Translations under genes and position numbers: made by a program | Shown: positions 1 to 64,000 of the stretch, one piece after another | Position numbering within the stretch: position 1 is the stretch's first letter | How the letters are laid out: each line of letters begins with the position of its first letter | Origin: Lachnospiraceae bacterium | GTDB lineage: Bacteria; Bacillota; Clostridia; Lachnospirales; Lachnospiraceae | Direction of reading: 5' to 3' | Assembly: GCA_015057025.1 (NCBI GenBank) | Contig: SVFD01000001.1 | Location: 186,001-250,000, forward strand | DNA length: 64,000 nucleotides | Notes under the pieces: generated by a model | The model's input: only the letters and a program-made list of their open reading frames with translations | Database searches by the model: none | Told to the model about the DNA's origin: nothing

Positions 1-67
1 GCGTAACGATTTTTTTAAGAAAATAGTAGTTGAATAAATTAATGTTTAGGTAAGAACGGAGTTAAAA

Positions 68-1129
68 ATGGAATCCAAAGTACAAGGGAAAACATTTACA
101 AAAGAACATACAAATGTTGCAAAGGGATTTGCAATTATATTACTGCTCATGTATCATTTGTTTTTTAATGTTTATGAAGTAGAAGCAATGGGGGTAATTT
201 ATACGCCGTTGAGTCAGAAAACTTTTTTAACGATTGCAGGATTTGGAAATATTTGTGTTAGTGTTTTCGTGTTTTTGACAGCATATGGAATCGCGAAAGG
301 AATATTTAGTCAAAAAGATTTGAGCATGATAGATGCTTACAAACAGGCGCTAAAAAGATTTTTTAAACTGATGCTTAATTTTTTTATTTTATATGTCAGC
401 GTGATTATTATTATGTATCCTCATTTGGATTTAAGGGCTCAATACGGATGGGGCGGACAAGGCTTTATACGTTTGATGACTGATGCAATCGGTTTGCATA
501 GTATATTTGGAGTTGCACCACTAAATGTCAGCTGGTGGTATATGGAAGTGGCTTATTTATTGATTTTCCTCGTGCCGCTGTTTGCATTTATGGCAAAGAA
601 AGCAGGTTATTATATTATATTAATTGCGTGTATAGCTCCGTTAGTAATTAATATGAATTTTAATATAGAGCGCTTCCTTTTGGTGGCAGTTGTTGGAGTT
701 TGTGCAGCTAAGGGCGAGTGGATTGATAAGGTTATGCAGTGGAAGTTGCATGCAGTATTTAAGTGGCTCTTGGGAATTGCAGGATTGGTACTTTGTGTGT
801 TTGTGCGTCAAAAGGAGATTGTACAGGAAAGTTTTATTAGTATCACAGATACTTTTATTGCATTATTTATTGTTTGTATGACTACAGTCACGATTGCGAC
901 TGTACCCGGAGTGAAAAAAGTATTTTCGTTTTTGGGACGTCATTCTATGAATATGTATCTTGTGCATACTTTTTTCTATATGAATATATGGAGAAAGGAA
1001 ATTTATCAATTTAAGTATGCAATTATTACACTTTTGTTCTTGTTAGCGGCAAGCTTAGGCTATTCTGTTTTTTTGGAAGGAATAAAGAAGCTTGGTAAAT
1101 GGATATATAAAAAGATAAAAAGGGTCTGA
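68..1129 (+). CDS. Membrane acyltransferase, acyltransferase-3 family
   Basis: A 353-residue integral membrane protein that probably moves an acyl group (often acetyl) onto a cell-surface glycan. The N-terminus has the family's K-G-F-A...Y-H pattern, with the likely catalytic His at residue 30, followed by about ten hydrophobic segments and a basic C-terminus, as in the OatA/WecH membrane domain. There is no extracytoplasmic SGNH domain, so it is the short form. GGAG lies 7 bases before the ATG. It stands alone; the convergent gene downstream shares a terminator hairpin that overlaps its stop codon. The substrate cannot be read from the sequence. Confidence 0.8.
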   Translation: MESKVQGKTFTKEHTNVAKGFAIILLLMYHLFFNVYEVEAMGVIYTPLSQKTFLTIAGFGNICVSVFVFLTAYGIAKGIFSQKDLSMIDAYKQALKRFFKLMLNFFILYVSVIIIMYPHLDLRAQYGWGGQGFIRLMTDAIGLHSIFGVAPLNVSWWYMEVAYLLIFLVPLFAFMAKKAGYYIILIACIAPLVINMNFNIERFLLVAVVGVCAAKGEWIDKVMQWKLHAVFKWLLGIAGLVLCVFVRQKEIVQESFISITDTFIALFIVCMTTVTIATVPGVKKVFSFLGRHSMNMYLVHTFFYMNIWRKEIYQFKYAIITLLFLLAASLGYSVFLEGIKKLGKWIYKKIKRV

Positions 1130-1148
1130 TGCTTGTCATCAGACCCTT
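1120..1148 (-). terminator. Intrinsic terminator, mainly for the chemotaxis receptor gene
   Basis: A perfect 12-bp stem (AAGGGTCTGATG/CATCAGACCCTT) with a 5-base loop. On the minus strand it is followed by a T-rich run, so it best serves the minus-strand receptor gene; the plus-strand side lacks a T tract. It overlaps the stop codon of the acyltransferase. Confidence 0.8.
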
Positions 1149-1165
1149 AAGTATTGTGTAAATTT

Positions 1166-2137
1166 TTATTCCATGTTGGATAATTCTTCTGCCAAAGGAA
1201 TTACACCAAGAAGTGCTTCCCGCATTTCATCATATAATGTATTCTTATTGTTCTGACATGAACTGATGATATTAATGCTGTTGGAAACGTTGCCGTAGCA
1301 GTTCTGAGAAGATTCTGTTAATACGCTGATTCCTTCTACAGCCTGTTTAGACTGTGCAAGAGATGCGGTTAAATCTTCGCAGGAAGCATCCATGCTTGTG
1401 GCAAGTGTTTGTACTTTTTCTACAATAGAGTATGCAGATGCTACATTAGCATTACTTGCTTCAAAAGCAGTTTCAGAAGTTTCGATAGACTGATTTAAGC
1501 CTTGTGTATCTTTTTCTACGTTATTAACACTTTCTGCAATATTGGCAGTAAGTTTCTTGATTTCGTCGGAAAGAATACGAACCTGATCTGCAACAATTGC
1601 AAAACCACGTCCGGCTTCACCGGCACGTGCGGCTTCAATGGAAGCATTTAAGGATAAAAGGTTTGTCTGGTTGGCAATATCAGTAATGCCTTTCATGCAA
1701 TCTCTGATATCAGATACAGACTTTTGCAAATTCTGGAATGTTTCATGCATTTCATTAAAGCTTGCAACTACTTGGTCAGAACTTTCTTTCAAATTGGTGA
1801 TTTCGGATTTTGCATCTTCAACAGAATCAATAATGGCAAGTTTGGCATCATTAAAATTTAATGCGGCTTCAGCTGTTTTTAATAAAGATGCCTGAGACGT
1901 TTCAACTAAGTTACCCAAGCCTTCAACAGAGTCGTTAATTTCCCCCAAGTTATTACAAATGCTGGTTAATTCACCATTGATTACAGTTTCTTCCGATAAC
2001 ATTTCATCATACTTGTTGCCGATTAAAGTAGTGCCTTCAACAATGGGGGCTGTTTTTTCTTTTACAACTTCAACAGAAATAGACTTTGCCAAGTCATTTT
2101 GCGTTACGATGGTTTGTTTCTTTTTAAATAAACCCAT
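1166..2137 (-). CDS. Soluble methyl-accepting chemotaxis protein
   Basis: A cytoplasmic chemoreceptor of 323 residues. The highly conserved signalling hairpin tip is intact around residues 155-190 ([19 protein letters not shown]), the region that contacts CheA and CheW. There is no transmembrane segment, and the N-terminal 60 residues show no recognisable sensor domain, so it probably senses a cytoplasmic signal or works through a partner. The remainder is helical coiled coil. A GTG three codons upstream is possible, but the GAAGG site sits 8 bases before this ATG and touches the GTG, so the ATG is preferred. It fits a motile organism. Confidence 0.9.
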
Positions 2138-2300
2138 GTTTTTCACCTTCTCTTTCTATATCTTTGCTAAAATCACAATCAATAAAATTGTTTATTCGTA
2201 TGTAAAAATCGCTTTATAAACGCGTAAGTAGATTATAGCAAATTTTTCACAAAAATTAAATGATTTTTCGCAAAATTTTGTAAAAAATACATAAATAATT

Positions 2301-2546
2301 TTACCAGGTACATTTTTGGTCTTTGTGAGTGAATTTTTGCATTTGGTTTTGAAATTCAATAAGCTTTTTTTCGTAATGTGCAATGCGTTTTTCTTTTATT
2401 CGGCCTTCGGTTTTTAAAGAATTAAGAAGTGCTTCAAATTCTTTAAGATTTAGTTGTGCTGCATCCTTGTAATTATTTTCGAAATTATTTTGGATACGGT
2501 TTAGTTTTTCATCCAGCTGTTTTTCTGCGGCATTTTTTAAAAACAT
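2301..2546 (-). CDS. Small charged coiled-coil protein, unknown function
   Basis: An 81-residue protein of almost entirely charged helical composition (Lys, Glu, Asn, Gln rich) with heptad-like hydrophobic spacing, and no signal peptide or membrane segment. It has an AGGAG site 7 bases before the ATG, which supports it being real. It lies upstream of the chemoreceptor on the same strand, about 160 bases away, so cotranscription is possible but not shown. No family was recognised. Confidence 0.6.
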   Translation of the reverse strand: MFLKNAAEKQLDEKLNRIQNNFENNYKDAAQLNLKEFEALLNSLKTEGRIKEKRIAHYEKKLIEFQNQMQKFTHKDQKCTW

Positions 2547-2745
2547 GGCAACTCCTTTCGTAATCGGAAACCGTGAGTGTTCAGTAAGAGAAAAAGAACT
2601 TAAACTTTATCAAAGTAATTTCAATTTCCGATAGCTTATGTATATTGAATATGATAAAATTAGTATATCATATTTGTGCAAAATATCCATGAAGAATAAA
2701 AGGAAAGATATTATAGAGATTTCATGGATATAAACGGAGGGTTTT

Positions 2746-2919
2746 ATGTTTGAGCGTAAAGAGTATATAGTGGAACGACTGGATGGCGATTATGCATATT
2801 TAAAAGAGGAAAGCGCGGATGATTTGAAATGTGTGGCAAGGGCATTACTTCCCCCGGCAATTCGGGAAGGTAGCAGACTTTCCTATGAAATGATGGAATA
2901 TGAATTGATAGTTGAATAA
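2746..2919 (+). CDS. Small DUF3006-like protein
   Basis: A 57-residue acidic protein beginning M-F-E-R-K-E-Y-I-V-E-R-L-D-G-D-Y-A. This matches the DUF3006 pattern (an aromatic/Arg strand, then E-R-L-D-G-x-x-A, and a late R-E-G). An ACGGAGGG site sits 5 bases before the ATG, and an intrinsic terminator follows 14 bases after the stop, so it appears to be a monocistronic gene. The function of the family is not known. Confidence 0.75.
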   Translation: MFERKEYIVERLDGDYAYLKEESADDLKCVARALLPPAIREGSRLSYEMMEYELIVE

Positions 2920-2932
2920 TGGATATGAATAT

Positions 2933-2966
2933 AAAATCGCCTCTTGCTGTTTAAGAGACGATTTTT
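2933..2966 (+). terminator. Intrinsic terminator after the DUF3006 gene
   Basis: An AAAATCG-CTCT stem with one unpaired base on each side, pairing with AGAG-CGATTTT and running into five T residues. Confidence 0.85.
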
Positions 2967-2988
2967 ATATGTGAATAGTATAATAATA

Positions 2989-3031
2989 AGAGGAAGATGG
3001 AGACAGAATTATGGAGGACCTTCCTCTTTTT
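2989..3031 (-). terminator. Inverted repeat downstream of the PQ-loop gene
   Basis: Arms AGAGGAAG and CTTCCTCT separated by 23 bases. They lie just past the 3' end of the minus-strand transporter gene and have T-rich flanks on both sides. The loop is long for a terminator, so this is a tentative call. Confidence 0.45.
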
Positions 3032-3036
3032 ATGTA

Positions 3037-3342
3037 TTAAGCAATTTGTGTATATGATTTAAGGTTTATTCCTTCATTTTCATGATCGATATGTCTGTTT
3101 CGGAAATAGACAAAAAGATTAATGGTAACAATTGCCAAATTAACAAAGTAAACTATTAAGACATAGTTAATTTGATGTGAAAGTAGTTTTGCACTAATTC
3201 CTGCAATATAGCCTGAGATAATCAATAGGATAAAAGGCAGGCTCATGCTTTTGGCACTGCGGGCTTTAATTGCCTTCATAACATTGATAGGCCATGAGAG
3301 GCCGAAGCATACTAACATAATAGTTTCTAATAATGGACTCAT
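3037..3342 (-). CDS. Small PQ-loop / SemiSWEET-like membrane protein (paralogue 1)
   Basis: A 101-residue protein with three predicted membrane helices (about residues 4-22, 34-54, 60-82), the size and topology of a SemiSWEET half-transporter. The loop after helix 1 (S-W-P-I-N-V-M-K-A-x-K-A-R-S-A-K-S) looks like a PQ-loop motif in which the usual Gln after Pro is replaced by Ile. SemiSWEETs act as dimers to move small solutes such as sugars; the substrate here is unknown. It is divergent from a LysR regulator gene 116 bases away, a layout typical of local control. A close paralogue lies at 17551-17829. GGAG precedes the ATG. Confidence 0.7.
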   Translation of the reverse strand: MSPLLETIMLVCFGLSWPINVMKAIKARSAKSMSLPFILLIISGYIAGISAKLLSHQINYVLIVYFVNLAIVTINLFVYFRNRHIDHENEGINLKSYTQIA

Positions 3343-3458
3343 TTTTTCTCTCCTTTTCCTTTGTCTTCTGCTACATCATACTCTTGATTATTTAAAATGT
3401 ATAATATATAATTTAATACGGATTTATAACGTCAATATTATGAAAGAAGAAGAAAAGA

Positions 3459-4355
3459 ATGGAAATATTACAGTTAAAGTATTTTTATGCACTGGCGCAA
3501 ACCCAGCATGTTACCAGAACCGCAGAGCAATTGCATATAGCACAACCGGCGTTGACCCAAACCATACATCGTCTTGAAAAAGAATTAGAAGTGAAGTTGT
3601 TTGAACCGCGGGGAAGAAATATTGTTTTGACAGAGTATGGTAAGTATTTACAAAATAAAATAGAACCCATACTGAAGGCGCTTAATGAAATACCGGAGGA
3701 ATTACAGCTTTTAGCCGGAGAGCGTAGGAAATTAATAAAAATTAATGTAAAAGCTGCGTCAGGACTTGTTACAGATACCATTATTCGTTTTCAAAAAGCG
3801 CACAAAGATTTGCGTTTTCAAATCGTACAGAATGCAGAAATGGAAGATGCGGATATTACAATATTTACCAAAGAACATTTTAGTACACCCTCTGATTCCA
3901 AAGACTTATTTTATATTTTTTCAGAACGCGTTTTTCTGGCAGTGGCTGGAAATTCTGAATATAGTGGTAGAAGAGGTATTGTGTTAAAGGAAGTTGCAGA
4001 TAAGAAATTTATATCTTTGACCGGTGCAAAGAGTCTCCGCGCAATTTGTGATAATTGTTGTATGCAGGCAGGTTTTAAACCTGATGTTATTTTTGAAGGT
4101 GACAGTACTTCTGCCGTTGAGAATTTGATCGCGGCCGGATTGGGAGTGGGATTTTGGCCTCATTATACATGGGAGCGTTATCAGGATGATGAGATGTGCT
4201 TGTTGCCTATCTTAGAGCCGGAATGCCATAGGGATATTGTGATTCAACTGCATTATCCTTCGCGGGAACATAGAGAGGTTGTTGAGTATTTTGAATATGT
4301 TTCTGAATTTTTTGATAAACTGAAACAGGAGCGTAATAAAATTGACATTGTATAA
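3459..4355 (+). CDS. LysR-family transcriptional regulator
   Basis: A 298-residue regulator with an N-terminal winged helix-turn-helix (residues 1-60; T-R-T-A-E-Q-L-H-I-A-Q-P-A-L-T-Q-T-I-x-R-L-E) and a C-terminal periplasmic-binding-protein-like effector domain (about 90-290) ending with the usual G-L-G-V-G-F-W-P segment. It probably binds the 116-base region shared with the divergent PQ-loop transporter gene and senses its substrate; this is inferred from the arrangement only. The effector is not predictable. GAAG-rich bases precede the ATG. Confidence 0.88.
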   Translation: MEILQLKYFYALAQTQHVTRTAEQLHIAQPALTQTIHRLEKELEVKLFEPRGRNIVLTEYGKYLQNKIEPILKALNEIPEELQLLAGERRKLIKINVKAASGLVTDTIIRFQKAHKDLRFQIVQNAEMEDADITIFTKEHFSTPSDSKDLFYIFSERVFLAVAGNSEYSGRRGIVLKEVADKKFISLTGAKSLRAICDNCCMQAGFKPDVIFEGDSTSAVENLIAAGLGVGFWPHYTWERYQDDEMCLLPILEPECHRDIVIQLHYPSREHREVVEYFEYVSEFFDKLKQERNKIDIV

Positions 4356-4460
4356 AAAACTTGCCAGAAAGGAATATTTCAAGTATACTGTGCAAGGACT
4401 TTACGTCTGTTGTGTAAAAGATAAGGAAATCGGGATAAATAATAAAAGGAACGGTTTACT

Positions 4461-5285
4461 ATGGATAAAAAGGATATTAAATATCTGGTCTTGGATATTG
4501 ATGGCACATTAACAAATTCTGAAAAAGAGATTACACCTCGTACAAAAGAAGGTATTATTCGTGTGATGGAACGTGGACATAAGGTAATTCTTGCATCGGG
4601 AAGACCTACAGCAGGAATGATGCGTTACGCGGAAGAATTGGAATTTGGCACAAGAGGCGGCTATTTGTTGGCATTTAACGGCGGATGTATTTTAGAATAC
4701 AAAACAGGTAATATTATGTTCCAGAAAACTTTGCCGCCACAAGTCATTCCCGGTTTGCATCGTTTTGCAGTAGAGAATGACTGCGGATTGGTGACCTATC
4801 TTGGAAATAATATTATTGTCGGAACCCGAATGGATGAATATATTAAGCTGGAAGCCGGCATTAACGGGATGGGGATTCGCCCGGTAGAGAATTTTGTGAA
4901 TTTTGTTACCTTTGATGTGAATAAATGTTTGATGACGGCACCGCCTGAGAAAGCGGAAGCGTTAATGGGGAAATTGCAGGAACAGTACAGAGGTATTTTA
5001 AGCATTTATCGCTCCGAACCTTTTTTTATTGAGATTATGCCTCAAAATATCGATAAAGCGCAATCTTTGGACAGAATGATGAGTACGGTAGGCTTGACCA
5101 AAGATAATTGTATTTGTTGCGGTGACGGTTTTAATGACATGACTATGATTCGATATGCAGGTATTGGCGTGGCCATGGAGAATGCACAGCCGGCAATTAA
5201 GGAAGCAGCGGATTTTATAACAGATTCCAATGATAATGACGGCATTGTAAAAGTAATTGATACTTTCATTTTACCTGAAGAATAA
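4461..5285 (+). CDS. HAD-superfamily Cof-type phosphatase
   Basis: A 274-residue member of HAD subfamily IIB, which dephosphorylates small phospho-metabolites such as sugar phosphates in the cytoplasm. Motif I is L-D-I-D-G-T-L (nucleophile Asp12, acid Asp14), motif II is A-S-G-R-P, and motif IV is C-G-D-G-F-N-D-M. The alpha/beta cap lies between motifs II and III, as usual for Cof proteins. All catalytic residues are present. It has its own terminator 22 bases downstream. The substrate cannot be assigned, since the family is promiscuous. Confidence 0.9.
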   Translation: MDKKDIKYLVLDIDGTLTNSEKEITPRTKEGIIRVMERGHKVILASGRPTAGMMRYAEELEFGTRGGYLLAFNGGCILEYKTGNIMFQKTLPPQVIPGLHRFAVENDCGLVTYLGNNIIVGTRMDEYIKLEAGINGMGIRPVENFVNFVTFDVNKCLMTAPPEKAEALMGKLQEQYRGILSIYRSEPFFIEIMPQNIDKAQSLDRMMSTVGLTKDNCICCGDGFNDMTMIRYAGIGVAMENAQPAIKEAADFITDSNDNDGIVKVIDTFILPEE

Positions 5286-5307
5286 AAAAGAATAAAAAAC
5301 AGATACT

Positions 5308-5334
5308 AAAAGGACCGGATAACGGTCCTTTTTT
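5308..5334 (+). terminator. Intrinsic terminator after the HAD phosphatase
   Basis: A perfect 10-bp stem (AAAAGGACCG/CGGTCCTTTT) with a 5-base loop and a T run. Confidence 0.9.
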
Positions 5335-5378
5335 GTTACAAGAAACATGTAACGAATGCAGGAGAAAGGCGGAACAAT

Positions 5379-6824
5379 ATGATAACTACCAGCATTCAGG
5401 ATAATATCACCATGGCAAGGTCATTGATGTCAATTAAGCAAAGTTTTGATTATATTGAAAGAGAATTATTTTTTGGCAAGACCAAAGTCTATATGTTGGC
5501 AATTAACGGATTTACCCAGACTGAAGTTTTGCAGCATATTGTTGCGGATGTGCAAAGTCTGTCCGATGGCGAAGGAAAGATACAGAATTTAGATAATTTT
5601 ATAGACTGCAAATTGGGGTTTGCGCAGGTTTCTTATGTAGATGATTGGGAGCCTCTGATAAAAAATCTTTTAAGCGGACAAACTATTTTAATAGTAGATG
5701 GTTTTGCGAAGGCAGTTTCTATTGATACAAGAACATATCCTCTGCGTAGCATTACAGAACCTGATACTGAGAAAGTAACCAGAGGTGCAAAAGATGGATT
5801 TGTGGAAAATATTATTATGAATACTGCACTGATGCGCAGACGAATACGAGATCCGAAGCTGACATTTGAATTGCATCAGGTGGGCGAAGACAGTAAAACG
5901 GATGTGGCAATTGCCTATATTAAAGGAAAGGCTGAAGAAAAGTTAATTGAAGAGATACGGACGAAATTAGACAGTATAAAAGTTACATCCCTAACCATGG
6001 GCATGCAGAGTCTTAAAGAACTTTTGATTCCGCGAAGTTATTTTCATCCTTTGCCCAGTGTTCTTACGACGGAGCGGCCTGATGTGGCAAGCAGTTATCT
6101 GGAAGAAGGATATGTGCTTCTTGTACCGGATGCTTCACCGATGGTTATGGTGTTGCCCTGTAGTATTTTTCAATTTACCCAGAGCCCGGAGGATTATTAT
6201 AAAAGTCCCGTAGTGGGAAATTATATCCGTGCTATGAGATTGTTTTCGTTGCTGGCAAGTTTGTTGCTTCTTCCGTTATTTCTTTTGTTTGGCGCATATA
6301 TTCCCTTGCCGGAGCAGTTTTCTTTGGTGAGTACAGATGGAATGACCCCCATTAAATTATTTGTATTAGTGTTGATTATTGAAGTTACATTGGATTTGTT
6401 TCGATATTCAACGTCCCACACTTCGGAGCGTTTTGCAGGGGCATTGTCAATTGTCGGTGGTTTGATTATCGGAGATGTAGCGGTTAAATTGGAGTGGGCA
6501 AGTCCGGAAGTTCTTTTTTACGGCGCGGCAACAATGTTGGCAACACTTTCCATAGCAAGTCTGGATATGGCGGAAGGATTGCGTATTTATCGCATTTTCT
6601 TAGTATTATGTACCGGATTTTTTGGACTGTGGGGATTTGCTGTCGGATTGGCAGTTATATTGATTTCTGTCATCACAACACCGACGTTCGGAAAAACAAG
6701 TTACTTCTGGCCCTTGGTGCCTTTTCAGTGGAAGGCGTTGAAAACCTTGCTTTTCCGGTATCCTACTGTTAAAGCGCAACCCAGCAGTCTGTTGAAAGAG
6801 CAGAAAAGTAAAAAAAATGAATAA
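5379..6824 (+). CDS. GerA-family spore germination protein (GerAA-like), orphan
   Basis: A 481-residue protein of the GerA/GerAA/SpoVAF family: a hydrophilic N-terminal half (about 1-280) followed by about five membrane helices (about 283-460). Characteristic stretches include I-P-R-S-Y-F-H-P-L-P-S-V-L-T-T-E-R-P-D and the E-G-x-V-x-L-V-P-D strand. In endospore formers the family forms the inner-membrane germinant receptor with GerAB and GerAC. Neither partner is present here, so this is an orphan copy, closer in context to SpoVAF-type singletons. GGAGAAAGG precedes the ATG. It supports a spore-forming ancestry, though it does not prove the strain sporulates. Confidence 0.88.
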   Translation: MITTSIQDNITMARSLMSIKQSFDYIERELFFGKTKVYMLAINGFTQTEVLQHIVADVQSLSDGEGKIQNLDNFIDCKLGFAQVSYVDDWEPLIKNLLSGQTILIVDGFAKAVSIDTRTYPLRSITEPDTEKVTRGAKDGFVENIIMNTALMRRRIRDPKLTFELHQVGEDSKTDVAIAYIKGKAEEKLIEEIRTKLDSIKVTSLTMGMQSLKELLIPRSYFHPLPSVLTTERPDVASSYLEEGYVLLVPDASPMVMVLPCSIFQFTQSPEDYYKSPVVGNYIRAMRLFSLLASLLLLPLFLLFGAYIPLPEQFSLVSTDGMTPIKLFVLVLIIEVTLDLFRYSTSHTSERFAGALSIVGGLIIGDVAVKLEWASPEVLFYGAATMLATLSIASLDMAEGLRIYRIFLVLCTGFFGLWGFAVGLAVILISVITTPTFGKTSYFWPLVPFQWKALKTLLFRYPTVKAQPSSLLKEQKSKKNE

Positions 6825-6884
6825 AATATGTAAACGCGGAAATGATAGGGAGTATAAACTGATTTAAAAACGGAGGTTTTTATT

Positions 6885-7640
6885 ATGAAAAAAATTGTAA
6901 AATTTGTAGTCATAGCAGTGATTTTTGTTATGTGCTTTATGCATGTGGCATGTATGAGCTGCAGTGATGCACCGGTAGAACCTGATGTATCAGATTCAGT
7001 ACCTTCTGAAAGCGCATCTGAACCCACATCGGATAATGCCGGAACATCAGAATTAAATGATGAAGAAAGTGCATATCAGGCATGGAAGGATATTGAAGTA
7101 TCTCAACCTGCTTTTGGTGAAACAGGGGCAAATATCAGTGCGGGAGCACTTCTTGAGCGAGCAGTAACCATAGAGGAGTTCATTACAAAATATCCTGACA
7201 GCCAATACAGAGATGAAGCGGTAGAACATTATAACAACTTAGTGACTGCGGCTATTACAGGCGGTTATGTTGATGGAGAAAATAATAATCATTTATATTT
7301 GGATGAGAATGGTGAAACGCTGAGTGCGGATGTTGTGACAGAATATGATACATTCGTAAATAATTATGGTGATACACAGACTGCAGTAATTGTAAAAGAA
7401 TATACAACTTTAATCGGCGATGCTGATGGTTCCCTGACAGAAGATGTCAAAGGTTTTTATAATGATTTGATGAATCGTTTAAAAGATATGTTTAACATGA
7501 ATGGTGTAGGCGAAGGCATGAACGGCGGAAGTGCAGGCGGTAACAACGATGATAATGCCGGAAACTCAAACCAGAATAATACCATGGGTACAAACGGTAA
7601 TACCGGAAGTGGTAATAATTCCGGACAGAGTGTGCAGTAA
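6885..7640 (+). CDS. Exported (lipo)protein with Asn/Gly-rich tail
   Basis: A 251-residue secreted protein with a typical signal peptide (M-K-K-I-V-K-F then a hydrophobic core). It ends in H-V-A-C, a weak lipobox with Cys23 as the possible lipidation site. A Ser/Glu/Pro-rich linker follows, then a central helical region (about 60-200), and a low-complexity Asn/Gly/Ser tail. No known domain was recognised; the middle (E-F-I-T-K-Y-P-D-S-Q-Y-R-D-E-A-V-E-H-Y) resembles tetratricopeptide-like helices of outer-surface lipoproteins. It is probably membrane-anchored on the outer face. It has its own terminator, and a good GGAGG precedes the ATG. Confidence 0.7.
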   Translation: MKKIVKFVVIAVIFVMCFMHVACMSCSDAPVEPDVSDSVPSESASEPTSDNAGTSELNDEESAYQAWKDIEVSQPAFGETGANISAGALLERAVTIEEFITKYPDSQYRDEAVEHYNNLVTAAITGGYVDGENNNHLYLDENGETLSADVVTEYDTFVNNYGDTQTAVIVKEYTTLIGDADGSLTEDVKGFYNDLMNRLKDMFNMNGVGEGMNGGSAGGNNDDNAGNSNQNNTMGTNGNTGSGNNSGQSVQ

Positions 7641-7678
7641 TAACCTAATTAACCAATTACAATAATACGAATATGTAA

Positions 7679-7714
7679 AAAATGCGCAGAACTTTCGGGA
7701 ACTGCGCATTTTTT
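7679..7714 (+). terminator. Intrinsic terminator after the lipoprotein gene
   Basis: An 11-bp stem (AAAATGCGCAG/CTGCGCATTTT) with a 12-base loop, continuing into T residues. Confidence 0.9.
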
Positions 7715-7737
7715 GATAAAGCTTATTAAAAATTTAA

Positions 7738-7787
7738 TTGACATTACCGGTCTATCGTAATAGACTAAATATAGACTATTGCAATAG
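7738..7787 (+). promoter_or_regulatory. blaI-type promoter with two operators
   Basis: TTGACA (7738-7743), a 17-base spacer and TAGACT (7761-7766) form a sigma-A promoter. A perfect palindrome GTCTAT-CGTA-ATAGAC (7750-7765) covers the spacer and the start of the -10 box. A second, CTATTGCAATAG (7776-7787), lies 24 bases further on. Two spaced dyads at the promoter are the usual arrangement for the autoregulated BlaI/MecI repressors, whose gene follows directly. Confidence 0.85.
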
Positions 7788-7803
7788 ACTGGAGAGAATG
7801 ATT

Positions 7804-8163
7804 ATGGAAAAAGTATATGACAGCGAATATAAATTGTTGACTATTCTTTGGGAAAAGGAGGCCTTATCTTCGCCGGAGTTGGTGAAATTATGTAACGAAA
7901 AGTATAACTGGAAAAAATCTACTACCTATACAATCATAAAGAAATTGAGTGATAAAGGAATGGTGAAAAGTGAAAATACCATTGTAACTCCATTGATTAC
8001 AAAGAAGGAAGCAGATCGTGATGAAAGTGACCGATTGTTGAATAGAATCAGTCAGGGAAACGTAGCTTCTTTTCTGGTGTCCTTTTTCGAAGATCGAAAG
8101 TTGACGAAAGAGGATATTAAAAGAATTCAAAAAATCATTGATGAGGCGGAGGTGGACGAATAA
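7804..8163 (+). CDS. BlaI/MecI-family transcriptional repressor
   Basis: A 119-residue winged-helix repressor. The N-terminal half has the family's pattern of Y-x-L-L-x-I-L-W, L-S-S-P-E-L-V and the recognition stretch W-K-K-S-T-T-Y-T-I-I-K-K-L; the C-terminal helices (about 75-119) serve for dimerisation. It probably represses its own operon through the two dyads just upstream and is inactivated by the BlaR1-type protease encoded next, with which it overlaps by one base. The ATG at 7804 is chosen because GGAGAG lies 7 bases before it; an ATG two codons earlier is too close. No beta-lactamase gene is nearby, so the target is likely another stress response. Confidence 0.9.
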   Translation: MEKVYDSEYKLLTILWEKEALSSPELVKLCNEKYNWKKSTTYTIIKKLSDKGMVKSENTIVTPLITKKEADRDESDRLLNRISQGNVASFLVSFFEDRKLTKEDIKRIQKIIDEAEVDE

Positions 8164-10088
8164 TGATTGAATTGGACCAGGTAATGCAAAATTGGATTTA
8201 TGATAAAATACTATGTAGGTTTCAATGGGATGCATATTGGAGAATCTGCTTTGTGTCATCTATTTTTATTTTGTTTGTGTTGCTGATACGATATCTGTTA
8301 CGCAATCGCTCAAAAAAATACAGTTATTATTTGTGGATTCTGGCTGTATTACGATTGTTGTGCCCTATTTCCTTTACGATTCCTGTTGCATCACTGGTAA
8401 CCCGTGCGGAGATTATGGCAGCAGAAAATACATATATTGAAAATTTTTTGCCTCCGGTTATGGAGATGATCCTATTGGGTATTTACGCAATGGGTGCATT
8501 TGGTATGGGAATATATTATATTGTGCAGTACATAAAAGCGCGTAAAAAGGTCTCAAGAGCTTATAAAGGTAACAGTAGTACATGGTTATGCAGGGAAATT
8601 GAGACACCCTTTGTAATGGGAGTGTTCCGTCCGCGTATTTATCTTCCGGCTGAGTTGGAAAATGAAGAAAAGGTGAGAATATGTATTCTTGCACATGAGA
8701 AAAGTCATGTAAAACATCAGGACACCCGTGTGCGTTTTCTTGCATTACTCTGTATATGTTTATATTGGTGGAATCCTCTTGTGTGGATCGCTGTTAAGAT
8801 TATGAGTCAGGATATGGAAATGTATTGTGATGAAAAGGCAGTTTCTGCCGCAACAGCAGAAGAGAAGAAATTGTATGCCAATACCTTGCTGTCATATGCT
8901 ATGCGTAGTAACGGTTTTCGGGAAGAACTGGCATTTGGAGAATCCAATACTGAAAAGCGTGTAAAAAATATTTTTACAAATAAGAGGGGCGGTGCATCCA
9001 TTGTTATTATTTTTCTGCTGGCGGTAACGTGCTGTTTGGCACTTTTCTTTGTACGCATTAACAATCCCTTAAAAATCTTAACAACGGAAAGTGTTGCATG
9101 GTTGGAAGAGGTAATACCATCTATTGAATCTATATATAAAGACGGATACATTCCGGGTGGTTGCGATATTTGGGAATATGCAGAAGAAGAATGTGACAGT
9201 TATTATGATCGTAGCAATGATATATATTATGATAGTGTATGTTTTGATATTTATGCAGAGAAATATCAGTACAGACTTGATACGGATCTGAGTGAAAAAT
9301 CTCTTGATTATGATGGTGATTCGGGAAAATGCACGATTCAATACGCTGAGGTAGAGGGAAGTTTTATTAAAGTACTATTTACAGAAATAGATGATAATTG
9401 CTTTTATGAAGGGTATTTGTGGTTAAAACGATCCGGGGGCAGTCTTGGTTTTGATATCGTTGAATTGAAAAAACAACGTCTTGGAACTATGGAAGAGACT
9501 TATATAGCGGAAGAATGGGATATTGATGGAAATGATATAGAGGATTTCATCATAATAGATTCTTGTTTTGAAGGAGAGGATTTTTATGTCCCCGATAATC
9601 ATCATAACAATTTTATTGTGGAATTGGATAACGGATGTCGTGTGAGTACTGTTTTGCCGTCTGGTGAAGGGCATGCATATACGGAAAAGTTGCAAGGTTT
9701 AGAGCATGAGGAAACTTGTCAGTATTATGAAGTAGAACTGTTTTACAATGAAGATTTATCCGAATACGGAACGGTAGTGGTTTTGGTCAAAGTAGAAGCT
9801 ACAGAGAAGGGCGTTACAGTAGAACCTGTACTTATAATTTGTGGAGAGAATGATAAAGAACGGTTAGAAGAATATAAAGATATTCTATATGTAGTTGATT
9901 TTGTAATGGAAAGAAATCATAAAAGTTCTGCAAGTATATATGAGAATTTCAGAGAAGTTTTCTACGGGGAAGACAAATCGTACTATGAAGTTTGGGGGAC
10001 TAGAAACTGGGGAACTCCAGATGCCGAAATAGTAAGTGAACGTATTTACTGGAACGGTACAAAGTGGACGGAGTGGACCGAAGAGTAA
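8163..10088 (+). CDS. BlaR1/MecR1-type M56 membrane peptidase with unusual sensor domain
   Basis: A 641-residue membrane protein. Helices at about 27-45, 53-75 and 100-123 precede a cytoplasmic zinc protease domain with the HExxH motif H-E-K-S-H (178-182) and a distal C-D-E-K-A glutamate segment. A fourth helix lies near 283-300. The outer domain (about 305-641) is acidic and does not resemble the penicillin-binding sensor of BlaR1: no S-x-x-K, S-x-N or K-T-G set is apparent. On signal, the family cleaves the partner BlaI repressor. The pair therefore probably senses something other than beta-lactams. It is translationally coupled to the repressor. Confidence 0.87.
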   Translation: MIELDQVMQNWIYDKILCRFQWDAYWRICFVSSIFILFVLLIRYLLRNRSKKYSYYLWILAVLRLLCPISFTIPVASLVTRAEIMAAENTYIENFLPPVMEMILLGIYAMGAFGMGIYYIVQYIKARKKVSRAYKGNSSTWLCREIETPFVMGVFRPRIYLPAELENEEKVRICILAHEKSHVKHQDTRVRFLALLCICLYWWNPLVWIAVKIMSQDMEMYCDEKAVSAATAEEKKLYANTLLSYAMRSNGFREELAFGESNTEKRVKNIFTNKRGGASIVIIFLLAVTCCLALFFVRINNPLKILTTESVAWLEEVIPSIESIYKDGYIPGGCDIWEYAEEECDSYYDRSNDIYYDSVCFDIYAEKYQYRLDTDLSEKSLDYDGDSGKCTIQYAEVEGSFIKVLFTEIDDNCFYEGYLWLKRSGGSLGFDIVELKKQRLGTMEETYIAEEWDIDGNDIEDFIIIDSCFEGEDFYVPDNHHNNFIVELDNGCRVSTVLPSGEGHAYTEKLQGLEHEETCQYYEVELFYNEDLSEYGTVVVLVKVEATEKGVTVEPVLIICGENDKERLEEYKDILYVVDFVMERNHKSSASIYENFREVFYGEDKSYYEVWGTRNWGTPDAEIVSERIYWNGTKWTEWTEE

Positions 10089-10108
10089 TTGAAAGTGAAA
10101 AGTATACA

Positions 10109-10149
10109 AAAAACTACGGTGATTCCCAAGAGGGAATGCCGTAGTTTTT
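10109..10149. terminator. Bidirectional terminator between convergent genes
   Basis: A long stem (AAAACTACGG...CCGTAGTTTT, extended inward by ATTCCC/GGGAAT) with A and T tracts on either side. It serves both the BlaR1-type gene and the convergent degV gene. Confidence 0.9.
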
Positions 10150-10158
10150 GTTTTATTA

Positions 10159-11046
10159 TTAATTTACTCTCTTTTCTCCCCAGAAGAACAGTGCTACAGT
10201 TCCCGGACCGGTGTGAGCACCGATTACTGCACCGATACTGTTGATTTCAACCTTGCCGTTTAGGTTAGGGAAGGTTTCTTCTACCAAGTCCGCAACCTTT
10301 TTTGCGTCATCTTCACAAGCAGAGCATGAGATAAAACATTTTCCGTTATAGTCTTTGCCGCCTTCGGCAAGCTCAATCATTTTATTCACAATTTCTGCGA
10401 TGACTTTCTTTTTGCCGCGGATTTTCTGGCGCACAATAAGCTTGCCCATGTAATCTACATTCATTAAGGGACAGAGGTTTAAAATATTACCCAAAGTGGC
10501 AGCAGTTGCCGAAATTCTTCCGCCTCTTTTAAAATGGGTTAAATCCGTTGAAAAGAACCAGTGTTGAAGTTTGAGTTTGTAATCCTCTGCAAAGAGATAA
10601 AGTTCTTCCAAGCTTTTACCTTCATCGCGCATTTCCACCAGTTTATCAAGAAAAAGACCGTAGCCTGAACTTGCAGCAAGGGAGTCAACAACTTTAATGG
10701 TACGCTCCGGATACTTTGCCAGTAATTCTTCCTTGGCATTTAAGGCTGAATTGCAGGTGCCGGAGATACCGGAAGACATGGAAATGTGAATAATATCTTT
10801 ACCTTCCTGTAAAAATGGTTCAAAGAATGCCATAAATTCACTAATGTTAATCTGTGAAGTGGTAGGCATGGAACCGGCAGCAATTCTTTTATAAAATTCA
10901 TCATAAGGAATGCTTTCGCCTAAATCATCTAAGTATTCCTCACCGTCCATCATATAGTGATAGCAGGCATAGGGAATATTATTTTTTTCAAAATATTCTT
11001 TTGGTAAATCAACTGTGGAACAACAGGTTAACACATATGAACTCAT
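10159..11046 (-). CDS. DegV-family fatty-acid-binding protein
   Basis: A 295-residue DegV (FakB-type) protein. In Firmicutes these bind a fatty acid and present it to the FakA kinase for phosphorylation. The N-terminal C-S-T-V-D-L-P segment, the T-T-S-Q-I-N motif at the ligand pocket, the I-x-M-S-S-G-I-S-G-T segment and the C-terminal G-A-V-I-G-A-H-T-G-P-G are all present. GGAGG lies 5 bases before the ATG. It is monocistronic, with a promoter and palindrome upstream. FakA is not in the window. Confidence 0.92.
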   Translation of the reverse strand: MSSYVLTCCSTVDLPKEYFEKNNIPYACYHYMMDGEEYLDDLGESIPYDEFYKRIAAGSMPTTSQINISEFMAFFEPFLQEGKDIIHISMSSGISGTCNSALNAKEELLAKYPERTIKVVDSLAASSGYGLFLDKLVEMRDEGKSLEELYLFAEDYKLKLQHWFFSTDLTHFKRGGRISATAATLGNILNLCPLMNVDYMGKLIVRQKIRGKKKVIAEIVNKMIELAEGGKDYNGKCFISCSACEDDAKKVADLVEETFPNLNGKVEINSIGAVIGAHTGPGTVALFFWGEKRVN

Positions 11047-11079
11047 AAGAACCTCCGATATAGAAAAACAAACTTTTTG

Positions 11080-11130
11080 ATGTAGTTTTAAATACTACAT
11101 TAATTATAACAATTGGTTTGGGTATGTCAA
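11080..11130 (-). promoter_or_regulatory. degV promoter with downstream palindrome
   Basis: On the minus strand TTGACA (complement of 11125-11130), a 16-base spacer and TATAAT (complement of 11103-11108) form a strong promoter. Just downstream lies the dyad ATGTAGT-N7-ACTACAT (11080-11100), positioned where a repressor would block transcription. The cognate regulator was not identified. Confidence 0.75.
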
Positions 11131-11244
11131 TACTTTTTATCCTATTATTGACAATAAATATAGTTTTCAGTACATTTTAAATAGGAAGTATAAATTTTTG
11201 ATTAACATTTTTGTGTTTTAATAAAAATGATAGGGTGTGTGCAA

Positions 11245-11811
11245 ATGAAGGATTTCGGTACCTTTGATACCTTAAGTGAAGAAGAAGCCGTAATATATAA
11301 CCGCTTGGCTATAATCCGTCGCGAGTTGGACAGACTGGATTATGAACAGAATGATGCCCAACAGGATATTAAAATGTGGCGTAACAAAATGCTGGACGAT
11401 AAGTTTAAGGTGAAATTTTGGCTGGTGGTTGCTTTGATTATCAGTATTGGTGCTTTGCCCTGGTATCTGATTATTCTTTATGCAGTTCCGCCGGGAATGG
11501 ACTTTGCATACGCCTATATATTCAATATTATTGCATCCTTTATGGCCATGGTGGAATACTTTGTTTTTATTCCTTTGTTTCTCATCTGCTTAATTGTTTT
11601 TCTGGTGTGGTTTGCATTATATCATCTGCGCAACAGCACAAGGGAGGGGATAATCAATTTGGCCGAGAAAATGGGTGTGGATAATCGTAATGTATTAATC
11701 CGGGAGCAAAAGGAAATTGTGGGAAGAACAGAAGCGGAAATGGAAAGCTTAAGGGAAGAAGAAGCTAAGTTAAAAAAACGCATGGATAGCATTCTCCGGG
11801 AACGTGCATAA
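11245..11811 (+). CDS. Membrane protein flanked by coiled coils, unknown function
   Basis: A protein of 188 residues (194 if the upstream ATG at 11227 is used). A charged helical N-terminus (about 1-55) is followed by two membrane helices (about 58-82 and 98-128) and a long C-terminal coiled coil rich in Glu, Arg and Lys (about 135-188). No domain was recognised. The ATG at 11245 has a weak AGGGTG before it, whereas the 11227 ATG has no visible ribosome site, so the shorter form is preferred. It may have a scaffolding or stress role, but nothing in the context supports a specific function. Confidence 0.6.
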   Translation: MKDFGTFDTLSEEEAVIYNRLAIIRRELDRLDYEQNDAQQDIKMWRNKMLDDKFKVKFWLVVALIISIGALPWYLIILYAVPPGMDFAYAYIFNIIASFMAMVEYFVFIPLFLICLIVFLVWFALYHLRNSTREGIINLAEKMGVDNRNVLIREQKEIVGRTEAEMESLREEEAKLKKRMDSILRERA

Positions 11812-11884
11812 TAAAATAAAATGTGTTGTGACGCTGTATAAATTCGGTTTTTGCAAAAAAACGGAAAAAAATTAAAATTAGGAC

Positions 11885-11913
11885 TTGCCAAACCGAGAAA
11901 AAAAGTGTATATT
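11885..11913 (+). promoter_or_regulatory. Promoter of tRNA-Gln
   Basis: TTGCCA (11885-11890), a 17-base spacer and TATATT (11908-11913), ending 31 bases before the mature tRNA. Confidence 0.75.
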
Positions 11914-11944
11914 AAGTAAGCGTGAGTGAGACGCACACATATTT

Positions 11945-12016
11945 AGGGCTATCGCCAAACGGTAAGGCAACGGACTCTGACTCCGTCATCTCAAGGTTCG
12001 AATCCTTGTAGCCCTG
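11945..12016 (+). tRNA. tRNA-Gln, anticodon CTG
   Basis: A cloverleaf of 72 bases. The acceptor stem is AGGGCTA/TAGCCCT with discriminator G. The anticodon stem ACGGA/TCCGT encloses the loop CTCTGAC, giving anticodon CTG for CAG codons. The T arm contains GGTTCGAATCC. The 3' CCA is not encoded (CTA follows). It is a single gene with its own promoter and terminator. Confidence 0.95.
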
Positions 12017-12025
12017 CTAAAAAAC

Positions 12026-12053
12026 CTCTGAAGGAAACTTCAGAGTTTTTTTT
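12026..12053 (+). terminator. Terminator of tRNA-Gln
   Basis: CTCTGAAG-GAAA-CTTCAGAG followed by eight T residues. Confidence 0.92.
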
Positions 12054-12106
12054 GTGTTTGTAAATAAGACAGGTGAATGAATGTGAACACAAATAGTTCA
12101 AATTTT

Positions 12107-12136
12107 ATTGTCGACAATAAGTGAGAGTGATATAAT
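12107..12136 (+). promoter_or_regulatory. Promoter with perfect palindrome over the -35 box
   Basis: TTGTCG (12108-12113), a 17-base spacer and TATAAT (12131-12136). The perfect 12-base palindrome ATTGTCGACAAT (12107-12118) covers the -35 element and could be a repressor site. The transcript would carry a leader of about 100 bases before the next gene. Confidence 0.7.
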
Positions 12137-12243
12137 TACAAGTGACGAAAAGGGTATGGGTACACTGAACAATGTGAATTGCATTGAAATTGTGAAAGGC
12201 AGTCGCTTGTTTCGGTGCCTTATTGTAAAAGGAGGATTAGAAA

Positions 12244-12783
12244 TTGAACAATCAGATGGAAACACAATCAACTACGAATAACGGAAATCATATCGAAAGC
12301 TTTACATTTGCTTCTTTGCCCACAAGTTTGGCAGAGTTACAGACATTGCCGGAGGCTTCTTTAGATTCGCCTTTCAAGACAACAGCACTGTGTATTGCTG
12401 TATTGTGCAATTGGGAAAAGGATGCAAATGCAACATGGGAAATGTTGGACTTTTTAAAGGGACCGGAGAGTGTGAGCGAAAGAGAGAAGCAATTTATTAA
12501 GGATCGTCTTGCAGGAAAACAATATAAGACATTGTCGTTTTTTAAAGGTGCAACACAGGATAACGGCTATGTGCCCGTAACACCGTATACGATTACAGTG
12601 AGTGATAATCCGTATTCTTATCCGGAAGAGAATTGGGCCACTCTTTACGTTACAAGCGGTGGAGCAGATGCACCGAGGCCGGTTAAGTTGCGTAGAAAAC
12701 CTTCTACGAATCAGTGGTTTATCAATGAAATTCAGTGTCTTGCGGATATCAGAATTCCTACGGAACAGGATCCCTGGGCATAA
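12244..12783 (+). CDS. Uncharacterised cytoplasmic protein (DUF6935-like)
   Basis: A 179-residue soluble protein with no signal or membrane segment. It has a disordered N-terminus of about 20 residues, a helical section around W-E-K-D-A-N-A-T-W-E-M-L-D-F-L-K-G-P, and a C-terminal beta-rich half (V-P-V-T-P-Y-T-I-T-V, A-T-L-Y-V-T-S-G-G-A-D-A-P-R-P-V-K-L-R). From memory it resembles the Lachnospiraceae family catalogued as DUF6935. The TTG start is taken because AGGAGG lies 9 bases before it and fits no better codon. Function unknown; it has a well-formed promoter of its own. Confidence 0.72.
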   Translation: MNNQMETQSTTNNGNHIESFTFASLPTSLAELQTLPEASLDSPFKTTALCIAVLCNWEKDANATWEMLDFLKGPESVSEREKQFIKDRLAGKQYKTLSFFKGATQDNGYVPVTPYTITVSDNPYSYPEENWATLYVTSGGADAPRPVKLRRKPSTNQWFINEIQCLADIRIPTEQDPWA

Positions 12784-12886
12784 AATAAGTGAGGTATTAT
12801 ATCAGTGAAAAAGATTATATTTGCCAAATATTATATTTTGCGATAAAATCCTATGGAATGTATAAGATTTGTAAGGGGAATGTAAA

Positions 12887-13600
12887 ATGTACGAATGGAA
12901 AACCCGAATACGATACAGCGAAGTGGGCACTGACGGTCTTTTGACCATGTGTTCGCTGATTGATTATTTTCAGGATTGCGTAAATTTGGATTCCGATGAC
13001 CGTAAAGTAGGTTATTGGGAATTGAGTCAAAAAAATCTTGGTTGGATTCTTTTGACCTGGCAGATAGAGGTGAACCGTTATCCGAGAATGGGTGAAACTG
13101 TGGTAATCTCCACTGCACCTCATGGTTTTCGAGGGACTTTCGGATATCGTAACTTTTTTATGAGAGATGAGCAGGGAGAACTGCTGGCGGTAGCTGACAG
13201 TACTTGGATGCTTATGGATTTTAATGCCATGAAGCCGGTACGTCCGGCGGATGAAATTCTGGATGCTTATGAGCTGGAAGAACGGTATCCTATGGAGTAT
13301 TCAAGGGCTAAAATCGTGCTTGGAGATGATAAAAGAAAGCAGGAGAACTTCCGGGTAGGTATGCATCATCTGGACACCAATCATCACGTCAACAACGGGC
13401 AATATGTTGCCATGGCGCAACAATATTTGCCTGAAGATTTTACGATAAAACGCCTGCGTGTAGAGTATCGTAAGCAGGCGATGCTGGGAGATGAAATTAT
13501 TCCTTGGGTATCCAAAGAAGACGGAGCATACAAGGTGGCAATTAATAATAGCGAGGATACTGCATTTGCAGTTTTGTTGTTTGAAACGTTTTCAAAATAA
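12887..13600 (+). CDS. Acyl-ACP thioesterase
   Basis: A 237-residue double-hotdog protein of the FatA/FatB-like bacterial thioesterase family, which releases free fatty acids from acyl carrier protein. The N-terminal hotdog begins Y-E-W-K-T-R-I-R-Y-S-E-V-G and contains L-L-T-W-Q-I-E-V. The second hotdog carries the catalytic region D-T-N-H-H-V-N-N (about 163-170), with the Asn/His pair present. Length is normal for bacterial members. It could supply the fatty acids that DegV/FakB proteins handle, which is an inference. It is separate from the preceding gene and precedes the CvfB-like gene by 113 bases. Confidence 0.9.
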   Translation: MYEWKTRIRYSEVGTDGLLTMCSLIDYFQDCVNLDSDDRKVGYWELSQKNLGWILLTWQIEVNRYPRMGETVVISTAPHGFRGTFGYRNFFMRDEQGELLAVADSTWMLMDFNAMKPVRPADEILDAYELEERYPMEYSRAKIVLGDDKRKQENFRVGMHHLDTNHHVNNGQYVAMAQQYLPEDFTIKRLRVEYRKQAMLGDEIIPWVSKEDGAYKVAINNSEDTAFAVLLFETFSK

Positions 13601-13713
13601 AAGAATTGTTTTGTACCATAATAAAAAGATATTCTTTTTAAATGAAGATATCTTAAAATTAAACGTCAACAGGGTATGAAGAGATATCCATACCAACAGA
13701 ACGGAGGACAATT

Positions 13714-14556
13714 ATGTTAGAATTAGGAAAAGTGCAAACATTACAGGCAGTTAAAAAAGTAGAATTCGGTATGTATTTTGCTGCTTTGGATGACAAAAAG
13801 GGAGAGGAAAGAGTGCTTTTACCTGCAAAACAGGTGCCTAAGGGGATGGCAATCGGCCAGCAGGCTGAGTTGTTTTTGTATAAAGATTCTTCCGATCGAT
13901 TAATTGCGACCACAAGAATGCCAATGATAACTTTGGGACAGGTTGCGCGATTAAGGGTTGCCGGTACAACTAAAATCGGTGCCTTTTTGGACTGGGGACT
14001 GGAGAAGGATTTATTGTTACCCTTCCGTGAGCAGACTTATCGTGTCCGTGAGGGAGATGAAATTCTGGTTGCCCTTTATATTGATAAAAGTAATCGTCTT
14101 TGCGCAACTATGAAATTATATCATTATCTGGAAAAAGGCGGCGATTATGCCAAAGATGATTGGGTAACGGGTACATTGTACGAGATAAGTGAAAATTTCG
14201 GTGCTTTTATTGCAGTAGATGATAAATATTCCGGATTGGTTCCTGCAAAGGAATTCCAGAAGAATGTATCTTGCGGAAGTAAGGTGGAAGCCCGCGTTAC
14301 AGGTATTTTAGAAGATGGTAAAATCAATCTGAGTTTGAAAGATAAGGCGTACTTACAAATAGCCAAAGACGCTGAGGAAATTATGAGCGTCATTGAAAGC
14401 TATGACGGTGTTCTGCCTTTTAACGACAAGGCATCACCTGAGACCATCAAACGTGAGATGGGAATGAGTAAGAATGAATTTAAGCGTGCCGTGGGAAATT
14501 TGTTAAAAGCGGGACGAATTGAAATTAAAGAGAAGTGTATCCGTAAGATTAAATAA
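13714..14556 (+). CDS. CvfB-like S1 RNA-binding protein
   Basis: A 280-residue protein of the CvfB/YitL family, with several S1-type OB folds followed by a C-terminal winged helix. Visible S1 strands include T-K-I-G-A-F-L-D-W-G-L-E-K-D-L-L-L-P-F (about 85-105) and N-F-G-A-F-I-A-V-D (about 160-170). The C-terminus (F-N-D-K-A-S-P-E-T-I-K-R-E-M-G-M-S-K-N-E-F-K-R-A-V) is the winged helix. CvfB in staphylococci binds RNA and affects virulence gene expression. ACGGAGGAC precedes the ATG. Confidence 0.9.
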   Translation: MLELGKVQTLQAVKKVEFGMYFAALDDKKGEERVLLPAKQVPKGMAIGQQAELFLYKDSSDRLIATTRMPMITLGQVARLRVAGTTKIGAFLDWGLEKDLLLPFREQTYRVREGDEILVALYIDKSNRLCATMKLYHYLEKGGDYAKDDWVTGTLYEISENFGAFIAVDDKYSGLVPAKEFQKNVSCGSKVEARVTGILEDGKINLSLKDKAYLQIAKDAEEIMSVIESYDGVLPFNDKASPETIKREMGMSKNEFKRAVGNLLKAGRIEIKEKCIRKIK

Positions 14557-14692
14557 ATATTTAATGGGAGAACATACAGAACATTATGCATAGTTGAAAC
14601 CATAGCTGTTTTCTGCTATACTATATGGGTAACTTGTCCGTTTTGAGACGGATGTTGATTAGAGGGATAAGCAAAACAAGAAGGTGAAGCTT

Positions 14693-15454
14693 GTGAAAGT
14701 CATTGATGTTTTGGGGATGCAGATTACCGATTATCCGTTAAAAGAAGCAATTAAGCTATCTTTGAAATACGTCGGTAACGGTGCAATGAATACCATTTTT
14801 TACGTATCTTCACAGGTGTTGCTGGACGCCGGGGAGAATCAGCAACAGAAGGAATGGCTGGAATCCATGGACTTGATTTTATACGGCGAGCCCACGGTTT
14901 TGGATGTTCTTGGAGAGAATACCAGAGAACGTAAAAATGAAATTAAGCAGGATGAGTTTCTGCATGAATTTATCAAAAAGATTTCCAGAGCAAAGCAAAG
15001 TGTATACTTGATTTTGGATTCTGATGAAAAAGCAGACAGTCTTAAACGCTATCTTCAGGAGTTACACGGTAGTGTGAATGTAGTCGGAAAATATATTTGG
15101 GATGAAGAAACTTCTACAGCAGAAGATTTGGTAAATGAATTAAATGATATTTCTCCGGTTGTGATTATTTCTAAACTTCCTAATTCGATACAGATGAGAT
15201 TGATATGCGAGAATCGTCGCATGATTAATTCCGGTGTATGGGTGGCACTTTTATATGAGCGTGTCATAAATAAAAAGAAGAAAGTCACGTTTGGTTCTAA
15301 GTTAGACTGGATGTTTTATAAAAGACTGTTTAAGCGTAAAGTTAATAAATACGAAATTGAGAAAGCAGAGACGGAAGCGGAGGAACAACTACAGGATACG
15401 ATAGCGGAAGCAACGATATCGTCAGAGTCCGACGCAAGGGATACTGCAGAATAG
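14693..15454 (+). CDS. Divergent WecG/TagA/CpsF-like protein
   Basis: A 253-residue protein with the overall pattern of the WecG/TagA/CpsF glycosyltransferases: an N-terminal V-I-D-V-L-G-M-Q-I strand, an M-D-L-I-L-Y-G-E-P segment where the family has an Asp-Gly pair, a central Rossmann-like V-Y-L-I-L-D-S-D-E, and V-V-G-K-Y. The T-N-x-D motif usual for catalysis is absent and the usual P-x-Q-E becomes P-N-S-I-Q, so it may be inactive or have a changed role. The last 50 residues are an acidic tail. The GTG at 14693 has AAGGTG at 6-7 bases; a GTG three codons upstream is poorly spaced. Confidence 0.5.
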   Translation: MKVIDVLGMQITDYPLKEAIKLSLKYVGNGAMNTIFYVSSQVLLDAGENQQQKEWLESMDLILYGEPTVLDVLGENTRERKNEIKQDEFLHEFIKKISRAKQSVYLILDSDEKADSLKRYLQELHGSVNVVGKYIWDEETSTAEDLVNELNDISPVVIISKLPNSIQMRLICENRRMINSGVWVALLYERVINKKKKVTFGSKLDWMFYKRLFKRKVNKYEIEKAETEAEEQLQDTIAEATISSESDARDTAE

Positions 15455-15477
15455 ATAATAATAATTTCATAACGGAA

Positions 15478-15705
15478 CGGGTGATGCGGAAGCAAAATAT
15501 TGCTTGGCTGCATTGAAAAGGGAAGCAGGTGTAAGTCCTGCACGAACTCGTCACTGTAAGAGAGGAATATGTCCTAGAGGCCACTGGGGGACCGGGAAGG
15601 CAGGGCATGTGTTGATTCTTAAGTCAGGAGACCTGCCCGGCGTCCGGTACGGAAAGCATAAGCTTTCAGGTCACGAGTAATTGGCAGTACGAGATTCCAT
15701 AAGCC
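15478..15705 (+). ncRNA. Cobalamin (AdoCbl) riboswitch
   Basis: The conserved core of the cobalamin aptamer is present. G-G-A-A-G-C-A-G-G-T-G-T-A-A-G-T-C-C-T-G-C lies at about 15531-15541, C-A-C-T-G-T-A-A at about 15552-15559, and the B12 box A-G-T-C-A-G-G-A-G-A-C-C-T-G-C-C at 15622-15637. A peripheral region containing C-A-C-G-A-G-T-A-A-T-T-G-G-C-A-G follows. A strong terminator hairpin comes about 25 bases later, then the DUF4430 and ECF-S genes. It would repress them when cobalamin is plentiful. Edges are approximate. Confidence 0.95.
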
Positions 15706-15730
15706 CCGGGGCTTTCATTTGGTGTGCGTA

Positions 15731-15762
15731 AACCTCTTACTTGTGCAGTAAGAGGTTTTTTT
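15731..15762 (+). terminator. Riboswitch-controlled terminator
   Basis: AACCTCTTACT-TGTGC-AGTAAGAGGTT followed by six T residues. It lies between the aptamer and the first coding gene, so it is the likely expression platform for transcriptional attenuation. Confidence 0.85.
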
Positions 15763-15861
15763 ATGTGAAGGCGAGGGTTTGTTTTAGGAGTAAAATAACT
15801 TGAATTGTAACCCGAAACTGAGCATTTAAAAAATTAAAAATAACACATAAGGAGAGAAAAG

Positions 15862-16260
15862 ATGAAAAAATCAGTCAAAATTATTTTAGGAGTTAGTGGA
15901 GTTGTTGTTTTAGTTGCAGCGTTGGTGGCAGTTTGGATGATTTTCGGTGCAAAGCCCCAGGAAGGTGCAAAGGCGATTACCATCGAAGTGATTAATTCAG
16001 CAGATGAATCAACCATGTATGAATTAAACACTGATGCAGAGTATCTTCGCCAGGCAATGGATGAAGCTGAAGGTTTGACTTATGACGGTACTGAAAGTGA
16101 ATATGGTATGATGATTAGTACCGTTAATGGTGAAGTGGCAGATTATAATATGAATGGTGCCTATTGGGGATTTTATGTGAATGGTGAGTATTGTAATTAT
16201 GGTATTGACACACAGCCTGTACTGGATGGCGATGCTTTTGTGATTGAATATGTACAGTAA
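15862..16260 (+). CDS. DUF4430 (transcobalamin-like) surface protein
   Basis: A 132-residue protein anchored by one N-terminal hydrophobic helix (about 8-30) with no lipobox Cys. An extracellular DUF4430 domain (about 40-132) contains the typical W-G-F-Y-V-N-G-E and a terminal G-D-A-F-V-I-E-Y strand. DUF4430 is structurally related to the C-terminal domain of transcobalamin and intrinsic factor. Its place directly behind a cobalamin riboswitch and before an ECF S component supports a role in capturing corrinoids at the cell surface; this is inference from family plus context. GGAG precedes the ATG. Confidence 0.85.
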   Translation: MKKSVKIILGVSGVVVLVAALVAVWMIFGAKPQEGAKAITIEVINSADESTMYELNTDAEYLRQAMDEAEGLTYDGTESEYGMMISTVNGEVADYNMNGAYWGFYVNGEYCNYGIDTQPVLDGDAFVIEYVQ

Positions 16261-16307
16261 AATAAATGAAGTAAAAACAAGACGAGCAAGGCTGGAACAA
16301 GTATAGA

Positions 16308-16889
16308 ATGAGTGAGAAAAGCAGCATGAAGAAAAGTACGAATAAAAATAAAATTACAGCAAAAGATATTGCCTTGATAGGTATGATGATAGCTGTCATA
16401 GAGGTAAGTAAGTTTGCTTTGGCTCAGGTGCCGAATGTAGAACTCACGACCTTTTGGATTATCATGTTTACCTTATATTTAGGAAACAGGATTTTTTATG
16501 TTATTCCTGCTTTTATATTGATAGAAGGTGCGGTTTACGGTTTTAACGTATGGTGGGTAATGTATTTGTATGCATGGCCCTTGTTAGCAGTTTGTGCAAT
16601 GATGATGCGAAAGAAGAATACGTATTTTGGATGCACGATTCTATCAGGTGTATTTGGGCTGCTGTTTGGATTTTTGTGTTCCATTCCGTACATCTTTATT
16701 GGTGCGTTTGGAATGGGTGAATATGAGGGCGGACTTATGAATGGATTTCGTACGGCTTTTACCTGGTGGGTAGCGGGAATACCGTTTGATTTAATACATG
16801 GTATCGGCAATCTGGTAATTATGTTGGTTTTGTATTATCCGGTCACGAAGGCGATGCACATGGCAAACAAAATTGTGGAGAAAGAATAA
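16308..16889 (+). CDS. ECF transporter S component, predicted cobalamin-specific
   Basis: A 193-residue membrane protein with about six helices. The N-terminus carries the short helical segment (K-D-I-A-L-I-G-M-M-I-A-V-I-E) that in S components docks on EcfT. It would bind a vitamin and work with shared EcfA/EcfA'/EcfT, which are not in the window. The cobalamin riboswitch and DUF4430 partner upstream make a corrinoid the likely substrate, as with CbrT-type transporters. The ATG has a weak ribosome site. A terminator follows directly, closing a two-gene operon. Confidence 0.85.
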   Translation: MSEKSSMKKSTNKNKITAKDIALIGMMIAVIEVSKFALAQVPNVELTTFWIIMFTLYLGNRIFYVIPAFILIEGAVYGFNVWWVMYLYAWPLLAVCAMMMRKKNTYFGCTILSGVFGLLFGFLCSIPYIFIGAFGMGEYEGGLMNGFRTAFTWWVAGIPFDLIHGIGNLVIMLVLYYPVTKAMHMANKIVEKE

Positions 16890-16891
16890 GG

Positions 16892-16938
16892 AAAAACCTT
16901 TGAGCGGGGCTGTATTGCCCATACTCAAAGGTTTTTTT
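16892..16938. terminator. Terminator after the ECF S component
   Basis: AAAACCTTTGAG paired with CTCAAAGGTTTT over a 19-base loop, with T run on the plus strand and A run at the other end. It may also serve the convergent SGNH gene. Confidence 0.85.
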
Positions 16939-16951
16939 GAAATGAGGAATA

Positions 16952-17539
16952 TTAAGCTTCATAACAGAAAAATATTTTTGCAAGGTCGTAGAGGGGACGC
17001 TTGTTTTGCAGCGGATGAACAAAACCTATAGAGTATACAAATGATACGGCATCCATGGTTCCTTTTGGATTCCATAGTTTTTTTGCGGAAATATCAATAT
17101 ATTCACAGTGCTCAGATTCAGACAGATATTTCAAATGTGTATTTAATTCTCCGATTAAGGAATTGTTATCATGGTTTTTAAGTGTAATAATTGCAATACG
17201 GCAATTGGCATTTTGTTGCCGGATGTGCGCAAGAAGCTCACGATATTTTTGAATAAATAATGTACTGTTTTCATGAAAGAAATTTAAGTCATTCATTCCG
17301 ATATGCAGTAAAACGGTTTCTGGTGTGAGTGATGAAACGTATTCATCATAGATTGTTATTGCCTCTTTAACAGAAAGATTTGGAAAACTTCTGTTATATA
17401 TTTTAGAAGTAATAGCAAAAGCTTGCCTAAGTTCTCCGACAGGAATGGAAAAATCCTCGCCACAACCAAAAATGACAATACCGTTTGGGTCGGCAATTTT
17501 ATTTAAAGCATTGTATCTTAAAGTTTCATTTTTAAACAT
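16952..17539 (-). CDS. SGNH-like protein lacking the catalytic Ser and Asp
   Basis: A 195-residue protein of the SGNH/GDSL hydrolase fold. Block III (H-I-G-M-N-D-L, residues about 93-99) is clear. Block I, normally G-D-S, reads F-G-C-G-E-D-F-S, and the final D-x-x-H reads G-F-V-H-P, so only the His of the catalytic dyad remains and no canonical nucleophile is seen. It may bind rather than cleave, or use another residue. It is the second gene of an operon with the PQ-loop-like transporter, 11 bases apart, with GGAGG before the ATG. It has no signal peptide, so it is cytoplasmic. Confidence 0.6.
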   Translation of the reverse strand: MFKNETLRYNALNKIADPNGIVIFGCGEDFSIPVGELRQAFAITSKIYNRSFPNLSVKEAITIYDEYVSSLTPETVLLHIGMNDLNFFHENSTLFIQKYRELLAHIRQQNANCRIAIITLKNHDNNSLIGELNTHLKYLSESEHCEYIDISAKKLWNPKGTMDAVSFVYSIGFVHPLQNKRPLYDLAKIFFCYEA

Positions 17540-17550
17540 ATTTTGTCCTC

Positions 17551-17829
17551 CTATGCGTGCAAATGTTTCTTATCCAAAGAAACATTGCGAAAATAAATTA
17601 TTACATTTGCTGATACGATTGCTAAATTAACAATATATGCAATTAGAACGTAGTTAAACTGGTGAGTAACCAGTTTGGCACTGATGCCGGCAATATAACC
17701 TGCAATAATGAGAAGAATGAATGGTAAACTGGTTCCTTTTGCAGTCTTTGCCTTGTATGCTTTGATGACATTTAAAGGCCATGAAAAGCCAAAGCAAATC
17801 AACATTATTGTTTCTAAAATTGAGCTCAT
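17551..17829 (-). CDS. Small PQ-loop / SemiSWEET-like membrane protein (paralogue 2)
   Basis: A 92-residue three-helix membrane protein, highly similar to the one at 3037-3342 over its first 80 residues (shared segments L-E-T-I-M-L, S-L-P-F-I-L-L-I-I and G-Y-I-A-G-I-S-A-K-L). The PQ position again lacks Gln (S-W-P-L-N). The neighbours differ: here it starts an operon with an SGNH-like protein and is divergent from a CitA/CitB-type two-component system 200 bases away. That system probably regulates it and senses its substrate, as in citrate and C4-dicarboxylate systems. GGAGAG precedes the ATG. Confidence 0.7.
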   Translation of the reverse strand: MSSILETIMLICFGFSWPLNVIKAYKAKTAKGTSLPFILLIIAGYIAGISAKLVTHQFNYVLIAYIVNLAIVSANVIIYFRNVSLDKKHLHA

Positions 17830-18031
17830 AATCTACTCTCCTTTTTGTTTTGTCTGCTCATATGATATTGGACGGATGATAAAAAAACAATTTTTGGAAA
17901 AAAAGAAAAATAAAATGAAAGACAAAAGTATTTTTTTTACTTTCAAAAGTATTTTCAAAAGATAATTATATGATAAAGTAATGCATAGAAACCATTCATA
18001 GATTTTTAACATGTATATAGAGAAGGCATAT

Positions 18032-19678
18032 ATGAAGAATAACGAAAAAAAGAAATTAGGAATCAATAACAGTACAATAAAAAATACAACGCTTAAAAGT
18101 ATACAGCAGCTTATTTTCCGAACTCAATTTATATTGATTATCTCGCTTTCGGCATTTATGGGAATTGCAGGTGTTTTGATTAATATTTATTATGAGACGG
18201 AAAAGAGAGATAGTAACTTACAAAATGTAGCAGAGACTATTGCACGTTCGCCTATTTTGATAAAAGAAAATACCTATAGCGAAGATGAAAAAATGATTCT
18301 ATCGGAATATCTGGACTCATTGAAGGAAACGCTTGAAGATATTGATGTTATTTCGGTAGTTAATTCGGATTCGATTCGTGTGTATCATTCAAATCACTCG
18401 CTAATCGGTACCATTTATGATGGTAGTCAACCTGAATTTAATGAAGGCTTAAATGATTATTATACTGCTGATGAAACAGGACCTTCCGGAAGGCAAAGAA
18501 GAGCATATGCAGCAATTTATAATGAGGATGGGGAGTATGTGGGATTTGTAATGGCAATTATGCTTATGAAAAATATTAAGCTTGAAACTCTGCAAATGTT
18601 ATTGATTTTTTTACTCATTACCGTTGTTGCAATGCTTATTGAAATGATGATTTCCGATGAATTATCAAATCGTGTTAAAAAAAGTCTTATGGGTTATGAA
18701 CCGGATGTTTTTTCGACAATGTATAAGATGCGTGATAATATTTTGGAGGCGCTGGATGAAGGTATTATTGCTTTTGACTCTAAAGGTTTGATACAGTTTG
18801 CAAATGATGTCGCCGTAAAGATGGTAAGCAATATAAAAGGATGTGATATTGTCGGAATGAATGTCGAATCAATCGGAGATGAAATCCTGACAAACGCTAT
18901 CAAGAATGGTGACAGAGAAATAAATGTAAGCTTGGGGAAAGCGGATATTATCATGGATAGAATTCCAATCAAAGAAAACGATCAAATCATTGGCTCTGTT
19001 GCTATTTTGCATAATAGAGCTGAATATACGAAGTTGATGGAAGATTTGTCGGGTACAAGATATTTGGTGGATTCCATGAGAGCCAATAATCATGATTTTA
19101 CGAATAAGCTACATGTTATATTGGGATTGATACAAATGGAAATGTATGAAGAAGCAACAATGTATATTCAAAATATAACAATAGTGCAACGTGAAACGAT
19201 CAGTAAAATTATGAATGCTGTTAACGATCCGGCTATTGCAGCTTTACTAATCGGAAAAAATGCAAGAGCATCGGAGCTTAACGTGAAATTTATTTTACGC
19301 GAGGGCTGCTATTATTCTGCAACAGATATGAATCTTCCATCAGAAACGTTAATAACCATTATAGGAAATCTTCTGGATAATGCTTTGGAAGCTCTAAACG
19401 AGAGCAGTGATTTTGAGTCAGAAAAAGAGTTATTGTTTGGAATTTATTCCCACCCGGGAGCTGTTTTGATTACCGTAGATGATACAGGTGGGGGTATTGA
19501 AGAGAAAAATTTGGGACATATTTTTGAAAACGGATATTCCACAAAGGGAGGAGGAAGAGGAACCGGATTGTATCAGGTTAAAATGATGGTTGAAAATTTT
19601 GGCGGTAAAATAATAGTGGAGTCCCAAAAGGATATTGGAACATCTTTTTCGGTGAGTTTTTCTAAAGAAAATGGTTAG
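18032..19678 (+). CDS. CitA/DcuS-type sensor histidine kinase
   Basis: A 548-residue membrane kinase. Helix 1 (about 31-51) and helix 2 (about 186-207) enclose an extracytoplasmic sensor domain of the CitA/DcuS PAS-like type (with the D-V-I-S-V-V-N-S-D and Y-A-A-I-Y-N-E-D-G-E-Y-V-G-F segments). A cytoplasmic PAS (about 220-320) follows, then a SpoOB-type H-box R-A-N-N-H-D-F-T-N-K-L with the phosphorylated His at about residue 354, and an HATPase domain with N box, D-D-T-G-G-G-I and G-x-G-T-G-L. Ligands of this family are usually carboxylates. The ATG at 18032 has AGAAGG 5 bases before it; an ATG 7 codons upstream has none. The response regulator gene follows by 12 bases. Confidence 0.9.
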   Translation: MKNNEKKKLGINNSTIKNTTLKSIQQLIFRTQFILIISLSAFMGIAGVLINIYYETEKRDSNLQNVAETIARSPILIKENTYSEDEKMILSEYLDSLKETLEDIDVISVVNSDSIRVYHSNHSLIGTIYDGSQPEFNEGLNDYYTADETGPSGRQRRAYAAIYNEDGEYVGFVMAIMLMKNIKLETLQMLLIFLLITVVAMLIEMMISDELSNRVKKSLMGYEPDVFSTMYKMRDNILEALDEGIIAFDSKGLIQFANDVAVKMVSNIKGCDIVGMNVESIGDEILTNAIKNGDREINVSLGKADIIMDRIPIKENDQIIGSVAILHNRAEYTKLMEDLSGTRYLVDSMRANNHDFTNKLHVILGLIQMEMYEEATMYIQNITIVQRETISKIMNAVNDPAIAALLIGKNARASELNVKFILREGCYYSATDMNLPSETLITIIGNLLDNALEALNESSDFESEKELLFGIYSHPGAVLITVDDTGGGIEEKNLGHIFENGYSTKGGGRGTGLYQVKMMVENFGGKIIVESQKDIGTSFSVSFSKENG

Positions 19679-19690
19679 GAGAAGGCGAAT

Positions 19691-20368
19691 ATGTTTAATG
19701 TATTAATTGTAGAAGATGATCCTATGGTTGCTATGATAAATGAACAATATATAAAACGTAATAAAAATTTTAAGGTGATTGGTAAATGCAAAGATGGAAA
19801 AAGTGCATTAGACTTTTTGACCCAAAATCAAGTTGATTTGCTTGTTTTGGATGTATATATGCCACATACGAATGGATTTGAATTACTTAGAGAAATAAGG
19901 AACAGACAAATGATGGTAGAAGCGATTATGGTTACGGCAGCAAATGGAAGGGAATCGCTTGAGGAGGCATTACATCTTGGAATTGTAGATTATTTAGTTA
20001 AACCTTTTACATTTGAGCGGTTTCAAATGGCGCTTGAAAAATTTATTGGGCAGAATAATGCACTTAAGGATATTGGAACATTAAACCAATTGAGTATTGA
20101 CTATATTATTGATAACAGTCGAAAGAAAAGTGAGGAATTGTATCCGAAAGGGATACAGGTAAAGACGCTTGAAATAATAATGGAAGAGTTGAAGAAAAAT
20201 GATGATAAGTGGCTGACCGGTGATGAAATTTCCGAGAGGATTAGTCTTACAAGTGTTACGGTTAGAAGATATATGAATTATCTTTCGGAATCGGGAAAAG
20301 TGATTGCGCAAATAAATTATGAAACGGGTGGAAGACCGTGCATGAAATATAAAATAGCACCGGAATAA
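19691..20368 (+). CDS. CitB/DcuR-type response regulator
   Basis: A 225-residue regulator. The receiver domain (1-120) has the acidic pocket V-E-D-D-P, phosphoacceptor Asp54 in L-V-L-D-V-Y-M-P, the conserved Thr/Ala switch (V-T-A-A) and K-P-F. The C-terminal domain is the winged-helix type of CitB/DcuR (L-T-G-D-E-I-S-E-R-I-S-L-T-S-V-T-V-R-R-Y-M-N-Y-L). It pairs with the upstream kinase and probably acts on the divergent PQ-loop operon. GGAGAAGG precedes the ATG. Confidence 0.93.
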   Translation: MFNVLIVEDDPMVAMINEQYIKRNKNFKVIGKCKDGKSALDFLTQNQVDLLVLDVYMPHTNGFELLREIRNRQMMVEAIMVTAANGRESLEEALHLGIVDYLVKPFTFERFQMALEKFIGQNNALKDIGTLNQLSIDYIIDNSRKKSEELYPKGIQVKTLEIIMEELKKNDDKWLTGDEISERISLTSVTVRRYMNYLSESGKVIAQINYETGGRPCMKYKIAPE

Positions 20369-20409
20369 AAGAATTCGGTTCCCTCCCGATATTAATGGAA
20401 CGGTCGCCC

Positions 20410-20439
20410 TTGACACAGTGGACATCCTTAGTTTATAAT
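20410..20439 (+). promoter_or_regulatory. Promoter upstream of greA
   Basis: TTGACA (20410-20415), an 18-base spacer and TATAAT (20434-20439), both perfect consensus boxes. The leader to greA would be about 165 bases and contains a run of hairpins. Confidence 0.85.
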
Positions 20440-20477
20440 AATAAACTGCTAAAAGAATAAGCGGGATAAGGCATACG

Positions 20478-20586
20478 TTTTAGTTCTGCGAACTAAAATG
20501 TTATGATGCGCAGCTCGCGAAAATGTATTACGTTGCGACGCAACCTCGCTCGCGCGCAAAGAATTTGCAGGGCAAATTCTTTATTT
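20478..20586 (+). repeat. Run of palindromes in the greA leader
   Basis: Three hairpins in a row: TTTTAGTTC-TGC-GAACTAAAA (20478-20498), GTTGC-GAC-GCAAC (20532-20544) and AAAGAATTTGC-AGG-GCAAATTCTTT (20558-20582). Alternating GCGC-rich sequence lies between them, and a T-rich tail follows the last. The base composition differs from the surroundings, so it may be a REP-like dispersed element or a leader attenuator of greA. Confidence 0.65.
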
Positions 20587-20611
20587 TTGATATAAGAAAG
20601 GGAGCTTAAAA

Positions 20612-21100
20612 ATGGAAGAAAACAAGAAAAATTTGTTGACACGTGAAGGTTTAAAGAAATACGAAGATGAATTACAGGAATTAAAAGTCGTAAAACGTAA
20701 AGAAGTTTCCCAGAAGTTAAAAGAAGCAAGAGCGCAGGGTGACTTATCAGAAAACGCTGAATACGATGCAGCAAAAGATGAACAGCGTGATATTGAAGCA
20801 AGAATTTTCGAATTAGAGCAGTTATTGAAGAACGTAGAAGTTGTTGACGTAGACAGCGATGAAGGAGACGGAAAGAAGATTGCCTTCGGTTATACCGTAA
20901 AGCTTCTTGATAAGGAATTAAAAGAAGAAATGGTAGTTACCATTAAAGGTGCATCGGAAGCTGACAGCTTAAGCGGAAGTATTTCTAATGAATCACCTCT
21001 TGGCAAGGCTTTGATTGGGGCGAAGAAAGGTGAAACCGTAAGTGTGGAAGCTCCTGTAGGTGTTATCAAGTATAAGGTTCTTGATATTTTGAAAGCATAA
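20612..21100 (+). CDS. greA: Transcription elongation factor GreA
   Basis: A 162-residue protein with the usual two domains: an N-terminal coiled-coil finger (about 1-78, including L-R/K-E-A-R-A-Q-G-D-L-S-E-N-A-E-Y with the conserved D-L-S-E-N-A-E-Y tip) and a C-terminal globular domain ending S-P-L-G-K-A-L-I-G-A-K-K-G-E. It stimulates cleavage of backtracked transcripts in RNA polymerase. It precedes lysS, a frequent order in Firmicutes. GGGAGC precedes the ATG. Confidence 0.97.
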   Translation: MEENKKNLLTREGLKKYEDELQELKVVKRKEVSQKLKEARAQGDLSENAEYDAAKDEQRDIEARIFELEQLLKNVEVVDVDSDEGDGKKIAFGYTVKLLDKELKEEMVVTIKGASEADSLSGSISNESPLGKALIGAKKGETVSVEAPVGVIKYKVLDILKA

Positions 21101-21111
21101 ATGTTTTGTAT

Positions 21112-21145
21112 AAAGGTTGCCTGCAATTGCAGACAACTTTTATAA
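21112..21145 (+). terminator. Weak hairpin between greA and lysS
   Basis: An imperfect stem (GGTTG-CTGCAATTGCAG-CAAC) with a short T run. It may attenuate rather than stop transcription, since lysS has no obvious promoter of its own. Confidence 0.45.
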
Positions 21146-21179
21146 GGTTAATAGTTATAGAAAGAAAGAGGATAAAAGC

Positions 21180-22802
21180 GTGGCAGAACAGAATCAGCAG
21201 AACCAGAAGAATCAGCAGCCGGAACAGGATTTGAACCAGCTTTTAAAAGTACGTAGAGAAAAGCTTGCAAATCTTCAGGAAGCAGGCAAGGATCCTTTTG
21301 TGATTACAAAATATAATCAGACACATCACACAACTGATGCGAAAGAGTTATACATTGCTCACGAAGAAAAGCTTTTGGCCGGCAGACCGGAAGTGAATGT
21401 GGATGGCTTGGACGAAGCTCAGGCAAGAGAAGCAATCAATGCAGACTACAATGAAAGAAGAGCAATCATGGACGCAAGCCCTATTGAAGTATCTATTGCG
21501 GGACGTATGATGTTTAAGCGTGTTATGGGTAAGGCTTCTTTCTGTAATATTCAGGATTTGAAGGGCAGAATTCAGGTTTATGTAGCCAAGGATGCTATCG
21601 GAGAAGATGCTTATGCAGATTTTAAGAAATCCGATATCGGTGATATCTATGGTGTTAAAGGATATGTATTCCGCACCAAGACCGGCGAAATTTCCGTGCA
21701 TGCGGTAGAGATGACTATGTTATCTAAGAGCTTGCAGATTTTACCGGAGAAGTTCCATGGTTTGACAGATACCGATATGCGTTATCGTCAGAGATATACA
21801 GACTTGATTATGAACGAAGAAGTAAAAGATACTTTTATCAAGCGTTCTAAAATCATTAGCACTATCCGTAAATATTTGGCAGGCGAAGGTTTTATGGAGG
21901 TGGAAACTCCTATGTTGGTTGCTAATGCCGGCGGTGCGGCTGCAAGACCTTTTGAGACTCATTTCAATGCATTGGATGAGGATTTAAAACTTCGTATTTC
22001 TCTTGAGTTATACTTAAAGAGACTTATCGTAGGCGGTCTTGAAAGAGTATATGAAATTGGTCGTGTGTTCCGTAACGAAGGTCTTGATACAAGACATAAT
22101 CCGGAATTTACATTGATGGAATTATATCAGGCATATACCGACTACAACGGAATGATGGATTTAACAGAGAATATGTTCCGTTATGTAGCGCAGGAAGTGC
22201 TTGGAACAACCAAGATTGTATACAACGGCATTGAAATGGATTGGGGTAAGCCTTTTGAAAGAATTACCATGATTGATGCGGTTAAAAAATATGCAGGCGT
22301 TGACTTCAATGAAATCGCTGACACAGAAGCAGCAAAGGCTATCGCAAAAGAAAAGCATGTTGAGTTTGAAGCTCATCACACTAAAGGTGATATCTTAAAT
22401 CTCTTCTTTGAAGAGTTCGTTGAAGAACATTTGATTCAGCCTACTTTTGTTATGGATCATCCTATTGAGATTTCTCCTCTTACCAAGAAGAAGCCGGAAG
22501 ATCCTAACTATGTAGAGCGTTTTGAATTATTTATGAACGGTTGGGAAATGTGTAATGCTTATTCAGAGCTTAACGACCCTATCGATCAGAGAGAACGTTT
22601 CAAAGCTCAGGAAGCATTACTTGCTTTAGGTGATGAAGAAGCGAATACAACAGACGAAGACTTTATGTATGCATTAGAGCTTGGTATGCCTCCTACAGGC
22701 GGCATCGGCTACGGTATTGACAGATTGTGTATGTTGTTGACTGACAGCTATGCGATAAGGGATGTGTTATTGTTCCCGACGATGAAGTCACTTGATAAAT
22801 AA
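21180..22802 (+). CDS. lysS: Lysyl-tRNA synthetase, class II
   Basis: A 540-residue LysRS that charges tRNA-Lys. An N-terminal Gln/Asn-rich leader (about 1-20) precedes the OB-fold anticodon domain (about 100-190) and the class II catalytic core: motif 2 R-V-F-R-N-E-G-L-D-T-R-H-N-P-E-F-T, and motif 3 G-G-I-G-Y-G-I-D-R-L. It is about 40 residues longer than typical bacterial forms, from the leader and an insertion near 60-95. The GTG at 21180 has AGAGGA before it; an in-frame TTG at 21117 gives a longer, unlikely N-terminus. A terminator-like 50-bp repeat lies downstream. Confidence 0.96.
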   Translation: MAEQNQQNQKNQQPEQDLNQLLKVRREKLANLQEAGKDPFVITKYNQTHHTTDAKELYIAHEEKLLAGRPEVNVDGLDEAQAREAINADYNERRAIMDASPIEVSIAGRMMFKRVMGKASFCNIQDLKGRIQVYVAKDAIGEDAYADFKKSDIGDIYGVKGYVFRTKTGEISVHAVEMTMLSKSLQILPEKFHGLTDTDMRYRQRYTDLIMNEEVKDTFIKRSKIISTIRKYLAGEGFMEVETPMLVANAGGAAARPFETHFNALDEDLKLRISLELYLKRLIVGGLERVYEIGRVFRNEGLDTRHNPEFTLMELYQAYTDYNGMMDLTENMFRYVAQEVLGTTKIVYNGIEMDWGKPFERITMIDAVKKYAGVDFNEIADTEAAKAIAKEKHVEFEAHHTKGDILNLFFEEFVEEHLIQPTFVMDHPIEISPLTKKKPEDPNYVERFELFMNGWEMCNAYSELNDPIDQRERFKAQEALLALGDEEANTTDEDFMYALELGMPPTGGIGYGIDRLCMLLTDSYAIRDVLLFPTMKSLDK

Positions 22803-22918
22803 ATCCAGTGATTATGCGGGTTTGATGGGTGGTGGATAGTTATCTGACCACTAAAAGATATAGTCATAACTAAGAATATATAATTAGCTGAAAAGAAAAA
22901 TTAAAGAAAAGCACTACT

Positions 22919-22968
22919 TAGAGGATATTTTTTAAAGAAATTTGGAAAGTATCCTCTTTTTGCGTTAT
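22919..22968 (+). repeat. 50-bp direct repeat, left copy (terminator-shaped)
   Basis: Matches 27002-27051 at 46 of 50 positions and in the same orientation. It begins TAGAGGATA and ends TATCCTCTTTTTGCGTTAT, so the ends of the first 40 bases pair into a terminator-like hairpin. The two copies bracket 4.03 kb holding the ATPase and GmrSD-like genes. It could be the lysS terminator duplicated on insertion of that segment. Confidence 0.85.
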
Positions 22969-23011
22969 GGGAAACGGTAAAATAGTTATTCGAAGGAAGT
23001 TAAAATTTTGG

Positions 23012-23059
23012 ATGAACAAAAAAAAATATGTACGTTATTCAAAGGGTGCAGAAAAGTAG
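23012..23059 (+). pseudogene. Remnant of a DUF6462-like (excisionase-associated) gene
   Basis: ATG followed by N-K-K-K-Y-V-R-Y-S-K-G-A-E-K and a stop. This is the start of the DUF6462 family (K-K-x-V-R-Y-x-x-G-A-E), whose full members are about 60-80 residues and often sit next to tyrosine integrases in clostridial mobile elements. Only 15 residues survive. It suggests a decayed integrated element. Confidence 0.5.
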
Positions 23060-23160
23060 ATTAAGGGATTATTAGCGGTTTAGAAGAAATAGATTTAAGA
23101 ATATTTGAAAATTAGCAACTTTATTCGCTGTAAAAAGTGTGATTGTCTATCTAAAACTCG

Positions 23161-23189
23161 TTGTAAATTTTGCACTTACGTGCTATACT
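23161..23189 (+). promoter_or_regulatory. Promoter of the DUF4143 ATPase gene
   Basis: TTGTAA (23161-23166), a 17-base spacer and TATACT (23184-23189), about 30 bases before the ATG. Confidence 0.8.
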
Positions 23190-23220
23190 ATATTTGCATT
23201 ATAATAACGGAGGTGCGTGT

Positions 23221-24534
23221 ATGTACCGAATTGCTATTGAAAAACTATTAAAATGGAAACAAAGCAAACGTCGAAAGCCCTTAATTATCGAAGGTGCACG
23301 TCAAGTTGGCAAGACTTGGCTGATGAAAGAATTTGGTAGACAGGCGTATGCGGATATCATATATATCAATTTTGACTCTAATTCCAGAATGGCAGAGTTG
23401 TTTGCTTCTGATTTGGATACAGAACGCTTGGTTATGGGATTAGAACTGTATGCGGGTCGTAAAATTAATCCTGATAATTCTTTGCTGATTTTCGATGAAG
23501 TGCAGGAAGTTCCAAGGGCGTTGGCATCGCTTAAATATTTCTACGAGAATGCACCACAGTATCACATTGTGTGCGCTGGTTCTTTACTCGGTATTGCTTT
23601 GCATCAAGGGACCTCTTTTCCTGTTGGCAAGGTGGATTTCTTGAAACTTTATCCCCTTTCTTTTAAAGAGTTTTTAATGGCAAACGGCAAGGGGCATTTT
23701 GCAGAACTTCTTGATAAGCAGGATTTTGAAATGATTACAAGTTTCAAACAAACATACATTGATGCGTTGAAACATTATTATTTTGTTGGCGGTATGCCTG
23801 AAGCGGTGCAGAGTTTTGTTGAAAACAAAGACTTTAATGAAGTTCGAGATATACAAAAGCGAATTCTGACTGCTTATGAGCAGGACTTTTCTAAACATGC
23901 TCCGAATGAGATTGTTCCTAAAATTCGTATGTTGTGGAACAGTATCCCTTCTCAGCTTGCTAAGGAAAATAAAAAATTTATTTACGGTCTTGTTCGTGAA
24001 GGCGCACGTGCGAAAGAATATGAAACTGCAATTATGTGGCTTAGTGATTGTGGCCTCGTTCACAAGATTAGCCGTGTCAATGCTGCGGGCATTCCATTGA
24101 GAGCCTATGAGGACTTGAAAGCATTCAAACTGTTTGTGGTAGATGTTGGATTGCTTGGATGTATGGTAGGGCTTCGCCAACACACATTACTTGACAGTAA
24201 TGATCTTTTTATTGAGTTTAAGGGAGCTCTTACCGAACAATATGTTTGCCAGCAGCTTAAAACCATCGAAGATTTGGGTATTTTTTATTACACCAACGAC
24301 AGAGGATCTTGCGAAGTTGATTTTGTTGTTGATACGGGCGAACTAATTATTCCGGTTGAAGTAAAAGCGGAAGTTAACCTTAGAGCTAAGAGTTTGAAAA
24401 CCTATCAGGAGAAATTCTTGCCCAAGATATCTGTACGTACATCAATGGCAGATTTCAAAAAAGAGGATTGGCTTATTAACTTGCCGCTGTATGCGATTGA
24501 AAAGATTGTAAAAACCATAGATGGGCAATGTTAA
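23221..24534 (+). CDS. AAA+ ATPase with DUF4143 domain
   Basis: A 437-residue cytoplasmic ATPase. Walker A is G-A-R-Q-V-G-K-T (about residues 23-30), Walker B is L-L-I-F-D-E-V-Q, and sensor 1 is C-A-G-S-L-L-G. The C-terminal third is the DUF4143 domain (about 220-400) with an E-V-D-F-V-V-D...V-E-V-K-A-E segment typical of restriction-endonuclease-like folds (D-x-E/V-K). The family is abundant in gut anaerobes; its role is not settled. ACGGAGGTG precedes the ATG, which is chosen over an upstream in-frame codon. It is separated from the GmrSD-like gene by 86 bases and lies inside the repeat-bounded segment. Confidence 0.88.
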   Translation: MYRIAIEKLLKWKQSKRRKPLIIEGARQVGKTWLMKEFGRQAYADIIYINFDSNSRMAELFASDLDTERLVMGLELYAGRKINPDNSLLIFDEVQEVPRALASLKYFYENAPQYHIVCAGSLLGIALHQGTSFPVGKVDFLKLYPLSFKEFLMANGKGHFAELLDKQDFEMITSFKQTYIDALKHYYFVGGMPEAVQSFVENKDFNEVRDIQKRILTAYEQDFSKHAPNEIVPKIRMLWNSIPSQLAKENKKFIYGLVREGARAKEYETAIMWLSDCGLVHKISRVNAAGIPLRAYEDLKAFKLFVVDVGLLGCMVGLRQHTLLDSNDLFIEFKGALTEQYVCQQLKTIEDLGIFYYTNDRGSCEVDFVVDTGELIIPVEVKAEVNLRAKSLKTYQEKFLPKISVRTSMADFKKEDWLINLPLYAIEKIVKTIDGQC

Positions 24535-24620
24535 ACCGATCAATGTGTGAAAATAGAGAAAAATATTATTGGGCAAATAGTAGCTTGATAAAATATTAGA
24601 ATGGTTATGGAGGTCTGATT

Positions 24621-26468
24621 GTGGCAAAGAATATTGAACCCAAGCTTAAAAAGATTGGTGACTATTTGAAACTTGAAGATGAAACGATATTTACTATACC
24701 GGAATACCAGCGCGCGTATTCTTGGGGTATTGATAATTGTGATAAACTATGGCAAGACATAAATGACTTTGTTGAAAGCGAAAGCAAGGACAGATACTTT
24801 TTTGGGACAATTATTATCAACTGTCAGGATAATGACACAAAGTATGGACTTATTGACGGTCAGCAGAGAACTACTACATTTTTACTCTTATTAAAAGCGT
24901 TGCTTGTCAGAATCAATATTGCAATTGAGAGAACTGCAAGCGACGAGGACTCTGCGAGCCTTTGTCGTGGTTTGCAAGAACGTAGAAGAAGAATTATGGG
25001 TATTCTGTACAAGGTAGAAACGGAAGATATTTCAGACAAGCCGGATGTAACTAAAGATGCCGAAATATGCCGCCGCGGAATCATTCTTGAGAACTTCTCT
25101 ATAAATGAACAATACAAGACAGAATTGGCTACAATTCTTCAGGCTACGGATTATGCCTCAGCAGAAGCAAGAGTAACCAAAATCAAATACAAGCAAAAAG
25201 ATAATAGGTATACTAATTTTTTTAAAAATTTCAAATTCTTCTATGGAAAGATAAGTGAAATGTCAGATTCTCAATTGAACAGTATTGCAAAATCCATAAC
25301 GGATAACTGCGAAGTAATTGAAATTAAGAGCTGGCAAGTTGAGCAAGCTATTACCATGTTTAACTCTCTCAACTCTGATGGACTACCTCTTTACGATTCG
25401 GATATCATCTCTGCCAAGTTATATGCGGAAGCAGAAAAAAGAGGTAAAGAAAAAGAGTTCGCAGATTTGTGGAAGCAGTTGAACAACTGCATAAATGAAT
25501 TGGAGATTATTCGCATAGCAGATATCAATTCGATTTTGATGCAGTACATGTATTACATACGAACCATTAACAAAGAAACGATAAGCGAAACAGGTGCAAT
25601 CAATGTAACTACACCTGGCTTGAGAAGATATTTTACCGAGATTAATAAAATGCCAATTACTGATCCTATCGGTATGTGTTCAGATCTGATTAAGCTAGCT
25701 AAAATTTGGAAAAAAGTTTCTGAATATCCTCAAATGAAAGTTCTACTGAAGTTCAATGAAAACACAAAACTATTTTTGGCAAGTTATTTCTTTAGGCTCA
25801 ATGAGGAAAATATTGCAGAGGAAATTGTTAGTCCGATTCTTGAGTGTTTGCTTCGGCTGTTTTGTCTTCTCGAACTTGTCGATGTCGGTTACTCTAGTAA
25901 ATATTTTAAAACATTTTTGTTTGGGATGGAGGCAAAGTTCGTTAACAAAAGTACCACTGTAGATGAAATCACACATGATTTTAATGAACATATTCGTTCT
26001 AATTGGGATAAAGAAGTTGTCTGGGGAGCATTGCGAGACTATGATGGCAATGCTTTAGTATATTTGAACGAGTATCTTTTTGCAAAAGAAAATGCTATGG
26101 GTTTTACACTTGGAACAAAATATGATATTGAGCACATTATGCCTTATAGTGGTAATAATCTTCAGGAGATTAGAAAGGATGCCGAGATTGACAGTGAAGA
26201 GGAATTCTACGGCATTGTAAACAAATTAGGCAATAAAATTCTTCTTGAAGAAAAGATTAACCGAGCAATCGGAAATGAATGGTTTAGAACAAAAGTTTCA
26301 ACTAAGCTCGAGAACAAGACGGGATATATTGATAGTGAATATCCTATAGCTGGTGCTTTGGTTTCCAAATATCAAAGTGCTGACAAACCTTATTGGAAGA
26401 AAGATGATATTATATTTGCCACTGACAAAGCAAGTAATAGAATCGTTGAATTTATTTTTGACATGTAA
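24621..26468 (+). CDS. GmrSD-like type IV restriction protein (DUF262-DUF1524)
   Basis: A 615-residue protein with an N-terminal DUF262 (ParB-like nucleotidase) domain: I-P-E-Y-Q-R-A-Y-S-W (about 25-35) and G-L-I-D-G-Q-Q-R-T-T-T (about 77-87). The C-terminal DUF1524 has the HNH-type pattern D-I-E-H-I-M-P and N-K-L-G-N-K-I-L-L. This is the single-chain form of GmrS+GmrD, which cuts DNA carrying modified (for example glucosylated) cytosines and so defends against phage. Both active motifs are present. The start is GTG with GGAGGT 8 bases upstream. The repeats around it suggest recent acquisition. Confidence 0.9.
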   Translation: MAKNIEPKLKKIGDYLKLEDETIFTIPEYQRAYSWGIDNCDKLWQDINDFVESESKDRYFFGTIIINCQDNDTKYGLIDGQQRTTTFLLLLKALLVRINIAIERTASDEDSASLCRGLQERRRRIMGILYKVETEDISDKPDVTKDAEICRRGIILENFSINEQYKTELATILQATDYASAEARVTKIKYKQKDNRYTNFFKNFKFFYGKISEMSDSQLNSIAKSITDNCEVIEIKSWQVEQAITMFNSLNSDGLPLYDSDIISAKLYAEAEKRGKEKEFADLWKQLNNCINELEIIRIADINSILMQYMYYIRTINKETISETGAINVTTPGLRRYFTEINKMPITDPIGMCSDLIKLAKIWKKVSEYPQMKVLLKFNENTKLFLASYFFRLNEENIAEEIVSPILECLLRLFCLLELVDVGYSSKYFKTFLFGMEAKFVNKSTTVDEITHDFNEHIRSNWDKEVVWGALRDYDGNALVYLNEYLFAKENAMGFTLGTKYDIEHIMPYSGNNLQEIRKDAEIDSEEEFYGIVNKLGNKILLEEKINRAIGNEWFRTKVSTKLENKTGYIDSEYPIAGALVSKYQSADKPYWKKDDIIFATDKASNRIVEFIFDM

Positions 26469-26471
26469 TTC

Positions 26472-26578
26472 TATTTGCCACAGAGCTGAAAATACCAGAC
26501 AACGAATATGCTTATAAGTACATGGATACTCCGTGGAATTTATTTGAAAATTTAGCAAAGAATATGGATGTGTTTTAG
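26472..26578 (+). pseudogene. C-terminal coding fragment of an unknown gene
   Basis: An open frame ending T-E-L-K-I-P-D-N-E-Y-A-Y-K-Y-M-D-T-P-W-N and then L-F-E-N-L-A-K-N before the stop at 26578. It has natural-looking protein composition but no start codon or ribosome site, so it looks like the tail of a gene truncated at the end of the GmrSD-like gene. Parent family not recognised. Confidence 0.4.
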
Positions 26579-26666
26579 AAAAGAGTCCTTTTGAGGTTTT
26601 CTTTTCGGCATGGTATAATCGAAAAGTCTTTATGTGATTTTGTATAGCTATTTACAAAGATTCAGT

Positions 26667-26708
26667 GACTACTTTTTAGTGGGGAAGACTACTTTTTGAC
26701 TACTTTTA
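26667..26708 (+). repeat. Three copies of GACTACTTTT
   Basis: Copies start at 26667, 26687 and 26698. The last two are 11 bases apart, about one helical turn, which suits side-by-side protein binding. They could be arm-type sites of a lost integrase. Confidence 0.7.
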
Positions 26709-26717
26709 GGCAATAAA

Positions 26718-26837
26718 TTGGCTAAGAGTGTGAAAGAGTATGAAAGGCTCAAAAGCCTGAAAAGTAAGGGTTTACAAGAATTTGCAAGGATAGCCAATGG
26801 AGCCAAAGTTATTCCCGACAATGAAGAGTTTGGATAA
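26718..26837 (+). pseudogene. Short coding fragment, 39 codons
   Basis: TTG then A-K-S-V-K-E-Y-E-R-L-K-S-L-K-S-K-G-L-Q-E and F-A-R-I-A-N-G-A-K-V, ending at a TAA. The composition is protein-like, but there is no convincing ribosome site. It may be a small gene or the tail of a mobile-element gene. No family recognised. Confidence 0.35.
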
Positions 26838-26903
26838 ATAAATCGTTGTAAACTCATGTATATTAATTTAAAATTGGTTATACAGAGCATTGGTCTAAGG
26901 GTA

Positions 26904-26923
26904 TTTGACCAACTTTTGACCAA
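26904..26923 (+). repeat. Two copies of TTTGACCAA
   Basis: Direct repeats at 26904-26912 and 26915-26923, 11 bases apart, the same phasing as the GACTACTTTT repeats 200 bases upstream. Confidence 0.65.
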
Positions 26924-27001
26924 GAAAATTTATAATCAAATAAAGGGATTTACGTTTATTTAAAGAATGACTTGACCCGAATTTAATAGAATTAGCAATA
27001 C

Positions 27002-27051
27002 TAGAGGATATTTTCTAAAGAAATTTAGAAGATATCCTCTTTTTGCGTTAT
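27002..27051 (+). repeat. 50-bp direct repeat, right copy
   Basis: Second copy of the repeat at 22919-22968, with the same hairpin and T run. It closes the 4-kb segment holding the ATPase and GmrSD-like genes, and could also act as a transcription stop before the pse operon. Confidence 0.85.
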
Positions 27052-27199
27052 AATGCATATATGATTTTGAAAGTATATGTGCTAATGGAGTAGCTTTGTT
27101 TTATGACAGAAAAAGGAAGAACTTCATCTGTTTTGTTTTCTGTCTGAAGAAAACTGCTTGTCAGAATATTTGGGTTTAAAATAAATTTTTTATATAAGG

Positions 27200-27228
27200 T
27201 TGATTAGCTATTTGCTATGAAGTATAAT
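27200..27228 (+). promoter_or_regulatory. Promoter of the pseudaminic acid glycan operon
   Basis: TTGATT (27200-27205), a 17-base spacer and TATAAT (27223-27228). It is about 90 bases before the GTG of the formyltransferase gene and resembles a sigma-A promoter rather than sigma-28. Confidence 0.75.
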
Positions 27229-27320
27229 TAAAAATGATATATTTTTTGGATGTGTAAGTTGCAATGCATGTTGTTTTAGTAATAAAATGAGTAGGAGTTA
27301 TAAGAAAGGATAATGAATAG

Positions 27321-28118
27321 GTGAATATTGGATATATAGGTTCATCGGCTACGATGATTAAAATTTTAAAAGATTGGAAAAATCATAATATTTGTGTATG
27401 GTTTTGCGACTCATCAAAAGAGTCATCGGAGCTTGAATTATTAAGCGAGAAGATGCAAGTTTCACTTTTCTACATAAATAAAGAAGAACAGATTATAGAG
27501 CAGATGGCAAAATGTCCAAAGCAAATAGACTATTTTATTGTGTATAAAACAGGGATTATTATACATGAGAAAATGTTAGATAAATATTCTTTTTTTAATT
27601 TTCATCCGGGAAGCTTGGAAACTAACAGAGGTGCATATCCATTGGTTTGGAGTGTTTTGTTGGGGGAAAAGGAAGCTACAATGAGTTTGCATCAAATAAA
27701 CGAGGGAATAGATGCAGGACCATTAATTTGTGAAAAAAAGATTTATATATCAGAAAACGATACTCCGCCATGTTTAGAAAAAAGGTTGGAGAAAGAAATT
27801 CCTTTAATGTTAGATAAGATTGATTTTTATAGGTCGGGTAAATGTGATGCCAAAATTATCGAAAATGGTGTATATCGACGAAAAATACAAAAAAATGATT
27901 ATACTATTGATTTTGAAAAAGATAGTTATGAGATTATGTGTCGAAAAATAAATAGCCAGAAGGGATATGAAGGGGCCGTTCTTTGGTATAAAGGTAAAGA
28001 ATTTCGGTGTATTTCCGTGGAATTAATGGATGAATTCCCAAGTGCTTATGAAGGGGTATCTGATAAGATTGTATTGGAAAGAGACAACCAATGGTATTGT
28101 TTTTCGTTAATAATATAA
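27321..28118 (+). CDS. Formyltransferase-family enzyme of sugar biosynthesis
   Basis: A 265-residue protein with the methionyl-tRNA/sugar formyltransferase catalytic domain. The catalytic set is present: Asn93 and His95 in N-F-H-P-G-S and Asp131 in E-G-I-D-A-G-P-L. These enzymes move a formyl group from N10-formyltetrahydrofolate to an amine, here probably on an amino sugar nucleotide. It is shorter than Fmt (about 310) and has a different C-terminus, as do sugar N-formyltransferases. As the first gene of the pse operon, it may acylate the 4-amino sugar in place of, or in addition to, the acetyltransferase PseH, which is not in the window. The GTG start has AAGGA 10-14 bases before it. Confidence 0.75.
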   Translation: MNIGYIGSSATMIKILKDWKNHNICVWFCDSSKESSELELLSEKMQVSLFYINKEEQIIEQMAKCPKQIDYFIVYKTGIIIHEKMLDKYSFFNFHPGSLETNRGAYPLVWSVLLGEKEATMSLHQINEGIDAGPLICEKKIYISENDTPPCLEKRLEKEIPLMLDKIDFYRSGKCDAKIIENGVYRRKIQKNDYTIDFEKDSYEIMCRKINSQKGYEGAVLWYKGKEFRCISVELMDEFPSAYEGVSDKIVLERDNQWYCFSLII

Positions 28119-28213
28119 TTTGTAAAATAATATGTTAGGATACGTATAAGTATCTATAATATTTTATAGAAGAATTTTTAAAATATAAAATTTAGTGTGA
28201 GAGATATTAAGTT

Positions 28214-28903
28214 ATGAGTAACATTGCTATTATTACTGCTCGAGGCGGAAGCAAAAGAATACCTAAAAAAAATATAAAACCATTTTGTGGTAAACCTATC
28301 TTATTATATTCTATTGAAGCTGCAATTAAAAGTGGTTGTTTTCATGAGATAATGGTCTCTACGGATGATGAAGAAATTGCGCAACTTGCTAAAAGTGCAG
28401 GAGCAAATGTACCATTTATGCGTAGCCGTAAAACATCTGATGATTTTGCTACAACTGCAGATGTGATAGAAGAAGTGCTTAATGAGTATAAAAAAAGAGG
28501 ACAAACATTTGAATGTGCCTGTGTTTTGTATCCGACGGCTCCATTTGTGACAGGAGCAAAATTGAGAAAAGCAGTCGAATTAATGCAAGAGCAAGGGGCT
28601 GATTCGGTGTTGCCAATTGTGCAGTTTTCGTTTCCGCCACAACGTGCTTTTGTTAGTACTGATGGATATATACAATTTGCTGAAAAGAAATTTGCAAGAA
28701 CTAGATCTCAGGACTTGGAACCTATGTATCATGATAGTGGACAGTTTTGTTGTTTTAAACCTGAGATGTTATTGCAAAGACATACTTTGGTGACGGAAAA
28801 TACTCTAGGTGTTGTTTATCCGGAAAGCGAAGTTCAGGATATTGATACGTATGAAGATTGGAAACTTGCTGAATTGAAGTATACTATGATGAAGGAGAAA
28901 TAA
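28214..28903 (+). CDS. pseF: Pseudaminic acid cytidylyltransferase
   Basis: A 229-residue NTP transferase that activates pseudaminic acid with CTP to CMP-Pse. The N-terminal I-I-T-A-R-G-G-S-K-R-I-P-K-K-N is the nucleotide-binding motif of CMP-sialate synthetases. The internal P-T-A-P-F-V and the metal-binding E-V-Q-D-I-D-T-Y-E-D-W near the C-terminus match PseF better than NeuA. The following genes make the substrate. Ribosome binding is weak (GAGAG). Confidence 0.88.
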   Translation: MSNIAIITARGGSKRIPKKNIKPFCGKPILLYSIEAAIKSGCFHEIMVSTDDEEIAQLAKSAGANVPFMRSRKTSDDFATTADVIEEVLNEYKKRGQTFECACVLYPTAPFVTGAKLRKAVELMQEQGADSVLPIVQFSFPPQRAFVSTDGYIQFAEKKFARTRSQDLEPMYHDSGQFCCFKPEMLLQRHTLVTENTLGVVYPESEVQDIDTYEDWKLAELKYTMMKEK

Positions 28904-28904
28904 T

Positions 28905-29960
28905 ATGTCATTTCGAATTAAAGACAGAGTCATCGGTGCCGGGAATCCTGCGTATATTATTGCGGAAATGTCTGCAAATCATGCCGGAAGTTTATCTCAT
29001 GCAAAGGAGATAATTTGGGCTGCAAAAGAGGCAGGTGCGGATTGTATTAAGATTCAAACATATACTGCCGATACACTTACATTAAATTGTAATAATGAGT
29101 ATTTTCGAATTAAGTCAGGACCGTGGCAAAATGAAAATACCATGTACGCACTTTATGGTAAAGCAAATACACCATGGGAATGGCATGGAGAATTGATGGC
29201 TGAAGCCAACAAAGCGGGGATAGATTTTTTCTCTACGCCCTTTGATTTAACAGCTGTAGATTTTCTGGAAGAATTAGGTGTGGAGTTTTATAAGATTGCG
29301 TCTCCTGAAATGGTAGATATTCCTTTGATTCGATATGTTGCGTCTAAGGGGAAACCGATTATTATGTCCACAGGAATGGCAACTGTCGGAGAGATTGAGT
29401 TAGCTGTAAATGCAATACGTAGTTGTGGTAACGACCAGATTGCTTTGTTACGTTGCGCCACAGCTTATCCGGCTGTAACTGATCAGATGAATTTGGCTAC
29501 ATTACAAAATATGTCAGAGATTTTTAATGTTCCTGTAGGCTTGTCAGACCATTCCCAAGGAAGCATTGGCGCAGTTGCTGCTGTATTGCTTGGTGGTTCC
29601 ATAATCGAAAAACATTTTTGTATCAGTAGGGATATTGAAAGCCCGGATTCGTTCTTTTCCATGAATAAAGATGAATTTGCTTCAATGGTTTCGGATATCA
29701 GGCAGGCAGAAAAGGCGAGAGGTCATATTCAATATGGACCGATGAAACAGGAAGAAGCAAATCTGGTAAATAGAAAATCTATTTTTTGCAGTGCACCCAT
29801 TAAAAAAGGTGAGGTGTTTACAGCAGAGAATGTCCGCGTGGTGAGACCGGGATATGGCCTAGAACCTAAATATTATGATAGATTAATTGGCAGTGTTGCA
29901 CTGTGTGATATTGAATTTGGAACACCCATTGCATTTGGAATGTTTGGAGAAAAACTATAA
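28905..29960 (+). CDS. pseI: Pseudaminic acid synthase
   Basis: A 351-residue NeuB-family enzyme that condenses phosphoenolpyruvate with a 6-deoxy-diacetamido-altrose to give pseudaminic acid. The TIM barrel starts I-I-A-E-M-S-A-N-H-A-G-S and contains K-I-Q-T-Y and F-S-T-P-F-D; the C-terminal SAF domain (about 290-345) begins K-S-I-F-C-S-A-P-I-K-K-G-E. Its neighbours pseF and pseG favour pseudaminic over neuraminic or legionaminic acid. GAAGGAG precedes the ATG, one base after the pseF stop. Confidence 0.92.
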   Translation: MSFRIKDRVIGAGNPAYIIAEMSANHAGSLSHAKEIIWAAKEAGADCIKIQTYTADTLTLNCNNEYFRIKSGPWQNENTMYALYGKANTPWEWHGELMAEANKAGIDFFSTPFDLTAVDFLEELGVEFYKIASPEMVDIPLIRYVASKGKPIIMSTGMATVGEIELAVNAIRSCGNDQIALLRCATAYPAVTDQMNLATLQNMSEIFNVPVGLSDHSQGSIGAVAAVLLGGSIIEKHFCISRDIESPDSFFSMNKDEFASMVSDIRQAEKARGHIQYGPMKQEEANLVNRKSIFCSAPIKKGEVFTAENVRVVRPGYGLEPKYYDRLIGSVALCDIEFGTPIAFGMFGEKL

Positions 29961-30976
29961 TGATAGGAATTCGAGTCGATGTCAATCAGAAGATAGCTAC
30001 CGGTCATATTAAGAGAGATATTGCTATAGCACTGTGCCTTCGAAAGATGGGACAGGAATGCGTTTTTATATCTGCAGATGAAAATTGTTTGCCATATCTT
30101 GCCACATATGATTTTAAAAGTGTCATTTTGGGAAGTGTATGGAATGATATGGAAAGTGAGTTATCAAAGCTTGAAATTGTGATAAAAGAAAACAATATCG
30201 AAAGCTTATTAGTTGATAGCTATATGGTAACAGAAAGGTATATGAAAAAACTTTCTGAGATAACTGTCGTCACTTATTTTGATGAACTCGGTAAATTTGG
30301 CTACGGATGTCAACAGCTCATTAACGGAGTGCTAGAACCGCCTGATTATTCGGAAGCCCCGGGAAAGGCATTGCTGGGACCGGATTATGTTTCGTTAAGA
30401 CAGGAGTTTTCGGAATTACCGCCTAAAAAGATTCGTCCTAATTTGGATAGATTGATGATTACCAGTGGAGGAACGGACAATTATCATTTTTGTGCTGATT
30501 TCTTGGAGTTTATATTGCAACAGCCGCAATGGAATGATTTGCAGGTTGTGGTTGCGATAGGTGAGTTTAGTGAAGATAAAGAAGTATTGCAGAGGCGATA
30601 TGCTAATGAGCCCAGAGTTGACTTATATGTGAATGCGCAAAATATGTCCGAATTAATGAGCAATGCGGATTATGTAATTACGGCCGGAGGTACTACTTTA
30701 TACGAGGTATGTGCAGTAGGAACTGCTGCGTCGTGTTATGCAATTGCAGATAACCAATTGGAGATTGTACAGTCTTTTCATGAACGGGATCTGGTCTCTT
30801 TTGCCGGTGACTTTCGAAGAAATCCTAAGGAAACGATGCAACAACTTCTGATGCAAATGGAGAATGCAAGAGAAGAGCACTTTCGTCGGGAACAGTCAAT
30901 TAAATTACAAAGAATAGTAGATGGCAGAGGAGCATGGAGAATTGCAGAGGCGTTGGTAAATGCTCCAAATTTATAA
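29960..30976 (+). CDS. pseG: UDP-2,4-diacetamido-trideoxy-altropyranose hydrolase
   Basis: A 338-residue GT-B-fold hydrolase that removes UDP from the altrose intermediate just before PseI. It has the N-terminal I-R-V-D-V-N-Q-K-I-A-T-G-H-I-K-R-D motif (His17 is the likely catalytic base) and the C-terminal nucleotide site I-T-A-G-G-T-T-L-Y-E-V. It overlaps the pseI stop by one base. The earlier pathway enzymes PseB, PseC and PseH are not in the window. Confidence 0.9.
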   Translation: MIGIRVDVNQKIATGHIKRDIAIALCLRKMGQECVFISADENCLPYLATYDFKSVILGSVWNDMESELSKLEIVIKENNIESLLVDSYMVTERYMKKLSEITVVTYFDELGKFGYGCQQLINGVLEPPDYSEAPGKALLGPDYVSLRQEFSELPPKKIRPNLDRLMITSGGTDNYHFCADFLEFILQQPQWNDLQVVVAIGEFSEDKEVLQRRYANEPRVDLYVNAQNMSELMSNADYVITAGGTTLYEVCAVGTAASCYAIADNQLEIVQSFHERDLVSFAGDFRRNPKETMQQLLMQMENAREEHFRREQSIKLQRIVDGRGAWRIAEALVNAPNL

Positions 30977-30996
30977 AGGAACAGAGTGAAATTAAA

Positions 30997-32076
30997 GTGA
31001 AAGAACGTATTTATGTATGCCATACATTTTATCATGTTTATGTGTCGTTTCTAAAGGAAATGAATTTGCCTATTGAAAAAAGAGGTAAAGCGACTCTTGT
31101 AATCAGTCATATGTCTACGGATTTTGGTGATTTTTCGGAAAGAGTGCGAAAAAGCGGTTTTTTTGAAGAGGTAGTAGATTTTGATGAAAAACATGAAAGA
31201 TGTTTTCCGGAATTGGCAAAATATCGGCAAAAAGAAAAAAACTTTATAAAGAGTACATTAAACCGAATCAAATTCACAAAGAAATTTGCACGCTTGCAGG
31301 CGGAGTATATACCTGTAGATTTCAAACAATATAGGGATATTTATGTTTTTTGTGATTCCGATCCCATAGGCTTTTATTTGAATGCAAATCACATATATTA
31401 TCACGCTGTGGAAGATGGACTGAATTGTTTAAAAAATGGCGATTTGGCGCATTTAGATAATTTGAACCATTTTAAAATTAAAGCCTTTTTGTCTCAGAAG
31501 TGTAACCTGATATTTATACAAAACGGATACAGTAAATATTGTATAGATATGGAGGTAAATGATATTTCGGTTATTGCGATTCCGTTTGAAAAGTATGTGG
31601 AAGTGCCAAGAAAAAAATTGGTTGAAGGATTGAGACGGGAAGATAAAGATTTACTGTTAAAGGTCTTTGTTCCTGATATCGATAAATTAAAGCAGGCAAT
31701 TCAAGATAACAATGTTAAGACTGCGCTTGTTTTAACAGAACCTCTTTGCCCGGATTTGAGTGTGAGAAAACAAATATTTGAGGATATTGTTGAGCGTTAT
31801 AAAGACGAGTATATGCTTGTTTTTAAACCACATCCCAGGGACGAGTTGGATTATAAGAAGGAGTTTCCGGATTACCAAATTATTGATAAAGTGGTGCCTA
31901 TGGAAATGCTTAATTTTATTGAAGGATGCAAAATGGATTTAGCTATTGGAGTTTTTACGGAACTGGATGCTTTAGAATTTGTAAAAGATAGGGTGCGTTT
32001 GGGTGCGGACTTTATGGATAAATATGAAGACCCCTCCATTCATAGATTTCCTGATTTGACAAAGTGTAAGCATTAG
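30997..32076 (+). CDS. Putative sialyltransferase-like glycosyltransferase (GT52-like)
   Basis: A 359-residue protein with a GT-B layout resembling GT52 lipooligosaccharide sialyltransferases and polysialyltransferases. It starts I-Y-V-C-H-T-F-Y-H-V-Y-V-S, has H-A-V-E-D-G-L-N in the middle and F-K-P-H-P-R-D-E-L-D-Y (about 275-285), the H-P motif that binds CMP in these families. Being next to pseF, it is a candidate to transfer CMP-pseudaminic acid. The start is uncertain: GTG at 30997 begins at the conserved region, but an AAGGA at 30976 is 16 bases away. Confidence 0.65.
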   Translation: MKERIYVCHTFYHVYVSFLKEMNLPIEKRGKATLVISHMSTDFGDFSERVRKSGFFEEVVDFDEKHERCFPELAKYRQKEKNFIKSTLNRIKFTKKFARLQAEYIPVDFKQYRDIYVFCDSDPIGFYLNANHIYYHAVEDGLNCLKNGDLAHLDNLNHFKIKAFLSQKCNLIFIQNGYSKYCIDMEVNDISVIAIPFEKYVEVPRKKLVEGLRREDKDLLLKVFVPDIDKLKQAIQDNNVKTALVLTEPLCPDLSVRKQIFEDIVERYKDEYMLVFKPHPRDELDYKKEFPDYQIIDKVVPMEMLNFIEGCKMDLAIGVFTELDALEFVKDRVRLGADFMDKYEDPSIHRFPDLTKCKH

Positions 32077-32089
32077 AGAGGATTATAGT

Positions 32090-33124
32090 ATGAAGTTGAG
32101 TATTATTGTTCCGGTATATAATATGGCTTCGGACGGGAAGCTTGAGTTTTGTTTGGATTCATTGCTTAATCAGACACTTGAAGATTATGAAGTGATTGCT
32201 ATAAATGATGCTTCAACGGATAATTCATTGGAAATTTTACAACAGTATCAAAAAAAATATCCCGAGAAATTAGTAGTTGATTCGCTGAAAGAAAACCACA
32301 GACAGGGTGGCGCTAAAAATTTAGGATTATCGCTTAGTCGTGGTGACTTTATTGGTTTTGTGGATAGTGACGACTGGGTGACTCTGAATTGTTTCGAACG
32401 ATTGTTAGATAAAGCAAAAGAAACCGGTGCTGATGTGGTTGCGTGCGATTTCTGTTATGTATATGAACATACAATGAATCCTACCGATAGAGTGCCTTGT
32501 AATTTATCGGAACAGGTCGGAGAATTAACACATGAAAGAAAAGCATCGCTTTTTATGAATCCGGGAGCGTTAGTGACTAAAATATATCAAAGAAATCTCT
32601 TGTTCGATGAGCCGTTTGCATTCCCTGAGCATATGTTCTTTGAGGATAATGCTACGGGAATAGAGTTACTTCGCAGGGCAAAACATTTTGAGTATATACC
32701 GGAACCTATGTATTTTTATTATCAGCATAATGCGTCTACGGTACATGTCATTACAATGGAGCGTTGCAATGACAGGCTAGAAGCGATGCGCATTATGTAT
32801 AAGTATGCTTCTGAGAAAGGGTATTTGGAAGAGTTTTATGATGAAATAGAGTATAAGTTTACAAATTTATTTTATCAAAATACGTTGTTTTCATATATGC
32901 AGGGCACACCTAAGACTGATATGGGATTTGTCAGAAGAATGGGAAAAGAGATGCGTACTGTTTTTCCTGATTTTCAAAAGAATAAATACTATGTAGAATT
33001 AGTGCATTCTGAAGAGAAGAAATTAATGAAAATGCAACAGAAATCTACAGTATGGTTTGTGTTATATTACAGAGCATTGAATGCATACCGAAAATTTAGA
33101 AAAAATTTAGAAAAGAGTAGTTAG
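32090..33124 (+). CDS. Family 2 glycosyltransferase
   Basis: A 344-residue GT-A transferase with the N-terminal S-I-I-V-P-V-Y-N domain, N-D-A-S-T-D-N-S and the metal-binding D-S-D-D (V-D-S-D-D-W). The C-terminal half (about 220-344) is helical and variable. It builds a glycan from a nucleotide sugar on the inner face of the membrane; donor and acceptor unknown. AGAGAGGAT precedes the ATG. Confidence 0.88.
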   Translation: MKLSIIVPVYNMASDGKLEFCLDSLLNQTLEDYEVIAINDASTDNSLEILQQYQKKYPEKLVVDSLKENHRQGGAKNLGLSLSRGDFIGFVDSDDWVTLNCFERLLDKAKETGADVVACDFCYVYEHTMNPTDRVPCNLSEQVGELTHERKASLFMNPGALVTKIYQRNLLFDEPFAFPEHMFFEDNATGIELLRRAKHFEYIPEPMYFYYQHNASTVHVITMERCNDRLEAMRIMYKYASEKGYLEEFYDEIEYKFTNLFYQNTLFSYMQGTPKTDMGFVRRMGKEMRTVFPDFQKNKYYVELVHSEEKKLMKMQQKSTVWFVLYYRALNAYRKFRKNLEKSS

Positions 33125-33140
33125 CAAAGGAGTGATGGAA

Positions 33141-33872
33141 ATGCTTTTATCAGGACATCAGCCGAATTACTGGCCGTATCCGGGATTAATTGGAAAAATT
33201 ATGTTATCGGATTGTTTTGTTTATGTGACAAAAGTTCAGTTCGAGAAGAAAAGCTGGCAAAAAAGAAATAGAATCCGTACAAAAGAAGGGTGGACTTATC
33301 TGCAGGTTCCTATTATTACAAAAGGAAAGTTTGACCAGAATATTTGTGATGTAGAAATAGATAATACTACAGATTGGCGCGAAAAAACCATGAAGACAAT
33401 TCAATTGCTTTATGGAAAAGCACCTTTCTATAAAGACTATGAAGCATTTTTAAAAGAGACATATAGCAGAGAGTGGACATACCTTTCAGAGTTGAATATT
33501 CATATTATGAATTTTATTTTACAGGATTTGGGATGTGAAACTAAAATCGTATATGATAAAGATTACGAATTCAGTGGTAATAAGACTGCTATGTTGGTAG
33601 ATATGTGTAAGCAAATTGGTTGTGATACATATTTGTCTAATTTGGGAAGTTCTGCATATGTAAAAATTGAGGAGTTTACCGAGGCGGGATTGCATCATCA
33701 ATATATAAACTATAATGGTACAACATATCGACAGCAGTTCGGTGGTTTTGAACCGGGATTGTCTATTTTAGATATGCTGATGAATTGTGGAAGAGAAAAG
33801 ACACGAGAAATTTTGCTTAACAGAGAGTATTATGATTTTAGTGAAATAGACCAAAATCTGAATGTTGAGTGA
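33141..33872 (+). CDS. WbqC-like protein
   Basis: A 243-residue member of the WbqC family found in polysaccharide loci. It has the N-terminal G-H-Q-P-N-Y-W-P-Y-P-G-L-I-G-K and the internal K-K-S-W-Q-K-R-N-R-I and L-Q-V-P-I. The family is thought to act on sugar side chains, but no reaction is firmly assigned. The ATG at 33141 has AGGAG 8 bases before it; codons upstream are too close. It is the last gene of the operon and is followed by a bidirectional terminator. Confidence 0.83.
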   Translation: MLLSGHQPNYWPYPGLIGKIMLSDCFVYVTKVQFEKKSWQKRNRIRTKEGWTYLQVPIITKGKFDQNICDVEIDNTTDWREKTMKTIQLLYGKAPFYKDYEAFLKETYSREWTYLSELNIHIMNFILQDLGCETKIVYDKDYEFSGNKTAMLVDMCKQIGCDTYLSNLGSSAYVKIEEFTEAGLHHQYINYNGTTYRQQFGGFEPGLSILDMLMNCGREKTREILLNREYYDFSEIDQNLNVE

Positions 33873-33907
33873 TTTGGATGATATGTAATAATATTTATTT
33901 TGAAATA

Positions 33908-33939
33908 AAAAATATCCGACTGAGCAGTCGGATATTTTT
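33908..33939. terminator. Bidirectional terminator between the pse operon and the DUF3048 gene
   Basis: A perfect 15-bp stem (AAAAATATCCGACTG/CAGTCGGATATTTTT) with a 2-base loop, T tracts on both strands. Confidence 0.93.
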
Positions 33940-33952
33940 ATTTGCATTTAGC

Positions 33953-35047
33953 TTATTTAAGAACCAATTCGCTCCATCTTTCGGTAGAAACAAATGCAAT
34001 ATAAGTTTTACCTGTGTTCAGAACGATTTCGTTACCGTCTTCATCATAATACTTGGTAGGTTCTGTATCGGTACCCTTTTCCCAAGTGATAGGAATAGCC
34101 TTGCCACCGGTGATATAATAGCCTTCACCGCTTTCGTTAATGAGGTTAAACTGCATATAGCCGTTTTCGTCAAACTGGTTAAGCGTTGCTTTTTGAATAA
34201 TTAAATTAGTAAAAGCAAGCTGCTTGTTATCATTGGCAAGATCAATATGTGCTTTACCATATTCGTAATAGAGATAGGTGTTGCTTTCTTCATCATATTC
34301 CAATTCGGATCTGTTATGAGGGAAAGGAAGATCCACATAAGTACAATCTTCGGAATCAGAGAAGGTTCCTAAATCCATAGGATCGTTTTCACTTGCAAAT
34401 GTCCAATGAGGACCTTCATAGTAATCAGTATATTCGCTGGAGTAATTTGCTCTTTCTAATCTGTCGGCAATTTCTCCTGTGGTTACATATTCCGTAAATT
34501 CGCGTGATTTTCCGTTGTCGATACGGGCAAATCCGCCACTTAAGTTATTAACCCAGGGGTTCTTCAAAAATGCATCGATATAGAAAGGACCACCATCATG
34601 AATAATAACTGCATCATATTCCGGTGCTAACATAAAATGTGTAGGTCTTGCACTACGGATGCTGCCAAATTGTGTAATGTTTTCCCAATCTTTTACAATA
34701 CACATAAAACGTGTGATTTCACCATTGGCAGTACTGTTCATAATTTCGTAAATGATGTCTGCCTGTGTAAGTCCGTAATGATCCAAAGCGGTTAATTCAT
34801 TATCTACTAAAATAGCGACGGGACGCTGATTTTCGAGAGATTCATCAATCCACTCATTTGTCAATTCGCTTCGGTACATGCCATCGTGGTTTTCTTCTAC
34901 CACGCTTTCGGGTTCTTCTGATTCTACAAGTTCAATGCTTTCTAGCTCGTTATTTTCGTCGGATACAGCTTCTTCTTCGCCACAACCACTAAACATACCG
35001 AATACAAGCATGGTAGACAAAAGAACTGCAAATAATTTTTTCTTCAT
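33953..35047 (-). CDS. DUF3048 (YerB-like) lipoprotein
   Basis: A 364-residue exported lipoprotein. The signal peptide ends in F-S-G-C (Cys22), followed by an acidic linker of about 35 residues. The DUF3048 domain includes the segments R-P-V-A-I-L-V-D-N, I-T-R-F-M-C-I, G-S-I-R-S-A-R-P and D-A-V-I-I-H-D-G-G-P. The C-terminal part has Y-F-Y-x-G-K-A-I-P-I-T-W-type features (here Y-I-T-G-G-K-A-I-P-I-T-W). The related B. subtilis YerB is also a lipoprotein; its role is unknown. AGGGTAG precedes the ATG. Confidence 0.88.
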   Translation of the reverse strand: MKKKLFAVLLSTMLVFGMFSGCGEEEAVSDENNELESIELVESEEPESVVEENHDGMYRSELTNEWIDESLENQRPVAILVDNELTALDHYGLTQADIIYEIMNSTANGEITRFMCIVKDWENITQFGSIRSARPTHFMLAPEYDAVIIHDGGPFYIDAFLKNPWVNNLSGGFARIDNGKSREFTEYVTTGEIADRLERANYSSEYTDYYEGPHWTFASENDPMDLGTFSDSEDCTYVDLPFPHNRSELEYDEESNTYLYYEYGKAHIDLANDNKQLAFTNLIIQKATLNQFDENGYMQFNLINESGEGYYITGGKAIPITWEKGTDTEPTKYYDEDGNEIVLNTGKTYIAFVSTERWSELVLK

Positions 35048-35209
35048 TTGAAACTACCCTTTCTTAAGTTGTTTGTATATTTATCCTCTAACAGTTTACT
35101 ACAAGGAAGAAATGTATGCAAGAAGTAAAAGTAACTGTAACAGAATTTTACATTTTCTTGAATACTTTTCAAAATATGTTACGTTTATATTATTGTAAGG
35201 CGACAGGAG

Positions 35210-35734
35210 GTGGAGAATATCGATTCAAAAGACAATTTCATACAATTAATAGAAAGATATCGAAATCTGGTTTTCTCCATTTGCCTAAAACTGACGGGAG
35301 ACTATTTTGCGGCGGAAGATTTGGCTCAGGAAACTTTTATTGCAGTATATAAGAATTTGGACGAATTTGACGGACAGTCGGAGAAAGCGTGGATTTGCAG
35401 AATTGCTGTCAATAAGTGTACAGATTATCATCGGGCGGCAGTAAGAAAAATGGTACCTACTGCAACGGAAGATATACCGGAAGAGAAACTGCAGGATGAG
35501 GATACTCCTTTGCGGATTGTTATGAATAAGCAGGTGATGGAAGAACTGAGGCGATGTTGTAATGAATTAATGCCGCCCTATAAGGAAGTGGCACTGATGT
35601 ATTTTTTGGAGGGGAAGACTGCAAAAGAAATATCTGAACAAACCGGAGTTGGAATTAATACGGTACAGACCAGAATATATCGGGCAAGAGAAAAGTTAAA
35701 GATAAGCTATAGAAAGGAGATGCTGGAGCAATGA
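35210..35734 (+). CDS. ECF-type RNA polymerase sigma factor
   Basis: A 174-residue group IV sigma factor. Region 2 has A-E-D-L-A-Q-E-T-F-I-A-V-Y-K (about 35-48), and region 4 has L-P-x-x-Y-K-E-V-A-L-M-Y-F-L-E-G-K-T-A-K-E-I-S-E (about 123-146), followed by T-V-Q-T-R-I-Y-R-A-R-E-K-L. It directs transcription of stress or envelope genes. The start is not certain: GTG at 35210 has AAGG 9 bases before it, while the stronger AGGAG touches it. The next gene overlaps by four bases and likely encodes its anti-sigma partner. Confidence 0.9.
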   Translation: MENIDSKDNFIQLIERYRNLVFSICLKLTGDYFAAEDLAQETFIAVYKNLDEFDGQSEKAWICRIAVNKCTDYHRAAVRKMVPTATEDIPEEKLQDEDTPLRIVMNKQVMEELRRCCNELMPPYKEVALMYFLEGKTAKEISEQTGVGINTVQTRIYRAREKLKISYRKEMLEQ

Positions 35735-36255
35735 CATTACATAATGAATATTTAACGGATGAAGAATTAGAACAATTGATTTTGGATGTGGAAGCCGGTG
35801 AACTTGTAGCGGCACCTCCGGAATTAACGCAGAATGTTGTAAATGTATTATTTGAAAAAATAAAAGATGACCAGGCATCGACACGGATAAAAAAATCACA
35901 AGAGTATAAAAAACGAAAAGAGTTTGCAGCATATTGTATCAGGGTGGGAATGTCAGTTGCGGCAGCAGTGGCATTTATTATGATAATTCCAAAACTTCCG
36001 GAATTTGAAATATTTGAAAAATGTAAGAACGAGGCGGAAGTTTATGACTTGTCGGTTTGGATAAAAGATGAAGATACGGAAATGTTTCGAGAAGTTATTC
36101 CTGATTATGAGACATGGAAAGAAGAAAACAGTGATTATCCGACGAGGGAAGAAGTTTTAAATGATACGGGTCTTTTGCAAAAGGTTTTTCAAAGTAATTA
36201 TTTTCAAGAAAATGAAAACGAAATAAACAATTTTAAAGAAAACGGAGGAAAGTAA
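35731..36255 (+). CDS. Probable anti-sigma factor, single-pass membrane protein
   Basis: A 174-residue protein with a soluble N-terminus (about 1-68), one membrane helix (about 70-88) and an acidic outer tail (about 90-174). No zinc-binding H-x3-C-x2-C motif of ZAS anti-sigma factors is present. The overlap with the sigma gene (ATGA) and its topology nevertheless point to an anti-sigma role. AAAGGAG precedes the ATG inside the sigma gene. Confidence 0.65.
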   Translation: MTLHNEYLTDEELEQLILDVEAGELVAAPPELTQNVVNVLFEKIKDDQASTRIKKSQEYKKRKEFAAYCIRVGMSVAAAVAFIMIIPKLPEFEIFEKCKNEAEVYDLSVWIKDEDTEMFREVIPDYETWKEENSDYPTREEVLNDTGLLQKVFQSNYFQENENEINNFKENGGK

Positions 36256-36258
36256 ATT

Positions 36259-36786
36259 ATGAGAAGAAAGAAAAACGGATTTTTTACATTTATATGGTCA
36301 TTTATGCCGGGAGCGGCAGAGATGTATATGGGTTTTATGAAGTGTGGTATTAGTTTAATGGTGCTGTTTCTGGGTGGTTTTATGTTGTCATCTTTAATCA
36401 GAATAGGCGGTGTGATGCTGTTTTTGCCGATTTTGGTATGGTTTTATTCCTTTTTTCATGCCAGAAACCTTGCTGCATGTACTGAGGAAATGTTACAGGC
36501 CATGGAAGATGATTTTATTTGGGACAGCTTTGGGGACGGAAGTAAAACGCGCATTACCAGCCCGACCCTTCGTAAGTGGGGGGCGGCAATTCTGATAGTT
36601 ATCGGTTCAACCATGTTATGGCAGAATTTTAAAAATGTTATTGCAAACTTAATTCCTGAAGGATATTGGTATGTGATTTGGCCGATTTTTGATAATGTAC
36701 CCGAGATTGTAATTTCTATTCTGATTATTGCTATCGGAATCGGCTTGATTATCGGAAAGAAGAAGGAGATAAAAGATGGAGAGTAA
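36259..36786 (+). CDS. Multi-pass membrane protein of the ECF sigma operon
   Basis: A 175-residue protein with about four hydrophobic segments: about 10-30 and 35-63 at the N-terminus, and 105-125 and 145-168 at the C-terminus. Between them is an acidic hydrophilic loop (E-D-D-F-I-W-D-S-F-G-D-G). The N-terminal M-P-G-A-A-E-M-Y-M-G-F resembles TM2-type short membrane proteins. It begins 3 bases after the anti-sigma gene and is followed by a similar membrane gene. It may serve as a sensor or effector in envelope stress; this is inferred. Confidence 0.6.
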   Translation: MRRKKNGFFTFIWSFMPGAAEMYMGFMKCGISLMVLFLGGFMLSSLIRIGGVMLFLPILVWFYSFFHARNLAACTEEMLQAMEDDFIWDSFGDGSKTRITSPTLRKWGAAILIVIGSTMLWQNFKNVIANLIPEGYWYVIWPIFDNVPEIVISILIIAIGIGLIIGKKKEIKDGE

Positions 36787-37144
36787 CTTGGAAGATACAA
36801 CATATATTAATGAAAATAAAGAGGTAACAGAAAAGAAAGACGCTACTAAAACCCGCCGTGTCGGAACGATATCGGTTGGGCTGAGTATGGTTGTCTTTGG
36901 CATTATGTTTCTTTTGTGTTCCGTATTTGGAATTTTATCCTATAGGACTGTTTTTGCTATGTGGCCGGCGATTTTGGTTGTTTTGGGCTTGGAAATCTTG
37001 ATTTATAGTTTTTGGAAGGGAAAACTTGTGTATGACAAGGGATCTGTTTTTATCATGATTTTAATGCTTTTTCTTTCGGCGGGAATGGCGGCTGCGGATG
37101 TATTTTTTAAACTGGCAGACTATTATATGACGATTCATTTATAA
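36776..37144 (+). CDS. Small membrane protein, LiaI/LiaF-like helices
   Basis: A 122-residue protein with a charged N-terminal tail (about 1-30) and three helices (about 31-53, 57-77, 86-108). The pattern G-x-x-x-V-V-F-G-I-M-F-L-L and F-A-M-W-P-A-I-L-V-V-L-G-L-E-I-L is characteristic of the short membrane domain shared by LiaF-like envelope-stress proteins (W-P-x-I-L-I-x-L-G). It overlaps the previous gene by 11 bases, so it belongs to the ECF sigma operon. Confidence 0.65.
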   Translation: MESNLEDTTYINENKEVTEKKDATKTRRVGTISVGLSMVVFGIMFLLCSVFGILSYRTVFAMWPAILVVLGLEILIYSFWKGKLVYDKGSVFIMILMLFLSAGMAAADVFFKLADYYMTIHL

Positions 37145-37226
37145 GCCATAGAAAAAGAAAAATTGCTTGGAAATGATAAATAAAAGGTATAAAATACATA
37201 CATACCTAAAAAGGAGATTTGTTATC

Positions 37227-37976
37227 ATGGAAAAGAGAAAGAAAAAACTAAAAAAAGGAATAGTAACGGATATTATTGTAGCGTTTGTCTGTGCGTGTGC
37301 TACAGTCATTATTATAATTTTTAGCTGGTTTTTCGGCAGCGGAAGAAGTCAGTATTCTTCAGAACCCTTGGAAACTATAGGCACTGTAACGAGAGTAGAT
37401 GAACTTAAAGTGGGAGATTTTGTCATTATTTCCATTCCTTATGTTACATATGAGGCAAAGGGGGCGACGTATACTACGCCGATTTCAAGATTATTTGATA
37501 AAGCGCAGGTGGGCGATGAATATGAGATGTATTATGACTATTTGGAGCCTTATAATGCAGATGTGAAAAAAAGTGGCCTTAGCGGCAAATTTAACTTTTG
37601 GTTTATCGTATTTGCTGTTCCTTTTGTTCTTTTATTTTTAATTCCTATAAATAATATAAAGAAAAAAAGATTAGAACTGAAATTGATTGGCGAAACGACG
37701 CCTGTACGGACTGTTATTATAGAAAAAGAAGTCAGTGAAGTGAGAATAAACGGAGTATATACCCACAAAATTATTTGTCGTGTTCTTGACTTCGTTCCGG
37801 ACATGCCTATGGAATTTACAAGCCCTACATTAATAGATGAAGAAAGTCTTAATGTTCAGATTGGTGATATGTTACCTGTATATGTACATCCAAAGAATTC
37901 TAAATATTTTATTATGGACTTTGAAAATGTGGAAGCAGGTAAGGGAATGGAAGAAATGTATCAAAGCTCAAATTAG
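37227..37976 (+). CDS. DUF3592-like two-helix membrane protein
   Basis: A 249-residue protein with an N-terminal helix (about 15-35), an extracytoplasmic beta-rich domain (about 45-125), a second helix (about 135-155) and a C-terminal beta domain. The segments V-T-Y-E-A-K-G-A-T-Y-T-T-P and V-G-D-E-Y-E-M-Y-Y-D are typical of DUF3592-type proteins, which repeat a similar beta module. Function unknown. The ATG at 37227 has AAGGAG 10 bases before it, better than the upstream in-frame ATG. It lies 80 bases after the sigma operon and may have its own promoter. Confidence 0.6.
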   Translation: MEKRKKKLKKGIVTDIIVAFVCACATVIIIIFSWFFGSGRSQYSSEPLETIGTVTRVDELKVGDFVIISIPYVTYEAKGATYTTPISRLFDKAQVGDEYEMYYDYLEPYNADVKKSGLSGKFNFWFIVFAVPFVLLFLIPINNIKKKRLELKLIGETTPVRTVIIEKEVSEVRINGVYTHKIICRVLDFVPDMPMEFTSPTLIDEESLNVQIGDMLPVYVHPKNSKYFIMDFENVEAGKGMEEMYQSSN

Positions 37977-38034
37977 CACTTGAAAGATAAAAGTAATTAT
38001 AGAAACGATTCTAAGTAAAAAATGAAAAAAACTC

Positions 38035-38061
38035 TAAAGTATTGAAAAAAAACTCCGATAT
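38035..38061 (+). promoter_or_regulatory. Sigma-28 (SigD/FliA) promoter of the flagellar operon
   Basis: TAAA (38035-38038), a 15-base spacer and TCCGATAT (38054-38061), close to the consensus TAAA-N15-GCCGATAA. It lies 39 bases upstream of flgM, which encodes the sigma-28 antagonist, as expected for class III flagellar genes. Confidence 0.87.
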
Positions 38062-38100
38062 CTATATCAGATGAATATTCCAAGGAGGGAGGAATCTGAT

Positions 38101-38379
38101 ATGCGTATACAGTCATACATCCAGGTACAGCAGATGTACAACACGCAGAAACCGAACAGGACACAGAAGTCCACACAGACCAGCTTCTCCGATAAACTCC
38201 AGATTTCGACGTTAGGAAAGGATATCCAAACGGCGAAAGCGGCATTGGCAAATACATCTGATATCAGAGAAGATAGAATTGCAGATATTAAGGCTGCAAT
38301 TCAGGACGGAACCTATGAAGTAAGCGGTGAGTCCTTTGCCGATAAGTTATTGGAAAGGTATAGTCAGACACTCGCTTAA
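38101..38379 (+). CDS. flgM: Anti-sigma-28 factor FlgM
   Basis: A 92-residue FlgM homologue with a disordered Gln/Thr-rich N-terminus and the conserved C-terminal sigma-28 binding part (V-x-x-I-K-x-x-I-Q-D-G-T-Y-x-V, here R-I-A-D-I-K-A-A-I-Q-D-G-T-Y-E-V, then A-D-K-L-L). It holds sigma-28 inactive until the hook is finished and FlgM is exported. GGAGGGAGG lies before the ATG at 38101, preferred over an earlier in-frame codon. First gene of the operon. Confidence 0.93.
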   Translation: MRIQSYIQVQQMYNTQKPNRTQKSTQTSFSDKLQISTLGKDIQTAKAALANTSDIREDRIADIKAAIQDGTYEVSGESFADKLLERYSQTLA

Positions 38380-38405
38380 TTTCAATATGGCATGAGTTAA
38401 GCGAG

Positions 38406-38436
38406 GTGTTTGCCTATTGACGGGCAAACACTTTTT
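38406..38436 (+). terminator. Intrinsic terminator or attenuator between flgM and flgN
   Basis: A perfect 9-bp stem (GTGTTTGCC/GGCAAACAC), 8-base loop and five T residues, 31 bases before the flgN GTG. Since flgN to csrA have no other clear promoter, it probably lets part of the transcripts through and sets a higher level of FlgM than of the later genes. Confidence 0.8.
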
Positions 38437-38466
38437 CGTTATTTAAAACAAAGAGAGGTATCCGGC

Positions 38467-38985
38467 GTGGCAAGTTTGGTAGAAAATCTAATTAGCGTAT
38501 TGAATAAACAATATGCGGAATATGAGACACTTTTGGAATTATCTTGTCGCAAAACCACAATTATCGTGGAAGGAGACCTTGAAAAACTGCAGCAAATCAC
38601 GGATGAGGAGCAACGCATTGTTGGCATTGTAAATCACTATGAATCGGAACGGATTGAAGTGATGAAAGATATTGCCAACGTAATCAACAAGGATGTTGAA
38701 ACATTGAAACTTATAGACTTGGCTCAAATGCTGGTGCAAAGACCTCAAGAATACAAAGCTCTTACGGAAATTCACGACAAGTTAAGAAGCGTGGCACTAC
38801 GTATGAAAAAGGTTAATGAACAGAATAAGGAACTTCTTGAGAATTCTTTGGAAATGATAGCATTTGATATGAACCTGATACAGTCAATGCGTAAAGCACC
38901 GGAGACTGCCAATTATAACAGAGGTGCATATAACACCGGAAGTACCATGGGTAGTTTTGCGGGACGCTTTGATACGAAACAGTAA
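38467..38985 (+). CDS. flgN: Flagellar chaperone FlgN
   Basis: A 172-residue helical protein matching FlgN, the export chaperone for hook-associated proteins FlgK and FlgL. It has the long helical hairpin typical of the family (L-V-E-N-L-I-S-V-L-N-K-Q-Y-A-E-Y-E-T-L-L at the start) and a disordered C-terminus. The GTG at 38467 has AGAGAGG 8 bases before it; longer in-frame starts would overlap the terminator hairpin. Its clients follow directly. Confidence 0.88.
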   Translation: MASLVENLISVLNKQYAEYETLLELSCRKTTIIVEGDLEKLQQITDEEQRIVGIVNHYESERIEVMKDIANVINKDVETLKLIDLAQMLVQRPQEYKALTEIHDKLRSVALRMKKVNEQNKELLENSLEMIAFDMNLIQSMRKAPETANYNRGAYNTGSTMGSFAGRFDTKQ

Positions 38986-39012
38986 TTCTTGTTGAAATGG
39001 AGGCGGTGAGTT

Positions 39013-40671
39013 ATGCCGTTAATGGGTAGCTTATATGTAGGAACATCCGGACTGCAGACCAGTCAGAATGCTCTTAATACAACCGGTCACAATATTACCA
39101 ATGCTGACACCGTAGGGTATGTCAGACAGCAGACTATGCTTGGTGACCGTCAATACAACACCATATCTATCGATGCCACATCCATTGCCAACAAGCAATT
39201 GGGTCTCGGCGTAGAATATTCCCAAATCAGACAGGTTAGAGATGTATTTCTGGACCAGACTTATCGTGAAGAAAACGGTCGTTTAGGAATGTACTCTACT
39301 TTTTACAATGCAACAGAAGAAGTGGAAACTCTTTTGGGTGAACTGGACGGAGCATCCTTCCAGGATTCTATTTCTGAACTTTGGACAGCGGTTCAGGAAC
39401 TTGCAAAAGATCCCGGAAGTTCTGTTACACAGGGTCTTTTAATGCAGAGAGCATATACTTTTATGACAGATGCACAAGCTGTATATGACGGTTTATGTTC
39501 TTATCAGGATAATGTCAACCGCGACATTAAAGACATGGTAGAACAGATTAATGAATATGGTGCCAAAATAAGAGAACTCAATGACCAGATTCGTAAAATC
39601 GAAACTGCCGGAATTGAGAAGGCAAATGATTTAAAAGATGCAAGAAACCAACTGCTGGATGAATTAAGCGGTATGGCTAATATAGATTATTATGATGATG
39701 CAATGGGCAATGTTCTTGTAAAAATAGAAGGACATATGTTTGTTACTCCTGACAGAGTAAATGAAATCGGTCTACAGATAGATGAAACCACAACCTTTTA
39801 TGATGTTTTTTGGAAGGATGATGCGAGGTTCTATGTAAACGAGGCCGGAGATACCATTTACGAATCCAAAACCGCACCGGTCTTTGATTTAACTCAGGAG
39901 TTATCGCCGGTATTGGATACAGATATCGGAGAATTGAAGGCTTTGATTATAACAAGAGGCGATCACAGAGCTAATTTTACGGATATGGAGAATACATATG
40001 ATGAAAACGGTGAAGTGATTGCTACGGATAAAGAAAACTACGCAAAGATTTCCAATTCCGTAATTATGACCGCTCAGGCGGAATTTGATAAACTGGTGCA
40101 TGCGGTAGTAACATCCATTAACGGTGCACTCGAGCAGGCATTTCAAAAAGGCGATGGCAATTATATGTCAGACGGCAATGGTAATGCACTTCAGATTTTC
40201 CAAAGAAGTACTGCAGACCCCGATCAGGCAGAGAATTTAAGTGATGATGAAACGTTGTTTACGACTGCTAATCTGATTATTAATCAGGAACTGATGCAGA
40301 CTCCGGGTAAGCTTGGATTTAAGAGACCGGATGACAGTATTGATTATGAGACAGCTGAATTGCTTAAGGAAGCGTTTGAGAAAGCAGAATATACGTTAAA
40401 TCCGGAGACTACGAACGGAATGAATATTCCGAGTTTCTATTCATCACTGGTGGCTCATGTAGCAAATGATGGAGCAGTATTTAAGAGCATCAGAGACAAC
40501 GAGCAGATTACCGTGGATTCTACGGAAAGTGCCAGACAACAAATCGTCGGCGTATCGACGGACGAAGAATTATCCAATATGATTCGTTTCCAAAATGCAT
40601 ATAATGCGTCCAGCCGATACATCAATGTGGTTAGTCAGATGTTGGAACATTTACTTACATCCTTAGGCTAA
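39013..40671 (+). CDS. flgK: Flagellar hook-associated protein 1 (FlgK), first copy
   Basis: A 552-residue HAP1, the first ring of the hook-filament junction. The N-terminal rod-family helix is conserved (S-L-Y-V-G-T-S-G-L-Q-T-S-Q-N-A-L-N-T-T-G-H-N-I-T-N-A-D-T-V-G-Y), as is the C-terminal helix (V-S-T-D-E-E-L-S-N-M-I-R-F-Q-N-A-Y-N-A-S-S-R-Y-I). GGAGGCGG precedes the ATG. It is followed 88 bases later by a second FlgK-type gene. Confidence 0.92.
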   Translation: MPLMGSLYVGTSGLQTSQNALNTTGHNITNADTVGYVRQQTMLGDRQYNTISIDATSIANKQLGLGVEYSQIRQVRDVFLDQTYREENGRLGMYSTFYNATEEVETLLGELDGASFQDSISELWTAVQELAKDPGSSVTQGLLMQRAYTFMTDAQAVYDGLCSYQDNVNRDIKDMVEQINEYGAKIRELNDQIRKIETAGIEKANDLKDARNQLLDELSGMANIDYYDDAMGNVLVKIEGHMFVTPDRVNEIGLQIDETTTFYDVFWKDDARFYVNEAGDTIYESKTAPVFDLTQELSPVLDTDIGELKALIITRGDHRANFTDMENTYDENGEVIATDKENYAKISNSVIMTAQAEFDKLVHAVVTSINGALEQAFQKGDGNYMSDGNGNALQIFQRSTADPDQAENLSDDETLFTTANLIINQELMQTPGKLGFKRPDDSIDYETAELLKEAFEKAEYTLNPETTNGMNIPSFYSSLVAHVANDGAVFKSIRDNEQITVDSTESARQQIVGVSTDEELSNMIRFQNAYNASSRYINVVSQMLEHLLTSLG

Positions 40672-40759
40672 AAGATAAAGCGTTTACAGTATATTTAAGA
40701 TTTATAATATAGGGCATCGGAATTAGGATGCGATTAAAGAAAAGTAAGGAGGGAGCAGC

Positions 40760-42613
40760 ATGGCATCACAATTTTATGGATTGAATATAGCATATACCGG
40801 ATTGCTTGCATCAAATGCGGCTCTGAACACTACTTCAAATAATATTTCCAATATTGAAACGAAGGGATACAGTAAGCAGGTTGTAAACCAGACTGCAGCA
40901 GATGCATTAAGAACCTATACAACCTTCGGTTGTTCCGGTTCCGGTGTCAACGTGGATTCCATTGAGAGGCTGCGTGACGAATTTTATGATGTAAAATATT
41001 GGAACAATAACGAAATTAAGGGTGAGTATGATAAGAAAAATTACTATACTTCTCAGATTGAACAGTATTTCATTGATGATGATACCGTAAAAGGTTTTAA
41101 ATCGATTTTTGATGAAATGTTCAATTCCATGCAGGAGCTTATGAAGAGCTCCGGTGACAGCGTGGTAAAAGCGCAGTTTATCGGTTATGCAAATAATTTA
41201 ACCACTTACTTCAATGAGATGGCATCCAATCTTTCTAAGGTACAGGAAGATATCAATTCTGAAATAAAGGTAAAAGTAGATGAAATTAATTCTCTTGCAG
41301 AAGAAATTGCATCCTTAAATAAGCAGATTAACGTTATTGAGTTAACGGGTGTTACAGCGAATGAATTAAGAGACCAGCGAACCGTTTTGATTGATCAGTT
41401 ATCTGCTATTGTAGATGTGGAAGTGACTGAGACTCCTATTTATGATTCTCATAATCCTGACAGATTTACCGGCGCACATCGTTATATGGTAACTATTGCA
41501 GATGGTCAGGTACTGGTAGACGGAAGTGATTATAACGGTTTGAAATGTGTTGCAAGAGAAACCGATAATAAAGCATATCAGTCAGATGTACAGGGTATGT
41601 ACGATATTTACTGGAGTAATGGTTCTGCATTTGGTATGTACAGTGCATCCATGGGAGGCGAACTTGCAGGGCTGCTCCATATGAGAGACGGCAATAACGG
41701 TGAATATTTTTATGGTGAGTTTACTAATTTGAAGAAGGATGCAGAAGGTAATTGCCTTGCAACGATTCAGGTGACAGCAGATTATCTTTTAGATATGACC
41801 AAGTGTACTTTGCCTGATTCGGGAACCATTAATATTGGGAATACGCTTTATAAGTACAGTGAATGGTCATTTGACTCTACTACTGGTTCTTATACTTTTA
41901 AAATTGATAAAGATGAAAATGATATGGAAGTGCCGTATTCTAAGCTTCATCGTGAAGCATCCGTAAATCAGGCTGTGGATTATAAGGGAATTCCTTATTA
42001 TCAGGAACAGTTAAATGAATGGGTAAGACTTTTTGCAAAGGCATTTAATGATATTCTTACTCAGGAAGGAAGCAGTGATGTATACGGTGATCCGGGACAG
42101 AATCTATTTACCGGAAATCTTGCGACTGCGAAGCAGTTGTCCTTCCGTCACGAAGAAGGAATCAACGGAGTTATTACCTCCTCCAGTGATTGCTATAGAA
42201 TGCTGACTGCTGCAAACTTTGGCATTAATGAAGATTTATTGGAGAATGCTGACAGACTGGCAACACATACGGATGCATCAGCCGGTCAGGATAAATATGA
42301 TATTCTGGAAGAACTCTACTCTATGAAGTCTGATGCTAATGTAATGACCTTTCGTGGAGGTACCGCAGAAGAACTTTTGGAATGGATTCTCGGAGACGTG
42401 GCGCTGAATGCGGAACGTGCGGAAACATTTTACAATAATGCGGATATAATGGCGTCCAAGGTGGATAATCAGAGAACATCTATTTCAGGTGTTGATAATG
42501 ATGAAGAGGCAGTCAGTCTTGTAAAATATCAAAATGCATATAATCTTTCCTCTAAGATGATTCAGGTTTTAACAGAAATTTATGACAGACTGATTCTTGA
42601 AACCGGAGTATAA
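40760..42613 (+). CDS. Flagellar hook-associated protein FlgK-like, second copy
   Basis: A 617-residue protein with the same terminal helices as FlgK (N-terminal A-L-N-T-T-S-N-N-I-S-N-I-E-T-K-G-Y, C-terminal D-N-D-E-E-A-V-S-L-V-K-Y-Q-N-A-Y-N-L-S-S-K-M-I). The central domain is longer and diverged. Tandem FlgK paralogues suggest either a composite junction or alternate subunits in different filament types. It is 65 residues longer than the first copy. GGAGGGAGC precedes the ATG. Confidence 0.88.
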   Translation: MASQFYGLNIAYTGLLASNAALNTTSNNISNIETKGYSKQVVNQTAADALRTYTTFGCSGSGVNVDSIERLRDEFYDVKYWNNNEIKGEYDKKNYYTSQIEQYFIDDDTVKGFKSIFDEMFNSMQELMKSSGDSVVKAQFIGYANNLTTYFNEMASNLSKVQEDINSEIKVKVDEINSLAEEIASLNKQINVIELTGVTANELRDQRTVLIDQLSAIVDVEVTETPIYDSHNPDRFTGAHRYMVTIADGQVLVDGSDYNGLKCVARETDNKAYQSDVQGMYDIYWSNGSAFGMYSASMGGELAGLLHMRDGNNGEYFYGEFTNLKKDAEGNCLATIQVTADYLLDMTKCTLPDSGTINIGNTLYKYSEWSFDSTTGSYTFKIDKDENDMEVPYSKLHREASVNQAVDYKGIPYYQEQLNEWVRLFAKAFNDILTQEGSSDVYGDPGQNLFTGNLATAKQLSFRHEEGINGVITSSSDCYRMLTAANFGINEDLLENADRLATHTDASAGQDKYDILEELYSMKSDANVMTFRGGTAEELLEWILGDVALNAERAETFYNNADIMASKVDNQRTSISGVDNDEEAVSLVKYQNAYNLSSKMIQVLTEIYDRLILETGV

Positions 42614-42681
42614 AAGTGTATTTTAGTTTTTTATAAAAGGCAACTTAAAAACCTTGTATTAAAGTAAAAAGGAGGGGCGTT

Positions 42682-44217
42682 ATGAGAATTACAAATAAAA
42701 TTATGCAGAATAACACCCTGTACAACATCAACCAGAACAAAATTTTACAGGATAAGTTAAATACCCAGATTACAACCAAGAAGAAGGTTACCAAGCCTTC
42801 CGATGATCCGGTTGTGGCAATTCGTTCATTGCGTTTAAGAAGTAATTTAAGTCAGGTAAGCCAGTACAATGAAAAGAATATTCCCGATGCGGAACAGTGG
42901 TTGGAATTGACAGAGTCTGCTATTCAGTCTACCGTTGACGTTGTATCTAATATGATTACAGAATTTCAGAGAGGTTCTAAAAGTAACCTGCAGACCTCTG
43001 ACCGTGCAGTAATCTTAGAGAGTTTGAAGCAGCTTCGTGATGAGGTGTATGCTACCGGTGATTCAGATTTTGCAGGAAGAACTATTTTTACGGGTTACAG
43101 AACCGATACGAAATTATCGTTTACGGAAGATACGACGCAGGAATATGTTATAAACGAGCAGATTACCAATACAGATATTGACACCCAAACCTATGTGGAT
43201 ATGGGTGAGTTAACAACTTTAAATGAGACAAATTATAACAGTGCGGATATGACAACGGAGCAGGAAGTGGAGATGTATGAAATTCACAGAATCCGTCTTG
43301 CATATGAGAATTTGGACGATGGTATGGTGCCTACTATCAATCAGGCAATCGGATATGATGAAAATGGCAAGACTCTTTACCAAAGCCTTGGTACCGTAAC
43401 AACAATGTCTGCGAATGGGGCAACAGATCCTTACAGAGTAGTGTCTGATCCAAATTATGCGGATTATGATCCGGATGCAATCATTTTTGTACCGGAAACC
43501 GGAGAATTACTTCTTGGTGAAACTGCCTATACGGCTATGCAGGCATTAGATCCGGCACAGGAAATAAAAATTACTTACCAGAAGAGTGAGTGGGCAGATA
43601 ATGATTTAAGACCTGAACACTATTTTGCTTGTTCATCCAATGGTATTGATTATAATGCGGAATATCTTACTAAAGTGGGAAATACTGCAAAGCAGGTGAT
43701 TGAATATGACGTAGGCTTTAATCAGCAACTTCAGGTAAATACTACTGCGGACGAAGTGTATCTGCATGGTATAGGAAGAGCAGTAGACGAAGCATTAGAT
43801 CTTTTGGATCAAATGGATAAAATCGATGCGGTAGTAGCAAAGCTTGAAGGTATGGTGGGCAATGAGGCCTATGATCAGGATACAGTTGAGGCGAAGCTTG
43901 CGGCGGCAAAGAAGGCCCAGACCTATATGGAAGATACCCTGCAGAAAACCTTTGAAAGCGGTATTACTGAAATGCAGGGATATTTGGATACGGTAAATAT
44001 GGCATATACGACGGTGGGTAACCGTTCGTTGAGACTTACATTGATTGAGAATCGTCTCGGCAATCAGCAGACTGCATTTGAAACATTGACTTCTGAGAAT
44101 GAAGATGCAGATATTGCAGATTTGGCAGTGCAGCTAAGTAGCGCGGAACTTACCTATGATGCAGCATTAGCGGCAACAGGCAAACTTTTACAGACATCAT
44201 TAATGAACTATATTTAA
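42682..44217 (+). CDS. flgL: Flagellar hook-associated protein 3 (FlgL)
   Basis: A 511-residue HAP3, the second junction ring, related to flagellin at both ends (N-terminal M-R-I-T-N-K-I-M, then Q-I-T-T-K-K-K-V-T-K-P-S-D-D-P, and a C-terminal coiled coil with L-R-L-T-L-I-E-N-R-L). It is longer than usual (about 300), from a large central insertion of about 200 residues that would be surface exposed. AGGAGGGG precedes the ATG. Confidence 0.9.
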   Translation: MRITNKIMQNNTLYNINQNKILQDKLNTQITTKKKVTKPSDDPVVAIRSLRLRSNLSQVSQYNEKNIPDAEQWLELTESAIQSTVDVVSNMITEFQRGSKSNLQTSDRAVILESLKQLRDEVYATGDSDFAGRTIFTGYRTDTKLSFTEDTTQEYVINEQITNTDIDTQTYVDMGELTTLNETNYNSADMTTEQEVEMYEIHRIRLAYENLDDGMVPTINQAIGYDENGKTLYQSLGTVTTMSANGATDPYRVVSDPNYADYDPDAIIFVPETGELLLGETAYTAMQALDPAQEIKITYQKSEWADNDLRPEHYFACSSNGIDYNAEYLTKVGNTAKQVIEYDVGFNQQLQVNTTADEVYLHGIGRAVDEALDLLDQMDKIDAVVAKLEGMVGNEAYDQDTVEAKLAAAKKAQTYMEDTLQKTFESGITEMQGYLDTVNMAYTTVGNRSLRLTLIENRLGNQQTAFETLTSENEDADIADLAVQLSSAELTYDAALAATGKLLQTSLMNYI

Positions 44218-44238
44218 TAAACGGAAGGTGGTATTGGT

Positions 44239-44694
44239 ATGGTAATGAATACTAGATTATTTGGGGAAGTAACAATTGATGACAGCAAAATGATTCATTT
44301 TCCGGGAGGAATTGTAGGATTTCCCGATTTGCAGGATTTTGCATTGATTCATGATACAGAGCAGGGAGCTAACGGCGGCATTCATTGGATGCAGTCTGTG
44401 CAGGAGTCTAATTTTGCAATGCCGGTTATTGATCCTTTGCGTGTAAAACCTGATTATAATCCTGAAGCGGATGATGAATTATTAAGTACAATCGGTGAAA
44501 TCAATCCCGACGAACTTCTGGTACTGGTTACCATTACGGTTCCTTCAGATTTAACCCAAATGACTGTAAACTTAAAGGCGCCTTTTGTAATTAATGTGGC
44601 TACCAGAAAAGCATGTCAGGTTATTGTGGAAGGATATGAGGTGAAATTCCCTGTCTACGACATCCTTCAAAAAATGAAAAAGGAGGGTGAGTAA
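44239..44694 (+). CDS. fliW: Flagellar assembly factor FliW
   Basis: A 151-residue FliW with the family strand pattern (F-G-E-V-T-I-D-D-S-K-M-I-H-F-P-G-G-I-V-G-F), then N-P-D-E-L-L-V-L-V-T-I and A-P-F-V-I-N. It binds and antagonises CsrA and couples its level to flagellin, setting hag translation. csrA follows with a one-base gap. GGAAGGTGG precedes the ATG. Confidence 0.95.
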   Translation: MVMNTRLFGEVTIDDSKMIHFPGGIVGFPDLQDFALIHDTEQGANGGIHWMQSVQESNFAMPVIDPLRVKPDYNPEADDELLSTIGEINPDELLVLVTITVPSDLTQMTVNLKAPFVINVATRKACQVIVEGYEVKFPVYDILQKMKKEGE

Positions 44695-44695
44695 G

Positions 44696-44911
44696 ATGTT
44701 AGCGTTATCCAGAAAGAAAAATGAAGCAATTGTAATTAACAATAATGTAGAAATTACCGTGCTTGAAATCAAAGGCGACCAGGTAAAGCTTGGTATATCT
44801 GCTCCTAAGGAGGTTCCTGTTTATCGTAAGGAAGTATACGTTCAGATTCAGGAAGCAAATAAGGAGGCTATGAACGTAGTTTCTACAGAGGCTTTAAACA
44901 AATTATTTTAA
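44696..44911 (+). CDS. csrA: Carbon storage regulator CsrA
   Basis: A 71-residue RNA-binding protein. M-L-A-L-S-R-K-K-N-E-A-I is the conserved start, and the C-terminal half has P-K-E-V-P-V-Y-R-K-E-V-Y. It binds GGA motifs in 5' leaders, blocking ribosome access; in Firmicutes the main known target is flagellin mRNA, with FliW as its antagonist. The ATG at 44696 with AGGAGG is preferred over a GTG 9 bases earlier. Confidence 0.96.
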   Translation: MLALSRKKNEAIVINNNVEITVLEIKGDQVKLGISAPKEVPVYRKEVYVQIQEANKEAMNVVSTEALNKLF

Positions 44912-44927
44912 TAAAATATAGTGTTGT

Positions 44928-44968
44928 AAAAGTGCTCTTGAGTTTGTAAGGCTTAAGAGTACTTTTTT
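44928..44968 (+). terminator. Terminator closing the flagellar operon
   Basis: AGTGCTCTTGAG paired (two mismatches) with CTTAAGAGTACT across a 9-base loop, then six T residues. Confidence 0.8.
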
Positions 44969-45157
44969 GATTATAGTGGTGAGGCAGATATATTGTATAA
45001 ATTAAGTGGATTTTGTTACAAAATATTAGTCGTTTATGTAAAATCTCTTGCAAGAATCCCATACTATCTGATAACATAGCTTTGTATGTTGATATATTCT
45101 ATATAGGTTTTGTTTGCGAAAAATGGAGAACTGTTTTTCACGATGAAAGGTTGAAAT

Positions 45158-48115
45158 ATGACAGAAAAAGTAAAGCGAAGAATAAAAGGGAGTTTTGTTG
45201 CAGCTTGTGCATTGGTGATGTGCAGCTTGTGCATTATACCTGCGATGCAAGTTAAAGCACATGATGTGGGAGTGCCGTACGTAGTAACTTTGTATAATGA
45301 GCTTAACGGGCTGCCAACCGGTGAAGCTAATACTGTATTGCAGACTTCTGACGGTTATGTATGGATTGGAAGCTATGGCGGACTGATTCGTTATGATGGT
45401 ACGGAATTCCGTAATTACAGTGTAGAACGAAAAATTGAGTCCAGCTCTATTCGTGCTCTTTTTGAGGATTCACAGGGACGTCTGTGGATAGGAACCAATG
45501 ATGCCGGTGTTGTGGTAATGGAGAATGATGCCTTTACTAAAATATCTGTGCCCGAGGATCGTTCTTTCCTTTGCGTGCGAGGTTTTGCAGAGGGAGAAGA
45601 CGGTACAATTTATGTTGCCTCTAATTCGGGACTTGCCAAAATTAGCGACGGAACTGTTATTCCTTATGACGCAGAGGCCTTAAAGGGCAATACGGTTTAT
45701 TCTGTAGCTGTGGATACATACGGAAGAGTTTGGGGTGCAGCTAATGATGGCAAATGTGTTGTGGTAGAAGATGATGCCAAACCCGTTGTATTGGAATCTG
45801 AGGTATTCTTTGATGATGCAGATGTGTATAGCGTTGATTCGGATGCGGAAGGAAATGTTGTTATCGGCGGTTCCGGAAATCGTATTGCGGTAGTACATTT
45901 TGAATCGGAAGAGCTTGGGAAAAGTGCTTTTGATATTACATATTACAGTACCGGAGAGGTTGCGGTACATAATGCGGTGAATGCTTGTGATAACGGATAC
46001 ATTTTGGTGAGCGGTAACAATGGTTTGGCGGTAATTTCGCCGGATGGAACGCTTACTGAATTTGGCGAGGCGGATAATGCGGTTTCAGTAAATGCTGCAA
46101 TTGCAGATTATGAAAACGACATTTGGTTGGCATCCTCTGCTTACGGAATTATTAAATATTCCCAGGGGTGCATTTCTACGCCTAATGAACAGGCGGAATT
46201 AGAAGGAGTTGCAATTAACACGGTTGCATATCAAAAGGGAAGCTGGTATGTGGGAAATGATACCGGCTTGATTGTGTGTGATGCTAATTGGAATAGAGTG
46301 GAAAATGAGCTTACCGAAAAATATGCAGGGGTTCGTATACGCTGTATTACTGCTGACAGTAAAGGGAATGTATGGATTGCCAGCTATTCTGATTTTGCGG
46401 TGGTTTGTTATAACCCTGCGGATGGCAGTATAAAAGAATTTAATACCGAAAACGGACTAACCGGTGATAAAGCGCGTGTTATAACCGAACTGTCAAATGG
46501 AAGTATTGCAGTAGGAACTCAGAGCGGTGTGGATATTTTCAAAAACGGCGAGCTGGTGGAAAATTATACACATGAGGATGGTTTGGATAATCCTACAATT
46601 CTTTGTATTGCCGAAGGTGAAAATGGTGAGTTGGTAGTAGGCAGTGATGGCGCCGGTATTTATGTTATCAAAGATGGTGAAATTACTAACTATGGTTTTG
46701 ACCAAGGTCTCGGTGAAGGTGTTGTTTTAAGATTACTTCGTGATGAAGAAAATGATGGATGGTTTGTCAGCGCAGGAAGTAGTCTGTATTACTGGCAGAA
46801 TGATAAAACCTTTTGGCAGGTTACCAATTTCAGAAAAGATGCCGGAAGTATTTTCGAGTTTTATGAGAGAGATGAGAAGCTTTGGCTTTTACAGAATAAT
46901 GGGATTTTAGAACTTGATAAAGCACAGCTTTTAAGTGGTGAAGAAACAGAAGTGATTCGTCATGATTTTGGTCATGGACTGACGGGGTCGTTAAATGCAA
47001 ATACATGGAATTACCTGAAAAAAGACGGAAGTCTTTATATTTCCACCAGAAGCGGTATCAGTATATTTGAGTTTGAAACAGTGAATAACGATCTGCCTAA
47101 GATTATCGTTCAAAGTGTCAGCGTAGATGATAAGACCTATGAGCATCCGCAAAGCATTAAAATTGAAGGTGGTGCACAACGTATTACTATAGATTTTGCG
47201 GCACTTTCGTTTACGGATACTACAGAAATGCGTGTGGCATATTATCTGGAGGGATTTGATAAGGAACCCGTTGTTCTGGATAGTAAAAGCGGAAGTGTCA
47301 GTTATACAAACCTTCCCGGCGGAGAATATACTTTTAAGGTGTGGGTGTATGAACTGGGCGATGCTGAAAACTGTGTGGAATATACTTTGCAGCTGACAAA
47401 AGAGCGTCAACTGTATGAACAGCCGCTTTTTTGGGTGTTGACAGGCTTGGTTGCGTCAACGGTTGTTGCCGGTGTGGTATTATTAATTGTTAATACACGT
47501 GTCAAAAGAATTCATCGCCGACAGCAGGAATACAAGAGCATCGTTGAACAGTCTTTACGTACTTTTGCGAAAACGATTGACGCTAAGGATAAATATACAA
47601 AAGGACATTCCACTCGTGTGGCAGCGTATTCTCGTGAACTTGCAAAGCGTTTGGGGATGACGGAGGAAGAGCAGGAACGTATTTATTATATTGCCCTTAT
47701 GCATGATATTGGTAAAATCGGTGTGCCGGACAGCATTTTAAATAAGCCCGGTAAACTTACCGAGGAAGAAATGAATATTATTCGCAGTCATGTGAATGTG
47801 GGTGGCGAAATTCTAAAAGATTTCACAGCGTTGGAAGGCATTTCGGATGGCGCTAAATATCACCATGAGCGATGTGATGGTAAGGGATATTGTATGGGAC
47901 TTACTAAGGATGAAATTCCTAAGGTGGCCCGCGTTATCGGTGTGGCAGACTCTTATGATGCTATGGCAAGTGACAGATGCTATCGTAAAGCACTGCCGGA
48001 GGATGTTATTATTGATGAGTTGAAGCAGTGTAGCGGCACTCAGTTTGACCCGGAGGTGGTTCCGCACATGCTGTCTATGATTGAAGAGGGGATTGTGCCG
48101 ATGAGGGAAGAGTAG
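45158..48115 (+). CDS. Propeller-sensor HD-GYP phosphodiesterase
   Basis: A 985-residue membrane protein. A signal segment (about 12-32) precedes an extracellular region of two-component-regulator propeller repeats (about 45-640; repeated V-W-I-G-S/T and L-W-I-G-T-N-D-A-G-V strands) and a Y_Y_Y-type domain (about 650-745). One helix (about 762-785) follows, then a cytoplasmic HD-GYP domain (about 800-975). HD-type motifs are intact: H-D-I-G-K-I-G-V-P and H-H-E-R-C-D-G-K-G-Y-C-M-G-L, but the GYP triplet reads GYC. HD-GYP enzymes degrade cyclic di-GMP. Extracellular carbohydrate-type ligands probably control it. AAAGG precedes the ATG. Confidence 0.87.
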   Translation: MTEKVKRRIKGSFVAACALVMCSLCIIPAMQVKAHDVGVPYVVTLYNELNGLPTGEANTVLQTSDGYVWIGSYGGLIRYDGTEFRNYSVERKIESSSIRALFEDSQGRLWIGTNDAGVVVMENDAFTKISVPEDRSFLCVRGFAEGEDGTIYVASNSGLAKISDGTVIPYDAEALKGNTVYSVAVDTYGRVWGAANDGKCVVVEDDAKPVVLESEVFFDDADVYSVDSDAEGNVVIGGSGNRIAVVHFESEELGKSAFDITYYSTGEVAVHNAVNACDNGYILVSGNNGLAVISPDGTLTEFGEADNAVSVNAAIADYENDIWLASSAYGIIKYSQGCISTPNEQAELEGVAINTVAYQKGSWYVGNDTGLIVCDANWNRVENELTEKYAGVRIRCITADSKGNVWIASYSDFAVVCYNPADGSIKEFNTENGLTGDKARVITELSNGSIAVGTQSGVDIFKNGELVENYTHEDGLDNPTILCIAEGENGELVVGSDGAGIYVIKDGEITNYGFDQGLGEGVVLRLLRDEENDGWFVSAGSSLYYWQNDKTFWQVTNFRKDAGSIFEFYERDEKLWLLQNNGILELDKAQLLSGEETEVIRHDFGHGLTGSLNANTWNYLKKDGSLYISTRSGISIFEFETVNNDLPKIIVQSVSVDDKTYEHPQSIKIEGGAQRITIDFAALSFTDTTEMRVAYYLEGFDKEPVVLDSKSGSVSYTNLPGGEYTFKVWVYELGDAENCVEYTLQLTKERQLYEQPLFWVLTGLVASTVVAGVVLLIVNTRVKRIHRRQQEYKSIVEQSLRTFAKTIDAKDKYTKGHSTRVAAYSRELAKRLGMTEEEQERIYYIALMHDIGKIGVPDSILNKPGKLTEEEMNIIRSHVNVGGEILKDFTALEGISDGAKYHHERCDGKGYCMGLTKDEIPKVARVIGVADSYDAMASDRCYRKALPEDVIIDELKQCSGTQFDPEVVPHMLSMIEEGIVPMREE

Positions 48116-48223
48116 GGTAAGAATTAGCTGTGCGATATAAAACAAATAATATACCATACACATTTATTTTTACAATAGGGAATAAATTATTAGTTAGAAT
48201 GTGATTGAAAAACAAAACATTGA

Positions 48224-48252
48224 TTGAAATACAAAATAATATGTGCTATACT
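48224..48252 (+). promoter_or_regulatory. Promoter of the small toxin gene
   Basis: TTGAAA (48224-48229), a 17-base spacer and TATACT (48247-48252). The -35 box lies in one of two imperfect direct repeats (GATTGAAA-x-ACAAAA, at about 48203 and 48222), which may be operator elements. Confidence 0.75.
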
Positions 48253-48272
48253 ATCCCCGTGGGAACGGTTGT

Positions 48273-48288
48273 CCCCTTGAGAAAGGGG
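48273..48288 (+). promoter_or_regulatory. Hairpin masking the toxin ribosome binding site
   Basis: CCCCTT-GAGA-AAGGGG, with AAGGGG being the ribosome binding site of the toxin gene that starts at 48297. Such sequestration is typical of type I toxin mRNAs. Confidence 0.75.
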
Positions 48289-48296
48289 GAATGCCT

Positions 48297-48395
48297 ATGG
48301 GATATGTTACATATGATAATCTCATCCAAATGGGATTGTTTGTGATAGCACTGATAGGTCTTGTATATAAGATAAGTCATAAGGACAAAAAATAA
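48297..48395 (+). CDS. Small holin-like type I toxin
   Basis: A 32-residue protein, M-G-Y-V-T-Y-D-N-L-I-Q-M-G then a hydrophobic stretch of about 12 residues and a basic end (K-I-S-H-K-D-K-K). It has the layout of the putative holin-like toxin family (TxpA/BsrG relatives), abundant in clostridia; they insert in the membrane. GGGGG lies 7 bases before the ATG at 48297, sequestered in a hairpin; an ATG two codons upstream is too close. An inverted repeat with T tracts on both strands follows, so an antisense RNA antitoxin could be transcribed from the other strand. Confidence 0.78.
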   Translation: MGYVTYDNLIQMGLFVIALIGLVYKISHKDKK

Positions 48396-48433
48396 CTGCC
48401 CCTTAGCCTGGAAACTGAGAGCAGTTATTTTTT
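48387..48433. terminator. Bidirectional terminator over the toxin 3' end
   Basis: AAAAAATAACTGC and GCAGTTATTTTTT, perfect 13-bp arms around a 21-base loop. It ends the toxin mRNA and would end an antisense RNA from the opposite strand within the toxin 3' region, as in the TxpA/RatA arrangement. Confidence 0.8.
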
Positions 48434-48451
48434 AGATTTCTAGCACAAGGG

Positions 48452-48467
48452 GGTACAACTTAGTACC
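48452..48467 (+). promoter_or_regulatory. GGTAC palindrome upstream of the XRE gene
   Basis: GGTAC-AACTTA-GTACC, a dyad 56 bases before the helix-turn-helix gene. It could be the operator of that regulator or lie in the promoter of a toxin antisense RNA. Confidence 0.4.
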
Positions 48468-48523
48468 ACCTTTTCTATAAGATAACATATTTATATATTT
48501 TTTACAAGAGGAGATAAAAATTT

Positions 48524-48862
48524 ATGCAAGAGCGTTCCGATAAATTGAAAGATATTATTTTACAGCGGTACCCAAGCGTTCGTATGTTTGCGCAGGAGGT
48601 AGGAATTCCCCATGGAACACTTGTCAGTGCATTAAATAACGGCATTGACGGCATGGCTTGGGGCAGATTGAATGCGGTGTGTGAGAAGCTTCAGATCGAT
48701 CCGGTAAGCCTGGAGCCTGTTCGTCCGGAGAGAGGAAAGAATACTGCAGAGGAAAAACGCTTGTTGGCATATTATGAACTTTTAAACACCGAGGGAAAGT
48801 CGAAAGTAGATGCATACCTGAAAGACATTAGTATGATTCCGGCATATTATGAGAAAAAATAG
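48524..48862 (+). CDS. Small helix-turn-helix protein, XRE-like
   Basis: A 112-residue protein with an N-terminal XRE/Cro-type helix-turn-helix (about 8-60; R-M-F-A-Q-E-V-G-I-P-H-G-T-L-V-S-A-L-N-N-G). The C-terminal helical part is likely for dimerisation. The position just after the toxin gene suggests regulation of a neighbour, but toxin-antitoxin pairing is not needed for a type I toxin. GAGGAG lies 10 bases before the ATG, and a terminator follows. Confidence 0.75.
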   Translation: MQERSDKLKDIILQRYPSVRMFAQEVGIPHGTLVSALNNGIDGMAWGRLNAVCEKLQIDPVSLEPVRPERGKNTAEEKRLLAYYELLNTEGKSKVDAYLKDISMIPAYYEKK

Positions 48863-48926
48863 TTTTTGGTTGAGTGAAAAGGTAAATTCCAGTATAAATT
48901 GGGGCATAGAAATTTAATTATAAAAT

Positions 48927-48951
48927 AAGTTCTCGAAAGAGAGCTTTTTTT
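48927..48951 (+). terminator. Terminator after the XRE gene
   Basis: AAGTTCTC-GAAA-GAGAGCTT with one G-T pair, then T residues. Confidence 0.85.
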
Positions 48952-49060
48952 AGTGCGCAAGTAAGTGAAAGTACAAAATGTAGCGGTAAAAGCCCCAAAA
49001 TCACAGCGTATATTGTATGTGCAAAATGACGAAAGGAAAAGTCGGTGTTTTTTATTTATA

Positions 49061-49089
49061 TTTACAAAGAAAATTTTATGTGATAGTAT
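49061..49089 (+). promoter_or_regulatory. Promoter of the Rpn-like gene
   Basis: TTTACA (49061-49066), a 17-base spacer and TAGTAT (49084-49089). The leader would be about 140 bases. Confidence 0.6.
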
Positions 49090-49234
49090 GAAACAAATTA
49101 TTGAAGGAGAAATATATTACCTTCGGATAATTACAATTCAGGGAATATCTGTGAATCATTTCTTAATTTCAAATCTGAAAAGTCTTTCGCGCATAATCCC
49201 TTGAAATAGTGAAATAGGGAGGAGAATGCGAACG

Positions 49235-50158
49235 ATGAAAGATACGTTCTTGCAATGGCATCCGGCTTTTTATGCCGATATCCAGATTGATTTCACAGAA
49301 GAGAAAGAAAAACTAATTTTTGAAAATGAACATCAGCTTGGAACAAAACCGAAATCGATTGATGTATTGATTGTCAAAAAGAGTAAAGAAACAAAAATAC
49401 AGAAGAATATAGGTAGGATTTTCCGAAGTCATAACCTTATAGAATATAAGAGTCCTAAGGATTATCTGGGGGTAGATGACTTCTATAAAGTGTACGGCTA
49501 TGCATGCTTTTATAAGGCAGACGGTAATGGTGAAGATACAATCAAAGCGGATGATATAACCATAACGTTGGTCAGTAAAGTTTGTCCAAGTAAGCTTTTA
49601 CAGCATTTAGAAGAAGTGCGGGGGTATCGTATTAAGGCAATAATGGCGGGGATATATTATGTTTATGGAGACCACTTTCCGATACAGATTATTGTGATAA
49701 AAGAATTATCCAAAGAGGAAAACTTTTGGCTGCGATATTTGACAGATGATATTAGCAGTTTTGAAGAAGTGCAGGAAATTATGGACCAATATGAGTTGCA
49801 TCGACATGAAAAGTTATATAAGTCGGTAATAGAACTTATTGTTAGTGCAAACAAAGAGATTTTTAGGGAGGTAAGAGAAATGAGAGAAATAGTTAGAATT
49901 TTGTATGATGAAGAACTTGAAGAGGCACGTGTGAAGGCTATGGAGGAAGGTGTAGCAGAGGGAAGAGCAGAAGGAATAGCAAAGGGAAGAGCGGAAGGAA
50001 TAGCAGAGGGGATGTTGGCAGGAAAAACGGAAGGAAAATTATTTGTGTTGCAGGAGTTTGTGAACGATGGAATTATTTCAATGGAGCAGGCTGCAGAGCG
50101 ATTTGGCGTGGCGGTTACGAGATTGGAAGAATTGTTTGCAGGACTGGAGAAAGTGTGA
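49235..50158 (+). CDS. Rpn/YhgA-like PD-(D/E)XK nuclease family protein
   Basis: A 307-residue protein with a PD-(D/E)XK core: I-D-V-L-I-V-K (about 45-51) and L-I-E-Y-K-S-P (about 69-75), giving the D...E-x-K set. This is the pattern of the recombination-promoting nuclease (Rpn) / former transposase family. The C-terminal third contains imperfect E-G-R-A-E-G-I-A-K-G repeats in a helical stretch. Multiple copies per genome are common. The ATG at 49235 has better spacing to GGGAGGAG than an ATG at 49226, but both are possible. Role in recombination or defence is uncertain. Confidence 0.8.
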   Translation: MKDTFLQWHPAFYADIQIDFTEEKEKLIFENEHQLGTKPKSIDVLIVKKSKETKIQKNIGRIFRSHNLIEYKSPKDYLGVDDFYKVYGYACFYKADGNGEDTIKADDITITLVSKVCPSKLLQHLEEVRGYRIKAIMAGIYYVYGDHFPIQIIVIKELSKEENFWLRYLTDDISSFEEVQEIMDQYELHRHEKLYKSVIELIVSANKEIFREVREMREIVRILYDEELEEARVKAMEEGVAEGRAEGIAKGRAEGIAEGMLAGKTEGKLFVLQEFVNDGIISMEQAAERFGVAVTRLEELFAGLEKV

Positions 50159-50224
50159 TTGAGGGATGAGAAGTGGAATTTAGAATTACACTCAAGAAAT
50201 AAACAACAAAATCTTATAAAAAAC

Positions 50225-50252
50225 TAAACTTTTCAACCAAAAAGGCCGATAC
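50225..50252 (+). promoter_or_regulatory. Sigma-28-like promoter of the head-group/glycan cluster
   Basis: TAAA (50225-50228), a 16-base spacer and GCCGATAC (50245-50252), against consensus TAAA-N15/16-GCCGATAA. This resembles the flgM promoter in the same window. A TATAAT at 50258-50263 lacks a matching -35 box. Confidence 0.7.
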
Positions 50253-50263
50253 TATTTTATAAT

Positions 50264-50446
50264 ATATTTATGGGCATAGTATGCGATTTTGAACGAGGAT
50301 GCTGAGCTCATTATAAGCTAGGATGGCGTCAGGTTGCAGGGAAGCAGTTTTAGTGTGGTAGAAAATCCACTGTGACAAGGGCGCAGTGGATTTTATTTGT
50401 CAAATTAATGAAGAACACAAATCTTAATGTGAGATGGGGGATACAA
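50264..50446 (+). promoter_or_regulatory. Structured leader with GGA motifs and an attenuator-like hairpin
   Basis: The 180-base leader has A-C-G-A-G-G-A-T-G, C-T-A-G-G-A-T-G-G and G-C-A-G-G-G-A-A-G motifs, the last in a small loop (TGC-AGGGAA-GCA). Such GGA motifs are the binding site of CsrA, encoded in the same window. It ends with an 11-bp stem AAAATCCACTG/CAGTGGATTTT (50362-50394) and a T-rich tail that can act as attenuator. Confidence 0.5.
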
Positions 50447-51178
50447 ATGAAGGTAATAATGCTTGCGGCAGGAAAAGGAACAAGAATATCAAGAATGGTA
50501 AAAGCTGTGCCCAAATCGACATTGCCAATTGACGGAGTTCCTTTAATACGCATTACTGCTGAAATGCTACAGAAACGAGGAATGGATGTATCTGTTTGTG
50601 TGGGCTATCAGCATAACCAAATCAGGGAAGCTTTAAAGGGTATGGATATTACATATTATTATAATCCCTTCTATGATGTCACAAATAGTATTGGCAGTTT
50701 ATGGCTTGCTCAAGATGCATTAAAAGAGGATGATGATGTATTAATTTTAAATGCTGATGTTTTTTTTACAGAAGAAATTCTAAATATGCTTTTAGTGGAC
50801 GAGCGAGAGGTTGTTATGATGGTTGACAAAACACGTACGAAGACTGGCGATTATTTCTTTTCAACTACCGATAGTGGATGCATTAGAGCGTATGGAAAGG
50901 AGTTGCCTTTGCAACAAAGAAAGTGCGAATATGTGGGAATAGCTAAAGTTACAAAAAGTTTTGTGCCGTTGTTTAAGCAAAGATTAAATGAACTTGTAGG
51001 TCAGCAGAAACATAATCTTTGGTGGGAAAATGTTATTTATTCATTTACCGATAATCAGGAACGTGAGATTTATACTAAAGATGTGGAAGGACATTTTTGG
51101 TCGGAAATAGACTATTTTGATGATTATGAAAGAATATTGAATCATATAGCAAAAAAAGTTGAGCGCGGAGGCATATAA
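50447..51178 (+). CDS. LicC/PntC-like cytidylyltransferase
   Basis: A 243-residue nucleotidyltransferase. N-terminal M-L-A-A-G-K-G-T-R-I is the NTP-binding loop; Y-Y-N-P-F-Y-D-V-T-N-S-I-G-S-L matches the substrate-binding segment shared by phosphocholine cytidylyltransferase (LicC) and 2-aminoethylphosphonate cytidylyltransferase (PntC), and the metal Asp sits in L-N-A-D-V. E-I-D-Y-F-D-D-Y closes the domain. It should make a CDP-head group. The next gene, overlapping by one base, is an aminoethylphosphonate-transaminase-like enzyme, an order also known for PntC. GGGGGAT precedes the ATG. Confidence 0.78.
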   Translation: MKVIMLAAGKGTRISRMVKAVPKSTLPIDGVPLIRITAEMLQKRGMDVSVCVGYQHNQIREALKGMDITYYYNPFYDVTNSIGSLWLAQDALKEDDDVLILNADVFFTEEILNMLLVDEREVVMMVDKTRTKTGDYFFSTTDSGCIRAYGKELPLQQRKCEYVGIAKVTKSFVPLFKQRLNELVGQQKHNLWWENVIYSFTDNQEREIYTKDVEGHFWSEIDYFDDYERILNHIAKKVERGGI

Positions 51179-52245
51179 TGAAATTATTTACAGTTGGACC
51201 GGTAGAAATGTATGAAGAAACGCGTGTTGTTAGAGGCAAGCAATTGCCGTATTTTAGGACTCCCGAGTTTTCGGATATGATGCTAGAAGCGGACGAGCTA
51301 TTGAAAAAGATGATTTCAGCACAGCAAGGTGCAAAAACCATTTATTTAACGGCTTCAGGAACCGGAGCAATGGAAGCAACAATTATGAATTGTTTCGATG
51401 AAAAAGATAAAATTTTGGTTATTAACGGTGGTGGATTTGGTGCTCGGTTTGTGCAGATATGTAAAGTGCATAACATTTGTTGTGATGAAATCAAGGTAGG
51501 ATTCGAAGAAAATATTACAGAGGAAAAGTTGCGTTTGTATGCACAGGGGGGATATACAGGGCTGTTAGTTAATATTCATGAGACATCAATTGGTAAAATC
51601 TATCCTATAGAAATTATTAGTGATTTTTGCAAAAAAAATAATTTGTATTTAATTGTTGATGCAATAAGTTCCGTTTTTGCGGATGAATATGATATGCAGA
51701 AATATAATATTGATGCGACAATTTTTAGCTCGCAAAAGGCACTTTCGCTTGCTCCCGGAATGTCAGTGGTGGTTTTAAGTCCTAGAATTATTGAAGAAAG
51801 AGTAAATAAAAAAATTGTTCGCAGTATGTATTTTGATTTCAAGGATTATATTTATAATTTTCAACGTGGGCAAACGCCATTTACGCCTGCGGTAGGGGTT
51901 TTTATTGAATTTTATAACATGATAAAATATATACAAAGTATAGGAATAGAAAACAAAATTGAAGAGACTAGAGTTCGAGCAATGAAATTTAGAGAAAAGG
52001 CCCAAGAACTCGGATTTGAAATTCCTAAGTTTGAAAAAAGTAATGCTTTAACACCAATACTATTCGAGGAAAAAGGAAAATTAGTTTATTCAATCTTAAA
52101 AGAAAAGTACGGATATATTGTCACACCTTCCGGTGGAGAATTCGCTGAGCGAATATTGAGAGTGGGGCATATAGGTAATTTAAATGATGAAGATGGATTG
52201 CAGTTGTTGAACGCAATGAGAAAAGTGGTAGATGAATTAAAATAG
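51178..52245 (+). CDS. Class V aminotransferase, AEP transaminase-like
   Basis: A 355-residue PLP enzyme of the fold-type I class V group. The PLP lysine is in F-S-S-Q-K-A-L-S (Lys187), with V-D-A-I-S-S (PLP ring Asp) before it, and T-V-G-P-V-E at the N-terminus as in alanine-glyoxylate and 2-aminoethylphosphonate transaminases. It would interconvert an aldehyde and a primary amine. Translationally coupled to the cytidylyltransferase. Lengths are normal. An alternative role is amination of an aldehyde made by LuxEC at the end of the cluster. Confidence 0.8.
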   Translation: MKLFTVGPVEMYEETRVVRGKQLPYFRTPEFSDMMLEADELLKKMISAQQGAKTIYLTASGTGAMEATIMNCFDEKDKILVINGGGFGARFVQICKVHNICCDEIKVGFEENITEEKLRLYAQGGYTGLLVNIHETSIGKIYPIEIISDFCKKNNLYLIVDAISSVFADEYDMQKYNIDATIFSSQKALSLAPGMSVVVLSPRIIEERVNKKIVRSMYFDFKDYIYNFQRGQTPFTPAVGVFIEFYNMIKYIQSIGIENKIEETRVRAMKFREKAQELGFEIPKFEKSNALTPILFEEKGKLVYSILKEKYGYIVTPSGGEFAERILRVGHIGNLNDEDGLQLLNAMRKVVDELK

Positions 52246-52274
52246 TAATAAGTATTTAGTAAAGGGAAAATAGG

Positions 52275-53777
52275 ATGCGAAGATATATCAAAAGGCAAAT
52301 TATAGATATGATAGAATCGATGCTGCAGGCATGTGATTATTTGAGAAAGTCTATAGGACAAAATACTATGTCTTCATATGTTGAACTAAGAAATGATTTG
52401 GATGCATGTGTAGAATGTATTTTAGTGTATTCTGCAGAGGAAAGTAAAGTGTTTCCTAATTTTCAAGAGTCTGTTTTTGCCTTTTCGAGGTATTCTGCTT
52501 TCTTTTTTGAAGAGAAGAATATCGAAAAAAAGAAAAGTGATAATATGAGTATGATAAAAAGTTTGGAATCTGCTTTGAATATTTTAATCAATGATATTCC
52601 GAATGATAGATTGGAAATAGTATTCATGCCTTATAAAGCGGATATGTGGTTTAGTATGGAAACTATTTGGGAAGCGGCTTTGGAAGATGATGAATGTAAT
52701 GTTAAAGTAGTGCCTATTCCATATTTTGATATAACAAATCCGCGCAATATATCTTTGCATTATGAAGCGGAAAGATTCCCTTCAAAGGTTGAGTGTGTGC
52801 ACTATAATCAATATTCTGAAGCGAAAAGCCATCCGGATATTATCGTTATTCATAATCCGTATGATGATGCGAATAATATGACGAGAGTGCCGGAGCGTTT
52901 TTATTCATCAGTGTTAAAACAGAATACCGGGAAATTAGTTTATTCACCGTATCACACATTTGCTACATATAGCGGAGATAGAAATATTCCCCTTTTGGCA
53001 GCACCGGCGACATTAAATTCTGATGTGATTATATGTCAATCAAGACGTCTAAAAGAAATTTATGAAGAAATTGGATTCCCGAAAGATATGTTGGTTGATT
53101 TCGGCTCTCCTAAGATTGATGCGATTGTGAATAATAAAAACGCAAAAGTTGAAATTCCGGAAGACTGGAAGAAAAAAATATCAAATAAAAAAGTCTTTTT
53201 ACTTAATACACATTTATCGTATTTTCCTACGGCAGAGCAATTAAAAGAAAAGGTAGGTAATTATGCAATACGTTATCACGAAGAAATTGCAAAAGCTTTT
53301 TTGAATAGAGATGATTGTGTGCTTATTTGGAGACCACATCCGTTAATGAAAAACATGCTGGAAGGAAGATTTACACAATGCTTAGAATATGTAAATGATT
53401 TTGAACAACGCGTTAGAAATGCTGACAATGGTATTATTGATAACCTGGGTGATTATCGAATTTCTTTTTCGTGTTCTGATGCGATGATATCTACATGGAG
53501 TTCTTTGATTAATGAATATATGGTAACTCAAAAACCTATAATGATTTTTCAGTCGCAGATTGAGAAGGAAGTTGCGGATAAATCACCTATTAATTGTAAT
53601 GTGAATTATTTTCGATTTGGCAAAGGTAATTTAACATTTGAACAATTTAGAGATAATATTGTCAATGGCATCGACCCTAAATTTGAAGAGAGAATAGCCG
53701 AGATAAATAAAGCTTTTCCTAATTTAGATGGTACGGCAGGAAAGAAAATTTATCGATATTTAAAAGAACAAAGCTGA
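52275..53777 (+). CDS. CDP-glycerol glycerophosphotransferase-like protein
   Basis: A 500-residue protein with a helical N-terminus (about 1-105) and a C-terminal TagF/TagB-like GT-B domain (about 110-490). The conserved H-P motif is W-R-P-H-P-L-M (about 350-356), and late F-S-C-S-D-A-M-I-S-T-W-S-S corresponds to the CDP-binding stretch S-D-x-S-S. The family moves phospho-alcohol units from CDP-precursors to a chain. It may add the head group activated by the LicC-like enzyme. Confidence 0.75.
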   Translation: MRRYIKRQIIDMIESMLQACDYLRKSIGQNTMSSYVELRNDLDACVECILVYSAEESKVFPNFQESVFAFSRYSAFFFEEKNIEKKKSDNMSMIKSLESALNILINDIPNDRLEIVFMPYKADMWFSMETIWEAALEDDECNVKVVPIPYFDITNPRNISLHYEAERFPSKVECVHYNQYSEAKSHPDIIVIHNPYDDANNMTRVPERFYSSVLKQNTGKLVYSPYHTFATYSGDRNIPLLAAPATLNSDVIICQSRRLKEIYEEIGFPKDMLVDFGSPKIDAIVNNKNAKVEIPEDWKKKISNKKVFLLNTHLSYFPTAEQLKEKVGNYAIRYHEEIAKAFLNRDDCVLIWRPHPLMKNMLEGRFTQCLEYVNDFEQRVRNADNGIIDNLGDYRISFSCSDAMISTWSSLINEYMVTQKPIMIFQSQIEKEVADKSPINCNVNYFRFGKGNLTFEQFRDNIVNGIDPKFEERIAEINKAFPNLDGTAGKKIYRYLKEQS

Positions 53778-53811
53778 TATGCTGAAAATAATTATTTGGA
53801 GGTAAATAGTA

Positions 53812-55449
53812 ATGGCAGGTACATACAACGGTCAATATGATGTAGAAGATAAGGGGATGTTTGCTTCGCACTTAGAGGCACTTGAATTATTAGGCATCTT
53901 ACATGACATTTGTATTGAGAAAGGGTATAAGTATTCCTTGGTGGATGATACGTTGACCTTGTATGTAGAAAAAAAACCCTTTTCGATAGCAGAACCGGGA
54001 ATAAGTCTGATTGTGGAGTATGGAACATATTGTAAATTGGTTGAGGATGTTAAACGATATGTAGAATTAAATAATTCATATGTATTTGTAAATTATGAAA
54101 ATGCAAACCAGTATGATAATATATGCTTTTGGCTTGCAAAAAAAAATCGAGTCAATTTGCCGATAGAACGTAAACAGGATGAAATTTATTATTATACACA
54201 TGTTACAGTGCTACCTGTTTTTTTTGTAAGTGATTATTTTGTGAAAAGAACGAAGGCTTACAAAATTATGACAAAAACAATGAGGTGCTTACACTCGCGG
54301 AAGCTGACTTCGCAAGTCCCTATATTTAGAAGAATTCGATTTGCCAAAAGAAGAATGTTAAGTAGATATTATCGTAAACGAAGAGATAAAGTTTCGATTG
54401 CGTTACTAGAACAACAATTGGCGGAATTACATGGCGATTATAAGAAAGGTTTCTATATGGGAAATCCTCTTGTGAAGCGATGTGAAATTGAAGAAGTCGA
54501 GCTTGTTAAGTTTGAGGGGCAACCATGTTATGTAAGTAAACATGCAGTGAAGATGGTTGATAGATATAGCAAGAAATTTAAAGATGGAATTACAAAAAAC
54601 AGAAAGGCGGATTTATTACTTAAAGGTGGAGAAACATTACGGCGTGTACAATATATACAGCTTGAGTTGCTGAAGGAATTTGATGCAGTATGCAGAAAGC
54701 ATGGACTGCGTTATAACATTGCTTTTGGTACGCTTTTAGGGGCGGTAAGGCATGGTGGATTTATACCATGGGATGATGATATTGATGTATTAATGCCAAT
54801 TGAAGATTATCTTAAGCTGGATAAGGCTATTCAAGAAGAAATAGATTCTGATAAATACTTTTTGCGAACAATAGATTCGGAACCGGACAATAATTTGACT
54901 TATAAAAGGCTTGTTCGTAAAGGAACCGTATATGCTTCGCCGGGACGTGAACATATGAAGGCTCAATACGCGGTGTGCATGGATATTTTACCGGTATTTC
55001 ACCAGACTAATAACAGATTCTATCATTGGATTCAAACAAAGATATGCAGATTTTATCGTCGGGCAACATGGGCACATGCCGGAGCAGATGCTATTAAGAA
55101 ACCTTTAAGGCGTGCATGGTATATGCAAGTAAGGAAAAAAGGAAATAGAAAGAACTATCAGTTATTTATGAAATGGGCTATGTCGTCACGCTGTACAAAT
55201 CAATTTTACTCATATTTTCATGCCCCTGTAAGAAGTCCGTATAGAGCGTATTTTTTGAGTGAAGAGGCTTTCAATGATACGATTGAAATAGAATTTGAAG
55301 GATACAAGTTTCTTGCTCCGAAGGATTGCAACAGGGCGCTGAATTATGTGTATGGTGGAGATTATATGCTTTATCCAAGTCGTTTGAGCGGAAGAAAACC
55401 TGAACATCTTGTGGTGGTGGAAATTGGAGATTTATATTCCTATGATTAG
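53812..55449 (+). CDS. LicD family protein with two related domains
   Basis: A 545-residue protein. The C-terminal domain (about 275-500) is an intact LicD/fukutin-type nucleotidyltransferase with F-G-T-L-L-G-A-V-R-H-G-G-F-I-P-W-D-D-D-I-D-V, whose Asp cluster binds metal. The N-terminal 130 residues look like a degenerate copy (L-E-L-L-G-I-L-H-D-I-C-I-E-K-G-Y-K-Y) lacking the D-D-D-I-D set. LicD moves phosphocholine from CDP-choline to sugars. Here the substrate could be the product of the upstream cytidylyltransferase. GGAGG precedes the ATG. Confidence 0.85.
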   Translation: MAGTYNGQYDVEDKGMFASHLEALELLGILHDICIEKGYKYSLVDDTLTLYVEKKPFSIAEPGISLIVEYGTYCKLVEDVKRYVELNNSYVFVNYENANQYDNICFWLAKKNRVNLPIERKQDEIYYYTHVTVLPVFFVSDYFVKRTKAYKIMTKTMRCLHSRKLTSQVPIFRRIRFAKRRMLSRYYRKRRDKVSIALLEQQLAELHGDYKKGFYMGNPLVKRCEIEEVELVKFEGQPCYVSKHAVKMVDRYSKKFKDGITKNRKADLLLKGGETLRRVQYIQLELLKEFDAVCRKHGLRYNIAFGTLLGAVRHGGFIPWDDDIDVLMPIEDYLKLDKAIQEEIDSDKYFLRTIDSEPDNNLTYKRLVRKGTVYASPGREHMKAQYAVCMDILPVFHQTNNRFYHWIQTKICRFYRRATWAHAGADAIKKPLRRAWYMQVRKKGNRKNYQLFMKWAMSSRCTNQFYSYFHAPVRSPYRAYFLSEEAFNDTIEIEFEGYKFLAPKDCNRALNYVYGGDYMLYPSRLSGRKPEHLVVVEIGDLYSYD

Positions 55450-55510
55450 GTGCTATTGTATATGGCTAAAGAAGTTTGAAGACTAATATATTTGGTAAGG
55501 AGAAAGATAA

Positions 55511-56296
55511 ATGAGATTAGCACTAGAAAATGATATTGAAGATATATTACAAATTTTAAAAACAAATTTAGGTGTGAGTATATATATGTATATTAATCTC
55601 AAGACATATGGTTTATCCAATCCCAATATACAGGTATGGGTACATGAAGATGCAGATGAAATCGATATTGTGGCGATGCGGTATTATACAGCATTAAGAT
55701 TTTTTTGCGTGAAGAATAGTATTGATACTATTGAATTAATTGCGGAGTTGATAGATTCTGTAGAACATAAAGTGATATATACATCTTACGATGTTGCTCA
55801 ACAGTTATATGAGAGATATAAAGATATTTATATTTTGGAAGAGAGCGTAGCTGTTCAGTTAACAAAATATCGCAATTTTAATTTTGAATCTATTGAAAAA
55901 GCAACTGAGGACGATATTGACGAAATAGCAACTATGATTTTAGACGATGATTTTTATCGAGGTCAGTATACGCATGAAGGATTAGTGACAGAATTATTGG
56001 AAAGAATGCGAACCGGAATGGGTAGAAATTATATTATCCGAAAGGATGGAAAGATAGTTGTTCATGATGGAATAATGGCGCAAACAGATGATGTTGCGGT
56101 TGGCGGATTATTGTTGTGTCACCGCGATTATAGAAAGCAGTTTTTGGGCGAAACAATGGAGAGTTTTTTAATAAAAACAATGAACGATGAAGGCATTGAG
56201 TTGTATGCTTACCACCTTGGAGAAAAACGCTGGAGATCAATGGAACGTGCAAAAAATGTAATAAAAGCACATTGTGGAAGATTAATAAAAAAGTAG
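55511..56296 (+). CDS. Probable GNAT-type acetyltransferase
   Basis: A 261-residue protein; the C-terminal half has a GNAT-like motif A (V-G-G-L-L-L-C-H-R-D-Y-R-K-Q-F-L-G-E-T-M). The N-terminal half may be a second degenerate copy. It would acetylate an amine or sugar. The pattern is weaker than in typical GNATs, so the assignment is tentative. AAGGAG precedes the ATG. Confidence 0.55.
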   Translation: MRLALENDIEDILQILKTNLGVSIYMYINLKTYGLSNPNIQVWVHEDADEIDIVAMRYYTALRFFCVKNSIDTIELIAELIDSVEHKVIYTSYDVAQQLYERYKDIYILEESVAVQLTKYRNFNFESIEKATEDDIDEIATMILDDDFYRGQYTHEGLVTELLERMRTGMGRNYIIRKDGKIVVHDGIMAQTDDVAVGGLLLCHRDYRKQFLGETMESFLIKTMNDEGIELYAYHLGEKRWRSMERAKNVIKAHCGRLIKK

Positions 56297-56350
56297 AGAA
56301 CCAGATTAATAAAGAGAGTGTGCGATTCATAATTTGGAGGAACGATAAGT

Positions 56351-57094
56351 ATGTTATCAAATAAAAATATAGTGGTAACCGGATGTCTGCAGGGAATTGG
56401 AAAAGCTACATTGGAGAAATTTGCAAAAAACGGAGCGAATGTATTTGCTTGTGCTTACCAACAAAATGAAGAGTTTGAGAGATTTTGTGATGCGCTTGCA
56501 ACGGAAAATGGCGTACAGGTTATACCGATATATTTTGATATGGCAGACATTACATCTGTCAAGGAAGCGGCAAAGACTATACAAAAATCTAAAATGGAGA
56601 TACATGGACTTGTAAATATTGCGGGAATAAACAGAGATGCATATTTTAACATGATAACTTATCAGGATATGGTTGATACCTTTCAAGTGAATGTATATTC
56701 TCAGATTATTTTGTCGCAGTATATTGTTAAACTTATGCAACGATATAAAACGGAGGGGAGCATTGTTTTTACATCAAGCATAACTGCTCTTGACGGAAAT
56801 GCCGGACAAGTTACATACGGAGCATCTAAAGCAGCGCTTTTAGGTGCTATGAGAAGTATGGCTCTTGAACTTGGAACAAGTGGAATTCGAGTGAATGCAG
56901 TTTGCCCGGGAGTAATCAAAACGCCCATGACTGAAAAACTTTCTCAAGAGGTAATAGAAAGCAAGGAAAAGATGATGGAGATTCCAAGGCTTGGAGAAGC
57001 GAATGAGGTTGCAGATGTTTTCATGTATCTGATGTCAGATTTATCAACGCATATATCAGGACAGACGATAAGAGTTGATGGAGGTATCAGATGA
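56351..57094 (+). CDS. Short-chain dehydrogenase/reductase (1)
   Basis: A 247-residue FabG-like SDR. Cofactor site T-G-C-L-Q-G-I-G, catalytic Ser/Tyr/Lys in S-S-I-T...V-T-Y-G-A-S-K, and R-V-D-G-G at the C-terminus. The usual N-N-A-G reads V-N-I-A-G. It reduces or oxidises a keto group with NAD(P). The next SDR overlaps its stop by 4 bases, and the two are about 45 percent alike by eye. Confidence 0.9.
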   Translation: MLSNKNIVVTGCLQGIGKATLEKFAKNGANVFACAYQQNEEFERFCDALATENGVQVIPIYFDMADITSVKEAAKTIQKSKMEIHGLVNIAGINRDAYFNMITYQDMVDTFQVNVYSQIILSQYIVKLMQRYKTEGSIVFTSSITALDGNAGQVTYGASKAALLGAMRSMALELGTSGIRVNAVCPGVIKTPMTEKLSQEVIESKEKMMEIPRLGEANEVADVFMYLMSDLSTHISGQTIRVDGGIR

Positions 57095-57855
57095 TGAAGA
57101 TGTTGGAAGGAAAAAATGTAATTGTAACCGGAACTGCAAGAGGAATCGGTCATAAAATGGTTGAAATTTTTGCGCAGAATGGAGCAAATGTATTTGCCCA
57201 TGCGCGAAAAGAAACACAAGAACATAAGCAGTTCTGTGAACAGTTGACAGTGAAAGAGAGTGTTCAGATTATACCGGTTTATTTTGATTTACAGGATGAA
57301 GATGCTATTAAGGATGCAGTGAAAAGTATCAGAAGTACAAAATTATCTATAGATGGTCTTGTAAATAATGCGGGTGTCACTTATAATGCACTTTTTCAAA
57401 TGACAAATATGGATGAACTGCGTAAACAATTTGAGGTGAATTTTTTTGCTCCATATTTGTTTACACAATACATATCTAAACTTATGATTAGAAATAAAAA
57501 AGGTAGTATTGTGAATGTATCATCGTCAGCTGCGCTTGATGGAAATTCCGGTAAATCTGCTTATGGTGCATCAAAGGCAGCTCTACTTACAATGACACTT
57601 AGTATTGCAGAGGAGTTGGGCGCGTCGGGTATTCGGGCAAATGTGATTTGTCCGGGCGTGACAGAAACAGATATGGTGTCTACAATGCCGGAATATATTT
57701 CAGAAGTTCAAAAGGAAGCTGCTTTCTTGAAAAAATTGGGAAAGACAGATGATATTGCTAATACTGCAATGTATTTGCTTTCAGATTATTCTTCCTATAT
57801 TACGGGACAGGTATTTAGAGTGGATGGCGGCGTTACGCAATATTCAAAGAGGTAG
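57091..57855 (+). CDS. Short-chain dehydrogenase/reductase (2)
   Basis: A 254-residue FabG-like SDR with T-G-T-A-R-G-I-G, N-N-A-G, S-S-S-A...S-A-Y-G-A-S-K and V-D-G-G. All catalytic residues are present. Start ATG overlaps the previous stop (ATGA). A tandem duplicate of the upstream SDR; the two may perform successive steps or form one heteromeric enzyme. Confidence 0.9.
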   Translation: MMKMLEGKNVIVTGTARGIGHKMVEIFAQNGANVFAHARKETQEHKQFCEQLTVKESVQIIPVYFDLQDEDAIKDAVKSIRSTKLSIDGLVNNAGVTYNALFQMTNMDELRKQFEVNFFAPYLFTQYISKLMIRNKKGSIVNVSSSAALDGNSGKSAYGASKAALLTMTLSIAEELGASGIRANVICPGVTETDMVSTMPEYISEVQKEAAFLKKLGKTDDIANTAMYLLSDYSSYITGQVFRVDGGVTQYSKR

Positions 57856-57863
57856 GAATTATT

Positions 57864-58652
57864 ATGCTTGATAAAACACTGGAGCTGACATTAGAAGGTA
57901 GAATACGCAAAGATATTTTAGTAGCAGCAAAGCAAGCCGGAAAGGTTGGAGCACATATTGCACCTTCCTTGTCGTTGGTTGAAATATGTTCAGCAATCTT
58001 TGAGAATTTTGATGAGTCAAGAGATGTTTTTGTGCTTAGCAAAGCTCACGGTGCTCTTGGTTATTATGCAACAATGCATCAAGTCGGAATGATAACAGAT
58101 GAGCAATTTAATTCTTTCGAGATAAATGGCGGAGAGTTTCCGGGACAACCAAGTCGGTCTGCGAATAATCATGTGGATTATTCGAGCGGCTCGTTAGGCA
58201 TGGGACTTTCGTATGCGGCCGGTAGAGCATGGGGAGATGCAGGAGCCGGAGTATATGTTGTGCTTGGTGATGGAGAGCTTGATGAAGGCTCAAATTGGGA
58301 AGCGGCATCTGTTATATCTGCAAAGAAACTGAAGAATATATGTGCAATTGTGGATTGTAACGGTTTACAATCAGATGGTAAATGTGAAGATATTCTACAA
58401 AAAGATTTAAAGCGGATATGGGAAGCACATGGTTGGAATACGATAGTTTGTGATGGTCATGAAGCGAAAGAAATTAGTCGAATTATCAAAGATATAAATT
58501 CAGATAAACCTACAGTTATTCTTGCTCAAACGGTAAAAGGTAAAGGAGTATCCTTTATGGAAAATAATAATGAATGGCATCATCATGAGCTGAATGAGGA
58601 ACAGTATTTGCAGGCAATTTCGGAAATAGAGGAGAACTATGGATTACGTTAA
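57864..58652 (+). CDS. Transketolase, N-terminal subunit
   Basis: A 262-residue thiamine-diphosphate-binding half of a split transketolase. The TPP motif is G-D-G-E-L-D-E-G...D-C-N-G-L-Q (G-D-G-x26-N). It needs the C-terminal subunit encoded next. It moves a two-carbon ketol unit between sugars. The copy in a glycan-type cluster, rather than with central metabolism, suggests a special substrate. AGGTAGGA precedes the ATG. Confidence 0.92.
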   Translation: MLDKTLELTLEGRIRKDILVAAKQAGKVGAHIAPSLSLVEICSAIFENFDESRDVFVLSKAHGALGYYATMHQVGMITDEQFNSFEINGGEFPGQPSRSANNHVDYSSGSLGMGLSYAAGRAWGDAGAGVYVVLGDGELDEGSNWEAASVISAKKLKNICAIVDCNGLQSDGKCEDILQKDLKRIWEAHGWNTIVCDGHEAKEISRIIKDINSDKPTVILAQTVKGKGVSFMENNNEWHHHELNEEQYLQAISEIEENYGLR

Positions 58653-59595
58653 AAATAACAGAATGTTGTCGTTGCTTGGCCAAAGAGGTACCTTCGGAAC
58701 AGTGTTGAATGAATTGGCAAAAGACGATGAAAGAATCGTTGCAATGTCGGCTGATTTGGCACGAGTATCAGGATTAGAAAAGTTTATTAAGAATTATCCG
58801 GATAGATATATAAACGTTGGAATAGCGGAAGAAAACGCTGTTGGTATGGCAGCAGGAATTGCCGATGCAGGTAAGATTCCTTTTGTTACTACTTTTTCTA
58901 ATTTTGCAGCAATGAGAGCGAATGAGTTTGTCAGACATTTTATGGCATATATGAATTGCAATGTTAAATTGGTGGGTTTGAGTAGTGGATTTGCAATGGA
59001 ACTTTTTGGTACAACGCATTATGGTTTGGAGGATGTGGCAGTATTAAGATGTATGCCGGATATTACGATACTTTCGCCCTGTGATTGTATGGAAGTTGCC
59101 AAATGTGTTGAAACGGCCGTGGCAATAGATGGACCGGTTTATTTGAGGCTTTCAGGGAAAATGAATCAGCCAATTGTACATAGGGCGGATTATGAATTTA
59201 AAGTTGGACAAGCGATAACTGAAAAAGAAGGTTCGGATTGTGTTGTTTATGCAACAGGAAGTATGGTAAGCGTCGCACTGAAAGCAGCTAAAGAATTGGA
59301 AAGCGAAAACATTTCGGTTAAGGTTGTTAATATTCATACTATTAAGCCAATCGACAGGGAGTGCATTCTTGTCAATCGAGATAAGAAATGTATGTTTTCT
59401 TTGGAAGAACATTCAAGAATCGGTGGGCTTGGAACTGCGATTTCTGAGGTGCTGTCTGAAGAAGGATATCAAGGAAGACTTATCAGAATGGGAACTTTGG
59501 ACGAATATAAAAAAGCAGGCACGTATGAATATATGTTGGAACAACATGGGTTAACGGTATCTAATTTGGTTAATACAATAAAAAATAATATATAA
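58639..59595 (+). CDS. Transketolase, C-terminal subunit
   Basis: A 318-residue subunit with the pyrimidine-binding domain (E-E-N-A-V-G-M-A-A-G-I-A, its Glu activating TPP) and the C-terminal transketolase domain (E-E-H-S-R-I-G-G-L-G-T-A). It overlaps the N-terminal subunit gene by 14 bases, so the two are translated together. Confidence 0.93.
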   Translation: MDYVKNNRMLSLLGQRGTFGTVLNELAKDDERIVAMSADLARVSGLEKFIKNYPDRYINVGIAEENAVGMAAGIADAGKIPFVTTFSNFAAMRANEFVRHFMAYMNCNVKLVGLSSGFAMELFGTTHYGLEDVAVLRCMPDITILSPCDCMEVAKCVETAVAIDGPVYLRLSGKMNQPIVHRADYEFKVGQAITEKEGSDCVVYATGSMVSVALKAAKELESENISVKVVNIHTIKPIDRECILVNRDKKCMFSLEEHSRIGGLGTAISEVLSEEGYQGRLIRMGTLDEYKKAGTYEYMLEQHGLTVSNLVNTIKNNI

Positions 59596-59615
59596 AATTT
59601 AGGAGGACTTTTACA

Positions 59616-59855
59616 ATGACAAATTTAGAAATTTACAACAATGCTTTTATTGAGTGTTTAGGAGTAACAGAAGATCAGCTTGCAGGCTTGAAATATCAAG
59701 ATGTTGAATCTTGGGATTCTGTTGGTCACATGGGTCTGATGGCAGAGCTTGAAGATGCCTTTGATATTATGATGGACACAGATGATATTATTGATTTTAG
59801 TTCATACGAGAAGGGAAAAGAAATTTTATCTTCCAATTATGAAATTGAGTTTTAG
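59616..59855 (+). CDS. Acyl carrier protein
   Basis: A 79-residue ACP. The phosphopantetheine Ser35 lies in W-D-S-V-G-H-M, a variant of D-S-L. Its helical acidic composition is normal. It probably carries the acyl group activated by the next gene product, separate from fatty acid synthesis. AGGAGG precedes the ATG. Confidence 0.88.
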   Translation: MTNLEIYNNAFIECLGVTEDQLAGLKYQDVESWDSVGHMGLMAELEDAFDIMMDTDDIIDFSSYEKGKEILSSNYEIEF

Positions 59856-59870
59856 TGATTGAGGTGACTC

Positions 59871-61283
59871 ATGTGGGATTTCGAGCAATTCGAAGAAAAA
59901 ATAGCATTAAAGGATGAATACGGGAAAGAAGTAACCTATATTCAGCTTAAGAATATGACAAAACAATTAGCCGGTGTCATTGGTAAAAGGACGCTGGTTT
60001 TTTGCCTGTGCGAAAATAAAATAGGTTCGGTAGTGGGATATTCTGCGTGTATTAACGAGAATATTGTATCTGTTCTTTTGAATGCTCACTTAGAAAGAGA
60101 ATTGCTTAGGAATCTTATCGAAATTTATCAACCTGAATTTGTTTGGGCACCGGCGGAGATGCAAACAGAGTTTAAAGCATATCATAATGTGTATGAGATA
60201 GATGACTATGCATTGCTTAAAACAGGATATGAGCTCGAGTATAATTTATATCCGGAATTAGCTTTGTTGCTTACTACATCAGGTTCGACGGGCAGCCCAA
60301 AGTTTGTACGCCAAAGTTATACAAACATTAAGGCAAATACGGATTCAATTGTTCAGTATTTAAATTTGGATTGCACAGAAAAGGCAATTACTACATTGCC
60401 GATGAATTATACTTATGGTTTGTCTATTATTAATACACATCTTATGGTAGGAGCAACAATCCTTTTGACAGATAAAAGTCTTATGCAAAAGGAGTTTTGG
60501 AACTTTTTCAAAGAAGAGGGTGCAACATCTTTTGGCGGTGTGCCCTATACCTACGAGATGTTAGATAAGCTAAGATTTTATAGAATGAATTTGCCGTCAT
60601 TGCGTTATATGACACAGGCAGGAGGAAAGATTATTCCTGAACTTCATAAGAAGTTTGCAGAATATGCCTGTCAGAATGAAAAAAAGTTTGTAGTCATGTA
60701 TGGTCAGTGTGAAGCAACAGCCCGTATGGGATATTTGCCGGCAGATAAAGCATTAGAAAAATGTGGTTCTATGGGAATCGTAATTCCCGGGGGCAAATTC
60801 AATTTAATAGATGCTGATGGGAATGATATTAAAGGACCGAATATAACCGGTGAACTGGTATATGAGGGAGCCAATGTTACTCTGGGATATGCTGAATGTA
60901 TGAAGGATTTGTCAAAGGGAGACGAAAGAGGAGGCATTCTGCAGACCGGAGATATGGCGCAGAAGGATGAAGACGGATTCTTTTATATTGTTGGAAGAAA
61001 GAAAAGATTTCTTAAAATCTATGGAAATCGAGTTAATCTTGATGAAATTGATCGCCTGATTAAGGCTAAATACAGTGATTGCGAGTGCGCAAGTGCAGGT
61101 GTTGATGATCACATGTATATTTTTGTGACAAATGAGTCGAAGGCAGACGAAATAAGAAATTTTATCATTGAAAAAACAAAGCTTAATCCGAAAGCGTTTA
61201 AGGCGATTGTAATTGATGAAATACCTAAGAATGATGCGGGTAAAATTCTGTATAAAGAGCTGGCAAAGTATTATGATACATAA
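59871..61283 (+). CDS. AMP-forming acyl/acid ligase
   Basis: A 470-residue ANL-superfamily enzyme that adenylates a carboxylic acid and probably loads it onto the ACP. P-loop T-T-S-G-S-T-G-S-P-K (about 137-146), Y-G-Q-C-E-A-T-A-R (A5), Q-T-G-D-M-A (A7), and the C-terminal K-N-D-A-G-K lysine. Short compared with acyl-CoA synthetases (about 520) but normal for ACP-loading forms. GAGGTGAC precedes the ATG, which lies 15 bases after the ACP stop. Confidence 0.87.
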   Translation: MWDFEQFEEKIALKDEYGKEVTYIQLKNMTKQLAGVIGKRTLVFCLCENKIGSVVGYSACINENIVSVLLNAHLERELLRNLIEIYQPEFVWAPAEMQTEFKAYHNVYEIDDYALLKTGYELEYNLYPELALLLTTSGSTGSPKFVRQSYTNIKANTDSIVQYLNLDCTEKAITTLPMNYTYGLSIINTHLMVGATILLTDKSLMQKEFWNFFKEEGATSFGGVPYTYEMLDKLRFYRMNLPSLRYMTQAGGKIIPELHKKFAEYACQNEKKFVVMYGQCEATARMGYLPADKALEKCGSMGIVIPGGKFNLIDADGNDIKGPNITGELVYEGANVTLGYAECMKDLSKGDERGGILQTGDMAQKDEDGFFYIVGRKKRFLKIYGNRVNLDEIDRLIKAKYSDCECASAGVDDHMYIFVTNESKADEIRNFIIEKTKLNPKAFKAIVIDEIPKNDAGKILYKELAKYYDT

Positions 61284-61306
61284 AATCGAGAGGGTTTAAG
61301 AATAAA

Positions 61307-63637
61307 ATGAATTTTGATGATATTCTAAAAATTGAACCATATTCTCTGGCAAAAGAGGAAAAGCGGCAACTTCTTAATGAAAGACTTTTTGCGTTGACAA
61401 AATTACATAAAGAAAATTGCGAAGAATATGCCAAAATGTTGAAGGGTGTATCTTTCGATATTACGCAAGCAAAATCTTACGAAGACCTTCCGTTTTTGCC
61501 TGTTCGATTATTTAAAGAGTTGGATTTGAAGAGTGTTTCGCAAGAAGAGATTGTAAAAACAATGAATTCGTCAGGAACTACAGGCCAAAAGACTTCAAAA
61601 ATATATCTTGATAGAACAACATCATCGAATCAACAAAAGACCATGGTAAAAATTGTCTCTCATTTTACAGGATCTTCACGTATGCCGATGATTATAATTG
61701 ATAGTCCGACTGTGCTTAAAGACCGTAAACAATTTTCAGCCAGAGGCGCAGGGATTCTTGGCTTTTCAATATTTGGCTCAAAAAAAATCTATGGTCTTGA
61801 TGAAAATATGAATCTGGATGTAAATGGTATCACTGGTTTTTTGGAACAGCATCAGGGACAAAGAATATTTCTTTTTGGCTTTACATTTATGATATGGCAA
61901 CATTTTTATAAAGAATTGGAGAGGTTGAAGGCTGAAGGAATAACATTCAATTTGTCTAATAGCGTATTGATTCATGGAGGCGGATGGAAGAAACTGCAGA
62001 ATGAAGCGGTAAGTCCGGAAGAGTTTCATGATAGGTTAAAATCGGTCTGTGGAATTGACTGTATTCATGACTATTATGGAATGGTTGAACAGACCGGCTC
62101 TATTTATATGCAGTGTGAATGTGGTCATTTGCATACGAGTATCTTTTCGGATGTAATAGCAAGAAGAGCAAAAGATTTTTCGATATGCGATTATGGTGAA
62201 ACAGGGATATTGCAGGTAGTATCAACAATACCGGAATCTTATCCGGGACATTCTCTTTTGACGGAGGATGAGGGTGTGATTCTTGGTGAGGATGATTGTC
62301 CCTGTGGCAGAAAAGGTAAATATTTTAGAATAAACGGTCGTATAGCTAAGGCTGAAATTAGAGGCTGCAGTGATACCTATGCAGCAGGGTTGAGAAAGAG
62401 CGAGCCGGACAGTGAAGAAGTCCATGAAGGCATTTCACTGGTGAGGGAAGTACTCTCTAAGGTGAACTTTCTGGTCGGAAATTCTCGAAATATAACGGAT
62501 GCATCCAAAATCAGAGTATTAAAGCCGTTTGATGATTTGGTTGTTGATTTTTTGAACTCCCTGTCAAAAGAACTGATGACAGAAAAACAATCAAGAATGT
62601 TTCCGGATGTTGTGACTTTGGGATTTTGGCTCCGTAAATCATCGATTTTATCATTAAAAGACAGATTTATAAGGAATGATAATTCGGTAGGAAGAGGCGT
62701 TGCTTTTCATATCGCACCATCAAATGTACCTGTTAATTATGCATATTCTTTATTTACAGGATTAATATGCGGAAATGCTAATATCGTGCGAATTCCATCC
62801 AAAGATTTTCCTCAGGTTTCTGTAATAAACAAGGCAATTAATAAAGTATTATCAGAAAAAAAATATGAAAAACTTAGACCTTATATCACGTTGGTTCGCT
62901 ATGAACGAGATAAAAAAATCAATGATTATTTTTCAAGTATATGTGATGTAAGAATAATATGGGGTGGTGATAATACCATTATAGAACTTCGCCAATCACC
63001 CATGCCAATGAGAGCAAAGGAAATAACATTTGCTGACAGATATTCGCTTGCCATAATAGATGCAGATTCATACTTAGCTGAAGAAAATAAACAAAGAGTA
63101 GCAATGGATTTTTATAATGATACATATTTGTCAGATCAAAATGCATGTACGAGTCCCAGAGTAGTTGTGTGGATGGGTGAGTGTGTTTCGGAAGTTAAAG
63201 AATTGTTTTGGAAAGAACTTTTAAAATTAGCAGAGTTAAAATATCGTTTTCAAACAATTCAAGGAGTTGATAAGTTATCTCAATTATATATTTCTGCAAC
63301 GCAGTACGGTCAAGTTTCTATAAAGAACAACTATAACAATGTGCTTTATCGAGTGGAGGTGGATAAACTTAGCTCGGAGCTCATGAAATATAGGGGTAAT
63401 TCCGGCTATTTTTATGAATATAGTTGTCATGATATAACGGAACTGGAAGATTTTTGCAATGATACGCATTGTCAGACTGTATGTTTAGTTGGAGACAATT
63501 CGATTATAAAACCTCTAATGGATTCCGGAATAAAAGGTATTGATAGAGTTGTGCCGGTTGGTCATACAATGGATTTTGATTTGTTGTGGGATGGTTATAA
63601 CTTAGTAGAAGAATTGACAAGGAAAATTGTCTACTAA
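61307..63637 (+). CDS. LuxE-LuxC fusion: acyl-protein synthetase and acyl reductase
   Basis: A 776-residue fusion. Residues about 1-365 form a LuxE-type acyl-protein synthetase (S-S-G-T-T-G-Q-K-T-S near 87; D-Y-Y-G-M-V-E-Q). Residues about 390-776 form a LuxC-type acyl-CoA/ACP reductase with I-A-P-S-N-V-P-V-N-Y, and catalytic Cys near 614 in Q-N-A-C-T-S-P. In luminous bacteria LuxE passes the acyl group to the LuxC Cys, and LuxC releases it as aldehyde with NADPH. Here the acyl donor is probably the ACP/ligase pair and the product an aldehyde. The fusion makes one chain of the two partners. Confidence 0.9.
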   Translation: MNFDDILKIEPYSLAKEEKRQLLNERLFALTKLHKENCEEYAKMLKGVSFDITQAKSYEDLPFLPVRLFKELDLKSVSQEEIVKTMNSSGTTGQKTSKIYLDRTTSSNQQKTMVKIVSHFTGSSRMPMIIIDSPTVLKDRKQFSARGAGILGFSIFGSKKIYGLDENMNLDVNGITGFLEQHQGQRIFLFGFTFMIWQHFYKELERLKAEGITFNLSNSVLIHGGGWKKLQNEAVSPEEFHDRLKSVCGIDCIHDYYGMVEQTGSIYMQCECGHLHTSIFSDVIARRAKDFSICDYGETGILQVVSTIPESYPGHSLLTEDEGVILGEDDCPCGRKGKYFRINGRIAKAEIRGCSDTYAAGLRKSEPDSEEVHEGISLVREVLSKVNFLVGNSRNITDASKIRVLKPFDDLVVDFLNSLSKELMTEKQSRMFPDVVTLGFWLRKSSILSLKDRFIRNDNSVGRGVAFHIAPSNVPVNYAYSLFTGLICGNANIVRIPSKDFPQVSVINKAINKVLSEKKYEKLRPYITLVRYERDKKINDYFSSICDVRIIWGGDNTIIELRQSPMPMRAKEITFADRYSLAIIDADSYLAEENKQRVAMDFYNDTYLSDQNACTSPRVVVWMGECVSEVKELFWKELLKLAELKYRFQTIQGVDKLSQLYISATQYGQVSIKNNYNNVLYRVEVDKLSSELMKYRGNSGYFYEYSCHDITELEDFCNDTHCQTVCLVGDNSIIKPLMDSGIKGIDRVVPVGHTMDFDLLWDGYNLVEELTRKIVY

Positions 63638-63730
63638 TGCTACGATTGTAAATATTAGCTACTAACGGATAATTTACTTATCGTATGAAATGTAAAAAAA
63701 CTGCACGGGAAACAGAAGGGGAGAAAGCAA

Positions 63731-64000
63731 ATGGAAATTATTGAAAATATTTTAACAAATCATCCGTGTTACAAGACGGGGAGAAAAATAGTTGTTCGTG
63801 GGATTATGTTACATAGTGTAGGCTGTCCGCAACCATCAGCGGAGGCATTTATACAGAAATGGAACAAATCGGACGAGAAACGAGCATGTGTGCATGCTTT
63901 TATTGATGGAAATACGGGTAAGGTCTATCAGACATTGCCGTGGGATTATAGAGGATGGCATGGTGGAAGAAGCTCTAATAATACACATATTGGTGTTGAA
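63731..64000 (+). CDS. N-acetylmuramoyl-L-alanine amidase, partial (runs off the end)
   Basis: The first 90 residues of an amidase-2/PGRP-type zinc amidase that cuts peptidoglycan between MurNAc and the peptide. The zinc His is in I-M-L-H-S-V-G, followed by V-H-A-F-I-D and the W-H-G-G-R-S segment. No signal peptide is seen, so it may be a phage-like endolysin or use another exit. AAGGGGAG precedes the ATG. The 3' end is outside the window. Confidence 0.88.
   Translation, partial: MEIIENILTNHPCYKTGRKIVVRGIMLHSVGCPQPSAEAFIQKWNKSDEKRACVHAFIDGNTGKVYQTLPWDYRGWHGGRSSNNTHIGVE

Follow-up and report, generated by a model that had tools for sequence, protein, structure and literature searches.

A twelve-gene cluster among flagellar genes of a Lachnospiraceae bacterium consists of two separable modules and is a candidate island for the decoration of flagellin glycans

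The analysed stretch of the genome of a Lachnospiraceae bacterium (the window, 64 kb; genome about 98% complete) contains twelve tightly packed ORFs on the + strand spanning 50447-63637, in which neighbouring genes are separated by -14 to +61 bases. Two in-frame starts fit gene 1, ATG at 50447 and GTG at 50372. The preliminary description of this DNA had placed a co-directional twelve-gene cluster at 50225..63637; the common direction and the end at 63637 were confirmed, but no listed cluster ORF begins at 50225. The cluster sits between flgKL-fliW-csrA upstream and flaG-fliD-fliS-fliC downstream. The upstream flank (39013..44911, + strand) comprises two FlgK-type genes (39013 and 40760), an FlgL-type gene (42682), FliW (44239) and CsrA (44687), with Pfam matches to FlgK_D1 (twice), Flagellin_N and CsrA in addition to FliW, and the 3′ flank carries genes for FlaG, FliD, FliS and flagellin, and a GT2-TPR gene. 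These flank genes bear out the flagellar setting suggested earlier. No sigma-28-like site was found directly 5′ of gene 1. The gene families named in the preliminary description were largely matched in Pfam, NCBIfam and PDB comparisons, with weak matches for the GNAT assignment of gene 5 and the acyl carrier protein (ACP) assignment of gene 10. Genes 1-4 and 6-12 are referred to below as modules A and B, respectively.

Gene 1 (50447..51178, +) encodes a LicC/PntC-like cytidylyltransferase (NTP_transf_3, 52 bits) with LicC (1jyk) and PntC-AEPT (6pd1) as top PDB matches, and gene 2 (51178..52245, +) encodes a class-V aminotransferase (Aminotran_5; PDB 3f0h, 316 bits). The gene 3 product (52275..53777, +) is a TagF-like protein of the CDP-glycerol glycerophosphotransferase type (Glyphos_transf PF04464, 50.7 bits), and gene 4 (53812..55449, +) encodes a LicD-domain phosphotransferase (LicD PF04991, 135 bits), the sole LicD match in the genome. 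The relationship of genes 1 and 2 to PntC and AEP transaminase recalls phosphonate tailoring by PntC-AEPT, in which a related cytidylyltransferase and class-V aminotransferase occur (PMC6697681), and would favor synthesis of CDP-2-aminoethylphosphonate by module A. The two genes are separate here rather than fused. We regard such synthesis as highly improbable, as PEP mutase (PF13714) generated no match in this genome at E 0.001, and gene 2 scored 158 bits for its top NCBIfam match, PhnW-AepZ, whose cut-off is 361. Furthermore, phosphonopyruvate decarboxylase (TIGR03297) was over its cut-off in none of the 19 genomes with gene 2 homologues; the PEP mutase family was over its cut-off in one of them, on a different contig, with weaker matches in four more. 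Among the 19 gene 2-homologue loci, eight contained a LicC-like gene, seven a TagD-like/Gfo-Idh fusion, and none both (p 0.0066, uncorrected for kinship).

Module A resembles the type-A flagellin modification of C. difficile (CD0240-CD0244), described as having a LicC-like nucleotidyltransferase and a TagF-like phosphotransferase by the flagellin genes, like genes 1 and 3 here, with CD0242 and CD0244 proposed to move phosphothreonine to the flagellin glycan (PMC10714395). Module A differs in its aminotransferase and LicD protein. The matches listed for the twelve genes include neither counterparts of the phosphoserine-phosphatase-like CD0241 and the methyltransferase CD0243 nor any phosphatase, methyltransferase or kinase family. 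In the mechanism we propose, the gene 2 product would aminate a small phosphorylated carbonyl compound (at a guess, dihydroxyacetone phosphate to serinol phosphate), the gene 1 product would activate the phospho-amine with CTP, and the TagF-like gene 3 product and/or the LicD protein would transfer the phospho-amino group to a glycan.

Gene 5 (55511..56296, +) encodes a GNAT-like, possible N-acyltransferase, which generated no Pfam match at E 0.001 and whose predicted fold was of low confidence (pLDDT 44). A 34% homologue (L088), located in an AT5/NTP/LicD locus, narrowly passed Acetyltransf_1 (GNAT; 21.8 bits, cut-off 20.7), which weakly suggests GNAT membership of gene 5; the product is perhaps the acyltransferase of module B. 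Module B begins with two FabG-like SDR genes identified by profile matches, gene 6 (SDR1; 56351..57094, +) and gene 7 (SDR2; 57091..57855, +). Gene 10 (59616..59855, +) encodes an ACP with a weak NCBIfam match (19 bits, cut-off 66) and a DSV motif; the DS(V/I) carrier motif with its Ser is kept in this ACP and ten relatives (alignment of 11). Gene 11 (59871..61283, +) encodes an AMP-forming acyl ligase (AMP-binding PF00501, 137 bits), whose 25 top NCBIfam ligase matches, fatty-acid ligases included, were all far under cut-off; judged by sequence, the ligase models cannot separate a dicarboxylate from other acids. Gene 12 (61307..63637, +) encodes a LuxE acyl-protein synthetase (PF04443, 185 bits) fused to a LuxC acyl reductase (PF05893, 95 bits), in which two residues, Cys354 and the Cys within QNACTSP, each match a Cys of the 7xc6 chains in the alignment. 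The gene families and the aligned LuxE and LuxC Cys residues support the earlier proposal that an acid is loaded on ACP and then converted to an aldehyde.

Genes 8 and 9 encode the N-terminal (57864..58652, +; Transketolase_N PF00456) and C-terminal (58639..59595, +; Transket_pyr PF02779 and Transketolase_C PF02780) subunits of a transketolase, with the TPP-binding, pyrimidine and C-terminal domains all present. The top PDB match was the two-subunit split transketolase of Carboxydothermus hydrogenoformans (6yak for gene 8; 6yaj for gene 9, 233 bits). In contrast to that enzyme, in which the motif reads HAGLTVGEDG (6yaj), 37 of 37 aligned C-terminal subunits (rows of > 250 aa, n = 37, with 6yaj as the reference) had neither its His nor its Asp. 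The missing residues presumably correspond to H461 and D469 of E. coli transketolase. The D469T substitution in the E. coli enzyme is reported to increase activity on propanal fivefold (PMC6310800). Two-carbon extension by the transketolase, as put forward in the preliminary description, is plausible, with support from the altered acceptor motif and from the gene neighbourhoods described below.

A LuxE scan detected at least 589 relatives, of which the nearest 80 loci were analysed, 72 of them being 12 kb or longer; genes were labelled at E ≤ 1e-10 (E 1e-5 for ACP). Within these 72 loci, drawn from the best 80 of at least 589, the ligase was found in 71, LuxC in 69 and ACP in 60. The grouping of module B genes exceeds chance. 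Genes for the two transketolase subunits (TKN and TKC) were adjacent in 34 of the 80 loci, from several phyla, and an SDR gene adjoined this pair in 25 of the 80. The order SDR1-SDR2-TKN-TKC recurs in L148 and L167; in L148, from a Roseburia MAG, it continues as ACP-ligase-LuxE-LuxC, and this locus also carries a NeuB-like gene and a 31% FliC. Module B lies near a flagellin-like gene in L141 (Fretibacterium MAG), in L162 (Roseburia faecis; transketolase not seen) and in L038, yet flagellin-like genes were present in only 3 of the 72 loci, most being in other or unclassified surroundings. A minimal module, ACP-SDR-ligase-LuxE-LuxC-acetyltransferase, was found in a Deinococcus glycan locus. On the LuxE tree, in which 43 of 108 inner branches were weak, the transketolase label changed 33 times against a mean of 33.7 for shuffled labels; LuxE thus does not track transketolase, the label being scattered as at random.

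Modules A and B are separable. Homologues of gene 12 occurred in 37 of 299 genomes of the family and those of gene 2 in 19, and three genomes shared both (2.35 expected). At E ≤ 1e-10, the 72 LuxE loci contained no gene 1-like (NTP), TagF or gene 5-like gene, two gene 2-like (AT5) and three LicD genes; one locus had a gene 1-like match at 45 bits. Homologues of genes 1 and 2 also occur in glycan loci lacking module B. The combined gene set is hence not co-conserved. The preliminary description had proposed a single pathway to a CDP-activated head group, in which the acid-derived aldehyde would perhaps be extended and would receive an amino group from gene 2; gene 1 would then activate the product with CTP, and the LicD/TagF-like proteins would attach it. 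It had named a lack of co-conservation in other genomes as grounds for refutation; on this criterion the joint pathway fails, and its two halves stand. The dense packing of the twelve genes in one direction favors such a pathway, as does the presence of module B near a gene 2-family aminotransferase, with the TagD-like fusion, in G213 (L038/L091), L094 and L113. Sharing of the modules is, however, at chance level, and CDP activation of the module B product is unsupported because the matches listed for the cluster include no kinase family that would phosphorylate it for a LicC-type enzyme. We therefore consider a single pathway improbable.

The preliminary description did not recognise the combination as a described pathway. 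One part of it, ACP-FabG-ligase-LuxE-LuxC, has already been reported from islands for flagellin glycosylation, including the group II island of A. piscicola AH-3 (PMC7874193). ACP, a 3-oxoacyl-ACP-reductase-type SDR, AMP ligase, LuxE and LuxC are common to the Aeromonas group II and Enterobacteriaceae islands (PMC7874193, PMC4875605). Module B is an extension of this cassette, which has been read in print as fatty-acid genes: the location in a flagellin/glycan island is shared (flank genes here, and Pse genes described below), whereas the version here has a LuxE-LuxC fusion and gains a second SDR and a split transketolase. The word "transketolase" does not occur in the main text of either PMC7874193 or PMC4875605. 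The authors of both papers interpret such genes as supplying a lipid-bearing sugar with its fatty part, an aldehyde or acyl group, and LuxE and LuxC of bioluminescence do use long-chain acyl groups. For module B we consider this improbable, as gene 12 scored only 62 bits against the NCBIfam long-chain LuxE (cut-off 550) and 54 bits against the long-chain LuxC (cut-off 750), and a transketolase with SDRs suits a polar aldehyde. The linkage to 4-hydroxybutyrate enzymes also argues against a fatty product and for a small acid: genes like those for CoA-transferase and/or 4-hydroxybutyryl-CoA dehydratase adjoin ten LuxE loci. Two results tell against the small-acid route proposed below. Labelling yielded no ligase-like ORF in any of the five loci of this kind from the family of T. 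bryantii, and no 4-hydroxybutyrate dehydrogenase or succinate enzyme was found among the ORFs scanned near the 4-hydroxybutyrate loci.

Short acyl groups on sugars have a precedent in the V. cholerae O1 tetronate genes wbeK-wbeO, which also include an ACP and a LuxC/LuxE-like reductase, with an alcohol dehydrogenase in place of the SDRs and no known transketolase. The 471-aa ligase WbeL is predicted to act in the synthesis of tetronate, which acylates an amino sugar (PMC3441752); tetronate decorates the O antigen, in contrast to the flagellin setting here. The acyl group of T. denticola can serve as a precedent for the product at most, since no locus with LuxE plus transketolase was found in five genomes of the genus of G372, which gave the best match to T. 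denticola PntC (80%).

Three genes of pseudaminic acid synthesis lie in the window on the + strand: pseF, CMP-pseudaminic acid synthetase (28214..28903; TIGR03584, 286 bits, cut-off 206), pseI, pseudaminic acid synthase (28905..29960; TIGR03586, 447 bits, cut-off 340; a NeuB match in this genome), and pseG, hydrolase (29960..30976; TIGR03590, 155.2 bits, cut-off 153.6). The ten ORFs scanned for this pathway included none for PseB, PseC or PseH. The Pse genes are a possible acceptor sugar pathway. We propose that the gene 11 ligase would load one carboxylate of malate or succinate on ACP, LuxE would accept the acyl group and LuxC reduce it to the semialdehyde, the split transketolase would add a two-carbon ketol unit, and an SDR would reduce the ketone, giving 2,4,5,6-tetrahydroxy- or 4,5,6-trihydroxyhexanoate, whose free carboxylate would form an amide on an amino sugar of flagellin, probably pseudaminic acid. 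This conversion of a C4 dicarboxylate by genes 6-12 into a C6 polyhydroxy acyl cap, through a transketolase that lacks the usual sugar-acceptor residues, is offered tentatively, as a possibility. It is plausible, though we stop short of calling it probable, that the twelve genes together form a mosaic island for decorating flagellin glycans, with both modules working as proposed.

The exchange of genes around LuxE allows another substrate. NeuB-like genes were present in 21 of the 72 loci, the transketolase pair in 34 and both in five; as both enzymes lengthen aldehydes, and DegT aminotransferase-like genes occur in 36 of the 72, module B might instead lengthen a sugar acid, for instance a uronic acid, and so supply a glycosyltransferase with a higher-carbon sugar in place of an acyl group. 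This is unlikely in our judgement, as genes matching the hexapeptide-acetyltransferase (20/72) and type II thioesterase (23/72) probes point to acyl chemistry, and the 4-hydroxybutyrate linkage and the mass fits also stand against it. Under the acyl cap proposal, LuxE-LuxC elsewhere would feed a NeuB-like enzyme (adding three carbons, if the aldehyde is the same), a simple SDR, or 4-hydroxybutyrate metabolism.

If the proposal holds, a widespread cassette described as fatty-acid or liposugar genes would instead produce short hydroxy-acid caps and could be combined with different downstream enzymes, its transketolase would be a natural one that may take non-hydroxylated aldehydes, and unassigned flagellin glycan masses would gain a testable structure. 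The AH-3 flagellin is reported to carry a 376.14-Da pseudaminic derivative and a 102-Da moiety of undefined structure (PMC7874193), masses that suggest no long chain. The computed masses of mono-acetyl pseudaminic acid plus dihydroxybutanoyl (376.148) and of dihydroxybutanoyl (102.032) show that both values match a short acyl form, as they do other formulae; if the proposal is right, the short form of the route would account for these unassigned Aeromonas masses. Caution would also be needed in mass spectra, in which an acyl group of composition C6H10O5 is equal in mass to a hexose (162.053).

The twelve co-directional genes lie closely packed on the + strand, as the preliminary description had them, with ORFs running to 63637 and gaps of -14 to +61 bases, in a genome of 2.65 Mb. 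The genome probably belongs to the Lachnospiraceae: G223, a genome from its family, has a LuxE identical to the one in Lachnoclostridium sp. An131. Gene 1 starts at an ATG at 50447, with an alternative in-frame GTG at 50372; the beginning previously placed at 50225 was too early by about 150-220 bases. Genes 1-4 (module A) encode a LicC/PntC-like cytidylyltransferase, a class-V aminotransferase, a TagF-like protein and LicD, and genes 6-12 (module B) encode SDR1, SDR2, the two parts of a split transketolase (TKN and TKC), an ACP, a ligase and a fused LuxE-LuxC. The family assignments were upheld by profile searches, with cautions for genes 5 and 10. Gene 5 generated no Pfam match of its own, and its GNAT label derives from one 34% homologue, which clears the cut-off narrowly. 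The ACP profile match of gene 10 was weak, despite a carrier serine motif kept in 11/11 aligned sequences.

A single CDP-activated product of all twelve genes, as first proposed, was not supported, and one pathway was rejected on the co-occurrence of modules A and B, which is at chance level. In searches of 299 genomes of the family, run at unlike thresholds (E <= 1e-10 for gene 12, E <= 1e-40 for gene 2) and with the window's own genome counted in both, homologues of gene 12 were found in 37 genomes and those of gene 2 in 19; three genomes (G000, G213 and G266) carried both, against 2.35 expected. The 20 gene-12 loci fetched contained the ligase (19), LuxC (19), ACP (15) and both transketolase subunits (6), while module A genes were limited to one LicD and one distant aminotransferase. 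LuxE loci were also sampled as the 80 top-ranking ones among at least 589 in a named collection; these are the loci nearest to the window by LuxE, and counts from them are not those of a random sample. Among the 72 that span at least 12 kb (the other 8 were not counted), module B was represented by ligase in 71, LuxC in 69, ACP in 60 and the transketolase pair in 34, and module A by LicD in 3, the class-V aminotransferase in 2, the cytidylyltransferase in 0 (or 1 if the threshold is relaxed to 45 bits) and TagF in 0. The same 72 loci contained gene-5-like genes in 0, flagellin in 3 and NeuB-like genes in 21. Module B meets an aminotransferase of the gene-2 family in G213 and at two further loci (L094 and L113), where the cytidylyltransferase is of another type.

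The other parts of the first proposal, a flagellar destination and acid-to-aldehyde-to-C2 steps, are plausible. The 5' side of the cluster carries two FlgK-type genes, in tandem at 39013-40671 and 40760-42613, a FlgL-type gene, FliW and CsrA. On the 3' side, after amidase/lysozyme-like and phage-integrase-family genes, lie FlaG, FliD, FliS and flagellin, as well as two genes labelled GT2-TPR-like, of which one was tested. PseF, PseI and PseG, all over NCBIfam cut-offs, are located about 20 kb upstream. Because of these flagellar flanks and the upstream Pse genes, the setting is regarded as that of a flagellin glycan. The Pse region (27321-33872) has a formyltransferase-like gene 5' and glycosyltransferase-like genes 3' of the three genes. 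Positions 45158-48115, between csrA and the cluster, encode a protein of 985 aa that combines propeller repeats with Y_Y_Y and HD domains. The interval from the cluster to flaG, which continues into the downstream stretch L002, holds several paralogous amidase/lysozyme-like genes (63731-64000 and L002:1-8929) and the phage-integrase-family gene (L002:1183-2067); these genes may mark an island insertion. Genome G120, of the same genus, gave no match to gene 12, gene 2 or FliD at the thresholds used. Rfam at gathering score found nothing in 27000-64000. A sigma-28-like pattern occurs 7 times in the window against 4.3 expected (13/100 shuffles reach 7), and the pattern scan found none directly ahead of gene 1. 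Near-identical sites, TAAAGTATT...CTCCGATA, stand ahead of the flagellar genes (38035-38060) and of fliC (L002:13032-13057).

The cassette of module B is already known, and the form in the window is a variant of it. An ACP-SDR-ligase-LuxE-LuxC core is described in flagellin islands of Aeromonas and Enterobacteriaceae (PMC7874193, PMC4875605), and also occurs, with an acetyltransferase, in a Deinococcus glycan locus. The window version carries two additions to this core, a split transketolase and one more SDR. Among the top 80 LuxE loci (from at least 589), TKN and TKC stood side by side in 34, with an SDR adjoining the pair in 25, and the order SDR1-SDR2-TKN-TKC was found in 2, one of them in Kosakonia and the other close to a flagellin-like gene in a Roseburia MAG. 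The Kosakonia stretch had no match in E. coli genomes. Two LuxE genes were present in 5 of these best 80 and also in L038 and L042, and the second directly adjoins transketolase or NeuB in 7/7. The cysteine of LuxC and Cys354 of LuxE aligned with cysteines of the 7xc6 chains. The His and Asp of the motif in the split transketolase structure 6yaj are missing from 37/37 TKC rows of a motif table confined to ORFs of more than 250 aa. By motif position, we take the Asp column to be equivalent to D469 of E. coli transketolase. Replacement of D469 by Thr in the E. coli enzyme raised activity on propanal fivefold (PMC6310800). A search of open-licence PMC papers returned nothing that combines LuxE, LuxC, transketolase and glycosylation.

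As for the acid, ten LuxE loci adjoin a 4-hydroxybutyryl-CoA dehydratase and/or a butyrate/4-hydroxybutyrate CoA-transferase-like gene, five from the window's family (L036, L047, L048, L049 and L051) and five from the family of T. bryantii (L183-L187); the dehydratase of L049 scored 806 bits to 1u8v. The LuxE/LuxC modules there are perhaps an unrecognised carboxylate reductase of 4-hydroxybutyrate metabolism. In a LuxE tree in which 43/108 inner branches are weak, these loci were grouped inside the glycan-linked family (3 changes vs 9.7 when shuffled), and the transketolase label was scattered (33 vs 33.7). Our reading of module B is that of a single machine that turns an acid into an aldehyde and whose consumers can be exchanged, the acid being a C4 dicarboxylate: succinate would lead to 4-hydroxybutyrate, while in V. 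cholerae O1 malate would lead to tetronate (2,4-dihydroxybutyrate). V. cholerae O1 has further tetronate genes besides the one for WbeL. The WbeL ligase has a predicted role in tetronate synthesis (PMC3441752). Against a C4 dicarboxylate, five of the ten 4-hydroxybutyrate-type loci had no ligase-like ORF, and a succinate-specific enzyme was absent among the ORFs scanned.

NeuB may be a further consumer in place of transketolase. Within the 72 loci counted from the top 80 (of 589 or more), 21 had NeuB and 34 the transketolase pair, the two overlapping in 5; Fisher's test gave p 0.018 without a correction for kinship. In eleven loci (L099, L114, L118, L131, L136, L140, L154, L161, L164, L165 and L169), a NeuB-like gene lies within 60 bases of ACP, ligase or LuxC, in the position held by transketolase elsewhere. 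This putative substitution stays a lead, because the role of NeuB may be confined to making the acceptor sugar.

The proposed product of module B, a polyhydroxy acyl group on a pseudaminic-type sugar, would, if true, account for open flagellin masses and is directly testable. A. piscicola AH-3, with the five-gene core in its group II island, has a 376.14-Da pseudaminic derivative and an unknown 102-Da moiety (PMC7874193). Pse5Ac7Ac is present in A. caviae Sch3 (PMC9290775); group IB islands, though not stated for Sch3 itself, predominate among A. caviae strains, and the group I legend names no lux genes (PMC7874193). Pseudaminic acid in Clostridium is the subject of PMC13317340. Computed masses were 102.032 for dihydroxybutanoyl and 376.148 for mono-acetyl pseudaminic acid carrying it. 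A 2017 study by Kurniyati is said to have described a 2-methoxy-4,5,6-trihydroxyhexanoyl group on the T. denticola flagellin glycan; a derivative with this group computes to 450.185, and such an acyl is the expected outcome of C4 + C2. The mass of that glycan is 450.2 Da (PMC9481697). The agreements at 376.14, 102 and 450.2 Da are fits, not proofs. T. denticola was rejected as a direct test of C4 + C2, since five genomes from the genus of G372, which has the best match to T. denticola PntC, contained LuxE loci of the 4-hydroxybutyrate type only and none with LuxE and transketolase.

For module A, a phosphonate pathway was rejected: phosphonopyruvate decarboxylase was over cut-off in none of the 19 genomes with gene-2 homologues, and PEP mutase was over cut-off in one of them, where it lies on a different contig, and matched more weakly in 4 others. 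The gene-2 aminotransferase family therefore seems to serve CDP-activated pathways that involve no phosphonate. Its 19 loci in 18 genomes other than the window's own included a LicC-like gene in 8, a TagD-like/Gfo-Idh-MocA fusion, so named from the domain scan of one member, in 7, both in 0 and neither in 4; 11/19 had LicD-like genes. This suggests two routes to one product. In the LicC-like route, triose phosphate would be aminated first and activated with CTP second; in the other, glycerol phosphate would be activated first, then oxidized and aminated. CDP-serinol is our guess for a product compatible with both. The nearest described case is the type-A flagellin modification of C. difficile, in which the proposed role of CD0242 and CD0244 is to make and use CDP-threonine (PMC10714395). 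The fusion gene (L092:5169-6509 and six more loci) occupies the place of the LicC-like gene beside the aminotransferase, which in L078 and L092 was masked by a longer ORF in ORF picking, yet found by the genome search.
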